Assembly (NCBI GenBank): GCA_029834535.1 | Contig: JAQMWT010000365.1 | Location: 26,323-90,322, forward strand | Direction of reading: 5' to 3' | Length of the DNA: 64,000 nucleotides | DNA from: Chrysophaeum taylorii | Taxonomy: Eukaryota; Sar; Pelagophyceae; Pelagomonadales; Pelagomonadaceae | Part shown: positions 1 to 64,000 of the stretch, one piece after another | Layout: each line of letters opens with the position of its first letter | Position numbering within the stretch: the stretch's first letter is position 1 | The notes under the pieces: generated by a model | Databases searched by the model: none | What the model was told of the DNA's origin: nothing | What the model saw: only the letters and a program-made list of their open reading frames with translations | Made by a program: the position numbers and the translations under genes

Positions 1-3000
1 GGACAGGCGTCGGCAGCACTGTTGGCGATGCCGGTTCCATTGGCGACGACGTCGGTGTGGCCGACTCTTGTGCGTGCATCGACGGAGAGCGCGTTGGCAC
101 CATACTTGGTAGAAAGCTTGGTTGCAATGTGATAAGCTGACTTGGGTTCTTCCCCACAGTGGTGGGCATCATCGTGGTATCGTCAGCACTGCTCGGCCGA
201 TGCGACAAAATCTCGGGGTATGTGGGTGCTGTTGCGGGTGATGTCGTAATCGGACCAACTGTTGCCACCACGGACGATTCGCTCGTCGGCAATGCGGTCG
301 GGGCAAGCGATGGGCTCAGAGTCGGAGCATTCGACGCGCTAGTCGATATACCGCTCGTTGGAATACTTGTGGTCATTGCAGTCGGCAGCGTTGTCGGAGT
401 GCTCGTTGATCTGGATGTTGATGCCGACGTGGGTAGAGTCGTTGGTCCGGACGTCGGTAGCATCGTCGAAGGCACCAACGGACGTGGAGTTGGCACCCAT
501 GTGAGCTGAAAAGCTGGCCCAGATGGCGGGTCATAAAGAGACGGAACAACAGCCGGAAATGATGACGGTTGTTTGCTACTAGAGATGGCAGGTGAGGTTG
601 GCGATGCGCTTCGAGTGGCTGCAATACTGGAAGGAAGTGTCGGAATCCCTGAAGGCAGAAAGGAGCTTGGTGCGCTCCCGACAGCACCGCGTCCGGGAAA
701 TGATGGCTGACCAGAAGCAATCGAACTCGGGGAAACTGACGGCTGGATATCGTTGTCGCGATCATCGCTCGGAGGTGGCGACGGTGCCCTAGGTAAGATT
801 GTAGTAGGTGTTGACACTGGCGAGACGCTTGGCACCGACGCTACGGGAAATAATGTTGGTGGGAGCGCGCTCTGAGTGGGGCTCAATTGCGAGAGCGTGG
901 GAGTTGTTGTCGCGTGCGCAGTGGCTGGCTGCGCAACGGGCGATTCGGTTGGTGATTCGATGGGGCTCGGGGCGCGTGAGCTTTCACCAGATAGTGGCCC
1001 AGTTGGTAGTGGTGTTGGACTCGGACTTGGGGAGAGCGACAGCAACGGACCACTTTTGAGAGAGGAGGTTGGCAGCTGCGATGGCCTATTCGTTGGCGTT
1101 ATCGACGGGATGCGTGTGCTTTCACGAGAAGGTGGTAATGTTGGACTCAGACTTGGCGAGGGTGACAGTGAGGGAAGGAGTGTTGGATAGGCGGTTGGCT
1201 CTCGCGACGGATGACTCGTTGGAATTGTCGATGGGAGGAGTGAGATTCCACCAGATGGTGGTGATGTTGGACTCTGACTCGGGGAAGGTGACAGAGACGG
1301 GGCTGTCGTGGGACACGAGGTCGGTGACTGTGATGGAGTGCTCGTCGGGATCGTTGAGGGGGGTCGTGCATTATCACCGGATGGAAGTGGTGTTGGACAC
1401 AGACTAGGTGAGTGGGTCAGCGACGGGCTCACTGTTGGAGCGAGGGTTGGACGCTGCGACGGGTTTCTCGAGGGAGTTGCTGACTGCTCGAAGCTCGGAG
1501 ACCACGATGGAGTCGATGATGGGGTGAAGCTCGGTGTACGTGTTGGAGGTAATGACGGGGCGAGGCTTGGGACATGACTCGGCGACGCACGTGGATGCTG
1601 AGTCGGGAGCGTACTCGCACCGAATGGTGACCTCGTGGGTTGCCTCGAAGGAACCCCAGTACTTGGCGACGCTGTTGGGGGCAGCGAGGGCGAAACTGTG
1701 GACGGCTTGGGTGTGGGTGAAAAAGAGGGACTGGCCGTGGGCACTTCAACAGGAGAGGTCGTTGGCGATGTCGTCGGCGCGAAGGATGGTGGCAACGTGG
1801 GCGACCGCGTTGGGCTTCTCGTAGGCGCCGCACTGGGCGAACCCGATGGCGACGTCGTCGATAGTAACGAGGGCTCGTGCGTGGGTGACGCGAAGGGTTG
1901 GGTTGCCGGGGATGCCGTGGGAGACCTTGATGGTGACATCAGAGGCAACCTCGAGGGCACAGATGTGGGAGGCGTCGACGGAAGGGTCGTAGGCTCCAAG
2001 CCAGGCGAGCTCGATGGCAACACTGTCGGCAAGGATAAGGACACGAATGTGGGAAACGCTTTTGGACAGGCCGCTGGCGACTCGCTGGGGTAACCTGACG
2101 GCGTGGTCGTTAGAAGAACAGGAGGCTCATATGTGGGTGACATTGAGGTACGGGATGTTGGCGCCGCTCTGGGGTAGAACGATGGTGATGTTGTTGGAGG
2201 CAACGACGGTAAGAATGATGACGACGAAATGGGAGTAATTGTCGGCACCGCACTGGGGTAGGCCGATGGCGCGGTCGTTGGAGACAGCGGAGGCTCGAAT
2301 GTGGGTATTGTTGAGGGACAGGGCATTGGCGGCTCGCTCGGCGTGCTCGATGGTGCTGTAAACGAGGATGCGAACGTGGGTGACGCTGAGGGACAGGTCG
2401 TCGGCGCCAAGCGGATCAAGCCCGACGATGGCATCGTCGGAAGGAACGACGGTGAAAACGTGGTTGAAGCCGAGGGACAGACGGTCGGTGCCGCCCTGGG
2501 CGAGTCCGATGGTGACGTCGTTGAAGGCACTGAAGGCGCGACAATGAATAACGCTGAGGGAAGCGTCGTCGGCGTCGCGCCGGTAAATCCCGACGGTGGC
2601 GTCGTTGGAAGCTGCCAAGGTGCGATTGTGGAAATTGTCGAGTGACGGGCTGTCGGCGCAGTACTGGGCGAGCCTGGATGTGTTGGCATCGCATGCAGCG
2701 AAGGCGCAAATTCGGGTGATGCCGACGGGCACATTGTTGGCGACACACTGGGTGAATCCAATTGAGAGGGCCATTCCGTCGGCGCTGCGCTGCGAAATCC
2801 TGATGGTGGCGTCGTCAGGACCCGTGCGACCGTGGAAAATGTCGAGGGCTCCGCATTCGGCAAGCCTGATGGTGACGGCGTCGCAAGCACCGAGGGCGCA
2901 AACGTGAGTAACTCTGAAGGGCAGATTGTCGGCGTCGTACTGGGCGAATTCAATGGTAACATTGTTGGCGACAGAAAAGTTGCGTTCGTGAAGGGCCAAG

Positions 3001-6000
3001 CTGTCGGCGCCGCGCTGGGCGAAACCGATGGTACCAACATCGGAAGATGCGAAGGTGAGAATGTGGACGATGCCGAGGGGTAGGTTGTTGGAGCAACACT
3101 GGGCGAGCCCGACGACGGTGGCGTCGTCAGAAGCAGCGAGGGCGCAAATATCGATGATGCCGAGGGGCAGTTCGTCGGCGCGGCGTATGGCGAGCCCGCT
3201 GGCGATGTTGTCGGAGTCAATGAGGGCGTGAGAGAGGGCGAGGTCAAGGGACACATTATTGGGCACGCGCTGGGATAACCCGATGGTGTCGTCATTGGAA
3301 GCTGCGAAGGTGCTACTGTGGAGAATGTCGAAGGACAAGCTGTCGGTGTAGCACTGGGCGAACCCGATGGTGGTGTCGTTGGAAGCAGCAAGCGTGAGTA
3401 GGATGAAGGGCAGATTGTCGGCGCCGTGCTGGGTGAAGCCAATGTTGGCGACAGAAAAGTTGCATTTGTGGACAATGTAGAGGGACAGGGCGTCGGCGCC
3501 GCGCTGGGCAAAAGGGATGGTGCCGACGTTCGAACCTGCGAAGTTGCGACTGTGGACGATGTCGAGGGACAGGTCGTCGGTGCAGTACTGGGCGAGCCCA
3601 ATGGTGGCATCGTCTGAAGCAGCGAGGGCAAAAACGTGGGTGATGCCCCGGGGTACTTTGTTGGCGCTGCGCTGGGCGAGCCCGATGGCGATGTTGTTGG
3701 AGATAACGAGGGCATGAATGAGGGTGATGTCAAGGGACAGACCGTCGGCCCTGCGCTGGGTGAGCCCCATGGTGTCCTTGTGGGAAGCTGCGATTGTGCG
3801 AGGGACGGTGATACCGAGGGACGCATCGTCCGCGCCGCGCCGGGTAAATCAGATGGCAATGTTGTTGAGGGCAACAATGGCACAAATGAGGGTGAAGGCA
3901 GCGAAGGTGCGAACGAGGGCGACACGGAGGGACAGGTTGTCGGCGCCGCTCTGGGCGAATCCGATGGAAACGTTGTCGAGGGTAGCAGCGAAGGCACGAA
4001 TGAGGGTGATGCCAAGGGATTGATCAACGGCGCTGTGCTAGGTGAGCCCGACGGTGACATTGTTGGAAGTGGTGATGGGGCTAACTTGGATGAAGTTGAC
4101 GGACGCGTCGACGGTACCACGCTCGGCGAATCTGACGGGAATGTTGTTGTTGAAGGCAGCGAAGGCGCGCTCGCGGGCAACGCGGACGGACACGTCGTCG
4201 GTGCATCCGTGGGCGAGCGAGATGGTGTTGATGTTGAAGACCGCGAAGGCGAGACTGTGGGTGATGACGTCGACGGACTGCTCGCGGGGCCCGCCCTCGG
4301 CGAGTCCGACGGTGACATCGTTGGAGGCAGGGATAATGCGAACGAGGGTGGCTCCGAAGGACGTGATGTTGGTGCCGTGCTTGGTGAGTCCGATGGTGCC
4401 GTCGTCAGGAGTTGCGAGGGCGTAGATGAGGGTGATATCGAGGGACAAATCGTCGACCCCGCGCTTGGTGAGCTCGATGGTGACGTTGTCGAAAGCAGAG
4501 ATGGTGAAATCGACGGTGACTCCGAAGGACATGTCGTCGGTGCCACGCTGGGTGAGTCCGATGGTGTCGTCGTTGGGAGTTGCGAGGGCGTGAATGACGG
4601 TGATGTCGAGGGGAAAATGGTCGGTCCCGCGCTTGGTGAGCTCGATGGTGACGTTGTTGAAAGCAGAAATGCTGAAATCGACGGTGACTCCGAAGGACAT
4701 GTCGTCGGTGCCACGCTGGGTGAGTCCGATGGTGTCGTCGTTGGGAGTTGCGAGGGCGTGAATGACGGTGATGTCGAGGGGAAAATGGTCGGTCCCGCGC
4801 TTGGTGAGCTCGATGGTGACGCTGTTGAGAGCAGAAATGGTGAAATCGACGGTGACTCCGAAGGACATGTCGTCGGTGCCACGCTGGGTGAGCCCGATGG
4901 TGCCGTCGTCGGGAGGTGCGAAGGCATAAAGGAGGGTGATGTCGAGGGACAGACAGTTGGCGCCGAGCTGGGTGAGCTTGATGGTGCCGTCGTCGGGAGT
5001 TGCGAGGGCGCGCGTGAAGGTGACGACAAGGGACAGACAGTTGGCGCCGAGCTGAGTGAGCCCGATGGTGCCGTCGTCGGGAGGTGCGAAGGCATAAAGG
5101 AGGGTGAAGACAAGGGACAGACAGTTGGCGCCGAGCTGAGTGAGCCCGACGGTGGTGGGGTCATCGGGAGGTGCGAAGGCATAAAGGAGGGTGAAGACAA
5201 GGGACAGACCGTCGGCGCCGAGCTGGGTGAGCCCGACGGTGGTGGGGTCGTCGGGAGTTGCGAGGGTACAAAGGAGGGTGATGACAAGGGACAGACCGTC
5301 GGCGCCGAGCTGGGTGAGCCCGACGGTGGTGGGGTCGTCGGGAGTTGCGAGGGCACAAAGGAGGGTGACGACAAGGGACAGACCGTTGGCGCCGAGCTGG
5401 GTGAGCCCGACGGTGGTGGGGTCGTCGGGAGGTGCGAGGGTACAAAGGAGGGTGACAACATGGGACAGACCGTCGGCGCCGAGCTGGGTGAGCTCGATGG
5501 TGGTGTCGTCGGGAGGTGCGAGGGCACAAAGGAGGGTGACGACAAGGGACAGACCGTTGGCGCCGAGCTGGGTGAGCTCGATGATGGTGTCGTCGGGAGG
5601 TGCGAGGGCACAAAGGAGGGTGACAACAAGGGACGATTTACCGTCGGCGCCGCGCTTGGTGAGCCCGATGGTGACGTTGTTGAAAGCAGCGATGGCGCGA
5701 TTGACGGTGACACCCGGGGACACGTCGTCGGCGCCGCGCTCGGTAAATCAGTTGGTAACGTTGTCGAGGGCATCGAAGGCGCGAACGAGGGTGAAGGCAG
5801 CGAAGATGCGAACGAGGGTGACACCGAGGGACGGGTCGTCGGCGCCGCGCTGGGCGAATCCGATGATGGAAACGTTGTCGAGGGTCGCTGCAGCGAGGGC
5901 ACGAACGAGGGTGATGCCGAGGGATTGATCATTATTGGCGCTGTGCTCGGTGAGCCCGATGGTGACATTGCTGGAAGTGGCGATGGGACCAACGTGGATA

Positions 6001-7702
6001 ACGTCGTCGACGGACGCGTCGACGGTACCATGCTGGGCGAATCCGACGGTAACGTTGTTGAAGGAGGCAGCGAAGGCGCGCTCGAGGGCAACGCGGTGGA
6101 CGGCCGGGTCGTCGGCGCTGCCGCGGGCAAGCGAGACGGTGTTGATGTTGAAGGCTGCGAAGGCGAGACTGTGGGTGAAGGCGACGGATAGATCGTGGGT
6201 CCCGCGCTCGGCGAGATCGAGGGTGACCTTGTCGAAGAATGCTGCGATGGTGCGAACGACGGTAGCGCCGAGGGACTCGCCGTCGGCGCGGACGCGGGGG
6301 AGTCCGACGGCGACGTTGTTGGAAGCAGCGATGGTGCGATTGAGGGAGACGCCAAGGGACATCTTGTCGGCGCCGCGCTCGGTGAATCCGATGGTGGCAG
6401 CGAAGGCGCGAACGTGGAGGAACAGATCGTCGGCGCCGCGGCGGGCGAGCCCGACGGAGACGTCGTCGGAAGGAGCGAAGATGCCCCCGACGGACTGAAC
6501 GTCGGGGGCATGCTGGGGGGTAAATCCGATGGTAAGGATGTTGGAAGCAACGAAGTCGGACATACGGTGGGAGGCGATGGTGTCGGCGCGAGGGCCTCGA
6601 AGGAGAAAAGGTAGGCTGCGCCCGAATCAGTGGCGAGCGAGTCGCTTCCGTAGGCGCCGACGACAATCTCGTCGTCATAGATTGCCGCGGACCTCCCGAA
6701 GAAGTCACCCGTGGCGGCGTCGTTCGGCTCGAGCTTGGCAATTAGGGTGGTAGAGTTGAAGACGTAGGCCGCCCCCGTGTCATTGTCGACACCCCAGGCC
6801 CCGACGAGGACGACGGCGTCAAAGACGGCGACGGCGCGGCCAAACTTGTCGGGGCTAGTGCCGTCGCTCGCCGTGAGCTTTGCACGCTGCGCGTAGGTCG
6901 TCGCGTCGTAGACGTAGGCGGCGCCCGCGTTGATGCCGAGATCGTCCTCGCGATGCGCCCCTACCACAATCGTGTCCCGGGAGATGGCGACGGATCTCCC
7001 GAAGAAGTCGCCTTCTTGGCCGTCGCTCGCGGTCAGCTTGGCTAGCTGGGTCGTCGCGTTGAAGACGTAAGCCGCGCCGGCTTCCGAGCCAAGATCCGAA
7101 TCGCGGTCCGCGCCGACTACGATCGTCCCATTGTATATCGCCGTCGACCAGCCAAAGTAGTCGCTCGCCCCGCCGTCGCTCGCAGCTAGTTTAGAAAGCT
7201 GCTCGTAAGTCGTCGCGTCGAACAAATAGACGGCACCGGTGCGCGCCGCGAACCCCGCGCCAAACGGCGCGCCCACGACGATCGTATTCGCGTCGATCGC
7301 CACCGCATACCCAAAGTTGTCGTCCTTGGCGCCGTCGCTCGCCGTCAGCTTGGCGACTTGCGAAGTCGACTCGAACACGTACGCAGCCCCAGACGACGAC
7401 CCCCGCGCGTCGGCGCCAAACGCGCCGACCACAATCATGTCGCCGTAGACCGCGGCAGACCTCCCAAAATAATCTCCCCCGGCGCCGTCGCTCGCCGTCA
7501 GCTTGGCGACCTGGGACGCGTTGCGGAAAACGTACGCGGCACCCCTCGCGACGTCGGCACCCCACGCCCCCACGACGATCGTCTCGCCAAACGCACTCAC
7601 GGCGCTTCCAAACTCGTCGCCTTCGCCGCCGTCTCTGGCGGTTAGCTTTGTGGCCTCGGAGGCGAACAAGATTATCGAGGAGGCGATCGCACTTAGCATC
7701 AT
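1..7702 (-). CDS. Giant secreted FG-GAP / Pro-Ser-Thr repeat protein (3' end beyond window)
   Basis: The frame starts at the first of two adjacent ATGs, 7702 and 7699. Two in-frame TAA codons lie just upstream, and no stop occurs before base 1, giving at least 2567 codons. Residues 1-17 form a short hydrophobic signal peptide (MMLSAIASSIILFASEA). Residues about 18-367 hold seven copies of an FG-GAP unit (pattern KLTASDG..GD.FG....A....IVVGA......GAAYVF), the number needed for an integrin-alpha-type seven-bladed beta-propeller. From about residue 370 the chain is Pro/Ser/Thr repeats such as SPSFVPSQLPTTPPPSGSP and DSPSVAPTTCPSESPSISP, with regularly spaced Cys. Such P-S-T tracts are common in stramenopile cell-surface or wall-associated proteins, so an extracellular adhesion or structural role is inferred. 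No membrane anchor is visible because the C-terminus is outside the window. High confidence in frame, moderate in role. Confidence 0.85.
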   Translation of the reverse strand, partial: MMLSAIASSIILFASEATKLTARDGGEGDEFGSAVSAFGETIVVGAWGADVARGAAYVFRNASQVAKLTASDGAGGDYFGRSAAVYGDMIVVGAFGADARGSSSGAAYVFESTSQVAKLTASDGAKDDNFGYAVAIDANTIVVGAPFGAGFAARTGAVYLFDATTYEQLSKLAASDGGASDYFGWSTAIYNGTIVVGADRDSDLGSEAGAAYVFNATTQLAKLTASDGQEGDFFGRSVAISRDTIVVGAHREDDLGINAGAAYVYDATTYAQRAKLTASDGTSPDKFGRAVAVFDAVVLVGAWGVDNDTGAAYVFNSTTLIAKLEPNDAATGDFFGRSAAIYDDEIVVGAYGSDSLATDSGAAYLFSFEALAPTPSPPTVCPTSLLPTSLPSDLPPSMPPTFSPSGASSLLPTTSPSGSPAAAPTICSSTFAPSLPPSDSPSAAPTRCPLASPSIAPSLLPTTSPSDSPASAPTASPSALPSFAPSQHSSTRSPSISPSAGPTIYPSPSPTVSPSQPSTSTPSRLPAAAPTTRPSTALPSSAPSLPPSTTLPSDSPSMVPSTRPSTTLSTLVPSPLPAMSPSGSPSTAPIMINPSASPSFVPSLQRPSTTFPSSDSPSAAPTTRPSVSPSFASSLPSPSFAPSMPSTTLPTDLPSAAPTTCPRVSPSIAPSLLSTTSPSGSPSAAPTVNRPLLSPSFVPSHLPTTPSSSSPSSAPTVCPLSSPSFVPSHLPTTPPSSSPSSAPTVCPMLSPSFVPSHLPTTPPPSGSPSSAPTVCPLSSPSFVPSQLPTTPPPSGSPSSAPTVCPLSSPSFVPSQLPTTPPPSGSPSSAPTVCPLSSPSFMPSHLPMTPPPSGSLSSAPTVCPLSSPSFMPSHLPTTAPSGSLSSAPTVCPLSSPSRAPSQLPTTAPSSSPSSAPTVCPSTSPSFMPSHLPTTAPSGSPSVAPTTCPSESPSISPFLLSTASPSSSPSAGPTIFPSTSPSFTPSQLPTTTPSDSPSVAPTTCPSESPSISAFLLSTTSPSSSPSAGPTIFPSTSPSFTPSQLPTTTPSDSPSVAPTTCPSESPSISPSLLSTTSPSSSPSAGSTICPSISPSSTPSQLLTTAPSDSPSTAPTSRPSEPPSFALSLPPTMSPSDSPRAGPASSPSTSSPTVSPSRSSTSTPSRSPTDAPTTCPSALPASAPSLPSTTTFPSDSPSVVPSTRPSTSSKLAPSPLPTMSPSGSPSTAPLINPLASPSFVPSLLPSTTFPSDSPRAAPTTCPSVSPSFAPSLPSPSFVPLLPSTTLPSDLPGAARTMRPSVSPSLAQSQLPTRTPWGSPSAGPTVCPLTSPSFMPSLSPTTSPSGSPSAAPTKYPGASPTFLPSLLQTMPPLGSPSTAPTTCPSTSSTVATSQVRTSAPSLLPSAAPTPCPSTLSTNATFLSPTLASPSTAPTICPSSYSRLLLPTTPPSGSPSATPTACPSTFSTVAPSQLPMTTPSGYPSACPIMCPLTSPSLTPSLTPTTSPAGSPYAAPTNCPSASSIFAPSLLLTTPPSSGSPSVAPTTYPSASSTFSPSHLPMLVPSVSPSAAPTAWPFTNATFLSPTMLPLNSPSTTPTICPSELLTFAPSVLATPSPSGLPNAEPSTFSTVARVLTTPPSGFRSAAPTEWPSQLDSPSVSPTMCPSASPEFAPSLHAMPTHPGSPSTAPTARHSTISTIAPWQLPTTPPSGFTGATPTTLPSALFIVAPSVPSTTSPSDSPRAAPTVCPSASTTFSPSFLPTMPSSGLIRLAPTTCPSASPTFASSFTAPSSTPSEPPMPCPSTIPTFEPPLSPTTAPSAYPSAVPTITPISSSSFLPSLPPTTSPSFYPRAAPTSRTSMSPTYEPPVLLTTTPSGYPSESPAACPKAFPTFVSLSLPTVLPSSSPGLEPTTLPSTPPTSVPSRLPLMSPSRSPTASPATQPFASPTHEPSLLSTTSPSGSPSAAPTRSPTRSPTLPPSFAPTTSPTTSPVEVPTASPSFSPTPKPSTVSPSLPPTASPSTGVPSRQPTRSPFGASTLPTQHPRASPSHVPSLAPSLPPTRTPSFTPSSTPSWSPSFEQSATPSRNPSQRPTLAPTVSPSLTHSPSLCPTPLPSGDNARPPSTIPTSTPSQSPTSCPTTAPSLSPSPSQSPTSPPSGGISLLPSTIPTSHPSREPTAYPTLLPSLSPSPSLSPTLPPSRESTRIPSITPTNRPSQLPTSSLKSGPLLSLSPSPSPTPLPTGPLSGESSRAPSPIESPTESPVAQPATAHATTTPTLSQLSPTQSALPPTLFPVASVPSVSPVSTPTTILPRAPSPPPSDDRDNDIQPSVSPSSIASGQPSFPGRGAVGSAPSSFLPSGIPTLPSSIAATRSASPTSPAISSSKQPSSFPAVVPSLYDPPSGPAFQLTWVPTPRPLVPSTMLPTSGPTTLPTSASTSRSTSTPTTLPTAMTTSIPTSGISTSASNAPTLSPSLAPTALPTSESSVVATVGPITTSPATAPTYPEILSHRPSSADDTTMMPTTVGKNPSQLITLQPSFLPSMVPTRSPSMHAQESATPTSSPMEPASPTVLPTPV
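4501..4836 (-). repeat. 168-bp higher-order tandem repeat inside the P-S-T region
   Basis: Two almost identical 168-bp units begin at 4501 and 4669, and a third diverged unit begins at 4837. Each encodes 56 residues (two 28-residue P-S-T subunits), so copy-number change would keep the frame. Near identity suggests recent duplication. Confidence 0.8.
4900..5640 (-). repeat. 84/87-bp tandem repeats encoding 28-29 residue P-S-T units
   Basis: Equivalent positions recur at 5196, 5283, 5370 and about 5457 with exact 87-bp spacing, then continue with 84-bp units in which one codon (a Pro on the coding strand) is missing. Each unit encodes SPSFVPSQLPTTPPPSGSP followed by SSAPTVCPL or a close variant. 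All length changes are multiples of three. Confidence 0.85.
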
Positions 7703-8075
7703 CCCTGGTGCGAACTCTGTCCACTTCCCCGAAACCCAAGAACTTTATTAGTGGAAGGCCGTTCGGATATAGCTGCGAGATAGCTGCGATGGGTGGGGGG
7801 ATTATTAAGGAGTAAACTCAAAGGTTATTAAAGGGCAGGCGCTGCAGCTTAGATTGGCGGGGGTCGGAGCGTCGTCGAACTGGGGTTAAATCGGGCAACG
7901 AGTGCCAGGTGAAGACAGACAGACTTCTCGGCGAATTCGCCCGTTGGCGCAAGCCGATAGTAGTAGGGTGCGGCCAAGCGCGAGCCCAACCGTCCGGGCG
8001 CCGCCGAGTCACTATATGCGCAAACGCATTTCAGGGCGCGCAAAGGCGCTTACGGAAACGCCAACGGCCCTCGCG
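7703..8075. other. Intergenic stretch upstream of the FG-GAP gene
   Basis: This is the presumed 5' region of the FG-GAP gene. No convincing coding region or obvious promoter element was recognised. It holds the degenerate Helitron-like relic listed separately. Confidence 0.5.
7809..7890 (+). mobile_element. Degenerate relic of the Helitron-like family
   Basis: The stretch from AGTAAACTCAAAGGTT through CAGCTTAGATTGGCGG to a GACGAGCTC-like tail follows, in order and with gaps, the conserved block near the 3' end of the Helitron-like copies (compare 17973-18045). Neither terminus nor helicase fragment is present, so it is an old fragment. Confidence 0.6.
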
Positions 8076-8860
8076 TCACCCGAGTCCCTGGATCACAGAG
8101 GTATCTTCGTAGCACAGCAGCACGCAGAGAGGCTCGCGTTCGTTCTCGCGTAGGAAGGTAGCCGGTTTCTCGACAAACGCGAAACCCGGCAGGATTTCAA
8201 CCTCTTCGAAGTACGGGAGGCCGTCTCCGTCGTCTTCGTCTTCGCCGTCATCCTCGTCTTCGCCATCGTCCATGGTGTTCTCGATACCCTGGTTCTCGGC
8301 TCGTAGATAGTAGTCCTCGATGTCCATGCGCTGTAGATCATTCGCTCAGAATCTCGTCGTCGTGCTGCTCGCTCGCGGTAGATTTGGCGAAGCTTTCGAA
8401 CGAGGCGACGACCGGACTCTCCGAGTTTTTGTGGAGCAAGATCCTGCTCCGGCGCCGTCTGCTGCTTCTCGCGCCGCTGTTCGAACGCAATAAGCCAGTC
8501 CTTGGGCACCTTCGAGCCGAGCTCGCTGCAGAGCACGGACTTTCTGCGTTAAGAGACGATCCTACTTTTCAGCACGACTTCCGCGAGCTCGGTCGGGTTG
8601 ATCGCCAACGCTGTGTAGAGGTGGGAACACTTCTTCCGGTCGGCCTTGAGCGTGAGTTTTGTCTTGACGTTCGATTTGACCGACAACTTCGACGGCGAAG
8701 TTCGCGCGAAGACTTCACGGACGTCAAGAACTCCAAGACTTTCTTTGATTTTCTCCCGAATTTCTGGCCGCGCAGTGGCGCGCTCAACGCTTTGAAGACA
8801 AGACCGCCGGGGGCACGTTCCGGCCGTCCCACTCGCGCTCGTCACCCATTCTTCGCTCAA
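8076..8860 (-). CDS. Hypothetical protein locus, exon structure unresolved
   Basis: Three coherent open stretches follow each other on the minus strand. The first is 8549-8860 (103 codons, with a stretch TELAEVVLKS). The second is 8093-8536 (Gln/Arg-rich start KDWLIAFEQRREKQQ). The third is 8076-8327, starting MDIEDYYLRAENQG and containing an acidic DDGEDEDDGEDEDD run before PGFAFVEKPATFL. The first two share a frame interrupted by one stop and the third is in another frame, so either short introns or decay separates them. No family was recognised. The acidic run and balanced composition make at least the last part plausible as coding. It could equally be a pseudogene. Confidence 0.35.
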
Positions 8861-10052
8861 GACAGGAAAGTCATCACTTTCATCATCACCGACAAACGGT
8901 AATCACCGGTAATTACCTTACCGGAAATTACTCTTTTCCTACTAGGAGTCAGTCATATTTGCGCATGATGATGCCGTTGCTGGAGGTGGTGAGCGGTGGC
9001 TGCACCGCCTTCGACATACTGCAGGCCCGCTAGGAGGAGACAAACACGCTCGCGGTGCACCGTGATGGAGAGACGCCGGTAGAGGCGCGTTGTCTGAGCC
9101 GCCGTGACTGCCATAAGGGACGGACGGACGGACGGACCCTCCTCCTCGAGGCCAGTGTCGACGCCAATTTGACGGGCAACTAACTCGGTGGAAAGGCCAC
9201 GTAGGTTGTCACTGCCCTCCGCGAAATTGCCAACAATAAACCCCGACACGGGCCCAAACTCCGCGAGGCGGTTGGGAGCGGGATGTCCCCCGAGGCCGAA
9301 TCAAGCAGTCAAGTCAATCGGGGTTGTCGTCGAGCTGCGGCCAGGGCATGCGCGTTCTGTCACCGAACGAAACTCGTGCGATGGAGTGTGGGCTCCGTCC
9401 TGCTGGGTGAGGCTGCCCGGAGCTGTCTGCCACCGGTCATGCGGCGGCTCGCGGAGACGACTGACGACGGTAGAACAGACGCCGGCGGAAGCCGCATCCT
9501 CGAGAGCGAAGAGGCGCCAGTGCTGCATCCCTTCTTCTCAGGCGACATTCCCATGTTTGCCCCGGGGAGGAGAAGCTCGCGCGCACAACAGGCGCCACCC
9601 AACGATTTTACGCAGCAGCAGCATCCCTCCTGCTTCGGACGACGAGACCCGCGGTGGTAATTCTCCACTCGACGCGGCACCTACATCAAAGGTGGAGCGA
9701 CTTCGGACCTCGACGCTCCCCTGGTATCTATCTCGACGGGCGACGTCATCACCCTGTTGAGCGAACCGAAGATGTGGCAGACGTGCCGGCATGTAATTAG
9801 CCCATGTGGTGTACACATTGTTTGAATACGGCACGTCATAAGCAAACATTCCGTTTTTTTTTTGTGGAGCCAGTATTCGTGCCAGTAGTTGTAGTGCCGG
9901 AAACATGTTTGACCGAGAGTAGTCGAAGAACGGAAAATGCCATGATGAGTCATGGATGACGCTAGAGAAATAATAACGAAATAATCTCCACACAAAAGAC
10001 GTGTACTGTGTAACTAATCTTTCAGAAGACGACGAAAGCTTCGGGGCCACGT
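8861..10052. other. Intergenic stretch without a confident gene
   Basis: Open frames occur on both strands (for example 8953-9249 minus) but overlap each other and show no recognisable motif. A short GGAC tract lies at 9119-9135 and a T-run at about 9853. This is the presumed promoter region of the gene starting at 10053. Confidence 0.4.
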
Positions 10053-13000
10053 ATGATGCCTTCTTCATCGTTCGCGTCCGCGCTCCGGAGCGCAATCGAG
10101 GCCGACGGTTCGCAAGACTTCGCCACCGTGTGGAACTGGGGCGTCGAGCAACGGCTGAGCTTCGGCGATTTGGGAGCGGCAGTGGCCTCGGGTGCCGAGC
10201 GGCTCGGCGAGCTGCATGTCAAGGCAGGAGACAGGATCGCGCTGCTGGCCAAGGGCGTGTTGGATTTTTATGTGTGCGTCCTCAGTTTGCAGGCCCGTCG
10301 CGCGACCCCGGTCGCGCTCAACTGGCGGCAGAGTCCGGAGAATTTGAGGGGCATGATTCGCGACGCGGGCGCGAGCGTCGTCGCGGTCGGCGCGCCGTTC
10401 TACGGCCTCGCGGAGGAGCTGGGCGCGACGAGAATGGTCGCGCTCGACGGGGGAAACCCCAACATCGAGCGCTGGTCTTGGAGTCTCTCCCCTGGGTCGT
10501 CGGCGTTGGTGGCCGCCACGAGGGCCTCGCGGAGGAGCGACGAAGCTATGGTATTCTTCACGTCCGGGTCTACGTCTCGGCCCAAGCCCGTGCTCCACAC
10601 CAACGAGACGCTTCTGTGGACCGCGGAGAACTTCGTGTTTCCTCCGAACACCAAGACGACCCTCTGCTTCATGCCGAATTTCCACGTTTTGATGTGTTTC
10701 CAAAACTTTCTGCTCCCGTTGGCGAGGCGCGTCGGAGTCTCGATTCACGGCGGCGACGACCCCATCACCTCGCGCCTCCTCCTCGCCGCGTGCGCCGACC
10801 TCAGGCCCTCCACGATCGACACGGTACCTTTTATTATGGCCGACTGGAGCACGATGTCTGCGGCGGAGCTCGCCCCGTTAGCGGCGTGCCGAGCCGTAAG
10901 GTCGGGCGGCGCGCCGCTCAACCAGGCCGTTGCCGAGCGACTCGTCGCCGCGGGCGTTCGAGTTCAAACGCACTACGGGCAGACAGAGGCACCAGGCATG
11001 CAGCTGCTGACGGTTCCCGGCGCCGCACCATCGGAGCTCGCGATTTTCTACCCGCCGGTGTCGGTCGTCGAGATCAAGCTCGACGGCAACGGCGGCCAGG
11101 AGGGCGAGTTGTTGATCAGGGGGTGCCGCGGGTCTAGCCCGGGGTACTTGCGAGACGGGTCGCTCCTGGCAAATTCGTCGCGAACGGGTGCCGACGGCTG
11201 GCACCGTACCGGCGACGTGTTTCGTCGCGTGAAGACGAAGGCGGGCGCGGCTGGCATCGAGCACGTGATGCGATCTGACGACGTCATCCTTCTCAACACG
11301 GGCGAGATGTTCAACCCGGTGCCGATGGAGGCGGCCATCACGCGATTTGCAACACTCCGAGATATCCCGGTCGGCCGGGTCGTGGTGCTGGGTCAGGAGC
11401 GCCCCGCACCCTTCCTCGTCGTCGAGCCCCTCGACGAGGGGCGCCTCTTCGCGGTCGAAGAGCTGTGGCCCGCGATCGAAAGCGCGAACTTGGCCGAGGT
11501 CGAGTACGCCCGCATTCGCTCGCCCGGATACGTCCTGATCCTCGACAAGACCGTGAAGCTTCCCCGGTCGGCAAAGGGCAACGTCGTTCGGCCCCGCGCC
11601 GAGAACGTCTGCGCGACTCGCTTGGACGAGCTCGCGACGCTCGCGGACGAAAGGCTCGCCGACGGGCTCGACTGGGACGCCTTGGAGGCCAAAGCCGCCG
11701 CCGCTGGGTTCAGCTCTGTCGATGCGTACCTTGCTGAACACAAGGAAGAGGCCGTCGTCGGCATCGACTCCCTCGGTATCGCTACCATCCTGAAACGCGG
11801 GCAACGAGAAGCGGACCGAATCGGCGACAACATCAAGGCGTGGACGGTCACGGCCATCGTGATGAGCCACTGGTACCAGGTCCTCTTTTTCAAAGGTAGT
11901 CCCGCCGGGACTCTCGAGTCCTTCACCGATGCCTCCGCGAACACCCCCTTCGCCGCCGTCTCGTACGGGGTGCAGGCGACGATCACCGCGTTCACTCTCG
12001 TCGACGGCTGGAACGCCCAGGGTATGCTGCCCGTCATGATCCCTCTGCTGTGGAGCGTCGGGTACTCGGACTCGGTGCGCGACGGCCTCCCGCGCCGCCG
12101 CGTCGCGCTTGGAAAGCGCGAAATCACGCTCCTGCTGCTGATTCTCCTCTACAAGTGTTTCGTCATGCCGTATACGCTCTACGTCTACGACAAAGTCTCG
12201 TGGAAACCCGCCTTCTTTTCGTGCCCTTCCCCGGGGAGCGTCGTCTGGTTCGTCTACGCTCTCTTCTGGTACCGAATCCTGCTGCGCGGGGTGCAACTCG
12301 TCGTCGACCCCCCTGCCTCCAAGATAGTGCTCGTCGCGCTTTGCCTCGCCTGGCTCTTCGCGTACGTCGAAGGTGGTCGAGGGGGCACGTTTTGCAATTT
12401 CTGCACGATCCGAGCTCCCATCCTTCCCCGCCACCTCAACGCATTTTTCTCGTTTCTCGTCGATCCCGACACCTATCTCGTCCCTCGGCACGCCCTCAAT
12501 TCAAATGATTTGACGTTCCAGCTCGTCAGAATCGGAGATCAGAATTGGCTCGCCGTCGGCGCCGCGAGCAGCGTGAACCTCGGCAGAGGGTTCTTGTGGA
12601 TGGATAGCAAGATCCTGTCGTTAGCGGCACCGTACGTCCTCGGATATTTTTTTGGGGACAAGATTTTGGCCTTCATCCGAAAACGCACCCCGTTTGCTCT
12701 CCTCGACGTCGTTCTTTGCTACGGAGGGTCCGCCCTGTGGTTCATCATCCTGGCGTCGTGGGCGTCGCATCGCCGCGACTGGGGCATCCCAAACAACGTG
12801 CATCGCCTCCACACGCACTCCGAAGACGACGATAACTGGGTTGACCACCTCTCGTCCTTAATCTGGCACCACACCAATCAAGAGCACGCCGACGTCTTCC
12901 AAGAATGGAACCCGGTTTGGGCGAGGCCGTTTTACTTGATGGTATGCTGGTCGTTCCAATACACGATCGGCTTCTTCGTCATCGCCGCCTGCGTCTCGGC

Positions 13001-13679
13001 ACCCTTTCGGATGAACAGATGCGGCAACGCGGCCTTGGGCAAGTACTTTTCTACCTACATGTTCCCGTGGTATTATAACGCCGTCGGTTACGTGGCTGCT
13101 CTCGCCGGGCGAAAATGCGGAGCTGCGAATATCTTGGTCAAAATCTTCCAAGTTTGCTGGCTCATCTTCGGTCCGCTTGCCTTCGTCTACATCTGGGGCC
13201 CCATCGCCACCGCCCTCGTCGTCAGCTTCCCCAAGTTTATGTTTTGGTTCTTCGACACTCTCTGGCGGGCGAACCCAAAGTTGACCTTGGAGGACATAGT
13301 CAACTGGTGTTTGTACGACGGCCCCAAAGGCATGAAAGACTTTTGCGACCAGTACGCGAGCGAAATCGTCCGCGACCTCAAAGCGCTCCGCGAGTGGCTC
13401 GCCGCCTGGACCACGAATCCCCGGGAAAATCTCGCCCCCGTCGCGGATCCCCTCGATGCTCTTCGTGGCCACCTCCAAGACGCGTACTGTGCCATATCAA
13501 CGCATTTCCGCACCACGGCCTCGGGCCCCCTCGCAATCCCGCTCCTTAAAACACACACCGCTGTCTCGCCTCGAGACCCGGACTACTATGGTTCCACCGC
13601 GCCTATTCAAGACCCGGACTACTACTACGACGGTTCCACCACTCCTATTCTCGACAAATCGCAACCATACGAACCGTGA
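10053..13679 (+). CDS. Adenylation domain - carrier domain - multi-pass membrane acyltransferase-like fusion
   Basis: 1208 residues, one exon. Residues about 10-515 are an ANL (acyl/amino-acid adenylate-forming) domain. It has the P-loop-like FFTSGSTSRPKPVLHTNE near residue 168 (where the usual TGxPKG reads TSRPKP), THYGQTEAPG near 305 and DGWHRTGDVF near 380. Residues about 545-590 look like a phosphopantetheine carrier segment: EEAVVGIDSLGIATIL with Ser573 as the expected attachment site. From about 600 to 1075 there are roughly ten hydrophobic segments. They end with a block (GKYFSTYMFPWYYNAVGYVA) resembling the last part of acyltransferase-3 family membrane proteins; this assignment is an inference. 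The tail has short Asp-Pro-Asp-Tyr-Tyr repeats. The likely logic is activation of an acid as AMP ester, loading on Ser573 and transfer across or at a membrane. Substrate is unknown. Starts at 10053 and 10056 are both possible. Confidence 0.85.
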   Translation: MMPSSSFASALRSAIEADGSQDFATVWNWGVEQRLSFGDLGAAVASGAERLGELHVKAGDRIALLAKGVLDFYVCVLSLQARRATPVALNWRQSPENLRGMIRDAGASVVAVGAPFYGLAEELGATRMVALDGGNPNIERWSWSLSPGSSALVAATRASRRSDEAMVFFTSGSTSRPKPVLHTNETLLWTAENFVFPPNTKTTLCFMPNFHVLMCFQNFLLPLARRVGVSIHGGDDPITSRLLLAACADLRPSTIDTVPFIMADWSTMSAAELAPLAACRAVRSGGAPLNQAVAERLVAAGVRVQTHYGQTEAPGMQLLTVPGAAPSELAIFYPPVSVVEIKLDGNGGQEGELLIRGCRGSSPGYLRDGSLLANSSRTGADGWHRTGDVFRRVKTKAGAAGIEHVMRSDDVILLNTGEMFNPVPMEAAITRFATLRDIPVGRVVVLGQERPAPFLVVEPLDEGRLFAVEELWPAIESANLAEVEYARIRSPGYVLILDKTVKLPRSAKGNVVRPRAENVCATRLDELATLADERLADGLDWDALEAKAAAAGFSSVDAYLAEHKEEAVVGIDSLGIATILKRGQREADRIGDNIKAWTVTAIVMSHWYQVLFFKGSPAGTLESFTDASANTPFAAVSYGVQATITAFTLVDGWNAQGMLPVMIPLLWSVGYSDSVRDGLPRRRVALGKREITLLLLILLYKCFVMPYTLYVYDKVSWKPAFFSCPSPGSVVWFVYALFWYRILLRGVQLVVDPPASKIVLVALCLAWLFAYVEGGRGGTFCNFCTIRAPILPRHLNAFFSFLVDPDTYLVPRHALNSNDLTFQLVRIGDQNWLAVGAASSVNLGRGFLWMDSKILSLAAPYVLGYFFGDKILAFIRKRTPFALLDVVLCYGGSALWFIILASWASHRRDWGIPNNVHRLHTHSEDDDNWVDHLSSLIWHHTNQEHADVFQEWNPVWARPFYLMVCWSFQYTIGFFVIAACVSAPFRMNRCGNAALGKYFSTYMFPWYYNAVGYVAALAGRKCGAANILVKIFQVCWLIFGPLAFVYIWGPIATALVVSFPKFMFWFFDTLWRANPKLTLEDIVNWCLYDGPKGMKDFCDQYASEIVRDLKALREWLAAWTTNPRENLAPVADPLDALRGHLQDAYCAISTHFRTTASGPLAIPLLKTHTAVSPRDPDYYGSTAPIQDPDYYYDGSTTPILDKSQPYEP

Positions 13680-15193
13680 TAAGCACACGCGCCCCGTCTT
13701 CGTCCTCGCCGCCCAACCATAAAATCTGTGCGAAAGTCTCATTTAATCGCACCCGACATGCGGCGATGTTCTTCCCCTGGCCGTTGAATATCATAATAAC
13801 ATGCTTCTTTCTCTGGCTAACTAACTATGTATAGTTAAGTTATTACTATGGTATGAAAGTCCCAGCCTCAAAGAGAGCCAGAATGGATGATGAGCGCAGA
13901 GGGAAACAAGGATGAAGCGAGAACGCAAAGAGGGGCAGTAGAAGAAGGTTAGAAGGGAGTAGAAGAGGCCACCGGGGGGGGGGGGCAAAGAGAGAGTAGC
14001 GGAAGGCATGGGTATGTATGATGAAGAAAAACACGAGTTTCAAGACGACGCTAAAAGACGGTCGCAGCATGATGCCAGACCTCCAAAACAGGCCTCTCCA
14101 TAATTTGGTCCGGGCGAGACGGCCGGAGAACGCGAACCGCATGGTCACGAAGAGGATCCGTGAGGCTGCGGTCGCCAGGAGTCGCGGCGTTGAAGAAGAA
14201 GCCAAAGACGACAATGCGGTCGATACCACCGCGAACTGATGCGGTAGAGGAATACGATGATGACGACCAGGCTGCGGTCGCCACGAGGTGCAAGGACGCG
14301 GAATGCAACGGCACTAAAAAAGCTGGAGACACCAGACAAAGACGACAATGCGCTCACCACCATCGGCGAAAGTGACGCGGCAGATGAATTCGAGCATGAC
14401 AGCCAGGTCGAGGATGACAACCACGCTGCGGCGCGACAGAACCAGAACACCATCGCAAAGCGTCGACGGCGCCACCTTCTTCGTTCTGACGATGCTGCAG
14501 CAGCACGTATGAACGAAACCTCCAAGCGAGACGAGACGCGCGCACGCTTCCGCGAAATCTGGCGATGCTTGCGCCATAAGCACAGTCGAAGCTCAGGCTG
14601 CAAGTAAACGGCGGCGCCGTGCTACTCGCACGTCAGATACGTTCGAACGCTAGGCACAAAAAAATTGCCTCGAGAAGGTTCGGATTACCTCGCGAGCAAC
14701 GAGCCGACATGATGCTGCTGGAAGCAAGTCGTCGAGCATGCCACATAATGTAGTGGCCCACGAAGTTTCTGCAAAGACAACAAATTTCGTTTTGATCGCT
14801 TTCCTTGATCATGTGACTCAGTCCACGGCGCTGTCAGAACATATGACGACCGAGTGAGTTATCCTCGACGGCGCGACGCTTCAACATTTGGAGACAACGC
14901 CGCTCATCTCTTGGCGCTCTGCATCGTCTTACGAGCATCGTTTACTTCGAGACGAGGCAGAGTGTCGAGATCCCTTCAATTTCTGTGAAGAAATGTGCCA
15001 GTTTTGCGGATGCCATCACAGTATAGAACTTATTATTACTAGGTACTACTAGAAAAAAATAAAGTCTCTTCGCCTCCTCTCTCAACTCGTCAACAGAAAG
15101 AAAGAACCGAAAATAATTGGATGTACCGGATCGCATCCTCTTCCTGACGCGCGGCTGACGCATGTTGTTGAAGGGCACATCATCCATCGAAAA
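13680..15193. other. Intergenic stretch with degenerate internal repetition
   Basis: No gene was recognised. At 14160-14440 a block containing GCTGCGGTCGCCA and GACGACAATGCG recurs imperfectly (near 14165/14270 and 14207/14340), giving several short Arg/Asp/Ala-rich frames in different phases. These look like a decayed minisatellite or gene relic rather than a protein. A G-run lies at about 13975-13984. Confidence 0.4.
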
Positions 15194-16657
15194 ATGGTGG
15201 TTGTCGGGCACGGTCAGCACGAGGAAGAGGACGAGGAGAACTGGTTTTGGTGGCAGCGCGGGCTGGTCCACGCGCCTCGCGCCGTGGTGGTGTGGGACCA
15301 CACCGACGAATCGAGGGAATCAAGGGGCATTGTGGAGCCCGGCCGCAAGGTGACCTGGTCCGAGTTGTTCCTTGATTTGGTACTGGTCACCAACGTCGCA
15401 AAACTCGGCGAAGCGTACCAATCGGGGGCTTTGTCGTTGATGGAAGTCGCACTGCTGTATCGCACCATCCACAACTGCTGGTGGTCGACGACAAAGTACG
15501 CGATGCGCTTCCACACGGACGACCTACCGCACAAAGCCAAGACGGGGCTGTGCATGTTCTTTCTGTTGTTTGCGGGGTTGCGGCTGGGGGCACCATTTGG
15601 CCCCGCGGCGCGCCAGGTCGCGCTCGCGGCTGGCTTGTACCACGCGGTAATGGCAGCATCGGTGTGGCGAGTCGTCGCGTCGATTCCGGAGGCGAGGCGC
15701 CACATGACGCGCGACGCGCTCGTCCCTAGCATCCTCGAGGCGGCGGGGTGCCTGGTGGCATCGCGATTGGAGGCCCACGTCTTTGGGCTTCTGACGGTCC
15801 TGGCATTTTTCGAGCTCTTTTGGAGCGCGCTCGTCCATTACGCGTGGGAAACCCTCCCCAAAAAGGAGCGGATCCCCGTCCACATCCACCATTTGGTCGA
15901 ACGCCGCGGCTGCATCCGACTCATCCTGATGGGGGAAGTCGTGACGGGCTGCGCCGTCTCGACGAGGATAACGCCCGAGAGCGTCGCCTCGGTCTCCCTT
16001 GCCTTCCTCAGCATCTTCAACATGAAGCTCCTCGCCTTTGACGTCGACAGCGTCCCCAGTCGCCGCCACGCCGTCCGCATCGGCGTCTTCGCGAGGCCCC
16101 TCATTTGGCTCGAGGCGGCCTTCGCCTTTGACTTTTGCATGGGCATCGCTGGATCCTGCGTGCGTATCATTCTCTCGATGCTCACGAGCGACATAACCTC
16201 GGTTCGGGCCGAGGAGGCCCACGTCCTTCTCTGCGCGAGCGTCGCCGCCGCCGTCCTCTGCCTCACCTTGGAGCACCTCATGCACGACCAGGCCCACGTC
16301 CTCGGCACCCGCCACTGCTGGACGACCTGGGGTCGACCCTCCCACAAAGACCACTTCGAAGAGAAGGACGACGACGACGACGACCTCGCGCAGGCGAGGC
16401 GGATATTTTACTTCCAAGTCGCTTCTGAGGCCGGGATCTTCGTGTCCTGCGTCGCGCTCGCCGCCTATTGCAGCTCGATCGAACGCGACTACGAGGTCCT
16501 CCTCGTCCTGGCGTCCATCGCTGCACTCACCACGCTGGCCGTCGTGGTCAACCTCCTCGACGAAGTCCACCTCATATGGACGCGTGCCTCGGCGGGCTCG
16601 GCGGCCGAGCGCCGGGCCCTCGCGACCACCCCCCGCGAACTCTCTCTGGTTGGCTAG
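15194..16657 (+). CDS. LtrA-family (low temperature requirement A) membrane protein
   Basis: 487 residues. After a charged N-terminus (about 50 residues, acidic EEEDEEN run) comes GRKVTWSELFLDLVLVTNVA, the family's first-helix signature (compare the usual W.ELF.DLV.V). It is followed by about ten hydrophobic segments and HHLVERRGCIRLILMGEVV, which matches the conserved H..ER.....I.LGE block of LtrA proteins. An acidic loop DDDDDD lies near residue 395. LtrA proteins are polytopic membrane proteins of poorly known function, first linked to growth in the cold in Listeria. The length is usual for the family. The gene converges on the RNA-binding protein gene, and the stop codons share the palindrome CTAG at 16654-16657. 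Confidence 0.8.
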   Translation: MVVVGHGQHEEEDEENWFWWQRGLVHAPRAVVVWDHTDESRESRGIVEPGRKVTWSELFLDLVLVTNVAKLGEAYQSGALSLMEVALLYRTIHNCWWSTTKYAMRFHTDDLPHKAKTGLCMFFLLFAGLRLGAPFGPAARQVALAAGLYHAVMAASVWRVVASIPEARRHMTRDALVPSILEAAGCLVASRLEAHVFGLLTVLAFFELFWSALVHYAWETLPKKERIPVHIHHLVERRGCIRLILMGEVVTGCAVSTRITPESVASVSLAFLSIFNMKLLAFDVDSVPSRRHAVRIGVFARPLIWLEAAFAFDFCMGIAGSCVRIILSMLTSDITSVRAEEAHVLLCASVAAAVLCLTLEHLMHDQAHVLGTRHCWTTWGRPSHKDHFEEKDDDDDDLAQARRIFYFQVASEAGIFVSCVALAAYCSSIERDYEVLLVLASIAALTTLAVVVNLLDEVHLIWTRASAGSAAERRALATTPRELSLVG

Positions 16658-17106
16658 CTTTTCTTTTCCTGCCGATCTGGCCGGCACCGGATCTCGGCGC
16701 CGTCGAGGAGGGAGCCGTCCATAACCCGTATGGCCTCGGCAGCCTGGTCGGGGGTCTCGAACTGGACGAGCCCGCACCCCTTTGAGGTCCCCTTCTCCAA
16801 GTCCAGGCTCACGCTCGCGTATATGACGTCAAACCCGGCGAACTTGAAGTGGTCCTTCAGGTCGGGCCAGTCGGTCTCGGGGCATAGATGAGAGACGAAG
16901 ATGCGCCGGCCAGGAACGTATGCGCCGCGCTCGGGACAGTTCCGGGCGATGTGGCCTCGCTCCCCGCACACGTTGCACCGCTTGCTGCGCTTCGTTCTTC
17001 TTTTTGGGAGCAGACTGTCTTCTTCTTCTTCAAACCGCGCGCGCAACGGTGAGGACAATCTCCTCTGGGGAAACACGCCAAGCAAGAAAACAACCGCAAA
17101 CATCAT
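16654..17106 (-). CDS. Zinc-knuckle plus RRM RNA-binding protein
   Basis: 150 residues. CNVCGERGHIARNC near residues 44-57 is a CX2CX4HX4C zinc knuckle. It is followed by one RNA-recognition motif with RNP2-like IFVSHL and RNP1-like KGCGLVQF. The stretch GTSKGCGLVQFETPDQAAEA is typical of the RRM beta3-alpha2 region. Such proteins bind single-stranded RNA in splicing or mRNA handling; nuclear action is inferred. The first 20 residues (MMFAVVFLLGVFPQ) are hydrophobic and unlike the rest, so the true start or a first exon may be different. A Helitron-like element begins 20 bp upstream of this ATG, at 17126, so the original 5' region is probably displaced. Confidence 0.75.
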   Translation of the reverse strand: MMFAVVFLLGVFPQRRLSSPLRARFEEEEDSLLPKRRTKRSKRCNVCGERGHIARNCPERGAYVPGRRIFVSHLCPETDWPDLKDHFKFAGFDVIYASVSLDLEKGTSKGCGLVQFETPDQAAEAIRVMDGSLLDGAEIRCRPDRQEKKS

Positions 17107-17125
17107 CCATCAATAATGAGGGTTA

Positions 17126-18162
17126 TCCTAACTACTAATCGACAGATGTTTGTCTGTCTGTCTGTGTGTCTGTCTGTTTGTTTGTCCCTCGATTTAGGGT
17201 GAGGATCAGATAGGCGCGAGAGTAAGGATCAGGTAGACGCGAGAGCCAGACAGTGATCCTCCAAGCCGTCTACGGCGACCTCGCAGACTATTTCCACGAC
17301 CCGCGGCGGCTCTTTCAGCGCGCCATTCTCACGCCCCGTCGAAACGATGTTGTCGATGCTGACAACGCCGCGCGCATGACCGCGGCCTTTTTTCCCGGAG
17401 ACGAGGCGTCGGAGTTCTTTTCGGCCGACTAGGTTGGATCGGAAGACGACGCCTCGCTCTTTACAGTCGAGTTTTCAACTCCCTGACAACCAACGGCATG
17501 CTGACTTTGATCGCGAGCTTAAAGTCTTCGCAACCTCGACCCGTCGCACGGCCACTGCAACGGTACCAGATACATGATCGATCGTGTCGTGTCACCGAGG
17601 CTCCTCCAACCTGTATCCCTCAAGCCCCACCGACGCCAAACGATCACCAAGAGCCAGGGCCAGACGCCCCGCGAGGTCGGCGTCCTCTTGCCCAAGCCCG
17701 TCTTCTGCCACGTCCAGCTCTACGTGGCTCTCTGTCGATTGGCAACCCCGAGGATATCCTCTTCTGAGTCGACGACTCCACCCTACCCCACACGTGCTGC
17801 GCAATACCGATAAGCCCCCTCCCGGCGTCTACACGCGCACTATAGGTGAACTTACTGGGACCAGGTGAACTTACTGGGGTTAGAGATTGGGACTAGGTGA
17901 GCTGAGTGACCAGGTGAAACTGGGACCAGGTGAACATACTGGGGTTTTTAGAGCAAAGGGTTTTTTGAGTAAACTCAAAGGTTGGCGGCGCGTGCGGATC
18001 AAAGCAGCTTAGATTGGCGGAGGCGAGAGCGACGAGCTCAAAGGAGTTGGTGTGAGCTAGGTGAACTTACTGACGAGGTGAACTTATATGAAACTTACTG
18101 GGACCAGGTGAACTTACTGGGGTTAGAGATTGGGACTAGGTGAACTTACTGGCCTGCACTTG
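17126..18162 (+). mobile_element. Helitron-like element, copy 1 (PIF1-helicase relic)
   Basis: It starts TCCTAACTACTAATCGACAG after an A, then a TTTG/TCTG microsatellite, and ends CCTGCACTTG before a T. Bases about 17252-17800 are a decayed C-terminal piece of a PIF1-type helicase. The blocks AILTPRNDVVDADN-like, the GNGTRYMIDR-like stretch and KSQGQTPREVGV are readable only by changing frame, and the segment before KSQGQT is deleted. The last about 350 bp carry many copies of GGTGAACTTACTGGG. Helicase relic, TC start, lack of target duplication and insertion before T point to Helitron/Helentron relatives. The element cannot move by itself. Confidence 0.8.
17252..17800 (+). pseudogene. PIF1-like helicase C-terminal fragment, decayed (example from copy 1)
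   Basis: Conceptual translation in shifting frames gives VILQAVYGDLADYFHDPR, then LTPRRNDVVD, then KSQGQTPREVGVLLPKPVF and CHVQLYVALCR. These match the end of PIF1 helicases of Helitrons (motifs around NKSQGQT and F.HGQLYVALSR). Stops and frameshifts occur, and about 40 residues before KSQGQT are missing. The same deletion is present in all readable copies in the window, so the master copy was already defective. Confidence 0.8.
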
Positions 18163-19197
18163 TCCTAACTACTAATCGACAGATGTTTGTCTGTTTGTCT
18201 GTTTGTTTGTTTGTCTGTTTGTCCCTCGATTTAGGGTAAGGATCAGGTAGGCGCGAGAGTAAGGATCAGGTAGGCGCGAGAGCCAGACAGTGATCCTCCA
18301 AGCCGTCTACGGCGACCTCGCAGACTATTTCCACGACCCGCGGCGGCTCTTTCAGCGCGCCATTCTCACGCCCCGTCGAAACGATGTTGTCGATGCTGAC
18401 AACGCGCGCATGACCGCGGCCTTTTTTTCCCGAAGACGAGGCGTCGGAGTTCTTTTCGGCCGACTAGGTTGGGTCGGAAGCCGACGCCTCGCTCTTTACA
18501 GTAGAGTTTTCAACTCCCTGACAACCAACGGGATGCTGACTTTGAGCGCGAGCTTAATGTCTTCGCAACCTCGACCCGTCGCACGGCCACTGCAACGGTA
18601 CCAGATACATCATCGATAGTGTCGTGTCACCGAGGCTCCTCCAACCTGTATCCCTCAAGCCCCACCGACGCCAAACGATCACCAAGAGCCAGGGCCAGAC
18701 GCCCCGCGAGGTCGGCGTCCTCTTGCCCAAGCCCGTCTTCTGTCACGTCCAGCTCTACGTGGCTCTCTGTCGATCGGCAACCCCGAGGATATGCTCTTCT
18801 GAGTCGACGACTCCACCCTACCCCACACGTGCTGCGCAATACCGATAAGCCCCCTCCCGGCGTCTACACGCGCACTATAGGTGAACTTACTGGGACCAGG
18901 TGAATTTACTGGGGTTGGAGATTGGGATTAGGTGAATATAGTGACCAGGTGAACTTACTGGGACCAGATGAACTTACTGGGGGTTTTAGAGTAAACTGAA
19001 AGGTTAGCGGCGTAAGCGGATCGAAGCAGCTTAGATTGGCGGAGGCGACAGCGACGAGCTCGAAGGAGTGGTGTGAGCACGAGTGGGTTTACGCCGAACT
19101 TACTGGGGTTAGAGATTTGGACTAGGTGAACTTACTAACCAGGTGAACTTACTGGGGTTAGAGATTGGGACTAGGTGAACTTACTGGCCTGCACTTG
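18163..19197 (+). mobile_element. Helitron-like element, copy 2, head-to-tail with copy 1
   Basis: It begins immediately after the CACTTG end of copy 1 and ends CACTTG at 19192-19197, followed directly by the head of the next element. Structure is as copy 1, with helicase relic at about 18290-18840. The gap-free junction fits either insertion next to an existing end or a tandem rolling-circle product. Confidence 0.8.
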
Positions 19198-20297
19198 TCT
19201 TAACTACTAATCGACAGATGTTTGTTTGTCTGTTTGTTTGTTTGTCTTTAAATGTCGACAAGTGCAGGCCAGTAAGTTCGCCAGTAAGTTCACCTGGTCC
19301 CAATCTCTAACCCCAGCAAGTTCACCTATTCCCGTCAAGTTCACCTAGTCCCAATCTCTAACCCCAGTAAATTCGGCGTAAGCACAGTCGTGCTCACATC
19401 CACTCACCCCACTCTCCTTCGAGCTCGTCGCTCTCGCCTCCGCCAATCTAAGCTGCTTCGATCCGCACGCGCCGCCAACCATTGAGTGAGTTTACTCTAA
19501 ACACCCTTTGCTCTAAAACCCCAGTATGTTCACCTGGTCCCAGTTTCACCTGGTCACTCAGTTCACCTAGTCCCAATCTCAAACCCCAGTAAGTTCACGT
19601 GGTCCCACTAAGTTCACCTATAGTGCGCGTGTAGACGCCGGGAGGGGGCTTATCGGTATTGCGCAGCACGTGTGGGGTAGGGTGGAGTCGTCGACCCAGA
19701 TGAGTATATCCTCGGGGATGCCGATCGACAGAGAGCCACGTAGAGCTGGACGTGGCAGAAGACGGGCTTGGGAAAGAGGACGCCGACCTCGCGGGGCGTC
19801 TGGCCCTGGCTCTTGGTGATCGTTTGGCGTCGGCGGGCCTTACGGGATACAGGTTGGAGGAGCCTCGGTGACAACGACACGATCGATCATGTATCTGGTA
19901 CCGTTGCAGTGGCCGTGCGACGGGTCGAGGTTGCGAAGACATTAAGCTCGCGCTCAAAGTCAGCATCCCGTTGGTTGTCAGGGAGTTGAAAACTCTACTG
20001 TAAAGAGCGAGGCGTCGGCTTCCGACCCAACCTAGTCGGCCGAAAAGAACTCCGACGCCTCGTCTTCGGGAAAAAAAGGCCGCGGTCATGCGCGCGTTGT
20101 CAGCATCGACAACATCGTTTCGACGGGGCGTGAGAATGGCGCGCTGAAAGAGCCGCCGCGGGTCGTGGAAATAGTCTGCGAGGTCGCCGTAGACGGCTTG
20201 GAGGATCACTGTCTGGCTCTCGCGCCTACCTGATCCTTACTCTCGCGCATACCTGATCCTTACCCTAAATCGAGGGACGAACAAACAAACAGAAAAA

Positions 20298-20312
20298 CGG
20301 ACGTTTCCGGAC
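20298..20312 (+). repeat. Left 15-bp terminal inverted repeat
   Basis: CGGACGTTTCCGGAC, perfect inverse of 23769-23783. Confidence 0.8.
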
Positions 20313-20329
20313 CCCCCGTGCCGGAAAAA

Positions 20330-20660
20330 AAAGTACCGGCGCCGGAGGCGCCGGCGCCGAAGGCGCCGAAAAGGTGGCGAAAAGGCACCGAAGGCGCCGA
20401 AGGCGCCGAAAAGGTGGCGAAAAGGTGGCGAAAAGGCGCCGAAGCGCCGAAGGCGCCGAAGGCCCCAAAGCGCCGAAGCGCCGAAGGCGCCGAAGGAGGC
20501 GCCGAAGCCTTCGGGGCCGGCGCTGGAGGCGCCAAAGGGGCCGAAGGCGCCAGCGGCTTTGGCGGCGCCGGTGACGCCGCCGCCGGAGGCCCCGGCGGCT
20601 TTGGCGGCGCCGAAGGCTTTAGTGGCGCCCTCCAGCGCCGTGGCGGCTTCTCCGACGACG
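20330..20660. repeat. GC-rich minisatellite built on GGCGCCGAA
   Basis: GGCGCCGAA-type units are repeated many times, mixed with AAAGGTGGCG, and grade into GGCGGC-rich sequence. It lies between the left inverted end and the 3' end of the recombinase gene. Open frames across it on both strands are low-complexity artefacts. Confidence 0.75.
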
Positions 20661-20909
20661 CCGGCGGCTTTTGTGGAGCCCTCCGGCGTCTCGGCACCTC
20701 CGCGCCGCTAAAGCCGCTTCTTCGACACCGGCGGCTCGCGCCGCGTAGAAGGACCCTTTCGCGGCCTTCTGGCACGAGGCTACGGGGTCGGCCCGAGGTT
20801 GCTAACCGATGGGTGATGCTTTTCTTACTTGTTAATGCCAGCTTGTTCCCCCGGCCGCGGACGGCCGGCGGCTTAGGGGCGGTTCCAGGGCGTGCTCGCG
20901 GTGTTCGGA

Positions 20910-23411
20910 TTAGTTGCTGCTCGCGATGCGCGGCCGTTTGGCAGCGGGGGCGAAATCGGGGTCGAACGTGTCGTCGATCTCCTTTCGGAAATTGTGGAAG
21001 TTTGCTCTTGAGATTGGGAAATCCCGGCGGGAGATTCCGGGGAGTTTGGAGATCTGACTGACTCGGTCGTCGATGTAGTTGGCCTTCATGCCGCCCTTCG
21101 CTTCGAAGGCCTTGGGCATCGGATCCGATGGGTTCTTGTGCTTCATGTACAACATCGCAAGGTAGCGGCGTACGAAGCCGAGGAGTTTGGTGGCAAGTGC
21201 GCGCTTTTTGCCAATTTCCATGTTCGACGATGCCAATCCCTTGATTTCGGCGTCGGTTCCCATAAACCTGACATACTTGAGCAGATTCTCGCAGCGTCTC
21301 TTGTCCTGGCGTGTCATGGTGGGAGGCAATTTATGTCCTAACCACCCGACAACGACATCCACGGCGGCGACGCCACTGAGTTTGTCGAGGTCGAATGAGG
21401 GTGCTGCGCTGGAACGCACGAGCATGTTGTTGGCTGTTGGAGGAGCGGTCGCGTGAGTGCAGGCCGGGAAGACGGAGGGTGGGAGAGGGCCTCGAGATTG
21501 CATGACCAAAGGCGGCATGACTGCCGCCGGCGTGGGCGGGGGCACGACAACGGCTGTGGGCGCCGGTGCGGGGATTGGTGCATTCACGATCCGCTCGGGC
21601 TGAGGCACGACAGGGGCCGGGGCCAAGGCCGGGACCGACGCCGATGCCATCGCGGGAGGCGGCGGCGGTGGTGGAAGCGGAGCGACGGGGTTGTGCGCTG
21701 CTGGAGGCGGCAGCGCCGGTGGAGGCGGCAGGAGTGGCTGCTCCGGTGGCTCGATTGGCTGCAGTTGCGGTGGTTGGGCTGGCTGCGCGACTCCAAAGTT
21801 ATCGAGCAGGCACCGAACCATCATCTGCAGCTGATCGAACTTTCCGTGGAGTTGATCGACCTTTCCGTGGAGCTCGCGGTTTTCGTTGCGCTGGCGAGCC
21901 ATCTCACGATCCTCATCGCCTGAGATCCAGCGGCCTGTGAGGTGAAGGTTGGCCTCGTCGAACGCAGAGCGAATTTTGCGGCTCCATTGGCGAAGGACGG
22001 CGTCGGGCGCGCCGTACTGCGTACTAAAGATATGATTGACGGCGTCTCGAAGCTTAAGGTTAACGAACAGGAAATAATTGCCGTCCTGCCGCTCGGGGTA
22101 GTACATGACGATGCTGGCGAAGGCCGCCGTGATGAGGCTCCACAGCTTCCCGTCGCGTTGATATTCTTCGGGGTACTGGGTGTCGATCTGAAGCACGGCT
22201 TTTATGACATCGACGAGCTTGTCGGGGTCAACGCCGAGGGCGAGGATGACGTCGATGGACGCCGGCACGGGACCGCGGGGTATTTGGCCCCAAGCCGGCT
22301 TGCGCCAGCCCGCGAGGATGATAGCGCCCGGCATGACTTGGCAGTTCAACTTCCGGAAGTATTCGAAGAATGCTGAGACAGAGCGAAGCTCGTGTCCCGT
22401 CACCATTACGCAGTGCTCGAGGGCCAACGAGCCGGCAAGATACTCGCAGACACCGTGGCGGAAGCTAGCCGCGGAGGCGTTGTCGGGAGGCTTGTCGTCG
22501 CCGCCAGTAATTTCGACGGCTTCGAAGCTGCGAGCACGCGAGCCTCGGGCCGCCGTTGAGGAATGCGGCAACAGGTCCTTGACGTATCGCCCGATCCTCT
22601 TCGCGGAGCTGTCGGTGTTGACGAGGTCGGGGAAGAGCCAGCGAGTGCCGTCGTCCTCCTGGACTTCGAGGCGATTGAGGACCATGTTGTCGGCAAACGA
22701 CGTAAGAATGCAGCGTTCCCACCCGTTCCCCGCAATCCAGGCAGTGAGCTTGGTCTTCGAGACCTTGGACTGCGGCACCGTGATGAACCACGCGTTGAAC
22801 TGGACGTCGAAGCGTCCCACGTTTCCTAGCGCCATCCACCTGGGCTCGCTCGATCGAGCCCCTGCCATCCAGAGGCCGTGGATCGTGTGGATGCGCTTGG
22901 CGGATTCCTGGCTGCCCTTCCGAGCGTAGGCCCGGACAATGCGGTCAATTTGGCAAGGGTAGATAGCTGGAGCCGTGTGGTCCTCATCTTCGCCCGCCGC
23001 CATCGAGCGTTGAGACTTGATGCGCTGGATGTTGTGGCGTATACCACGATACCAGACGGCCCATTCCGAGCGCGAATCCGAGTTGAGACACATGAAGAAG
23101 TCTTTGACGTCCGCCGCCGCTCCCCGAACGTCGAACCTGGTCTTGGCGGCCCGGAGGACGATGCCCAAAATGTCGAGGATGCTCGTCGTTCCGAGGCTCG
23201 TTTCCTCGACGAGATAGAAGGCGAAGCGTTCCCAAACCCTGGGCGTCGCCAAGACCGCAACGTCCACATCGCTGAAGGGGCCCCGGGGCCGGTCGCCTTT
23301 GCCGTTGGCGAAAGCATTGAAGTGCCGAATCGCGTTCGTTCGAGCTCGGTCGCGGTCTCCAGACATTCCTGCGCTCCCGATGGTTCCGCTGGGAACCGCG
23401 GCGCCGCTCAT
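20910..23411 (-). CDS. Tyrosine recombinase (Crypton-like transposase)
   Basis: 833 residues. An N-terminal helical region (about 20-120, core-binding-like) precedes the catalytic domain. Arg186 lies in LWMAGARSSEPRW. Lys residues of PQSKVSKTKL fit the beta-hairpin lysine. Arg318 lies in SFRHGVCEYLAG, His340 in VTGHELRS and Tyr351 in SAFFEYFRK. The spacings R-22-H-11-Y fit a tyrosine recombinase, though the first His of the usual HxxR is Ala. Residues about 545-660 are Pro/Ala-rich linker. The C-terminus (GWLGHKLPPTMTRQDKRRCE and following) is helical and basic and may bind DNA. The enzyme would cut and rejoin DNA through Tyr351. The gene fills the transposon and appears intact. GC-rich codon use resembles host genes. 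Confidence 0.8.
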   Translation of the reverse strand: MSGAAVPSGTIGSAGMSGDRDRARTNAIRHFNAFANGKGDRPRGPFSDVDVAVLATPRVWERFAFYLVEETSLGTTSILDILGIVLRAAKTRFDVRGAAADVKDFFMCLNSDSRSEWAVWYRGIRHNIQRIKSQRSMAAGEDEDHTAPAIYPCQIDRIVRAYARKGSQESAKRIHTIHGLWMAGARSSEPRWMALGNVGRFDVQFNAWFITVPQSKVSKTKLTAWIAGNGWERCILTSFADNMVLNRLEVQEDDGTRWLFPDLVNTDSSAKRIGRYVKDLLPHSSTAARGSRARSFEAVEITGGDDKPPDNASAASFRHGVCEYLAGSLALEHCVMVTGHELRSVSAFFEYFRKLNCQVMPGAIILAGWRKPAWGQIPRGPVPASIDVILALGVDPDKLVDVIKAVLQIDTQYPEEYQRDGKLWSLITAAFASIVMYYPERQDGNYFLFVNLKLRDAVNHIFSTQYGAPDAVLRQWSRKIRSAFDEANLHLTGRWISGDEDREMARQRNENRELHGKVDQLHGKFDQLQMMVRCLLDNFGVAQPAQPPQLQPIEPPEQPLLPPPPALPPPAAHNPVAPLPPPPPPPAMASASVPALAPAPVVPQPERIVNAPIPAPAPTAVVVPPPTPAAVMPPLVMQSRGPLPPSVFPACTHATAPPTANNMLVRSSAAPSFDLDKLSGVAAVDVVVGWLGHKLPPTMTRQDKRRCENLLKYVRFMGTDAEIKGLASSNMEIGKKRALATKLLGFVRRYLAMLYMKHKNPSDPMPKAFEAKGGMKANYIDDRVSQISKLPGISRRDFPISRANFHNFRKEIDDTFDPDFAPAAKRPRIASSN

Positions 23412-23455
23412 GTTTTGTCGATCCGCGTATATATATAGACTACGTCCGTCGACTC

Positions 23456-23600
23456 ACCCCGCGTTCGACTTGGCGACCTCCACGACTTGGTCGTCCACGA
23501 CTTGGTCGTCCACGACTTGGTCGTACCCCGCGTTCGACTTGGCGACCTCCTCGACTTGGTCGTCCACGACTTGGTCGTGCCCTACGACTTTGGGGCGTCG
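23456..23600. repeat. Short direct repeats upstream of the recombinase gene
   Basis: CGACTTGGTCGT(CCA) recurs about six times, arranged as two larger blocks that each begin CCCGCGTTCGACTTGGCGAC. Placement between the gene start and the right inverted end suggests subterminal binding sites or promoter repeats; this is inference. Confidence 0.7.
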
Positions 23601-23768
23601 GACGTTTGGCTCGGCTTTGGCTTTGTCGTCGCATCTATATCCAATATATATTTCCAATATCCCTATACTTTGGTTTGAAAATGCCGCGAACGTTGGGTTT
23701 CGCGACTCTTCCCCCGGTCCTTCCCCTCTGGTCTTCCGCGTGTAGGAAGCAAGCACTTCTAACGGACC

Positions 23769-23783
23769 GTCCGGAAACGTCCG
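23769..23783 (-). repeat. Right 15-bp terminal inverted repeat
   Basis: GTCCGGAAACGTCCG, perfect inverse of 20298-20312. Confidence 0.8.
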
Positions 23784-24845
23784 CCCATTTAGACAGACAG
23801 ACAGACAAACATCTGTCGATTAGTAGTTAGGACTGCTAAGAGGGGGGGGTGTGTGTGGGGAGCATGAAGGATGTGGTTTGTTTGTTTGTCCCTCGACTTA
23901 GGGTAAGGATCAGGTAGGCCCGCGAGCCGGGCATTGATCCTCCAAGCCGTCTACGGCGACCTCGCAGACTATTTCCACGACCCGCGGCGGCTCTTTCAGC
24001 GCGCCATTCTCACGCCCCGTCGAAACGATGTTGTCGATGCTGACAACGCGCGCATGACCGCGGCCTTTCCCGGAGACGAGGCGTCGGAGTTCTTTTTGGC
24101 AGACTAGGTTGGGTCGGAAGACGACGCCTCGCTCTTTACAGTCGAGTTTTCAACTCCCTGACCAGCAACGGCATGCTGATTTTGAGCGCGAGCTGAAGGT
24201 CTTCGCAACCTCGACCCGTCGCACGGCCACTGCAACGGTACCAGACACATGATCGATCGTGTCGTTGTCAAGACAGACAAACATCTGTCGATTAGTAGTA
24301 AGGACAAGAGCCAGGGCCAGACGCCCCGCGAGGTCGGCGTCCTCTTGCCCAAGCCCGTCTTCTGCCACGTCCAGCTCTACGTGGCTCTCTGTCGATCGGC
24401 ATCCCCGAGGATATACTCATCTGGGTCGACGACTCCACCCTACCCCACACGTGCTGCGCAATACCGATAAGCCCCCTCCCGGCGTCTACACGCGCACTAT
24501 AGGTGAACTTACTGGGACCACGTGAACTTACTGGGGTTTGAGATTGGGACTAGGTGAGCTTAGTGACCAGGTGAACTTACTGGGACCAAGTGAACTTACT
24601 GGGGTTTTTAGAGTGAACGCAAAGGCTAGCGGCGTGTACGGATCCAAGCAGCTTAGATTGGCGGAGGTGAGAGCGACGAGCTCGAAGGAGAGTGGGGTGA
24701 GTGGATGTGAGCACGAGTGGGCTTACACCGAACTTACTGGGGTTAGAGATTGGGACTAGGTGAACTTACTGGGACCAGGTGAACTTACTGGGGTTAGAGA
24801 TTGGGACCAGGTGAACTTACTGGCGAACTTACTGGCCTGCACTTG

Positions 24846-26177
24846 TTATTTATTATTAGGGTGTCATAATAAGATCCCGGAAGTCCAACGGACAAAAACT
24901 TGTGCACTTACTTTCCAGACGATTCACAGCGCGCTTGGAATCTGCTTCACGGCCGTGCCTGTCATTACCACAACTTTCTGTGCCCGGAAAGTCGCTTCGG
25001 TGAACTCAGAGAACGGCTGTTGGATTAGCATGACTTCTGGAGGGATTAGGAATCTCCTCTGCGCGCCAACTCCGCGTTGCGCAGGGAGGTATCGCACTTT
25101 GATCTCGACGAGATACCGTGGTTCATCGACTACGACAAAGGCACATCCTAACAACATTCGTCGGCCGAGGACGAATGGCGGTTGCGAAAACAAAGGCGAG
25201 TGCAACACATACCTGAAACGAAGCGTTGCGCGCGGAACTCACGCCGAGACCTCGCGAAGGATAGGTAGCATATTCGGAGGCGCGCGCGGGCATTGCGACT
25301 CCAAGGCGACGAGGGCGGCGACGAATGCGTGCGACAATCGTGCGAATGATTGCGTGGGACAGCAACATGTTGACGACACTCCGCGTCACAAGCGCTTGCG
25401 ACGATGTTGGCTGCGCACTTTCCTTAGAGCAGGCCTCTGCGCGCGCTCGTCCTCGTGCGCGCTCCGACTCCTTCTGCGTGTCTCGAGCAGAGCGTGGCCC
25501 ATCGCGACGCGCGACATCTCCTCGTTGCATCCCTCGAAATCAGTCCTTGATCCTTCCGAAAAGCGTCGAAACACGGCCCGTTCAACCGGAATCAAGGATC
25601 CGGGGGCTTGTCTCGCCGACTCTCGGCGGCTGAAAAAAAAAAAACAAAGCCGGAGTTTGGCCACTCCGAGCTTCATGCCGCTGGTCGATCTCCTTGACAC
25701 CTCACAGCGGCCCGTATGGCGACGGAGGAATTGGCGTCGGTGGGGCTAGTCGGCCTTTGGCTGAACGGGAACTCTCACGAGGAGGACAAGGGAAGGAAGC
25801 CGTAGTATCCGGAGCAACGTAGTTTTAATTAATAAATAAATTAATGGAGGCCCGCCGGTTGCACCGAGGGTGCATGCAGGTCGTGGCGGTGCCTAGAGTG
25901 CGCGACAACGCGAAGTCGGCCGAGTTCCTTGGTCCGGGTGGTTTGTGGAGCGAGCATCCACGCAGGGGCTGCGAGAGCTCGAAAGCGAGGAGGTCGGAGG
26001 TGGCACGTCCGTGGGAGACGCAGGGAGAGGTGCCTACACTACAAATAAATCGAGGCGACCGACCACATCCACGGTGGGCGGCCCACCCACGGGAAAAAAA
26101 AAAACTGGGCTGTCCGCCACAACACCTTCTTCTAGGGCGCAACACCGAATTCTAATCCAATAGTTGCGAGGGAACCT
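24846..26177. other. Intergenic stretch with a possible spliced gene relic
   Basis: No family was recognised. The best candidate is on the minus strand at about 24880-25310. There a frame containing GCAFVVVDEPRYLVEIKVRY becomes continuous with an upstream stretch if 25148-25212 is removed; that segment is 65 bp, starts GTATGT and ends TTAG. A long plus-strand frame (24760-25749) begins inside the Helitron-like tail and is probably chance. A-runs lie near 25633 and 26094. Confidence 0.35.
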
Positions 26178-27575
26178 TCAACGACGACGACGACTACGAC
26201 GACGGCGGTGGCGGCGGCGGTGGCGGCCGAGCATGATGGGTCGGAGGTGAAGGAGGGGGGGCGGGAATATGGGCATGCTGGCGTCGGGAAAGAGGAGGTG
26301 GGAGCTTTGGCGGTGGCTATTGAGGACGCCCTGTTGGCGCCTGGCGCGGTGGTGCATCCAGGCGCACTTTGGCGAGTCGTTTGGGCGCGTGCCCATCCAG
26401 ACCGAACCGCCCTTTTCGTGCGGGCGGTTGATCTTGGCACAGAGGGCGTCGAGGCGGCGGGTCGCGTCGGGGACGGTCCCCTGGGAGACGTATCTCTTGT
26501 GGTGGAGGAGCAACAAGGGTCCGAAAATAGGGGTCGCGCAGCGCGTGGGCCTCTCGGCGTCGCGGACGTTGAAAGCTGAGGGGAGAGCACCGAAGGTCCA
26601 ACCTCCGTCGGTCGCGTTGGTCGTCGCGTTCCGGCAGTTCCGGTCCATCAATCTGGCGAGGGGAGCCTGGTCGCCCCCAAAGCTGCGGGCCGCGTAGGAG
26701 GAGCGGTTGGCGCTGGCGGCGTCGAGCAAGGCAGCGTAGTAATCGAGATAGGTGCGTATCCACTCGTTGGCGAATCTCTCTGCTTTGGGACCTCTCCTGA
26801 CGGCGAAGGCGCCGCCCTGGGCCCCCGAGCAGAATTCCCCCGCGCGGTCGAGGCACTTGGCGTTGAGGCTCGCCGAGAAGGGTTGGGTGTCAGCACGCCG
26901 CCACACGCATCTCTGTGCCTCGGAAAACGCCGATTCTTCGAGAGACGTTTTGGCAAAAATTTTGCCGCGGATGTCGAAGCGGTGACGCCGGTGCAAGTCT
27001 TTTAACGCGATCGAAACGTCACCGCAGAAAAAGGTGTCGTCGTCCACGAAGAGCGTGAGGTCGTAGGGGCCGCGGCCGAGATTTGCGATGCGGCCGACTC
27101 TAGACCTCACCTTGAGCCGACGCTCGCGGAGCAAAGGATTTGAAGTTTCGCCAAACAGAAGCGAGTGCTGCACAACGCCTGGCAGCCCGTCGGGAACCAC
27201 CAAGTCGAACAATCTGCTGCTAAAGTTGTAGCTCTCGACCACCGCTTTCACCTGCGCCTCCTCGAGGTCCGTGAACAGGCACACGGGGACCGCGCCGCGC
27301 AGACTCGACGCCGACAAGACAACATTCCGGAGCTTACGCCGCGCCTCGCTCAGGTTAAACACGCTCTCCACGACCATGTTCCTCGTGTAGCACACCCCCA
27401 CGCTGCCGTTCGACCCCAACGCCCCTGTCGCCATCACGACGACCGCCCGCAACATCCCGTTCAACGGTTCACGCACGACCCCATCCTCGACCGAATATTT
27501 TGTACGCAAATACATACACGCAAAACACAAATACAATAATACAAATACAGCTGATAAGGGTAAGTAAGTAAGCAA
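26178..27575 (-). CDS. Type II membrane glycosyltransferase-like protein
   Basis: 465 residues. Residues about 4-24 (LPLSAVFVLLYLCFACMYL) form a signal anchor, followed by a luminal domain with several NxS/T sequons. YDLTLFVDDDTFFCGDV near residues 169-185 gives a DxD-type metal/nucleotide-sugar motif placed as in GT-A glycosyltransferases. AQGGAFAVRRG and FGGDQAPLARLM resemble later acceptor-site blocks of such enzymes. Golgi location and transfer of a sugar from a nucleotide donor are inferred; donor and acceptor are unknown. The last about 45 residues (LGRHRRRHRRRRSRRRR) come from simple ACG/GGC repeats, so the true C-terminus may lie earlier or behind an intron. Confidence 0.65.
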   Translation of the reverse strand: MLTYLPLSAVFVLLYLCFACMYLRTKYSVEDGVVREPLNGMLRAVVVMATGALGSNGSVGVCYTRNMVVESVFNLSEARRKLRNVVLSASSLRGAVPVCLFTDLEEAQVKAVVESYNFSSRLFDLVVPDGLPGVVQHSLLFGETSNPLLRERRLKVRSRVGRIANLGRGPYDLTLFVDDDTFFCGDVSIALKDLHRRHRFDIRGKIFAKTSLEESAFSEAQRCVWRRADTQPFSASLNAKCLDRAGEFCSGAQGGAFAVRRGPKAERFANEWIRTYLDYYAALLDAASANRSSYAARSFGGDQAPLARLMDRNCRNATTNATDGGWTFGALPSAFNVRDAERPTRCATPIFGPLLLLHHKRYVSQGTVPDATRRLDALCAKINRPHEKGGSVWMGTRPNDSPKCAWMHHRARRQQGVLNSHRQSSHLLFPDASMPIFPPPLLHLRPIMLGRHRRRHRRRRSRRRR

Positions 27576-28899
27576 GCGCCCCCATCGTCGACTTCCGAAC
27601 CCGAAGAAAAAGACGGGTGAAAGAAATTCGGGACCGCCCGGTTGATCGTCAAGGGCATCGACCAGTTAGTTCGACATGGGATTTTGCCGATCGTTGGTCG
27701 TGAAGAGGGGTCGAAAGGACCGTCGGCCGCAGAAGAAGCACCTTGTAGTTTTTTATACAAGTACAAACTGTATAGTTTCGACCAAAGGCCCTGCTGCGAC
27801 GGCCACTAATATATATAATAATTAAGTCTGCTTCTTATAAATCTAGTCTTTACTCTACAGTAGTAGTCTTTCTCTTTCGAATCTGTCTGCTTTTAGAAGT
27901 TCTGGCAAATGATGGGCTTCAAGACGCAACGACTCTTGATGAACTGGTGTTGCGGATATGTCGACGACGATGGTCTTGGGAATCAATCATTTTGGCGCTC
28001 GAGGTCATCCATCCCTGCGTCATCCGTCGCGCATCAGGGAACTGACTGACTGACTGACTGACTGACTGACGTGCAGGCGATGATGATGAAAAGCAGTGGG
28101 GTTGACATTATCAGCGATGATGCCAGACGTCCTCGACACATTCTTACCTCGGGCGCCTGACTCGTGGCCATTTTCACCGCATAGAGGTCGCCGCCGCCGA
28201 ATTCGCGTCGCTCGCCCGAGAAAGGAAGGCCGTGTTATCGCCGACCGAGACACGTAGTGGCCTCCGTCTCGAAGCCCATCAAAGCAAAGGGCCCGCAGCG
28301 GCTTGCCGAGGTTGGACCACATCATATTGATGTTGGCCACCGTCGTCTCCTCGAAGAATCTATTAGTTCCGTCAAAGAACTGTTCGCGTCTCTACCGCAA
28401 ACTTGTCTTCCGCGTACCTCGAGCGCCGATTTTTCCCGTCTCCTGTTCTGCGATCTTCCGCAGGTTTTCAAGATATTCCCGGACGTGTGATGTGCGCAAA
28501 GCCACATGCCTTACCGACGACACGGTAGCTCTGAATTTGCTGCACTTGCGTTTGGCAGCCACGCGCCGCGCAAGAAGACTCTTTCTTTCTGCCGTCGCTC
28601 TCCCATCAGTAGGGGCGCAGAGCACTCTGCGGGCTCCTGCTCCTGGTCGCCATGAACACTGTCGGCTCGGTCGGTGCAGTACCTGCACGTACGGTACGTC
28701 GCGCGTCGCCAGAGCACAGAGCGTACCTTCACATCTGTTTCTGGAATTTTTTTCGAGGCGATGGGTGAGCAGCGGCAGCAGGAGAGGCTTGAAAGGCGGG
28801 CGGGCGGGATTTTGGGATTGAGATAGAAGACCAATAATAAGTGCCAGGTGTTACCTATTGTGTCCAAAGTTCGCGAAGGAAGAGTATGGCGCTCGGTCC
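27576..28899. other. Intergenic stretch between two minus-strand genes
   Basis: No gene was recognised. It contains an ACTG microsatellite (28041-28070) and AT-rich sequence at 27800-27850. The left part is the likely promoter of the glycosyltransferase gene; the right part is the 3' flank of the WD40 gene. Confidence 0.4.
28041..28070. repeat. ACTG microsatellite
   Basis: Seven and a half uninterrupted copies of ACTG. Confidence 0.9.
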
Positions 28900-30231
28900 C
28901 TATGCAATGTTGCAGATGGAGGACTTGGTGTTGACGAGGGAGCGGTCGGGCGGGCCGTCGAAAAAGTCCATCATAGCCGCGAGGTCGAAGTCGATGCCGC
29001 GGCGGCGAGCGGCCTCGGTTCCAAAATCGTCGACGTTCGGGATGCCTTTTTGGTACATGAAGGCCGTGAGCTGGAGTAGTTTGTCGAGATCGTCGTCGGT
29101 CATGCCCCCGACTTTGGACAATACAGTGTAGTGTCCGACATCGACGGGCCACTTCTCGCGGTCGGGGTCCTCGTCATCAATCCATAAAGCGATGTCCTCG
29201 GTCGCATTGTCGAGGAGCTCGCGGAGTCGTGGTACGTTGATATCAACGTCGCGGCGCGCGAGTTCGTAGGCGTGCTGGATGACGGCGAGCCGGACGAGAA
29301 CGGTCCTGAGGCCGCTGTGGACGTCCCAGACCTTGGCCGTGCCGTCGTTCGAGCCGGAGACGAGGTACTGGCCGTCCGGCGAGAAGGCGACCGAGTTCAC
29401 GTAGCTTCTGTGGCCTCTCAGGATGTGGACGAGGTCGAAGTCATCGTACCTCGCGTCCCAGAGGCGGATCGTCGCGTCGTACGAGGCCGACGCGAGGATT
29501 CCATTCAAGGAAAAGGCGAGGGCCTCGACCATCTTGGTGTGGCCTCTGAGGATACGAAATGTTTTGCGCGGTCCGTGGACATCCCAGAGACGGACGATCG
29601 CGTCGGCGGAGCCCGTGGCGAAAATCGGTCTGGAGAGAGAAAAGGCGACAGCGCGGACGCTGTCGCCGTGATCCTCTACAAAACAGAGGTGTATCGGATC
29701 GGTGGGCGACCTGACGTCCCAGAGCGTGGCGGTGCGGTCGTCGGAGGCACAAGCGAGAACCCAAGCTCTCGAAATCGCGACGTCTCGAATCTTACTCTTG
29801 AAACCGAGGCCCCGGAGCGTGTTGATATAGCAGAATAGCGAGCCCACCTCCCAGAGCTTCACGGTCGAGTCCCACGAGGCGCTCGCAACAAACGCGCCGT
29901 CGGGCGCGAACGTGATCGCGCACACGTTATCGCGGTGACCGTCGAACGTCGTCGCCAGCGTTGGCTCGCGCCGATCCGCGAGGTTCCACACGTTGATTTT
30001 CCTCGAGTGGCTCGCCACCATAAGAGGAACGGCCTCATTTGGCGACAGCGCAACAGCACGAACGTAATGCGACTCGACCCGGCATAGACGCTCCTTCGAC
30101 TTGAGGTCCACGATCCCGGCCCCGCGCTCGGTTGCGTCCACGAGATTATTGCTGTCCACGGCGACGCACAGCACCCACCGGCCGACCTTTTTTACAGTAG
30201 TCTCTTCGAACGACGATCTCCACGTTATCAT
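28900..30231 (-). CDS. WD40-repeat protein
   Basis: 443 residues. Six clear WD units end in INVWNL, VKLWEV, ATLWDV, VRLWDV, IRLWDA and AKVWDV, with GH pairs such as FDGHRDNV, LRGHTKMV and LRGHRSYV. A weaker N-terminal unit (residues about 15-60) would complete a seven-bladed propeller. A helical C-terminal part (about 335-443) contains DDEDPDREKWPVD and MTDDDLDKLLQL. WD40 propellers act as binding scaffolds; no catalytic role or partner can be read from the sequence. The gene is divergent from the broken gene at 30522, with 290 bp between. Confidence 0.85.
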   Translation of the reverse strand: MITWRSSFEETTVKKVGRWVLCVAVDSNNLVDATERGAGIVDLKSKERLCRVESHYVRAVALSPNEAVPLMVASHSRKINVWNLADRREPTLATTFDGHRDNVCAITFAPDGAFVASASWDSTVKLWEVGSLFCYINTLRGLGFKSKIRDVAISRAWVLACASDDRTATLWDVRSPTDPIHLCFVEDHGDSVRAVAFSLSRPIFATGSADAIVRLWDVHGPRKTFRILRGHTKMVEALAFSLNGILASASYDATIRLWDARYDDFDLVHILRGHRSYVNSVAFSPDGQYLVSGSNDGTAKVWDVHSGLRTVLVRLAVIQHAYELARRDVDINVPRLRELLDNATEDIALWIDDEDPDREKWPVDVGHYTVLSKVGGMTDDDLDKLLQLTAFMYQKGIPNVDDFGTEAARRRGIDFDLAAMMDFFDGPPDRSLVNTKSSICNIA

Positions 30232-30521
30232 GTCCTCCTCCTGATAACTCTCCGCCGCTTCGCGTTGTGTTTCTTTGCACCCGAAACTACGGAGGCAAGG
30301 TAAGAACTTCGTGAGGTCTGAGGAAGAAGAAGAACGTTATTAATTTATTACTTTTTGGAAGCTTCCTGTGGCGATAATATTGAACCTAGAGTGTACAAAC
30401 TGTGGCGAAGTAATACATCATCTAAACGGAATGTTTATTCGAGGCCTACCTGTTGTTGTTCTCAAGTAAGTGAAGGCCTTAGGTTTCTGAAGGAAAGGTT
30501 GCGACCGATACCTTCGACGGC
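30232..30521. promoter_or_regulatory. Divergent intergenic region, presumed shared promoter
   Basis: 290 bp separate the start of the WD40 gene (minus) and the start of the plus-strand gene relic. An AT-rich patch at about 30336-30356 stands out. No known factor site was recognised. Confidence 0.35.
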
Positions 30522-31546
30522 ATGGAATCGCAGGCAGTGCCTATGGCCTGCCGCGACAAGGCCAAGCTCGTAGTCCGCGAGGCGGCGATGCGTGTCGTGG
30601 CCATCGGGGGGGCTGTCGCGAGCGCTTTGAAGAAGGCGCAGCCCGAGACTGCGGCCTGGGCGAGCGTCAGCTACAGGGCGGTCGCAGATCGCGTTGCGAC
30701 GATAAAGGAAACCGGGCTTGCGGCTATCATCAAAGAAAACGTGCCACCGCCGCCGCCACCGCCGCCGACGACGACGGAGCTGCCACTCGAGGAGTGCCGG
30801 GAGCTCTGGATCAAAAAGACCAGCGCGGACGGGGCGGGCGTCTTGGCTGACGGTCAGTACTCTCGCGGCCTCGAGAAGGTCGTGGACAGCTGCAGCACGC
30901 TATACGGCGAGGACGCGAAGTGGTCCTCGGAGAAAAAACTCGGTGAGGATCGGATCTACGCCGCGTCGCCTTGAATCTCCTAGAGACGCTCGAGTGCTTA
31001 CGCCAGGCGTGGCGGGCTGCGCTCCAGCCCGAGGAGGTCAACCGCTAGGCATGGTCCAAGTCCGGCCTTCCCCCCTTCAACCAGGCCCCCTATTGGATCC
31101 AGCTCTACCAGGAGTAGCAGCGGGACGCCGCCCGCGCGGCGCCGGCGGGCGAACTCTCCACGGTTCAGAACACGTCTGCGCTGACGCTGTTCCCGCCTTC
31201 TCGGAAAAAAACGCGCCACCCCCGCCGCCAACGCCACCCCGGATGCCGACCCGGAATCCGAAGCTCCCAACGCCGGCGGCGCTCGCCTGACATCTGCTGA
31301 CCTCCAAAGCTGTCCTGGCGCCACCAACTCCGCGTAGAAACTCCGGCTCTCTTACGTCAAGCAAGGCGTCTCGGCCATCATCAAGGGCTACTCGGTAAAG
31401 GCCATCAAGGAGCAGCTTGGCAAGCACAACCTCGGAGCCTACACCACCCAGGACCCCGGCAAGATCGCCCTCCTTCAACACCTCGAAGCCCAGTTTGGCA
31501 TGAAAATCCTCCTCTCCTGGCTCCCCGAGAGGCATAGTTTGCCCCC

Positions 31547-31609
31547 GGCAGCGAGAGCGCGTGCGAGGCACCGCCCAACAAAAAAAAAGACGCACGCGCT
31601 CTCGCTGCC
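31547..31609. repeat. 19-bp perfect inverted repeat with 25-nt loop
   Basis: GGCAGCGAGAGCGCGTGCG at 31547-31565 pairs perfectly with 31591-31609. The loop is A-rich. It lies in the Lys/Arg-coding part of the broken gene. Confidence 0.85.
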
Positions 31610-31760
31610 CAAGAAAAAAAAGAAGCCCGACGACGACATAGACGCCTTCCAACTCAAAGAAGCCAAGGCCGAGGAGTGCATAGCCGCCAAGTCCAAAAAA
31701 ACGCGCCTCGAAGGCCCATCGGGTGCCGCTTTCCCCCATTCAAGCTCCCAACACCACCTC

Positions 31761-31795
31761 GAGTGTCTGAGTCGCCCTCGGGCTCTCAGACACTC
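31761..31795. repeat. 11-bp stem hairpin near the 3' end of the broken gene
   Basis: GAGTGTCTGAG at 31761-31771 pairs with CTCAGACACTC at 31785-31795, loop 13 nt. A second hairpin follows: TCCAGAC (31827-31833) with GTCTGGA (31839-31845). These may be 3'-end or processing structures; no function is known. Confidence 0.75.
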
Positions 31796-31815
31796 CTCTA
31801 ACCTTCGCTTCTAAG

Positions 31816-33691
31816 TTATTTGGGCGTCCAGACAGACCGTCTGGAAGCATAGCAAAGCTCACCAGAAGTTCCGGTGTCGGGGCCTCCGTGGGGACTCGTA
31901 GGAGTCCGCTCGCAACTTTCCTTCAGAAACCCGCGCAATTCAACCCCCAGAAAATCACCGTCCGAGTGAAGATTTTCGTGCCCGATAGATTTTACTCGGG
32001 TGACCGTCCACGCCGCTAGACCCCAGCTTTCTTCTCAGGACTTCGAAAGGGCACCATGAGTCGTTGTTTTGAGCCTTTGCGGGTCGAATGGCCGAGCACA
32101 TCGCGAGCCGCTCGCTCGCATTTTTTCCTTCACTTATCTGAGAATAATAACAGGTAGGTAGAGTAGAAGAGAGCGAAGAAATGAGCATCACAAAGGACGG
32201 CGAAGAGAAAACACAAGCAGGGGGCCGATGGTGAGCAAGAACCGAAAGGAGAAAGGGTGAGGGCGGCAAAGAAAAGTGCAGGAAAAGGAAAGAAGGCGAG
32301 CCGGAGTGGCAGTGGTTGAAGCGAGATGCAAGCAGAAGAAGCGACATACCACGCCAGGCTTGATACCATTTTTCAACTGTACAACCAAACGAACTGACGA
32401 CTTTGGTTTAGGAATGCGCAAAGCTCCTTACCTTTACACCCGACCTTCCGGCGTCACTGCAATGTTGGCCTGTTCACGACGTGACGCTATAACGAACGTC
32501 CTAGAGATATATAGATCTCGCACCGTCCCTGCACAGATGGATGGCGTGCCTTTGCACTCGGGCAACGTCTTTGTATTTCCGTTTTGCTCCCTGGTTGAGC
32601 CACCATATCCCTGCCTCACTTCGCTGTCGGCTATGAACAACCCCGAAGCCCGTAAGAATTCGCACTTGACCAGTGAGGAAACAAACTTAGGGCAGTTTTT
32701 TGGCCCAAACTTCAACCACGCGTCGTAGTTTCTAAGTTTATCCTCCCTCCGTTTCCCCCACAACATGGTGGGTCACATCTACGTTCGGAGAGCGTATCAC
32801 TTTCTCTCAACGCACCAGTTCGGAGTCTCACTTTGGCGGCGCCCGTCAACAACTTCAAATTGAAACAGACTCGAGCTCTTTGGCCGGTTTGATAGTGTGG
32901 GCAAGCAAGAAACTGTGGGATCCTGTCGACGAGAGTATCACGAAGCGCACGGAGGAGTATATAGAGGGCGAGCGAGAGAAAGAACGCGTTGCCTTGCAGT
33001 GGAGTCTCGATTTCGTGGGTGGATGCAGCCTGAATGCCGGCTCCGACGTCGACACCGAATGCGACTGGAAAGGCAATCATCGACTGCCAGAGCTCATGGA
33101 TACTTGTGATCGATGTCTTGAGATACCGCATTTGTCTGGAAAAACAAATCATCATTGGCAAGTCGACGGCTATATTGCTGACAATGCTCGCGCCGTTTTT
33201 ACACGAATTTCAACTAGAGACAGAGAAACAGTCTGAAATAGGAAAGCACAAACGCGGCGCCTTGGTGGTGGTGTAATGCGACAGCGGTAGTGGCTGTCTC
33301 TACGTCTTGTATCTGACGACTTTAACGAGACAGCTAAACAGTGATAATAAGCACCGTGTAGACTACAACCAAGTTGCTTGGCGGCTATGTGATACAGGAA
33401 GAAAACGTCTAGAGACCGCAATAAGTCACACGATAAACAAACTCCGACGCGGTCTCGACAATCAATTCCTCGGGAATCCATCGTTCGTGGGCACCGAGCC
33501 CGACTGAAGAAAGAAACTTTGCAGTAGCAATTTTATGTTGCCGACGCGAACCCGATTTTTGAGTACAATAACGTCGAGATCGACAATCCGGAGGCAATCG
33601 TTACAAACAAATTTGGGCGTCCTGTACGAAATACGACAGATTCATCCGGATACAATGCTGCGGGCAGGAACCGGGGTTAGAGTCCGTTGGG
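31816..33691. other. Intergenic stretch without a confident gene
   Basis: Overlapping frames occur on both strands. The least unlikely is plus 32880-33236 (starts MAGLIVWASKKLWDPVDES, charged helical middle), but no homologous family was recognised and the antisense strand is also open. The end is the presumed promoter of the gene at 33692. Confidence 0.35.
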
Positions 33692-34207
33692 TTGAAGAGG
33701 ATGAGGTTGCTGTTGTTGTTGTTGCCGGGCGTCGCCGCGCTGAGCACGTTCACGAAGACGGCGTGGAACAAGAAGCTCCGGAGCCTGACGAAGGAGAACT
33801 TCGAGAGCATCTACGAGTGGGAGGCGTGGTTGGAAGCCGAGGCGGGGTCGTCAACGTATGCGAAAGCGATGCGGCGCCTCGGGCACATGTCGAAGAGCTT
33901 TGGAATTCCTCTGCGTGAAGGTTTTATGGCCGACGCCAAGGCGACCGCAAAGCGCCGCGAGCAGCAGGCGGCCTACGTGGCGGCGCAGGAGGAAGCGCGC
34001 TTGGCGAAGATCGCCGAGGCCGAGGACGGGCTCCGAGGAGCCGCCGATTCCGACGACATCGAGGCGATCGACGCCGCGCTCGCAGCGGCGACCGAAGCGA
34101 ATGTTCCGGAGGACTCCGACGCCTGGGCCCCCGCCCGCGAAGCCAAGGTCAAGTGTGAGGCTGCCGCAGAGCCCCCCGAACAAGAAGAGTCCGAGGAGGG
34201 GGCTTAA
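33692..34207 (+). CDS. Small secreted or plastid-targeted helical protein
   Basis: 171 residues. MKRMRLLLLLLPGVAALSTF is a signal peptide whose predicted cleavage is close to a Phe, as in the bipartite plastid presequences of stramenopiles. The mature part is charged and helical, with many Ala/Glu/Lys (residues about 80-125 likely coiled), and ends in an acidic tail (PPEQEESEEGA). No family was recognised. The gene converges on the racemase-like gene, whose stop codon begins 4 bp downstream. The neighbour also carries a plastid-type presequence, which supports but does not prove the same location. Confidence 0.6.
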   Translation: MKRMRLLLLLLPGVAALSTFTKTAWNKKLRSLTKENFESIYEWEAWLEAEAGSSTYAKAMRRLGHMSKSFGIPLREGFMADAKATAKRREQQAAYVAAQEEARLAKIAEAEDGLRGAADSDDIEAIDAALAAATEANVPEDSDAWAPAREAKVKCEAAAEPPEQEESEEGA

Positions 34208-34211
34208 TATA

Positions 34212-35018
34212 CTAGCCGTCGTTGAAGTTGGTGTTGACGGCGCGGGAACTGTAGAAGAAGTTGGCGAGAGTGACCGCGTCGAAGGTGGTCAGATTGAAAT
34301 CTCGGCGGAACGTGTTGCCATAAAAGGGGAGTTCGGTGCACTCGATTAGAGCCGCGCGCGTTTTGGGGTTCTGCTCGAGTTGCTGGGCCAGGAGGGTCTT
34401 GATTCCGCGGTTGACAAGGGTCGTGTTGACTGCTTGGCCTTTCGCCACGGCGTCGAAGCCCTCGATGTCTTGGCACCCGACCACGTAGAACTGGTCCATC
34501 TTGTCATCCCGGATTCCGCACATCCCTAGAAGTTCTGGAATCGCCGGCTCGAGCGACGTCGAATTCGCCGTGAAGATTGCCACCCGCTCGTCCTCTTCGA
34601 ACGAGCTCGCGAGCAGCGACGACTGCAGAAGGCTCGACATGAAAACGGGCAAGTGCGTCAGATCGTTCACGACCTTCTGGTAAAACATCATGAACCCGCA
34701 GTCCCCCGTCAACCCGACCACACCCTTTCCCTCCAGAACCTTTACAGCCCGCGCGAGCTCCTCCTTGATCCCCGCATCGATGTACCCCGCCTGAGCGCGC
34801 TCGAACGTCAACCCCTTCACAACCTCGCGTATCACTTTGAACGTGAACGTGTTGGGCCCGTCGATGTCGCCATCGATTGGAGGGTAGTCGTAGTCGATTC
34901 CCAGCACGCCGAGCACTTTGTCGTCTTCGAAGATCGAACTCGCTCGCAGCTTCGCGACCCGCCGGATCTGCGTGCGTGGCGCAAACGCCAACGCCGACGA
35001 CGCGAGGACCAGCCACAT
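34212..35018 (-). CDS. Plastid-targeted Asp/Glu racemase-superfamily-like protein
   Basis: 268 residues. MWLVLASSALAFAPRTQIRR is a signal peptide ending in ALAF-AP with Phe at +1 and a basic stretch after it. This is the canonical bipartite plastid import signal of stramenopiles. The mature protein starts VLGVLGIDYDYPPIDGDIDG. It contains GVVGLTGDCGFMMFYQKVV, which corresponds to the conserved (T)xxCGF block with its catalytic-type Cys in a bacterial group of aspartate/glutamate racemase-family proteins, and HLPVFMSSLLQSSLL, another block of that group. A C-terminal second cysteine (ALIECTELP) occupies the place of the partner Cys. Substrate is unknown; amino-acid racemisation is only a family-level possibility. 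It is probably ancient bacterial in origin. Confidence 0.65.
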   Translation of the reverse strand: MWLVLASSALAFAPRTQIRRVAKLRASSIFEDDKVLGVLGIDYDYPPIDGDIDGPNTFTFKVIREVVKGLTFERAQAGYIDAGIKEELARAVKVLEGKGVVGLTGDCGFMMFYQKVVNDLTHLPVFMSSLLQSSLLASSFEEDERVAIFTANSTSLEPAIPELLGMCGIRDDKMDQFYVVGCQDIEGFDAVAKGQAVNTTLVNRGIKTLLAQQLEQNPKTRAALIECTELPFYGNTFRRDFNLTTFDAVTLANFFYSSRAVNTNFNDG

Positions 35019-37954
35019 AATGGAGCTGGCTCAGATATTTCTCGGCTGATTGGGCCTTGGTTCTCTTAAAACTGCCACAAAAAAAAATCCCCACACAAAC
35101 AATAGAAAATACATACTGATGAAATGAAAGACTTTTCCTTGCTTGCGGCGGCGGCGGCGGCGGTGGCTATCCTTGGTTCCGCGGGTCTGGAACGCACGAG
35201 ACGCAGGGAAGGGTTTGCCGGCGCTCGCCGAAAAGCCCCTGAAGGCTTAGGTCACGCAGACGCCATCGGCGGAGTTTGTTGGAAATGCGTCGTCGTCGTT
35301 GCGTTGCGTTGCGTAGGAATAGTACTCGAGACGAGAGGAAGAGCATCTTCCTCGGGAGACGATTCCAGGGCATGCGAGCGATGTTGCCTATACAGCAGAG
35401 CTGGCGGCGACAGATGTAGGTATCGATAATTCAAGACCATGGCGCTGGAGGAAGGTTGAAGTTTTGACATGCTGTATCCAGGTGACTGTCGTGTGATGCG
35501 GCACATCGCGCGAGCGCATTGCGCGCGAAAAACGCAGTAGACGATCGAAGACGACCACGGTTAAGCACCATGATTCCGCAGCACCGTGGAGGAAGATGGG
35601 AGACCGACGTAGCCGCTTCGATTGGCTCGAGCGCTGACGTATTTTGAAGCGAAAACGCCATGACGAATCGTCGCACCAAAAATTCGCGGCCCCCTTCTTC
35701 GAACGAGGTTCGACGTCTCCACCGTGAAAACAGTAATACAGATTTTGCGAGAAAGCATCAAACCTAGGTAATAATTGAACGTCGCCACGATCGGAATACG
35801 ACGGCCCCAATCGTCGTCACGACATGATAGATCAAGCGAGCGGGGAGGGGCCGTAGTCACGTTTTCGTAGTCCTCGTCACCGAAACTGAGACGAGGCACA
35901 AGCCTAGAGACACAAGGGTCGCGACTTCAATTGGCTTGGAGATTCGAGATGCCGGTAGAGGTTGCGGCATCTGGTCCATGTCGTTTGGGACAGAAGGCGC
36001 ACCGCGTGAGAGGGGTTGTCCACTTCGCGGGCGGAGTCCGACTGCGTTCCGGCAATTGTCTCTGTAAAAAAAAAAAACAGAAAAAAGCTTCGCGTTGCGT
36101 TTCGGCCTGTCTCGAATGATCTATCCGCAAAGAATGGTAGGCAGAGGGGACGTTAGGCTTAGATTTGAAGATAGTGGAGCTCGCTTTTCTTTGTTCAGAG
36201 CATCTTGAGTCCGTCCTTCTCCGGGGAGGGATCCTGGTGACAACAGACTGATGGCGTATTGTAAACGCCACGACGCGGGCAGCGATGTGTGAGATTGTAT
36301 CGCGCACAACCAGTATTTCGTAATTATATCGCGTTGTGATTTGAACCTGTATGCCAGCATTCTCGTGGTCGACGGCTCGCATGACTTTTGCAACTGGATC
36401 ATCATCGATAGCGTCGCAGATGTCGCGTGCGCGCGCGTCGTAGCACAGCCGAATGTTTCTGTATGATTACAGTCGAATATGACGTGGTCCGTCGTGTGCC
36501 GGCGGTGTGATTTTATTTGTCTGGGTGGCTCGAGAGCTGCACCACCGCCGAGCGGTACTCCACCAGCCCGGTGATTTCGCCCCGAGGATTCAGAGACAAA
36601 ATCATTGTCGTCATCTGGTCCAGTTACGCGGTCGGCACGATTCACATAAATTACAACGTCGTGAACCGCATGCGTGGCACCTTTCGGGGTTGCCACAAGC
36701 CTAGGCCAAGTCCTAGCATTCGAAATAAACGAAGCGCTGATGCAACTCATCCCTATTGGCAGGTGCCCATCCGAATGACCCGCAGCAATGCCGTGGGGGC
36801 ACAGTTGGCACTTCGCATTCGAGCACGTTCCTTGTCGTGTCTATTTGGCGCCGAATCGAACAAAGACTCTCGCGCCGTTGTTCAAAATACGACGACGTGC
36901 AGAGACACTCACCCGCGGTCCGCTCAATTAGTATTTCGCTAGCGAACTGCCGTTAGCCGCGGGCATCATCGCGAGGACCGTGAATGACATTGTCCATTCG
37001 AGCACGCGTAGCACGTCGCAAAGCTGTCCTGTCCGCTACGCAGCTCGCCATCTAAGGCGCGACTTCGGCGTCGACCGAGCTCGTCACGCCGTAATAAAAG
37101 TGACCCTTTACTGGCTTATTACTCGACGTAAGGGCGAGCCAGCGGTAGGCAAACATAATATCTCGCGCAAATACGCGAGTTCAGCATTTTCCGCGCTTCA
37201 AGCCGAGCCTCAAGACTGTGAGCTTGAGCGCGTCGAAGAAAAAAGAGTTGCCACAAATCTTTGGCGCGCGAGCCGCGCGGCGGCGTACCAGCCGTGCGCT
37301 GACTATTTTCTATGCACACGAGCGCTCACGCGGCAGCGCCGGCTCGCTGATGGGCTCATCGTTGCCGGCCAATCCACACGGACGCATCGAAGTCTACTGC
37401 GTCGCGGCGCATAAAATCATCCTCCCTTCGTAGATGAACTGGAGATCCGAAAACGAAGAATCTTTGTGAAGACTGTAACGATCTCGCTGCCCTCAATTTA
37501 TGTTGTTCTCGGCACACACCTTTGACAGTAACATGCTCGACCTTGCCCGCGCGGGTCTCGGCTCTTCTCTGACCCGCTCGTCCTCTCTCGTCTCCGCCTG
37601 CCGGCACGCATGGGTGGCGGGTCCTACCGTCCGTTCGTTCGCGCGAAGACATCGGGCGCGTTGCCTTTTTTCTGGGAGGCCTCAGCCGTAAGGAGGGCTG
37701 AATGAAAGTCGACGCTTTGCGACTCTCTCGAACAACGGCTCTCGCCTTATCATCATCAGCGTGGAGGGAGCTTCGTTCCTCCTGGCGCCACGAGCGTCAC
37801 TTCTGGCACCCAAGGAAGGACCTGACCAGCCTTTGCAGTCCCGGAACGACGACCCTTTCCGCCCAAAAAAGAAAAAAACGTCGTTGATGATGGATGACCT
37901 GACCTGACCTGACCTCGCCTCGACGCCGGCGCCGGTCGGTCGGTTCAGCTATTT
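35019..37954. other. Long intergenic stretch without a confident gene
   Basis: About 2.9 kb. Frames on both strands overlap, change phase and show no motif. A GGC run at 35147-35164 and an A-run at 36067-36078 are simple repeats. The right end, with repeated CCTGA (37893-37913), is the 3' flank of the myosin gene. Confidence 0.4.
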
Positions 37955-40900
37955 TTAGGTAGGGGTGAAGAAGTTGGAGACGTAGGCGGTGAGCGAGGTG
38001 TCGAGGGACTTGTAGAGCTTCTTGCAGTCGTCGTAGGCGAGGAGGTGGGTCTGGCGGGCGTTCTGCGCGGCCTTGAGGGCCGCCGCGCAGGAGGGAGCGT
38101 CGTTGGCGGCGCGGAGGGCGTCGCGAATTTCAAGTTGGTTTTTGAGCTTGCGAAGGAGGTCGTTCCCCTGGTCCAGGAGGGGATTGGGGTCGTCGGCGGT
38201 CGCGAGCTGGAGTTTGGTCTCGAAGTCGCGGAGCTGGAACTCCTCGCAGCCCTGCCGGGACTTGAGGAGGGTCGCGGCGCGAGAGACTGCGCGAGGGAGC
38301 TCGGACTGGGCCTCGGCAACTTTTGTGGCTCGCTCGAGCCTCGCGTGGGCGTCGGCGACGACGTCGGGGTCGTCCGATTCGAGAGCCTCTCGGACGTCGC
38401 GGGTGGCGGCGGCGAGCGCGTCGGCGAGGTCCGGCCTGAGCTCGGCGAGCTGACTCGAGGCGTTCGCTAGGTCGTCGAGGCGCTCCTTCCGCATCGACAG
38501 CGTGCTCTGGCGGCGCTCGCGGGGGGTGACCACCACCACCACCGGCTGCTGCGAGTTGTTGTTGTTGTTGTTGTTGTTGTTCGAAGCGGGGATCTCTGTC
38601 GGCACGGGCGTCGGGTCGGCGTCGAGGCCGGCCCGGACTTGCTCTGCTCTCGGGTCGTCGGCCTCGAAGGCTCGCACGTAGGGCTCGAGCTCCGGCGAGG
38701 GCTTGAAGGTTTGGACGCAGAGAATCAAGAGGCGCCAGGCGCGGGCCGAGGAGGTGGGCTTGTCGTTGGCCGTGAGGTGTTTCATTACTTGGAGGAGAAT
38801 CTCGTCGGCGAGAGAAGAATCGGAGGCGCCTTTCCGCAACAAGTCCAAGGCCATCTCGTCGGGAAACTGGTGGTAGAGCTCGCCGCAGAAGGCGAGGATG
38901 TCGCGGTGGCACACCTTTGCCAGGTCGTCGGGAGCCCGCCGCGAGAGGCTCTTGTGGAGCGGAAAGGTCTGATATCGGAGGCGCTTGTCTTCGGCGCGGC
39001 GCTTCTCGGCGGCGACGGCATAGAGGCCCCGCGAGAACTCCGGAGCCGTCCGAAGCCCGGGAAAACGGGACCAGTGGTGGCCCGCGAGGCGCTGGCGGCA
39101 TTTCGCGAGGAGGGCGCGCGCCGCCGACGTCGACGCGGCTACGGAATCTCCTCCGCTCTCGTCGATGGCCGCTTCGAGGGCGGCCGTCGCCTCTCGAAGC
39201 GAATCGTCGCTCGCGTTTTTGGCTTCTTCTGTCGCTTTGGCGAGGAGAGCGTCGGCACGCCGGCGGTCGAGCTCGGTTCGTGCCGCGTCGAGCTGCGGTC
39301 CCTCGAGGCCTCGAGCGGTCGCTTCCGCGACGAGCTCGGGCGTCGCGTTCTCGTCGAGCTCGACGAGAATTCGAGCGTCGCGCTCGAGGGAAGGGTCGAC
39401 AGACCCGTCTAACAACAGCACCCGAATGCTCTCGACGCGTCGCCTCGACACCGCGTCCCGCAGCACTACAGCCTTCCGGAGCCTCTCGTCGGCGCGCTCG
39501 AGAATAACGGACGAATCTTCTTCCCCCGCAAAAAAAATCGCCCCCGCGGCGGCAGCCTCGCGCGCTGCCGCGAGGGCGTCGAGCGGCCCGTCTAACGCCG
39601 CCTCGACGGCCGCGACGAGGCGGTCGCTGCGCCGCATGTCCTCCGCCGACCTTTCGAAATCGGGGACGTCGAAGAACGCTTCGTTTAGGAATTTCTCGAG
39701 GAGAAAGAGGTCTCGTTCCGCTACCGCGCGCTCCATCGCGCGCTCGAGCGAAGCGCGGCGCTCGCGGCGCTCCGCCGCTACGGCCTCGCGCTCGCGCGCC
39801 TGGACCTCCGAAAGCGTTTGTCGCGCGAGGTCGGAGAGCGGCGCGATCGGCGCCTCGCGCAGCGCTGCCTCGAGGACCTCCGCGTCGCGGGTCGCGATCG
39901 CCGCGCGCAGCGACTCGGCTTGGGCTAACGCTTTCTCGGCGCTCGCGATTTCGATCGCGAGGCCGCCAAACTTTCGCGCCTCGAAGATCGCGACGCGCAG
40001 CTCGATATCGTCGGCGGCCGATTTGAGGGCTCGGCGCGCGGACGCCTCGTGCCGGAGCTCGAGGAGGAGCTCCTCGGCCTCGAAGAAATCCTCTCCTTCT
40101 TCCCCTTGGGCGAGCGCGGCCTCGAGGGGCTCGGGCTGGCGCGTCTGCGTCGCGACGGCGACGGCGCGCCGCACCGCGTGCCGCGCCCTGCGGGCCGCGG
40201 CGAGCCGTTCTCTTCTCTCCCGCGCCGCGGCGAGATTGCTTTTTTTTTCCGGAGCCCCCGCCGCCGCAGATTCGGCCTCCTCGAGGAGTCGGTCGTAGGC
40301 CGCCAGATCTTTCTCGGTCGCGAGTTTTGCCTCGAGACGACGAAACCGGTCGAGCCGGGCCTTGGCCCTTTCGGCCTTGGCGATCTCCGCGGGATCGACC
40401 TCGCGCGCGGCCGCGCGGATCAGCGCTGTCGCGAGATCTTTTTCTTCTTTCGAATTCCGAAGATTCGCGAGGGCTTCGGCCCGCCGGAGCTTTCTCCGGA
40501 AGGGCGCGAGCTCGGCGCGCGACGCCCATTTCTCGCACCGAGCTATCGCCTTTCGCAGAGCGTCTACGTCGTCATCGCTTTTGGATATTATTTCCAGAGC
40601 CGTCCTCGATTCTACGATCTCGACGACTTCGTCGCGCGCGGCAATCGCGGCCGAAAGGTCGCAGCCCGCGGGAGCCTCCGAGAGGACGGCGTCGAGGTCG
40701 GGGGGTGTGGCGTCGGGGTGCGCGAGCCACAGTTCGGCCCTCGAAACCGCGTCGCGGAGCGCGAGGTCCCCCTTTTGCTTCGTCTCCGCGGCTTCGCGAG
40801 CCCGCTTTTCGGCCTCCTCGGCCCTCCGCTGGTGCGAGAGGGCTTCCGTCGCCTCGGCGAGCGCCGCGGCCACCACCTCAGAAGAAGAAAACGAGTCCCC

Positions 40901-43900
40901 GAGGAGCGCGTAGGCTTCAGAAATTGCCGCCTCCAGGCCGGCACCCGTCGCCTTGGCAGCCCGCAGCGCCCCGACCGCCTTCGCTTCTGCCTCGAGCCTG
41001 CTCAAAAGTCGCGCGGCCGCGGCAATGTCGCTGCGCAACACCTCCTCCTCCTCCTCCTCTGGAACCTCGGCGAGCGCGGCCGCGAGCACGTCCGCGTCTC
41101 TCGCTCGAATCGCCTCGTTTAGGAGCGAGGCGATTCGAGCGAGGCGTCGCGCGCGACGGAGGACTCCCGAGGACTCGTCGTCGTCTTCGTTCGCGACGGC
41201 GGCGAGCGCCTCGACGGCCGCCTCGTCGAGCGGGTTCGCCGCGCACCGCGCCGCGCGCCTGCGGACCTCGTCGATCCGCGCGATTTCCGCCTCGGCCGCC
41301 TCGACCTCGCGGCCCCCAGAAAAAATCCCGAGGTCGAGCGCGGTCTGGAGCGCTGCCTCGAGAGCCTCTTTTTTTTTATGATTATTATTACCGCCGGCCG
41401 TCGCCCGCCGCAGCGCCCGTCTCGCCTCCTCGCGCCGCGCGCGCTTCCCGGCGTGCGCCTCGGCGCGCCGAAGTAAGTCGGCGTCGGCTCCGGCGGCCCT
41501 CGCCGCGTTCAGGGCGTTCTCGAACTCGTCGTCGTTTGGCGCGTCGAACGACGCCGCGAGAGCCGCGCCCGCCTCGGCTGCTCGGAGGCGGTTTCGTAGA
41601 TCCGAGAGCAGGTCTTTGACCCCGGCGGCTTCGCAGGCCGCGATCGCGCGCCGCAGCTCCTCGACCTCGACGGCGTCGGCCGCCTGGTGCCGCGCCGCGC
41701 TCTGCCGCTCCAGACGGTCTAAAGCGACGCGACCCCTCCGCACGGCACCGAGCGTCTCGTCCCGGGCGCCGTTCAGCAAGCCGCGGAGGGCTTCGAGGTT
41801 CTCGAGATTGGCGTCGATTGCTGCCTCGAGCTCGAGCTGTGCCGTCGCCTGCTGCGCCGCGCGCTCGGCCTCGAGCGCGAGCGAGTCGAGCAAAGCGAGT
41901 CGAGCGGCGACCTCGGGAGGCACCGTCAGCCCCAGGGCTCGGGCGCGGGTCGCGGCCGCGCGCAGCGGCTCGCGCATCACCGCGTCGCGACACGCCTCGA
42001 TCGCCGTTTGCTCGTCGCGGAGCCTCGACCGCCGCCGCTCGGCGCCCTCGACGGCCTTGGCCGCTCTTTCCGAAACATCGACAAACCTCTGGGCGCGCGA
42101 TATGGCCGCCTCGAGGGCTCGGAGCTCGTCCGAAGCTTCCACCAAGCCGGCGACCGCCTCGGCCTCCTCCCGAAGCTCCTCGAGGACGGCCCTCGCTTCT
42201 TCCGTCAAAAAAAAACTCGTCGTCGTAATCTTGTCCATCATCGCCTCGAGCTCGGTCGGGTCCCGCGACTGCTGCGCTCGCGCGATGGCTTCCCTCGTCC
42301 TCCTTTCCGCGCGCCGTTTCTCCAACGCGCCTCGCGCTCCCGAAATCGCCGTCTCGTCGACGCCGAGCTCGGCCGCGCGGAGGATCCACTTTTCCAGATC
42401 ATCCCCGCCCCTGGCCAACGCCTTTTCCACTTCCTGCCGCTCCTCGAGCTCGGCGAGCGTCGCTTTGGCCGCCTCGAGGCCCAGATCCAGCTCGAGATCC
42501 GCGGCTTCCGAGAGAGCGACCCTGAGCCCCGCGAGGTCGCGCCGCCGCGTCGCCGCCGCCAGCGCCTTTCGCACCCCCGGCTCCCTCTCGATTCGCAGCG
42601 CGAGCCGCTCGGCGCGATCGATCAGCTGCTTCGGAGGATTTTTCTGATCTTTCAAGCCGTCGACGGCTCGGCGGATCGCTCCGGCCTCGCGCCGCTCCAT
42701 GGCTCGCCGGAGGTCTTCGAGCTTGGCTTGGAGGGCCCTCGACGCTTCGAGAAAGGCCCGGGCAGCCTCGCACCTCTTAGCCGGCAGCACTATCCCCGAC
42801 GACAGCAGCTCCTCGACCCTGAGAACGTCCGACGCCGACGTCGCCGCGTCGAGCTCGGCGAGGGTTTCGCGAACGCGAAGAGCTCGTCGGCGACCCAAGA
42901 GCCCGCGGCTGGCCGCCTGGGTTATCGTGACGAGATGCAATAGCGCTTCCTCGCGTCTCTTCTCGAGGTCGTCCTTGGACCTCAAGAATATTTTCGTACG
43001 GCCAACCACGCCCACCCCCAAAGCGGCGCAGAGGTCGACGTGGGTCTTAGCCCACGGCGCGACGCACGCGTACCTCCTCGAGAAGTCGGCGAAGAGCATG
43101 CGGTACGGAAACCCCGCGCGCCGGATCTTGCAGACCTCCAAGACCCCCGCGCACCGCATCTGCGACCTGACCATCTGCGCGTCGAACAGGCCCGGCTCCT
43201 TTGGCGCGTTGGGCTTGATGCACCGAACGAAGTTTGGCTCGCACGCCTCGAGAGCCGCGACCAGGGACGAGAGCTGGCTTCGAAAAGTTCCGCCGAGCGT
43301 TCGTTTCTTTCCTCCTCCTCCCGAATCTTCTTGGTTCGAAAACAAGTCTCGCATCACGAGATGCTCCGAGGCGGCCGCCACGTCGAAGAGCGCCGAGAGG
43401 AGCGTGTCCTTGTTTTTCTCTAGAAATCCCTCGGCCGCGTACTCGACCGTCGACGCGTAGTGCACGATCCCAAACGACGGCGTCTTCGCGAGGCGTCGGA
43501 TCTCGAAATTCGGATCCTGTCCGTGCTTCTGACAGAGCTTGCGGAGGTAGGAGGCATCGCTCCCCCTGGGAACCGCGCACTCTTCGTCGAGCATCGCCAG
43601 GACGCCAGATCTTTTGTGTTCGAGAAGCGCGAGCGTCGGCCCGTTGTTCTGAAATGCTACCAACGACAAATCGATGCCTTCGCGTTCGTATTCGGCGCCC
43701 TCCTGGGAAAATATGTGGTCGTTGAAGTGGAACTGCAGCTTCTCGTTGCAGTAGTTGATGCACAATTGCTCGAAACTGTTCACTTCGAAGAACTCGAACC
43801 CGAAGATGTCCAAGACGCCGATACGACGAGACGCGTTCTTGCTATTATTATTATTACTATTCTTCTTCTTCTTCTCCTCCCAGGCGAGGGTCGCGTTGAT

Positions 43901-45079
43901 CTTCTCGATGAGGTAATCGAAGAGCCGCGCATAAATAGCCCTCGCGAACGCGTCGCGCGCGTCCCGAGCTTTGGACGCCGACAGGACCGTCCGAATCACC
44001 GATCTCGAGTTCCCTATGTTCTTCGCGACCAAACCCTCCTCCAACGCCTCGGGATCCAGAACGTCGCTCACGTTTTCCAACGAACTACTCACCTTGGCCT
44101 CGTCGTCGTCGTCTCCCGAAAATTCAACGTTCCCCAGCTCCAAGACCGTCCGCGCGACGCCCCAGACACCGTCCGAAATCTGCAAGGCTTCCAGCGCTTC
44201 GGAAACGTCGTCGTAATCTCGCGCGTCGTCGAAATCTACCGGTACGTCTTCGGCCAAATAAGCAAAGTGTAAATCTTTGTCGTCGTCGTCGTCGTCATCG
44301 TCCCGCGCGAGGAGCTGGTAGAACGAGTGATATCCGCGCTCGCCATCCGCCTGCGTCGTGACCCGGGATTTTTCGAGGAGATAATTCACTATTTTCGCCC
44401 CGTTTATCTTGCCCGCCTTGCTAAACTCGAGCGTCGTCCATTTCCCGAACCGCGACGAGTTGTTGTTCCTCACCGTTTTCGCATTCCCAAAAGACTCGGT
44501 CACAGGATTCGTCCGCAGTATAGACTCCTCGATTTTCCCCCTCCCCGACGCCTCGGCCAGGAACTGGAGCATCAACTTCATCGACTCGGTTTTTCCCGCT
44601 CCCGACTCCCCAGAAATGCAAATCGCCTGCGACTTGCCGTTCAACAGACCCTGGTACGCCATCGACGCGATACCGTAGCAGTGGGGCCCGTTTTCGTTCC
44701 CCTTTAAGTACCGCGACACCACCTCGGGACTATACAACGGAAGCACTCGAAACGGGTTCAAAGCGATCAGAATCGACCCTACCCACGTGTAGATCTTGTC
44801 CGCGCCGTATCGTCGTCGCAAATTGTGCAACAATGGACCCTCGCTCAAGTCGTTCAGCCTCACCATGTCCTCTTTGTCGGGACCGAGCGACTCCTCGTCC
44901 AGCAGCGCGCACGCCGCCGACTGCGACTTCGAAACACGAATCACGCGCCCCCCCGACACCTCCACCGACCCCTCACACCCCGCCGCAAAACCCTCCACGC
45001 ATCGACCGGGCAACCAGCATTCCTCCTCGTCGGGAACCCAAATCCACGCACCCTTTTCGAAACCAGCACCACCAATCAT
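37955..45079 (-). CDS. Myosin heavy chain with MyTH4 domain
   Basis: 2374 residues in one exon. Residues about 1-65 are an SH3-like N-terminal region and about 70-710 the motor. The P-loop GESGAGKT is 157-164, switch I is NNNSSRFGKWT, and switch II is DIFGFE starting at Asp424, preceded by a Lys/Asn-rich insert (KKKKNSNNNNSKN). The actin-binding/SH1 region reads CEPNFVRCIKPN and CAGVLEVCKIRRAGFPYRML. One IQ-like motif (AASRGLLGRRRALRVRETL) follows near 715. A very long Ala/Glu/Arg helical region (about 740-2000) is made of repeated LEAAL/ALRAAI-like units. MyTH4 (about 2005-2150, with DEILLQVMKHLT and WRLLILCVQTFKPS) lies near the C-terminus, followed by nine Asn and a further helical tail. 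No FERM domain is visible. It would be an ATP-driven, actin-based motor with microtubule- or membrane-binding MyTH4. The class is uncertain and may be lineage-specific. Confidence 0.93.
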   Translation of the reverse strand: MIGGAGFEKGAWIWVPDEEECWLPGRCVEGFAAGCEGSVEVSGGRVIRVSKSQSAACALLDEESLGPDKEDMVRLNDLSEGPLLHNLRRRYGADKIYTWVGSILIALNPFRVLPLYSPEVVSRYLKGNENGPHCYGIASMAYQGLLNGKSQAICISGESGAGKTESMKLMLQFLAEASGRGKIEESILRTNPVTESFGNAKTVRNNNSSRFGKWTTLEFSKAGKINGAKIVNYLLEKSRVTTQADGERGYHSFYQLLARDDDDDDDDKDLHFAYLAEDVPVDFDDARDYDDVSEALEALQISDGVWGVARTVLELGNVEFSGDDDDEAKVSSSLENVSDVLDPEALEEGLVAKNIGNSRSVIRTVLSASKARDARDAFARAIYARLFDYLIEKINATLAWEEKKKKNSNNNNSKNASRRIGVLDIFGFEFFEVNSFEQLCINYCNEKLQFHFNDHIFSQEGAEYEREGIDLSLVAFQNNGPTLALLEHKRSGVLAMLDEECAVPRGSDASYLRKLCQKHGQDPNFEIRRLAKTPSFGIVHYASTVEYAAEGFLEKNKDTLLSALFDVAAASEHLVMRDLFSNQEDSGGGGKKRTLGGTFRSQLSSLVAALEACEPNFVRCIKPNAPKEPGLFDAQMVRSQMRCAGVLEVCKIRRAGFPYRMLFADFSRRYACVAPWAKTHVDLCAALGVGVVGRTKIFLRSKDDLEKRREEALLHLVTITQAASRGLLGRRRALRVRETLAELDAATSASDVLRVEELLSSGIVLPAKRCEAARAFLEASRALQAKLEDLRRAMERREAGAIRRAVDGLKDQKNPPKQLIDRAERLALRIEREPGVRKALAAATRRRDLAGLRVALSEAADLELDLGLEAAKATLAELEERQEVEKALARGGDDLEKWILRAAELGVDETAISGARGALEKRRAERRTREAIARAQQSRDPTELEAMMDKITTTSFFLTEEARAVLEELREEAEAVAGLVEASDELRALEAAISRAQRFVDVSERAAKAVEGAERRRSRLRDEQTAIEACRDAVMREPLRAAATRARALGLTVPPEVAARLALLDSLALEAERAAQQATAQLELEAAIDANLENLEALRGLLNGARDETLGAVRRGRVALDRLERQSAARHQAADAVEVEELRRAIAACEAAGVKDLLSDLRNRLRAAEAGAALAASFDAPNDDEFENALNAARAAGADADLLRRAEAHAGKRARREEARRALRRATAGGNNNHKKKEALEAALQTALDLGIFSGGREVEAAEAEIARIDEVRRRAARCAANPLDEAAVEALAAVANEDDDESSGVLRRARRLARIASLLNEAIRARDADVLAAALAEVPEEEEEEVLRSDIAAAARLLSRLEAEAKAVGALRAAKATGAGLEAAISEAYALLGDSFSSSEVVAAALAEATEALSHQRRAEEAEKRAREAAETKQKGDLALRDAVSRAELWLAHPDATPPDLDAVLSEAPAGCDLSAAIAARDEVVEIVESRTALEIISKSDDDVDALRKAIARCEKWASRAELAPFRRKLRRAEALANLRNSKEEKDLATALIRAAAREVDPAEIAKAERAKARLDRFRRLEAKLATEKDLAAYDRLLEEAESAAAGAPEKKSNLAAARERRERLAAARRARHAVRRAVAVATQTRQPEPLEAALAQGEEGEDFFEAEELLLELRHEASARRALKSAADDIELRVAIFEARKFGGLAIEIASAEKALAQAESLRAAIATRDAEVLEAALREAPIAPLSDLARQTLSEVQAREREAVAAERRERRASLERAMERAVAERDLFLLEKFLNEAFFDVPDFERSAEDMRRSDRLVAAVEAALDGPLDALAAAREAAAAGAIFFAGEEDSSVILERADERLRKAVVLRDAVSRRRVESIRVLLLDGSVDPSLERDARILVELDENATPELVAEATARGLEGPQLDAARTELDRRRADALLAKATEEAKNASDDSLREATAALEAAIDESGGDSVAASTSAARALLAKCRQRLAGHHWSRFPGLRTAPEFSRGLYAVAAEKRRAEDKRLRYQTFPLHKSLSRRAPDDLAKVCHRDILAFCGELYHQFPDEMALDLLRKGASDSSLADEILLQVMKHLTANDKPTSSARAWRLLILCVQTFKPSPELEPYVRAFEADDPRAEQVRAGLDADPTPVPTEIPASNNNNNNNNNSQQPVVVVVTPRERRQSTLSMRKERLDDLANASSQLAELRPDLADALAAATRDVREALESDDPDVVADAHARLERATKVAEAQSELPRAVSRAATLLKSRQGCEEFQLRDFETKLQLATADDPNPLLDQGNDLLRKLKNQLEIRDALRAANDAPSCAAALKAAQNARQTHLLAYDDCKKLYKSLDTSLTAYVSNFFTPT
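38556..38583. repeat. GTT microsatellite encoding polyasparagine in myosin
   Basis: Nine AAC codons on the coding strand, between the MyTH4 domain and the C-terminal helical tail. Likely length-variable. Confidence 0.85.
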
Positions 45080-45510
45080 ACCGTCGGGACGACACGACGA
45101 CCCTTCTTTTTTGATTAGGGCACATGCACCTCTGCAGAGGCACCCAATAACTAACTTAGACCCGTTCTTTATACCGCGGCCTTAATTAACCCTTTTATTA
45201 GAGTGTCTTTCAAAAGGTCGTCGACGACTGCTAAGAGGGGGGGGGGGTCCATGAAGGATGTGTGTGGTTTCGTCGGGGAGGCGGGATGTGCCTGACGGCC
45301 GTAGATAGGTAGGTATGCGGGACCTAGTCGGGGTCATCGCCGAGTCGTGGGGCAGGCGAAGAGAGGACGGGCCCCGCCCTTATTCCAGAGAGCTACACTT
45401 TTATGTGTACGACGACACTGGAACATTGCACGCCTTTCACACCTATCTCTGCAAGAGGGTTTTCTCTCTGTAATACGGCTTTCCCTCTTTCCTTCCTTAC
45501 CCTTCCACAA
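45080..45510. other. Intergenic stretch upstream of myosin, with type-B element fragment
   Basis: About 45220-45381 matches the type-B sequence at 53150-53405 in order (CTGCTAAGAGGGGG, GGATGTGCCTGACGG, GGGACCTAGTCGGGGTCATC, ending GGGCCCCGCCC) without a head or tail, so it is a truncated relic. The rest holds no gene; the left part should contain the myosin promoter. Confidence 0.6.
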
Positions 45511-46792
45511 TCCTAACTACTAATCGACAGATGTTTGTCTGTCTGTCTGTCCCTCGATTGAGGGTAAGGATCAGGTAGGCGCGAGAGTAAGAATCAGGTA
45601 GGCGCGAGAGCCAGACAGTGATCCTCCAAGCCGTCTACGGCGACCTCGCAGACTATTTCCACGACCCGCGGCGGCTCTTTCAGCGCGCCATTCTCACGCC
45701 CCGTCGAAACGATGTTGTCGATGCTGACAACGCGCGCATGACCGCGGCCTTTTTTTCCCGGAGACGAGGCGTCGGAGTTCTTTTCGGCCGACTAGGTTGG
45801 GTCGGAAGACGACGCCTCGCTCTTTACAGTCGAGTTTTCAACTCCCTGACAACCAACGGCATGCTGACTTTGATCGCGAGCTTAAAGTCTTCGCAACCTC
45901 GACCCGTCGCACGGCCACTGCAACGGTACCAGATACATGATCGATCGTGTCGTTGTCACCGAGGCTCCTCCAACCTGTATCCCGTAAGGCCCGCCGACGC
46001 CAAACGATCAACAAGAGCCAGGGCCAGACGCCCCGCGAGGTCGGCGTCCTCTTTCCCAAGCCCGTCTTCTGCCACGTCCAGCTCTACGTGGCTCTCTGTC
46101 GATCGGCAACCCCGAGGATATCGTCTTCTGAGTCGACGACTCCACCCTACCCCACACGTGCTGCGCAATACCGATAAGCCCCCTCCCGGCGTCTACACGC
46201 GCACTGTAGGTGAACTTACTGGGACCAGGTGAACTTACTGGGGTTGGAGATTGGGACTAGGTGAGCTGAGTGACCAGGTGAAACTGGGACCAGGTGAACA
46301 TACTGGGGTTTTTAGAGTAAAGGGTTTTTAGAGTAAACTCAAAGGTTGGCGGCGCGTGCGGATCAAAGCAGCTTAGATTGGCGGAGGCGAGAGCGACGAG
46401 CTCAAAGGAGTTGGTGTGAGCTAGGTGAACTTACTGACCAGGTGAACTTATATCAGGGTCGGATAAGAAAGTTCGTACGAGCTGTTAACTATGTTCCAGT
46501 TTGTACTAAGACATACTCAACGGATCGCTGAGCTATGTTCATTTGTACTCAAGCAGTATGTGCCACCACGCCGCGAGATCGTCGCGATGGAACTAGTCCC
46601 CATAGTGAAGTCGGCATCCTTTCGCCCCCTCACGCAAAAAAAGGGAAAAGCCCACGCGTTGTAGGACCCGTCGTTGCGGCGCGGGCTAGTCTCGTTTTCT
46701 TATCCGACCCTACTTATATGAAACTTACTGGGACCAGGTGAACTTACTGGGGTTAGAGATTGGGACTAGGTGAACTTACTGGCCTGCACTTG
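45511..46792 (+). mobile_element. Helitron-like element with hAT-like MITE inside
   Basis: Starts TCCTAACTACTAATCGACAG after A45510 and ends CACTTG at 46792. The helicase relic lies at about 45618-46180. It carries the 258-bp MITE at 46454-46711 in its 3' part; without it the copy matches copy 1 closely. Confidence 0.8.
46454..46711. mobile_element. hAT-like MITE, 258 bp
   Basis: Left end CAGGGTCGGATAAGAAA and right end TTTCTTATCCGACCCT form inverted repeats with a 16-bp perfect core. An 8-bp direct repeat ACTTATAT flanks it (46446-46453 and 46712-46719). The empty site is visible in the sister copy near 18085. A CAGGG-type end and 8-bp duplication are the hAT pattern. There is no coding capacity. 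Confidence 0.85.
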
Positions 46793-47840
46793 TCTTTTAA
46801 CTACTAATCGACAGATGTTTGTTTGTCTGTCTGTTTGTCTGTTTGTTTGTCCCTCGATTTAGGGTAAGGATCAGGTAGGCGCGAGAGTAAGGATCAGGTA
46901 GGAGCGAGAGCCAGACAGTGATCCTCCAAGCCGTCTACGGCGACCTCGCAGACTATTTCCACGACCCGCGGCGGCTCTTTCAGCGCGCCATTCTCACGCC
47001 CCGTCGAAACGATGTTGTCGATGCTGACAACGCGCGCATGACCGCGGCCTTTTTTTCCCGGAGACGAGGCGTCGGAGTTCTTTTCGGCTGACTAGGCTGG
47101 GTCGGAAGACGACGCCTCGCTCTTTACAGTAGAGTTTTGAACTCCCTGACAACCAACGGCATGCTGACTTTGATCGCGAGCTTAAAGTCTTCGCAACTTC
47201 GACCCGTCGCACGGCCACTGGAACGGTAACAGATACATGATCGATCGTGTCGTTGTCACCGAGGCTCCTCCAACCTGTATCCCTTAAGGCCCGCCTACGC
47301 CAAACGATCAACAAGAGCCAGGGCCAGACGCCCCGCGAGGTCGGCGTCCTCTTTCCCAAGCCCGTCTTCTGCCACGTCCAGCTCTACGTGGCTCTCTGTC
47401 GATCGGCATCCCCGAGGATGTACTCATCTGGGTCGACGACTCCACCCTACCTCACACGTGCTGCGCAATACCGATAAGCCCCCTCCCGGCGTCTACACGC
47501 GCACGGTAGGTGAACTTACTGGGTCCAGGTGAACTTACTGGGGTTTGAGATTGGGACTAGGTGAACTTAGTGACCAGGTGAACTTACTGGGACCAAGTGA
47601 ACTTACTGGGGTTTTTAGAGTAACCGCAAAGGCTAGCGGCGTGTACGGATCAAAGCAGCTTAGATTGGCGGAGGTTAGAGCGACGAGCTCGAAGGAGAGT
47701 GGGGTGAGTGGATGTGAGCACGAGTGGGCTTACGCCGAACTTACTGGGGTTAGAGATTGGGACTAGGTGAACTTACTGGGACCAGGTGAACTTACTAGGG
47801 TTAGAGATTGGGAGTAGGTGAACTTACTGGCCTGGACTTG
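46793..47840 (+). mobile_element. Helitron-like element, head-to-tail with the previous copy
   Basis: Begins TCTTTTAACTACTAATCG directly after the previous CACTTG and ends GGACTTG at 47840 before T47841. The pair therefore sits in one A^T site (A45510, T47841). Helicase relic at about 46921-47480. Confidence 0.8.
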
Positions 47841-48615
47841 TTTATATATATTCATGACTATGAAGAATAAACAGTCTGAAGCTCTCTTTCAACATGGAGT
47901 AGGCCTCCAGGTGCGTACCGTCAGGTACGAGGTTGTCTGTTTAATTAACAGAGGCTTCGTTCCTCGTTGTCAGTGTAAACGCTTCTATGGGACCTAATGT
48001 CCTTGAGGAGTTAGGGCTTAAATCCCTACCTTGTGTAGTAGCATGTGACGAGCGGAATGGTCTGTACACGCCTAAGACTGCACGCAGTCTCTACCATGTA
48101 CCCGGAGAGGGTCAAATCTCTCCAGGTTATGGGCCCAGATGCGTAGGTGTGTCAGCCCAACTGTGTTGTGCGTATAATGGAGTGATCAGTTTACGCCTGA
48201 TTACGATTACAATGCGACAATGTGTTTGGCGGTAGTCTACTGTACATATCTGTTGTGTGACGGTATTTGACCACCAGTTAATTTGGTTTGTGACCGAGTT
48301 GGGTCGGCCACTGGTCATATGCACTCGCACAGCCAATAACATTAAAATTTTTCTTTTTCCTACACAAGCCGCGGAAACTTGTACGGGTTTTCCTTCCATT
48401 CCCCAACAAAGGACTGACTGCTCGAGAATTAATCCATTCTTCAGTCTCAGGTCATCCTGTTTTTACATAGCATGTTGATTTGTTTGGTCTTGTCAATAAG
48501 CCCACGCTTAAAATAGCGTATACTGTACATATGACCCGCACTCGAGAAACCCTTCATTCCTATGTGTCATATCTGTCTATCAATCCTATAACCTATTTTT
48601 TAATAGGTCACAACT
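47841..48615. other. AT-richer leader region of the Copia element
   Basis: No conserved coding region. AATAAA at about 47867 and TTTCAACA followed by TGG at 47888-47897 could be the end of a long terminal repeat and a primer-binding site; this is speculative because no matching right repeat was identified. The short frame at 47987-48235 has no recognised family. Confidence 0.35.
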
Positions 48616-51494
48616 ATGTCAAAACAAAAACCTATATCCACTACAGACATTTATAAGCAAGAACAAGTCCTCGTTGATAAAATCAACTCTGGATTGCGCT
48701 TCCAAGACAACTCAACAAAGGTAAGCTTACAACTTGAGATGCTTCGCAGGCATATGACAAGTCCATACGTGGACGCGCTATTCTGCTTCGATTCGTATGA
48801 TGCTTACACCCGGACTGCTCCGGAGTATAACCAACTTCTTGAACAAGAAGTTGATATCATCTTCGCTCAATGGAAAGCTGAAAAAATAAACGAATTGCAT
48901 TTACCTAATGAAGATGCCCTGCCTGATCATCTTAAAACTTGGCACGTTAATTCTTCACATCAACTATCAGTTGATGTTCGAAATAATCTCGAACGACTTC
49001 ACTACCAAGAGTCATATAACCTTGTTCGTCCCAAATTAAATGAGGATGTTAAGCGTGTTCTCACATTGTTAGACACCCGATTCCCTAAATCAATTGTGTA
49101 TGATTCATCTCTAACCAACATATCCTTTACAGGTCTCTCTAATGCCGATTGGATCAAACACTGCGAAACTTACGCTGGTTTCTTGTACACATTCTTCAAT
49201 CTAGAATCGCAAGAACGCCCCGCACTCGCCATGTGGCCTCAATTAAAGAAGATTTATGCACTTACTGCACATCCTAATAAACTACGTGCAGTAATGCTTT
49301 TAGCTTACCATTACTATGAGACAGTGTCATGTACAGATGTCACTGAGCTTAAATCTCAGTTTAATCGAATGTCCCTAAATGTTAATTGGTATGCCCATGT
49401 ATTTGTCGAACAGCTCCTTGCTTTCCAAACTCAGGCATAGCAATTAAATAATGATGAAGCATCAATCCAATTTAATGATTCCATAATCACTCTCAAAGCT
49501 CACGAGGAGATCTATCGTCTATATGCTAATCCCTCGGATCACGACCGCAATTCTCAATCTTTATTGGAATGGTGTAAACTCTACGAGACACGCACTGGTT
49601 ACAACTCGATTCACGATCCTGAATTGTTAAAGCTAGTTGATCCTAACGACGTTCGTTCGTTATTGGAGTTCTTGTTAAAGATATACAATGAAACAAAGTT
49701 TTCCTCTAACCGACGCTTGGATAAACCCGCTTCCTGGGTCCCTTACATCCCTGGTACTACCGCTACCAAGCCACCTAAGGTGTTATTGATGGATACTATT
49801 CATCAATCCCACGACTCTCTAAACAACGCTTACTCGTTGTTAGCTACTGTAGCTGGGCAGTCTGGCTTCAACGCTCGTAAGCTTCGTAATGCCAAAGAGG
49901 TAAAGCATCGACAATTTCACCTCGTGACACGTCGTACTATCGTCCACCTTCAAATTATAACGTCAAAGGTACCAGCTTCGATCGTCCTGTCTACTCACCC
50001 TCCTCTAACCGTAATGCACGTTATAATATGTCTCTTATGGACCGGGCTACTTATCAAGTTGATCGTCCTCGCCACCTGTTTGGTAAATTACAGGAAGCGA
50101 ATCCCAACCCCTCTACCTACTCTAAAATGGTACAGGAGGAAATGAAAAGCTTACTGAGTACCCTCTGGACAACCGCTTCTCAAGCTTCGACACTGTCCTT
50201 AGATCCTGATGAAGCCACCCAAGTTCATCTCTACTTATCTCGAGTTGATACTGTGTCCAATACCATTGTGAGCCTCTTAGAAGCCGATAAGGAATCTCTT
50301 GTTTCAGAAGAAAAGTATCAAACTGAAACATCTGCACCTGAAGCGTCCCCCAGTGATGCGGAGCAGAGGGGGACTGCTGATACAGAGAAAATGTTCCACA
50401 CTTTTCTGTCCATTAAATATGATGAAATCGATAACATCCCTCAGCCGCTATTGCAGCACATAAATGTTAAAGCTCGGAATGCTATCGTTCGTCGTCAAGC
50501 TCGGGATACATCCTCGCACTCTGAGCTCCCCAATAATCTACCCAACGAAGATAATGAAGATGGCACCGACCCCCCTGTATTGCTACCATATTTAAACACT
50601 GGTTTTACACTTGTCGCTGTGCCTTCTGAAGAAACGCAAAGTTTCATGACACAGTATGTGTTTGGTCAAAGCTCAACACATGCCTGTTATGCAACAATGC
50701 TTTAACAGTACAACGAGTACAATTTGCCGCTAATGACTACGCCAGGATATGCTGACACATGTGCTTCTCAACTGTAATTAATTTTAAACGTTACGCTGAT
50801 CCTATCCACATCGTAAAGCTACTCGAGCCCTTATCACCTGCTATCCAGACTGCTACGGATAAGCAGAGTATCGCGCATACTATAATTATAAGGACTGTCA
50901 TTCCCGCTCTCCCAAAGCAACCAAATGAGGGATATGTAAAGCTAGACGTTGCGCTTTTCCTACCCAAGCAAAACGACCATAACGATCCCGATCTGCACAT
51001 CATCAGCATGACTCAATGGGGAGAAGATAAACTTGGTATACATCTTTATGGAGTTGAGTTTAAAGGACAATCATCTATCCAGAGTAAAATTGACGATAAT
51101 GTCAAGATTGCTTTGTTTAGACTTAATAACCTGTTACCCACTCCACCCATTTATTCGCTACAACAAGCAAAAGCGCGTACAATGGAAGTTCGCTCACTAC
51201 AGTTCAGACTATGTGCTTTTAATGAACAACGCGAAATGCTTAAACTATATTCCACCCTCATGGAACGCGTGATTTACGTCCCATGGCTTAAAACCATCCT
51301 GGAGTCAATGCATTCGCAGCTGCCTTACATACGCAAGCATTTCCCACCTCCCGTATGACGCAAGGTTACCACACGTTTGCTTCACACAGTAACTTCGTCT
51401 CCTAGCCCACGAACACCTACTGTAACTCTACTTTGCTCTGGGATGTCCACTCCTGCATTCTTGGCTTGCGCTTCTAATGACTTGCAAATCAACA
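48616..51494 (+). pseudogene. Copia retrotransposon Gag and following region, frame-broken
   Basis: The frame opens at 48616 (MSKQKPISTTDIYKQEQ), meets a single TAG at 49438 and continues in the same frame to about 49890. It then shifts (CQRGKASTISPRDTSYY and onward to 50705), and shifts again to a frame that runs with one TGA (51356) into the Helitron-like insertion at 51495. The charged helical first part is placed as Gag by position upstream of the integrase and RT. No protease motif (DTGA/DSGA) was found, and the 50759-51358 part matches no family I recognise. AT-rich codon use differs sharply from the GC-rich host genes. Confidence 0.6.
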
Positions 51495-52564
51495 TCCTTA
51501 CTACTAATCGACAGATGTTTGTCTGTTTGTCTGTTTTTCGCTCTGTCTGTCTGTCTGTCTGTTTGTCCCTCGGTTTAGGGTAAGGATCAGGTTGGCCCGC
51601 GAGCCAGACAGTGATCCTCCAAGCCGTCTACGGCGACCTCGCAGACTATTTCCACGACCCGCGGCGGCTCTTTCGGCGCGCCATTCTCACGCCCCGTCGA
51701 AACGATGTTGTCGATGCTGACAACGCGCGCATGACCGCGGCCTTTTCTCCCCGGAGACGAGGCGTCGGAGTTCTTTTCGGCCGATTAGGTTGGGTCGGAA
51801 GACGACGCCTCGCTCTCAAGAGTCGAGTATTGAAATCCCTGACAACCAACGGCATGCTGACTTTGATCGCGAGCTTAAAGTCTTCGCAACCTCGACCCGT
51901 CGCACGGCCACTGGAACGGTACCAGATACATGATCGATCGTGTCGTTGTCACCGAGGCTCCTCCAACCTGTATCCCTTAAGGCCCGCCGACGCCAAACGA
52001 TCACCAAGAGCCAGGACCAGACGCCCCGCGAGGTCCGCGTCCTCTTGCCCACAAGCCCGTCTTCTGTCACGTCCAGCTCTACGTGGCTCTCTGTCGATCG
52101 GCAACCCCCAGAATATGCTCTTCTGAGTCGACGACTCCACCCTACCCCACACGTGCTGCGCAATACCGATAAGCCCCCTCCCGGCGTCTACACGCGCACT
52201 GTAGGTGAACTTACTGGGACCACGTGGACTTAATGGGGTTTGAGATTGGGACTAGGTGAATATAGTGACCAGGTGAACTTACTGGGACCAGGTGAGCTTA
52301 CTGGGGGTTTTAGAGTAAACTGAAAGGTTAGCGGCGTGTGCGGATCGAAGCAGCTTTGATTGGCGGAGGCGACAGCGACGAGCTCGAAGGAGTGGTGTGA
52401 GCACCAGTGGGTTTGCGCCGAACTTACTGGGGTTAGAGATTTGGACTAGGTGAACATACTGACCAGGTGAACTTATTCAAAAAAATTTCAAGAAACTTAC
52501 TGGGACCAGGTGAACTTACTGGGGTTAGAGATTGGGACTAGGTGAACTTGCTGGCCTGCACTTG
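51495..52564 (+). mobile_element. Helitron-like element inserted in the Copia frame
   Basis: Starts TCCTTACTACTAATCGACAG after A51494 and ends CTGCACTTG at 52564. Helicase relic at about 51611-52165. Together with the captured segment and the next composite it forms one insertion of 3426 bp (51495-54920). Removing it restores the Copia reading frame across A51494/T54921. Confidence 0.8.
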
Positions 52565-53093
52565 TACTTATTTGTTCTCTTGCGTCGGCTTCGCAACTCA
52601 TGTCCGGCTTCATCCTCCCCCCTTTTGCGTCGGGTGCCCCCTCCTCTGCATATTCTTCGCAACTCATGTCCGGCTTGCTCCTCTCCTTCTTCTTCTTCTT
52701 CTTCTTCTTCTTTATGTTTGTTTTCGCCATCGCCCCAGTTTTAGGACGACGAACGGCCTGTCGCCCGCGTATTCCTGCCATAACATTTTCTAATCTAATC
52801 ATCCGGTAGGTAGCTTAGTAATTAAGGTGTCTCTCTTCTCCTACTCCCTGATCTTAGGCAAGGGGGTTCAAGACGGCCGCACCTTCGAGCGCGATGCAGT
52901 GTGGATGGCCTCCACAGGCCAGGCCCGATCACAGTCGTCATCACAACGCGCGCATCGAATCTCGAATCGACTCGGAAAATTCTAATTTTCGAGCGGAATC
53001 GAGGCACCATATTATCCTCCGAGACCAGCGTCCTCGCGCGTGCGTTCGCGAGGTCTCCGCCCAGGCCACAGCTTTCCCAACACCCCCCTCTAA
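52565..53093. other. Unique segment trapped between two Helitron-like ends
   Basis: About 530 bp with no match to the element families or to Copia. It contains two copies of CGCAACTCATGTCCGGCTT about 70 bp apart and a CTT microsatellite (52683-52712). Position between an element end and the next element head, all inside one Copia insertion site, suggests DNA carried in with the elements. No gene was recognised. Confidence 0.55.
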
Positions 53094-54920
53094 TCCTAAC
53101 TACTAATCGACAGATGTTTGTTTGTTTGTTTGTCTGTCTTTAAATGTCGACTGCTAAGAGGGGGGTGTGTGTAGGGAGCATGAAGGATGTGGGTGGGTTT
53201 GTGGGGTATAAGGGATGTGCCTGACGGGCGTTTGTTTGTCTGTCTTTAAATGTCGACTGCTAAGAGGGGGGTGTGTGGGGGGAGCATGAAGGATGTGGGT
53301 GGGTTTGTGGGGTATGAGGGATGTGCCTGACGGGCGGAGATAAGTACGCGGGACCTAGTCGGGGTCATCGCCGAGTCGTGGGGCAGGCGAAGAGAGGACG
53401 GGCCCCGCCCGTAGGTCGTACGCATGCTGCCGCCGGACGTATGTGCGACGAAGGGTGACGTCCTGCTGGGATCGGGCGGCCTGGGTGGGGTTCCCCGCGG
53501 CGGCGACATGGGTGAGGGCGGTGAGGGCACAGCGAGCCCGGCCTAATGCGTTGGCGATCCCCCACTCACGGTAGATGCGGCGAGTTTGGGCCGCCTTTGC
53601 CTGTGTGAAGTTGGCGCAGCCGCTTGTCACCCAGGTTCGCGCAGCGATGCGCTCTGCGCATGTTTGGGCGAGAGAGCGTGGCACGCCGCGCTGGCCTCAC
53701 CGAAGGCACCAAAGACGAGGCCGGCGACGGTGCCGTAGCTACGTAGCCGCTGTTCGACAGGGCCCAAGAAGCCAGGCGGTGGTGCTGTGCCCGGCTGGGG
53801 GATGATGGCGTCGATGCCGCGGGCGTGAGCGAGGTATTCGGAGTGGACTTGCGCTGCGCGCCGATCGACAGGCGACGGGTGGGAGGGATGGGGGGCGTGG
53901 GCGGTGTACAACGAACCCCAAGCGAGGGTTTGTTTGTCTGTCCCTCGATTTAGGGTAAGGATCAGGTAGGCGCGAGAGTAAGGATCAGGTAGGCGCGAGA
54001 GCCAGACAGTGATCCTCCAAGCCGTCTACGGCGACCTCGCAGACTATTTCCACGAGCCGCGGCGGCTCTTTCAGCGCGCCATTCTCACGCCCCGTCGAAA
54101 CGATGTTGTCGATGCTGACAACGCGCGCATGACCGCGGCCTTTTTTTCCCGGAGACGAGGCGTCGGAGTTCTTTTCGGCTGACTAGGCTGGGTCGGAAGA
54201 CGACGCCTCGCTCTTTACAGTAGAGTTTTGAACTCCCTGACAACCAACGGCATGCTGACTTTGATCGCGAGCTTAATGTCTTCGCAACCTCGACCCGTCG
54301 CACGGCCACTGCAACGGTACCAGATACATGATCGATCGTGTCGTTGTCACCGAGGCTCCTCCAGCCTGTATCCCTTAAGACCCGCCTACGCCGAACGATC
54401 AACAAGAGCCAGGGCCAGACGCCCCGCGAGGTCGGCGTCCTCTTTCCCAAGCCCGTCTTCTGCCACGTCCAGCTCTACGTGGCTCTCTGTCGATCGGCAT
54501 CCCCGAGGAGATATACTCATCTGGGTCGACGACTCCACCCTACCCCACACGTGCTGCGCAATACCGATAAGCCCCCTCCCGGCGTCTACGCGCGCACTAT
54601 AGGTGAACTTTACTGGGACCACGTGAACTTACTGGGGTTTGAGATTGGGACTAGGTGAACTGAGTGACCAGGTGAAACTGGGACCAGGTGAACATACTGG
54701 GGTTTTTAGAGTAAAGGGTTTTTAGAGTAAACTCAAAGGTTGGCGGCGCGTGCGGATCAAAGCAGCTTAGATTGGCGGAGGCGAGAGCGACGAGCTCAAA
54801 GGAGTTGGTGTGAGCTAGGTGAACTTACTGACCAGGTGAACTTACATGAAACTTACTGGGACCAGGTGAACTTACTGGGGTTAGAGATTGGGACTAGGTG
54901 AACTTACTGGCCTGCACTTG
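53094..54920 (+). mobile_element. Composite Helitron-like element (type B head, type A tail)
   Basis: Starts TCCTAACTACTAATCGACAG after A53093. Type-B sequence follows, with a tandem duplication of about 117 bp (53115-53345). It switches at a TTTG tract (about 53928) to type-A sequence CCCTCGATTTAGGG, has a helicase relic to about 54600, and ends CCTGCACTTG at 54920 before T. Confidence 0.75.
53355..53911 (-). pseudogene. Decayed coding remnant in type-B element
   Basis: Two overlapping minus-strand frames join by one frameshift near 53650: PPGFLGPVEQRLRSYGTVAG in one, then AERIAARTWVTSGCANFTQA in the other, ending PRLGDDPD. The order (globular Gly/Phe-rich block, then Arg-rich helix) resembles the C-terminal tail that follows reverse transcriptase in some non-LTR retroelements, but I could not confirm a family. 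Confidence 0.35.
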
Positions 54921-55568
54921 TCAACGTTAAAGTTCGTGTTGAGAGCGACGACAATATCACGCACATACGAAGACGTTTTGGTAATTCCATCGAAGTTTTC
55001 CCATCCCTACCTAAGTTTCTGACATATCTCCATCGAGCATCGGACGCTGAACGTGCACGATATTACACCGATATAGTGGAATTGACATTTCCATGCACAA
55101 ATCGCAACATAATCAATGGGATATCCATTTCAACTTTCGAGCGTGATATGGACGACTCCTTGTTTCCAAGTGGTCTAAGTGTCCTTGAGCTCTTAAAGCC
55201 GCTTGTTCTTTTCATGAAAATGACACCACCACACTCCGTATCATATGAAGACCACATACGAGTTGCTAACCTCATCTTCTCAACGATGCACTATACGGTG
55301 GATATATGTGACCGATTTCCATGCTATCTGTGAGGAGATTATCAAGCCAGAGAAAGATGGATCCTCGTTGCACGTAAATATTAAACCAGCCCTCTTGATC
55401 TGCTTTCATGGCCTAACAAACGAGTCAGTTCCTTTCTGGACATTGCAGACCACGCTAATTCCATCAGTCGCAAGTTAATAGTCGACGAACCTTGGACGCA
55501 GGTCTTTCCCGACATACCATTCGAGTCCACACCTAAGACCTACAACATTTTTTAGTCGTACAGGATCC
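54921..55568 (+). pseudogene. Copia polyprotein continuation after the insertion
   Basis: The frame interrupted at 51494 resumes at 54921 and reads KVRVESDDNITHIRRRFGNS through FPSLPKFLTYLHRASDAERA to a stop at 55331. Coding-like sequence then continues one frame over (EEIIKPEKDGSSLHVNIKPA) toward 55560. No known domain was recognised here. Confidence 0.5.
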
Positions 55569-57326
55569 ATGCGCTTAACTGTGACTGAGCTTGAAACCTT
55601 AACTATGCTGTTCCTTCGTCTGCACTCTAATAAAACAGTCGAACATCCCAGTCAAGATGAAATGGAGGGCATTTCTAACTTTCGAGTGGGATTCTTGACT
55701 AATTCAAGAAAACCACTTGCTTGCATGAGATCCCATATTGAACTCAAAGCTTTCGTGCTCCTCTATAATATTATGGGACGCTTATTCCCTAAATCAATCA
55801 CATTACCTGTGTCCTTTCGTATTACAACTATCGAATCTAACCAACCACCTCACAGGTTATTTTTAAATAAATCCTCTACTTCCTCCATCATTTACATTAC
55901 CGGTGGACGACACACAGGTGGAGACATAACAGCTTCTAACTCCTCTTCTAAATACCAGGCACATATAAATGCATTTGGTGAAACCTATACCTTCCTCACA
56001 CACGACACCGGAATCGACAAGACTGCCTCTCTCGATCCTGTTACCGTTTTTTTTTGGCTTTGTCAAGCATACCATCATAATAATGAAAATCAAGATGCGC
56101 GTCGCCTAGTACAAACAATGGTCTCCTATACTTCACCTGTGCTTCACGATTCTTTCGTTTTCTACCCTCAGGAAAATCGCCTCGAATTTATCGATAAAAT
56201 TTTTGCTTTAAGTGACCTGTCTCAAAGCAGATACCTTGGCTTTATCACATCCAGTGATAGGAAGATGGGCGCCAAAGTTCATTCTATATATACCCCCACT
56301 CCTACTATCCGTGGGTTTGCTAACATGATTTTATACGATCCACGACTCGATTGCATTCGACATTACTCAACTCGTGAATTGGCACGCGCCAATAATTTCA
56401 CAGCGTACCAAATCAACTTCCTGTTGTCTTTGTCCCCGGACCTATGCTGCGACATAATCGCTCATGCTATTCCGGCCGGAACCTACCATGTCATTTATGA
56501 AAATTTGTGTCATATTGTCTATGACTTGCGTAAATTAACGTTATCACCATCCTTTGACCCTGATCACGCTTCTCTAACCAAAAATTACAGGTCAACCTTT
56601 TTCACAAACATATTTCCTACTGACACATCCTTAATATTACACCAGAGTTCCATTACAATGTTATACATTTCTAATAAAATCTTTTCATGTTGTGATAATC
56701 TTGCTTCTAACCACGAACTTCCACCTTTTCATCTCGATTCAGTAGCTCATGTCTTCCTCTCTAACACTTCATCCGCAGATATATCATCCCCTACTAAAGA
56801 AAAACAAATCCCTCTCATAACGCCAATACAGCTCCATGAGAAGCATGCACCCTTTGATAGAAAAGTTCATGCCAGGGGCACCCTCGCAGTTCAACATGCG
56901 CAACAACGTGCTACCAATTTTCACAACATCCACCATTCTAGCGATTCTCAAGCTATAAAAGCTGTTCAGGTTATTGCCAGTCCAGGACATCATCCTTCTG
57001 ATGTACCCTACCGTAAGTTCTGTGTGGATTGTACGATTCATAAAAAACGCTTCCCTCATTCACACCATCTTACCAAGCAACCGTCATTCGAAAAAATCTT
57101 TCAACCTGGTGAAGCCTGGGCATGTGACGGTGGTTACGTATCTGTTCTCTCGGAATGGGGATCCTTTCGACATATTATTGTTTTTAAGTGTCTCATTTCT
57201 AAATTTTTGTTGGTGTACTTTTGTCGTAGCACTAATTCTAGCGAATTTTGTAATGCCCTCGAATTTGTTTGTTCGTATTTTTTGCTGTACTTATGTTCAT
57301 GTACAACGAAAACAAATTTATTGTGA
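55569..57326 (+). pseudogene. Copia integrase region, N-terminal part
   Basis: Long frame whose last third holds an integrase zinc-binding pattern (GHHPSDVPYRKFCVDCTIHK, HH then CxxC). The start of the catalytic core follows (EAWACDGGYVSVLSEWG and HIIVFKCLISKFLLVYFC), with the first catalytic Asp in ACDGG. The frame breaks near 57300 and the core continues in the overlapping frame. The upstream about 400 residues match no domain I know. Integrase before RT is the Ty1/Copia order. Confidence 0.65.
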
Positions 57327-58893
57327 TTTCTTTAAACCCTATTTATCTCAGCATGTCACAACTCCCATTCGTGTGGAACATGGTATTAATATGTCCGCGT
57401 TCCCCCCTTACTTACATGTCTTTAATCATGAAGTAGAAGCCGCTATTGGTCACATAGCCACTGCCGCGTCTACACGACTCCGGCATATGCTTAATGTATC
57501 CTATAAAGGTCACCCCCTAACAGATCCGGCACCACACTACCCGTGGGCTGTTATACATGCTGTCCAATCGTATAATCTCCTCCCTAACGTTTCCCTCGAA
57601 CGAATTTATAATAAAGTCCTAAGCCCCCAACAAGTTTTGTTGGATCAATGTAATATTCCCCAAGAAGACTACCTCAAACCTTTTGGCTCTGTTTGTTATC
57701 TGCATTTGGAACCTAACGAATTTCATAAATATGAGCCTCGATGTCGTCCTTACATCTACTTGTGTGGTGCTAATGTCATAAACCCATTAATAACACTCCA
57801 TGTTAATCATTTAGCCGATGTTGTCCTTAATCCAGAAAACAGCCACGTCCGTGTTTCTTCTAAACTTACCTTTCCTCATCTTATTTCTAAGCCTCCTCCT
57901 GATTATGAACAACATCAACCTCCCGCACCTTCACCCGACATTCTCTTCTCTGTTCACAGCACCCCCAATGATGCGGCGCAGAGGGGGAATGCTATGCCTA
58001 CCAACACTGACCACGAGAGGGGGACTCCTTTTCCCCCTGCCCATGCTCCTTCTCCCGTTGCCGCATGTGCTCCAGATACTTCCGCACCCGCTGTTTCTGT
58101 CACCACACCTCCTACATCTGAAGTGTCCTCCAACACTTTGCCTCTTCTCCCATCTTATCGGTCTCTTTATTCCCAGGATGTCCTCTGTCTCACCCGTGGT
58201 CCTCGTCACCCTCAACCTCGGCGCAAGACTAAGCTCAAGGACGTTCTTACTCGTATCGCTTCGCCAACTGTTGCCGCTTATAAACAAGCTGGTGGTGCGC
58301 TTACCGACTTCAAGTATGACCTCTCCAAGCAGTACATAACTTTCTGCGACCCCACCCTCCACTTCCTTCATATTGCTCATGGCATCCACTGGACGGCTAT
58401 ACCTCCAGGGGGTGAATTTACACCATCCCTTCATCACCATGTTCACCAAGCGCTTTCGCAGTCTTCTTCAGTTATGTGTCACAGGAGCCGTAGCCATCCA
58501 TCGTCGGATGCCACTCACGCTCACGTTCATTTCTGCGACGACGTCAGCCTTGCAGACCTTCACCTTCCTCAAACTCTCGTTCATCTCATTTCCGAACATG
58601 CTCACTTTTTTCAAGTTCCTCCCGCTCAATATGCTTATGCTTTGCTCCCACCCCACTCCATTTTGGATCATAATGACGCTTCTTATGGTGCCTCCGAGCC
58701 TCACCTCTCCGCCATCGAAGACTATATCACCGTGCAATCGCATTACATTGAGGCCCACCTTGGTGATGCCCCTCTACTAGTTGTTCAACTTGTTGAAGAC
58801 CCCGATCACACTCACACTAACGATAATGTCGCCTCGTACGCAATCACCCATCTTACGACGGCTCACGACCCCAGCACTGTTGGTCCGCACGAA
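57290..58893 (+). pseudogene. Copia integrase C-terminal part and linker to RT
   Basis: The frame continues FFKPYLSQHVTTPIRVEHGI, then NHEVEAAIGHIATAASTRLR and PWAVIHAVQSYNLLPNVS (typical of the end of Copia integrases). A Pro/Ser-rich linker and RGPRHPQPRRKTKLKDVL follow. The frame is cut at GAA (58891-58893) by the Helitron-like insertion and resumes in phase at 59927. Confidence 0.65.
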
Positions 58894-59926
58894 TCTTAAC
58901 TACTAATCGACAGATGTTTGTTTGTTTGTTTGTCTGTCTGTTTGTCTGTCCCTCGATTTAGGGTAAGGATCAGGTAGGCGCGAGAGTAAGGATCAGGTAG
59001 GCGCGAGAGCCAGACAGTGATCCTCCAAGCCGTCTACGGCGACCTCGCAGACTATATCCACGACCCGCGGCGGCTCTTTCAGCGCGCCATTCTCACGCCC
59101 CGTCGAAACGATGTTGTCGATGCTGACAACGCGCGCATGACCGCGGCCTTTTTTTCCGGAGACGAGGCGTCGGAGTTCTTTTCGGCTGACTAGGCTGGGT
59201 CGGAAGACGACGCCTCGCTCTTTACAGTAGAGTTTTCAACTCCCTGACAACCAACGGCATGCTGACTTTGATCGCGAGCTTAATGTCTTCGCAACCTCGA
59301 CCCGTCGCACGGCCACTGCAACGGTACCAGATACATGATCGATCGTGTCGTTGTCACCGAGGCTCCTCCAACCTGTATCCCTGAAGGCCCGCCTACGCCA
59401 AACGATCAACAAGAGCCAGGGCCAGACGCCCCGCGAGGTCGGCGTCCTCTTTCCCAAGCCCGTCTTCTGCCACGTCCAGCTCTACGTGGCTCTCTGTCGA
59501 TCGGCATCCCCGAGGAGATATACTCATCTGGGTCGACGACTCCACCCTACCCCACACGTGCTGCGCAATACCGATAAGCCCCCTCCCGGCGTCTACACGC
59601 GCACTAAAGGTGAACTTACTGGGACCACGTGAACTTACTGGGGTTTGAGATTGGGACTAGGTGAACTGAGTGACCAGGTGAAACTGGGACCAGGTGAACA
59701 TACTGGGGTTTTTAGAGTAAAGGGTTTTTAGAGTAAACTCAAAGGTTGGCGGCGCGTGCGGATCAAAGCAGCTTAGATTGGCGGAGGCGAGAGCGACGAG
59801 CTCAAAGGAGTTGGTGTGAGCTAGGTGAACTTACTGACCAGGTGAACTTATACGAAACTTACTGGGACCAGGTGAACTTACTGGGGTTAGAGATTGGGAG
59901 TAGGTGAACTTACTGGCCTGCACTTG
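58894..59926 (+). mobile_element. Helitron-like element splitting the Copia integrase-RT frame
   Basis: Starts TCTTAACTACTAATCGACAG after A58893 and ends CTGCACTTG at 59926 before T59927. Excision in silico joins GAA to TAT in frame, with no duplicated bases. Helicase relic at about 59020-59590. Confidence 0.85.
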
Positions 59927-60775
59927 TATAAAATTCAAGCCAAAGATATCAAAATTGATGAATATGAGTTGAACTGCCTCAAAGGTCTCTCAGACGCTGA
60001 TCGCAAAGCTTACATCTCCGCTATCTCCAAAGAGATTTTTGATATTGTTAAGTTTGGCTGCTTTAAACTCGCGCTGCCAATGGTCAACTCAAAGCCTATT
60101 GGCACCCGCCTCGTTCTACGTATAAAAACCAATGCTGCTGGTTACTATCTTAAACATAAAGCACGCCTGGTCCTACGAGGATTCTTAGCCTCTCTGGGCA
60201 CCGATTTTTTCAACACATTCAGCCCTATGGCACAGCTTTCTGGCATCCGTTGCGTTCTGGCACTAGCAGCCCATCTGCGACTTCCCGTCTACCACGTCGA
60301 CGTACCTAACGCTTTTGTTCAAGCTCCCATCGACTCTCATGTCTACGTCAAACTGCCAGAAGGCATTTACCTTCTCGATCCTGAAGATACCAAATATCAC
60401 GGCCGTCGTCTCCCAAAACTACTTAAATCTCTCTATGGATTACGACAGAGCCCTGCCCTTTGGAATCAAACCATAAACGGCTTCTTTGATTCATTATGCT
60501 ATACACGATTTCGAACAGAAACCTGCATTTACGCTAAAGTCCAAGCTGATGCTACGTTTTTAATTTGCACGCTCTCAGTGGATGACGTCGTCATCGCTTG
60601 CACTTCGGAAAATCTACGTCGTGAATTCCAGCAAGCCCTGAAAAAGGAATACTCAGTCGACACCTTTGAAGAAGTCCATACTCTCTTAGGCATGCGCATA
60701 GCGCGTACTACTGATGGTTCTATCCACTGGACTGTCAAGCTAAACTTGATGCATTGTTCCAAGACCCCATTTTGA
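59927..60775 (+). pseudogene. Copia reverse transcriptase
   Basis: LKHKARLVLRGFLASLGTDF, FSPMAQLSGIRCVLALAAHL, PVYHVDVPNAFVQAPIDSHV, LLKSLYGLRQSPALWNQ and LSVDDVVIA are the ordered blocks of a Copia RT. The catalytic motif reads SVDD where YVDD is usual. The frame ends in TGA at 60773, and coding continues one frame over from about 60800. Confidence 0.85.
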
Positions 60776-61740
60776 TGTAACTACGTCCCACCTCTACACC
60801 GATGTCAGCATCAACCACTTATAAAACTGGAGAGCTATCTTCTGACATGGACAAGTTTATTCTTCATACCTTCTTCAACTTACTCGGCAAGCATAGTTTT
60901 GTACAATTGGCCTGTCGCCCTGATCTATCCCAAAGCCTTAGTCGTTGTTCCCGAGGAATGCATAATCCAGCATTTGTACACGTTCAAGTACTAACAGGGA
61001 CGCTCCGCTACTTGCGCAAGCCCGAAAATCGCAATCTTCGACTCTGGTACTACTCTGGCTCTTCCGCTCTAATGGACCATCTTAGACTTCTTATCGGCAA
61101 TCGTACTGACATGGCAACCATGTTGGATTACACTAAAGAACAAGCCAATTCAGGTAACTTTGATCCATTGGTCGCGTTCGTTGATGCCGATAACGCACCC
61201 TCTTATGAACAAGACCGCGAGTCTACAACTGCTTACGCCATTTTTTTGTTTGGTTCACTTATCACTTGGAAGTCCAAGTTGCAGCCTATAGCGGCTACTT
61301 CTACGCATGAGAGTGAACTTATCTCCCTTAATATGTGTGCCGATGATGTGGTCTGGTTACGCAAATTGTTAACGGAAATGGCATTCGCTATAAATCCTCA
61401 CTACTATCTTCGCCGACCTTGAGGGAAAGATTTGTTACTAGATTATGATGCTCACGACAACCCTCTCCCATCGGACGTGTCGTTCATACGTAACAGTCTT
61501 ATACTTGGAGACTCTGCTTCTGCTATCCATCTATCAAATAATCCCGACAGTGCGACTAAGGCTAAAGCTATCAGCACACGCTGGTTTCGTATTCGCGACT
61601 ACGTACAGTTAAAACGTATACGTCTACATCATGTCTCCGGTACTCAAAACATCGCTGACGGATTTACTAAACCCTTCGGAGCTCCGCTCTTCAGCAGATT
61701 TCGCACGTTACTTGGCTTACAACAACCCATAGTCCAATAA
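60776..61740 (+). pseudogene. Copia RT thumb/connection and RNase H
   Basis: LGKHSFVQLACRPDLSQSLS and LTGTLRYLRKPENRNLRLWY are the RT C-terminal blocks. AFVDADNAPSYEQDRESTTA, GSLITWKSKLQPIAATSTHE and SELISLNMCADDVVWLRKLL are the Copia RNase H. After a single in-frame TGA at 61420 comes ILGDSASAIHLSNNPDSATK and HHVSGTQNIADGFTKPFGAP. The stop at 61738 ends the element's coding part. Recently broken: few lesions per kilobase. Confidence 0.8.
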
Positions 61741-62865
61741 GATGGCTGACCCTTACCCTTCACTATGTCCGAAATGACGTTAAATTAATCCTATATAAGT
61801 GCAGGCCAGTAAGTTCACCTAGTCCCAATCTCTAACCCCAGCAAGTTCACCTGTTCCCGTTAAGTTCACCTAGTCCCAATCTCTAACCCCAGTAAATTCG
61901 GCGTAAACCCAATCTCTATAGTTCGGCGTAAACCCACACCCACTCACCCCACTCTCCTTCGAGCTCGTCGCTCTCACCCCCCGCCAATCTAAGCTGCTTT
62001 GATCCGCACACGCCGCTAAGCTTGTTTACTCTAAAAGCCCCAGTAAGTTCGCACTTGGTCTCAGTTAGTTCACCTGGTCACTAAGTTCACCTAATCCCAA
62101 TCTCTAACCCCAGTAAGTTCACCTGGTTCCAGTAAGTTCACCTGGTCCCAGTAAGTTAACCTATAGTGCGCGTGTAGACGCCGGGAGGGGCTTATCGGTA
62201 TTGCGCAGCACGTGTGGGGTAGGGTGGAGTCGTCGACCCAGAAGAGGATATCCTCGGGGTTGCCGATCGACAGAGAGCCACGTAGAGCTGGACGTGGCAG
62301 AAGACGGCTTCGCCAGAGGACGCCGACCTCGCGGGGCGTCTGGCCCTGGCTCTTGGTGATCGTTTGGCGTCGGCGGGCCTTAAGGGATACAGGTTGGAGG
62401 AGCCTCGGTGACAACGACACGATCGATCATGTATCTGGTACCGTTGCAGTGGCCGTGCGACGGGTCGAGGTTGCGAAGACTTTAAGCTCGCGATCAAAGT
62501 CAGCATGCCGTTGGTTGTCGGGGAGTTCAAAACTCGACTCTTGAGAGCGAGGCGTCGTCTTCCGACCCAACCTAGTCGGCCGAAAAGAAACTCCGACGCC
62601 TCGTCTCCGGGAAAAATAAGGCCGCGGTCATGCGCGCGTTGTCAGCATCGACAACATCGTTTCGACGGGCGTGAGAATGGCGCGCTGAAAGAGCCGCCGC
62701 GGGTCGTGGAAACAGTCTGCGAGGTCGCCGTAGACGGCTTGGAGGATCACTGTCTGGTCGCGGGCCTACCTGATTCCTTACCCTAAATCGAGGGACAAAC
62801 CCCCCACACACCCCCCTCATACCCCACAAACCCCCCCCCATCCTTCAGGCTCCCCACACACACCC

Positions 62866-63090
62866 CCCTCTTAGCAGTCGACATTTAAAGACAACCCCCC
62901 CCCCTCTTAGCACTCGACATTTAAAGACAACCCCCCCCCCTCTTACCACTCGACATTTAAAGACAAAAGACACACCCCCCCCCTCTTAGCACTCGACATT
63001 TAAGACAACACCACACCCCCCCTCTTAGCACTCGACATTTAAAAGACAAACAACACACACACCCCCCGTCTTACAGCACGCGACTTTAAA
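62866..63090. repeat. Tandem 36-45 bp repeats from the type-B head
   Basis: Six units of the form CTCTTAGCACTCGACATTTA followed by AAGACA and a C-run, with length changes mostly in the C-run and ACAC stretches. They are amplified copies of the junction next to the microsatellite. Confidence 0.85.
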
Positions 63091-63307
63091 GACAAACAAA
63101 CAAACAGACAGACAGACAGACGGACAGACCAGCACGACAGACAGACAGACCAGACAGACAAGACAGACAGACCCAGACAGACAAGACAGACAGACAGACA
63201 GACAGACGACAGACAGACAGACAGAGACAGACAAGACACAGACAGACAGACAGACAGACGACAGACAGACAGACAGACAGACAGACATGCAGACAGACAG
63301 ACAGAAC

Positions 63308-63367
<60 letters not shown>

Positions 63368-63409
63368 GGACAGACAGACAGACAGGACAGAGACAGACAG
63401 ACAGACAGC

Positions 63410-63445
<36 letters not shown>

Positions 63446-63474
63446 CAACAGACAGTCAGGACAGACAGGCAGAC

Positions 63475-63507
<33 letters not shown>

Positions 63508-63558
63508 GGCAGACAGGCAGACAGACGACAGACAACAGACAGACAGACAGCAGAAAAC
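63091..63558. repeat. CAGA/TCTG microsatellite, about 470 bp
   Basis: Almost pure GACA/CAGA repeats with scattered single-base slips (GACGACA, CAAGACA). It is the same tract that is only 20-50 bp long in the other copies. Cys-Leu-Ser-Val-type frames across it are artefacts. Confidence 0.95.
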
Positions 63559-63581
63559 AACTGGTCGATTAGTAGTAAGGA

Positions 63582-64000
63582 TACACGGAACATTGGCTCG
63601 TCTAAGATGTGAAATGCATGAAATACGCAATGCGGGGATTGTTTCTAAGAGGAACCCAACCAAGAATAAGGATGCTGCGAGGAGCCGTCGTTATTCTGTA
63701 CTGAATCGTGGCCGCGGCGGCGTGTCATCACTATCCTCCCCTTTTAATGCATTAAATCCAGGCGTTGCTCCGACTAGTTCTCCTAATCGATGAAAGCATC
63801 ACATATCTATCGGGTTGCTCAAGGAAATCAGTCCACGCCCGTGACACCCAAGTCATCAACTAAACCACAAGCAACAAGGCCCGAGTACTTTCCTGCTCAA
63901 AACACTTTAAGTTCGAGTGTGATGCGATGATGTCAGGGAAATGTTATGGCGCATGGTGCCCAGCCACCAAATTTTCTGCTGCCACCACCTAAAGACCCCC
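63582..64000. other. Right-edge flank, no gene recognised
   Basis: Moderately AT-rich sequence directly after the composite element, which is inserted between this and the end of the Copia coding region. It may contain the Copia right end, but no terminal repeat partner was found in the window. Confidence 0.4.

Follow-up and report, generated by a model that had tools for sequence, protein, structure and literature searches.

Little is known about how acyl groups are delivered to acceptors outside the cytosol. Aas-type acyltransferase/acyl-ACP ligases (NCBIfam PRK08043) combine, like the protein analysed here, a ligase and an acyltransferase in one chain, the acyltransferase being a PlsC-type domain located on the opposite side of the ligase. 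In the DltA-DltC-DltB system, activation, thioester carrier and membrane transfer are allotted to separate proteins, with an amino-acid ligase, a complete carrier and an MBOAT membrane enzyme; according to the accessible part of the source, helix 2 of DltC and the following loop bind AcpS, DltA and DltB (PMC9338922). Epsilon-poly-lysine and poly-ornithine synthetases follow the order adenylation, carrier, membrane, and the available part of one report describes poly-amino-acid synthetases as having six helices in three pairs, separated by segments of about 180 residues (PMC10522769). Members of the acyltransferase-3 (AT3, TmAT) superfamily, e.g. OpgC, WecH, OafB and OatA, are thought to use acyl-CoA and carry the signature DxxRx10H in helix 1, in which Lys in place of Arg is noted for Cas1_AcylT and TraX, as far as the accessible sections of two reports go (PMC12423673, PMC9833829).

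Here, we analysed an open reading frame (ORF) in a 64,000-nucleotide stretch of DNA from the alga Chrysophaeum taylorii (the window). We regard it as somewhat probable that the ORF product combines an acid-activating enzyme with the membrane acyltransferase that it serves.

Results

The ORF at 10053..13679 (+), with ATG start and TGA stop, codes for 1208 amino acids and is real and coding. GC contents at the codon positions of its membrane half are gene-like (0.54/0.44/0.79), and under a first-order Markov model of this DNA, an open run of 658 codons would arise with a probability of 2.5e-7. The window holds no paralogue of its product; eukaryote-type genes (MyTH4, RVT_2, WD40) lie elsewhere in it. 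We found no known product for the protein or for the bacterial fusions described below.

Residues 24-526 can be assigned with confidence to an AMP-forming ligase with both subdomains of the ANL type. The large subdomain (residues 24-366; 10122..11150, +) matched PF00501 (E 2.4e-42) and, by phmmer, solved acyl/aryl-CoA ligases, while the C-terminal subdomain (residues 409-526; 11277..11630, +) matched PF23562 (AMP-binding_C_3, E 3.6e-17). Acyl activation, as proposed in an earlier sequence-only reading of this DNA, is solid. The core motifs TSGSTSRPKPV at 170, YGQTEAPG at 308 and GWHRTGD within 378-388 correspond to the P-loop, YGxTE and TGD motifs of ANL adenylate-forming ligases. Among NCBIfam models, all of them below their cut-offs on this domain, acyl-CoA ligase models outscored the amino-acid adenylation model TIGR01733 (73.3 bits against a cut-off of 317.4), and the top model was a long-chain acyl-CoA ligase with 98 bits. 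PRK08043 was named for a bacterial fusion and is absent among the 25 NCBIfam models listed for the ORF protein. The substrate is probably a carboxylic acid other than an alpha-amino acid.

PF00501, PF00550 and PF01757 occur in the same order in one bacterial chain in 13 of 296 genomes, and 81 of 105 plasmid records matching a bacterial fusion did so with at least 80% coverage. These proteins of about 850-900 amino acids (e.g. Rhizobium etli WP_086083377.1) are usually annotated as "AMP-binding protein", and ten scanned ORFs close to four of them have no common theme. Like the ORF protein, they carry a ligase and a carrier signature, followed by a membrane domain whose first helix contains R/K-x10-H. 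The homology detected by hhalign (96%), however, is confined to the ligase (residues 31-393) and does not extend over the whole chain; unlike the ORF protein, the fusions match PF00550, and their membrane domain comprises about 300 amino acids instead of about 475. A literature search covering titles and abstract openings returned no description of an A-carrier-AT3 or ligase-AT3 protein. Since such fusions exist in bacteria, the proposed logic becomes more credible, and the architecture of the ORF is less unique.

The sequence-only reading had further placed a carrier around Ser573. The signature GIDSL (residues 570-574; 11760..11774, +), which includes the GxDS serine expected of PF00550 carriers, is found only once in the protein, so the assignment of Ser573 is correct; it stands 47 residues downstream of the end of the PF23562 match, the expected place of a carrier serine. 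Motifs of this type arose in 93 of 20000 linker shuffles and decoy density predicts 0.0014, which makes the pentapeptide unlikely to be a product of chance (0.1-0.5%). A carrier fold, whose absence had been named beforehand as speaking against the claim, was not detected: the Pfam HMM search gave no PF00550 match in the protein even at E<=10, a negative limited by the HMMER filters, which discard most matches above about 0.1. The match of a home-made carrier HMM spans 15 residues only, and the flanks of GIDSL lack carrier likeness, with 198 of 300 (N half) and 183 of 300 (C half) shuffles scoring at least as high as the real sequence. Because merely 22 residues separate Ser573 from K595, compared to 47-67 in 12 bacterial fusions, there is no room for carrier helices III and IV. 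A four-helix carrier fold around Ser573 is hence doubtful and not supported by the sequence comparisons.

In a special case of the acyltransferase reading, the acyl group would be held by phosphopantetheine at Ser573, the carrier being reduced to its second helix, which would run into the first membrane helix and bring the arm to the AT3 pore mouth; we consider this variant tentative and rather unlikely. The place of GIDSL and its low probability by chance are consistent with this arrangement, as are the contacts made by helix 2 and the next loop in DltC, and in a script-based search, 12 of 14 bacterial fusions showed a carrier motif with R-x10-H after it (no motif was found in the other two). 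A single-sequence model of residues 520-625 of low confidence (pLDDT 60.6) likewise predicts 564-613 as one helix. The missing PF00550 match, the shuffle-like flanks and the short spacing to K595 argue against it. Furthermore, the phosphopantetheine arm is about 20 Å long, and on a straight helix it would end short of H606, so that a kink near G591 would be required. Between the two thioester donors, we slightly favour CoA over Ser573-pantetheine.

The membrane domain (residues 592-1067; 11826..13253, +) was delimited by hydropathy, without a library match, and comprises 9-10 segments. The count of about ten segments proposed earlier holds, because there are nine hydropathy peaks beyond residue 600 plus a weaker, sub-threshold segment at 594-613. 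The C-terminal tail (residues 1068-1208; 13254..13676, +) matched nothing. Loops assigned to the cytosol contain 12 K/R per 71 residues versus 14 per 176 outside (p 0.036), and the longest non-membrane stretch between helices of this half is 84 residues. An AF2 single-sequence model of residues 516-1090 (pLDDT 40.7) was too weak for a fold search, as was the model of 520-625.

Several features point towards an AT3-type domain. D592-x2-K595-x10-H606 (11826..11870, +) reproduces the published first-helix signature with exact spacing and Lys in place of Arg, and a 28-column AT3 first-helix profile placed its top site in the entire 1208-amino-acid protein there. Of 2072 decoy ORFs, only five scored higher than the first segment, all of them TmAT proteins (OpgC, itself a member of the profile, an actinobacterial AT3, WecH, YcfT and YeiB); the other 2067 ranked below it, the best of them by 0.4 bits. 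The AT3 first-helix profile scored 19.7 on residues 581-616 (shuffles: mean -2.7, sd 2.9), a value reached by none of 300 segment shuffles, for a site picked after having been seen. Taken bare, the pattern D..[RK]x10H is not rare: among 20000 local shuffles, 1266 contained it at any position and 338 had it in the opening 60 residues, and of 27 natural polytopic ORFs one carried it. When aligned with 49 phage AT3 proteins (from 63 listed), H606 coincided with an invariant His at position 26 of the aligned segment. The remainder of this alignment was judged unreliable from its invariant columns, and a structure model built on it would have imposed the AT3 fold.

Further along the chain, the second membrane segment (residues 632-655; 11946..12017, +) contains F647xxxxG652, which fits the FxxxxG of AT3 helix 2 by pattern; the AT3 second-helix profile missed it. 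It is followed, as in AT3 proteins, by a basic loop ahead of the third segment, predicted to be cytosolic (residues 656-690, with PRRRVALGKRE; 12018..12122, +; six K+R). The membrane segment with VWFVYALFWY (residues 729-751; 12237..12305, +) contains the site at which the general AT3 'LWFL' profile scores highest in the whole protein, a score equalled or beaten by 2 of 33 polytopic decoys. Two of three profiles put their best match at this 'WF' site and in order; the DN-type profile does not find it. A regular expression over four landmarks was dropped as evidence: it was set post hoc and matched 12 of 20000 shuffles but just 3 of 58 known AT3 proteins.

Set against these likenesses, the protein differs from described AT3 proteins, apart from its fused ligase, in lacking a significant family-level score, RxxR in helix 3 and SxxxY. 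The basic loop has RRR at 681-683 and no exact RxxR (which occurs at 582 and 986), and there is no SxxxY, a helix 9 feature, beyond residue 560. The DN-type profile and the profile built from the bacterial fusions both found their best first-helix match elsewhere than at D592/K595/H606. Whole-domain AT3 profiles scored within the range of ordinary polytopic decoys (z 2.4, 2.4 and 0.9; second set 1.6, 1.5 and 2.3), and in hhalign comparisons of the membrane half against AT3 alignments, only the first helix was aligned (P 0.008, 0.055 and 0.002). No library model matched this half above its cut-off or at a convincing E value, and neither PF01757 nor MBOAT matched the protein at E<=10, within the limit set by the HMMER filters. 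Relatives of the membrane half were found neither in viral contigs, solved structures and PHROGs nor in plasmids (tblastn, E<=10) and species genomes (peptide patterns); DNA patterns designed for the motif of the first helix hit three viral and two genome sequences, none of them an AT3 protein, and relatives of an L022-type AT3 were not found in viral contigs.

The membrane half could be an unrelated polytopic protein, e.g. a transporter, with acid uptake or flipping coupled to activation, for which the ordinary whole-domain scores, the absent family match and the missing RxxR and SxxxY speak. We consider this unlikely given the rank of the first segment and the exact signature spacing; moreover, no transporter family matched the protein at E<=10, so the unrelated transporter match that would have told against an acyltransferase did not occur. 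The sequence-only reading had put an acyltransferase-3-like block at the end of the chain. First-helix signature and decoy rank favour AT3, but the likeness lies where the membrane half begins (581-616), and the family-level scores do not add to it. On these sequence features, the membrane half is probably a member of the acyltransferase-3 (TmAT) superfamily, and an AT3 fold may be expected.

Discussion

The first-helix result also bears on a complete carrier, in which 575-613 would form helices II-IV and DxxKx10H would be accidental within helix IV. The stretch from Ser573 to 613 is long enough and can be aligned manually to E. coli AcpP, but the carrier C-half profile scored -5.8 on 575-614 (shuffles: mean -4.6) against the 19.7 of the AT3 first-helix profile, making this very unlikely. 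An amino-acid polymer or aminoacylation enzyme resembling epsilon-poly-lysine synthetase or Dlt is hardly credible: the order adenylation, carrier-like motif, membrane agrees, but the adenylation model is far under its cut-off, the earlier comparison with epsilon-poly-lysine synthetase fails because the long soluble segments between helix pairs are missing (84 residues at most), and that with Dlt is limited to its general logic because no MBOAT match exists and acyl-CoA ligase models score better.

For a membrane acyltransferase with its own ligase, activation of a non-amino acid followed by outward transfer is the most likely course. The cytosolic ligase domain would convert a carboxylic acid, probably not an alpha-amino acid, via acyl-AMP to a thioester. 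The AT3/TmAT-type membrane domain would take up this thioester at its cytosolic mouth, formed by D592, K595 and the basic 681-689 stretch, the acyl end would move along the pore past H606, and the acyl group would be handed to an acceptor at the lumenal or outer face.

A bolder version, which we regard as distinctly unlikely, is that a eukaryote built a one-chain acyl exporter independently of bacteria. All that is left of the carrier would be one helix bearing pantetheine (D-S-L-G-I-A-T-I-L) and fused to the first helix of the AT3 pore, and activation, tethering and trans-membrane delivery would proceed without free carrier or CoA. We take D-S-L-G-I-A-T-I-L to resemble the short ybbR peptide modified by Sfp transferases.

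Given a ligase beside the pore, and a broad bacterial family with an additional carrier, one chain would allow the study of donor, activation and membrane transfer. Together, the ligase-AT3 protein and the bacterial carrier fusions would suggest that AT3 pores can accept carrier-bound donors.

Results

The window protein is encoded by one open frame of 1208 codons at 10053–13679 (+) that starts with ATG. GC contents at codon positions 1/2/3 are 0.64/0.51/0.83 for the ligase and 0.54/0.44/0.79 for the membrane half, 658 open codons would arise by chance with a probability of 2.5e-7 (first-order model), and the frame is coding over its whole length. Further ORFs of the window encode eukaryote-type domains (WD40, MyTH4, RVT_2), which makes an algal source plausible; the RVT_2 match (59894–60775) lies within Copia-type retrotransposon-like pieces at 55569–61422 (+). 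A very long FG-GAP repeat protein with Pro/Ser-rich repeats occupies 2–7702 (−) and runs past the window edge, with seven PF14312 stretches in the scanned part (5000–7702). The 268-aa ORF at 34212–35018 (−) has no Pfam match and carries the N-terminus ASSALAFAPR, which we take to resemble a plastid presequence of red-lineage algae. ORFs of 833 aa (20910–23411, −) and 465 aa (26178–27575, −) gave no Pfam match at 0.001.

The adenylate-forming domain proposed in the sequence-only reading was confirmed by matches to PF00501 (residues 24–366, E 2.4e-42) and PF23562 (residues 409–526, E 3.6e-17), the latter being widespread (72 of 119 genomes of the sampled phylum). The last ligase motif, LPRSAKGNVVR, deviates from the 11 PF23562 proteins compared from that phylum. 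Top relatives of solved structure are anthranilate, feruloyl, chlorobenzoate, benzoate and fatty-acid CoA ligases (E about 1e-14 to 1e-11), and the leading NCBIfam model is long-chain acyl-CoA ligase (98 bits), followed by amino-acid adenylation (73 bits), both far under cut-off. The equivalent motif of NRPS enzymes is FDxS. Of the four alignments shown, three pair MPNFHV of the window protein with a CoA-ligase PLFH or PLYH rather than an FDxS, which speaks for a substrate other than an alpha-amino acid.

A carrier was also claimed, and here only the motif itself stood. GIDSL occurs once in the protein (residues 570–574, with Ser573); it arose in 93 of 20,000 shuffles of the 66-residue linker, while its frequency among 2072 decoy ORFs leads one to expect 0.0014 copies per linker, and it is therefore probably not accidental. 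PF00550 found no match in the protein even at E ≤ 10, and an HMM built from 11 carrier sequences covered only 15 residues. When the flanks were compared with a 20-carrier profile from which the motif had been removed, 198 (N half) and 183 (C half) of 300 shuffles each scored at least as well; the control AcpP, itself part of the profile, exceeded all 300. Moreover, Ser573 lies 22 residues before K595. Of the 14 bacterial fusions examined, 12 have 47–67 residues over the matching distance, and a scripted search found no motif in the other two. A canonical four-helix carrier around Ser573 is thus not supported by the sequence.

The membrane half gave no notable match in Pfam, NCBIfam, PHROG or PDB sequences. 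Nine hydropathy peaks beyond residue 600 bear out most of the membrane segments read earlier, whereas segment 594–613 stays under the threshold, as may be expected if it bears K and H. According to excerpts of two papers (PMC12423673, PMC9833829), helix 1 of acyltransferase-3 (AT3) proteins is defined by DxxRx10H, with Lys replacing Arg in some families of the TmAT superfamily, and further marks are FxxxxG (helix 2), RxxR (helix 3) and SxxxY (helix 9). Pattern searches found D592xxK595x10H606 and F647xxxxG652; the basic loop lacks RxxR, and SxxxY is absent from the membrane half. On its own the helix-1 pattern is no rarity: 338 of 20,000 local shuffles contain it within their first 60 residues. 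An acidic, His-rich loop (SEDDD...WHHTNQEH; residues 903–959, window 12759–12929, +), predicted to lie on the non-cytosolic side, might serve to bind a metal or an acceptor. An LtrA-family membrane protein (PF06772, E 1.8e-23) is encoded 1.5 kb downstream on the same strand (15194–16657, +).

A 28-column first-helix profile was built from 36 AT3 sequences: 27 from 30 loci (three under the Pfam cut-off), OpgC and eight relatives of the AT3 locus L022. Its top site in the whole window protein is residue 581 (18.3 bits). Among 2072 six-frame decoy ORFs of at least 150 codons (679,325 residues in all, from E. coli and two further genomes), five score higher, all of them TmAT members (OpgC, itself in the profile, another AT3, WecH, YcfT and YeiB), and the best of the remainder reaches 17.9 bits. 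A widened profile again selects this site, with a higher score than any of the 33 polytopic decoys. Several results count against the match. The DN-type and bacterial-fusion profiles place their best first-helix match elsewhere in the protein; OpgC is likewise outside the best six of the latter. A helix-2 profile favours a site in the ligase, at a score equalled by nine of the 33 decoys. The 'WF' site is top for two profiles (equalled by 2/33 polytopic decoys and 37/2072 ORFs) and is missed by the DN-type profile. Whole-domain AT3 scores fall inside the decoy range; the same holds, with all three profiles, for YeiB, a true distant member. The acyltransferase-3-like assignment thus keeps its first-segment signature and profile rank but gains no Pfam or whole-domain match; from these sequence comparisons we consider an AT3/TmAT fold fairly likely.

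Bacterial fusions of AMP-binding, PP-binding and Acyl_transf_3 domains were found at L061:2485–5037, L062:2570–5119 and L060:3008–5623 (PF00501, PF00550, PF01757), and at L248:3980–6586. Eight long AT3-containing frames were fetched and the first three loci examined closely; the other five frames were checked by phmmer alone, which missed these three too. L061 alone of the three clears all domain cut-offs; PF01757 is just or somewhat below its cut-off (31) in the remaining two and in Rhizobium etli (29.8, 24.2 and 28.8 bits). PF00550 aligns only over model positions 2–48 of 67 in the three, and ends at 46–51 in the four fusions scanned, which would fit a final carrier helix that is lost or has diverged. 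A search with L061 gave matches at E ≤ 1e-60 in 15 of 296 actinobacterial genomes, 13 of them reaching the AT3 half. In PLSDB it matched 105 plasmid records at E ≤ 1e-20, of which 81 span 80% or more of its length; Rhizobium, Leisingera and Rhodococcus predominate, and 'AMP-binding protein' is the usual label among the matches listed. Ten ORFs scanned near four fusion genes share no theme. hhalign links these proteins to the window protein through the ligases only (96% probability, residues 31–393), and by this comparison the window protein is their analogue.

Discussion

We propose that the ligase would produce a thioester, which the membrane domain would most likely accept from the cytosol, passing the group outward; cytosolic acyl-CoA uptake and outward transfer have been proposed for AT3 proteins (in excerpts of PMC9833829). 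CoA is slightly favoured as donor because the ligase is CoA-ligase-like, the carrier is incomplete and CoA is the presumed donor of AT3 proteins. Alternatively, pantetheine on Ser573 could present the group: the unusual GIDSL peptide and its position speak for this, the bacterial fusions provide precedent, and the partners of DltC recognise its helix 2 (excerpt of PMC9338922). However, a weak structure model predicts 564–613 as one continuous rod, in which the arm would reach H606 only if the rod were bent. All the domains are of familiar types, and bacteria have a counterpart of the fusion; titles and abstract starts in the open literature yielded no published description of such a fusion. 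The main interest lies in the bacterial family, for which we found no study, together with the missing half of the carrier.
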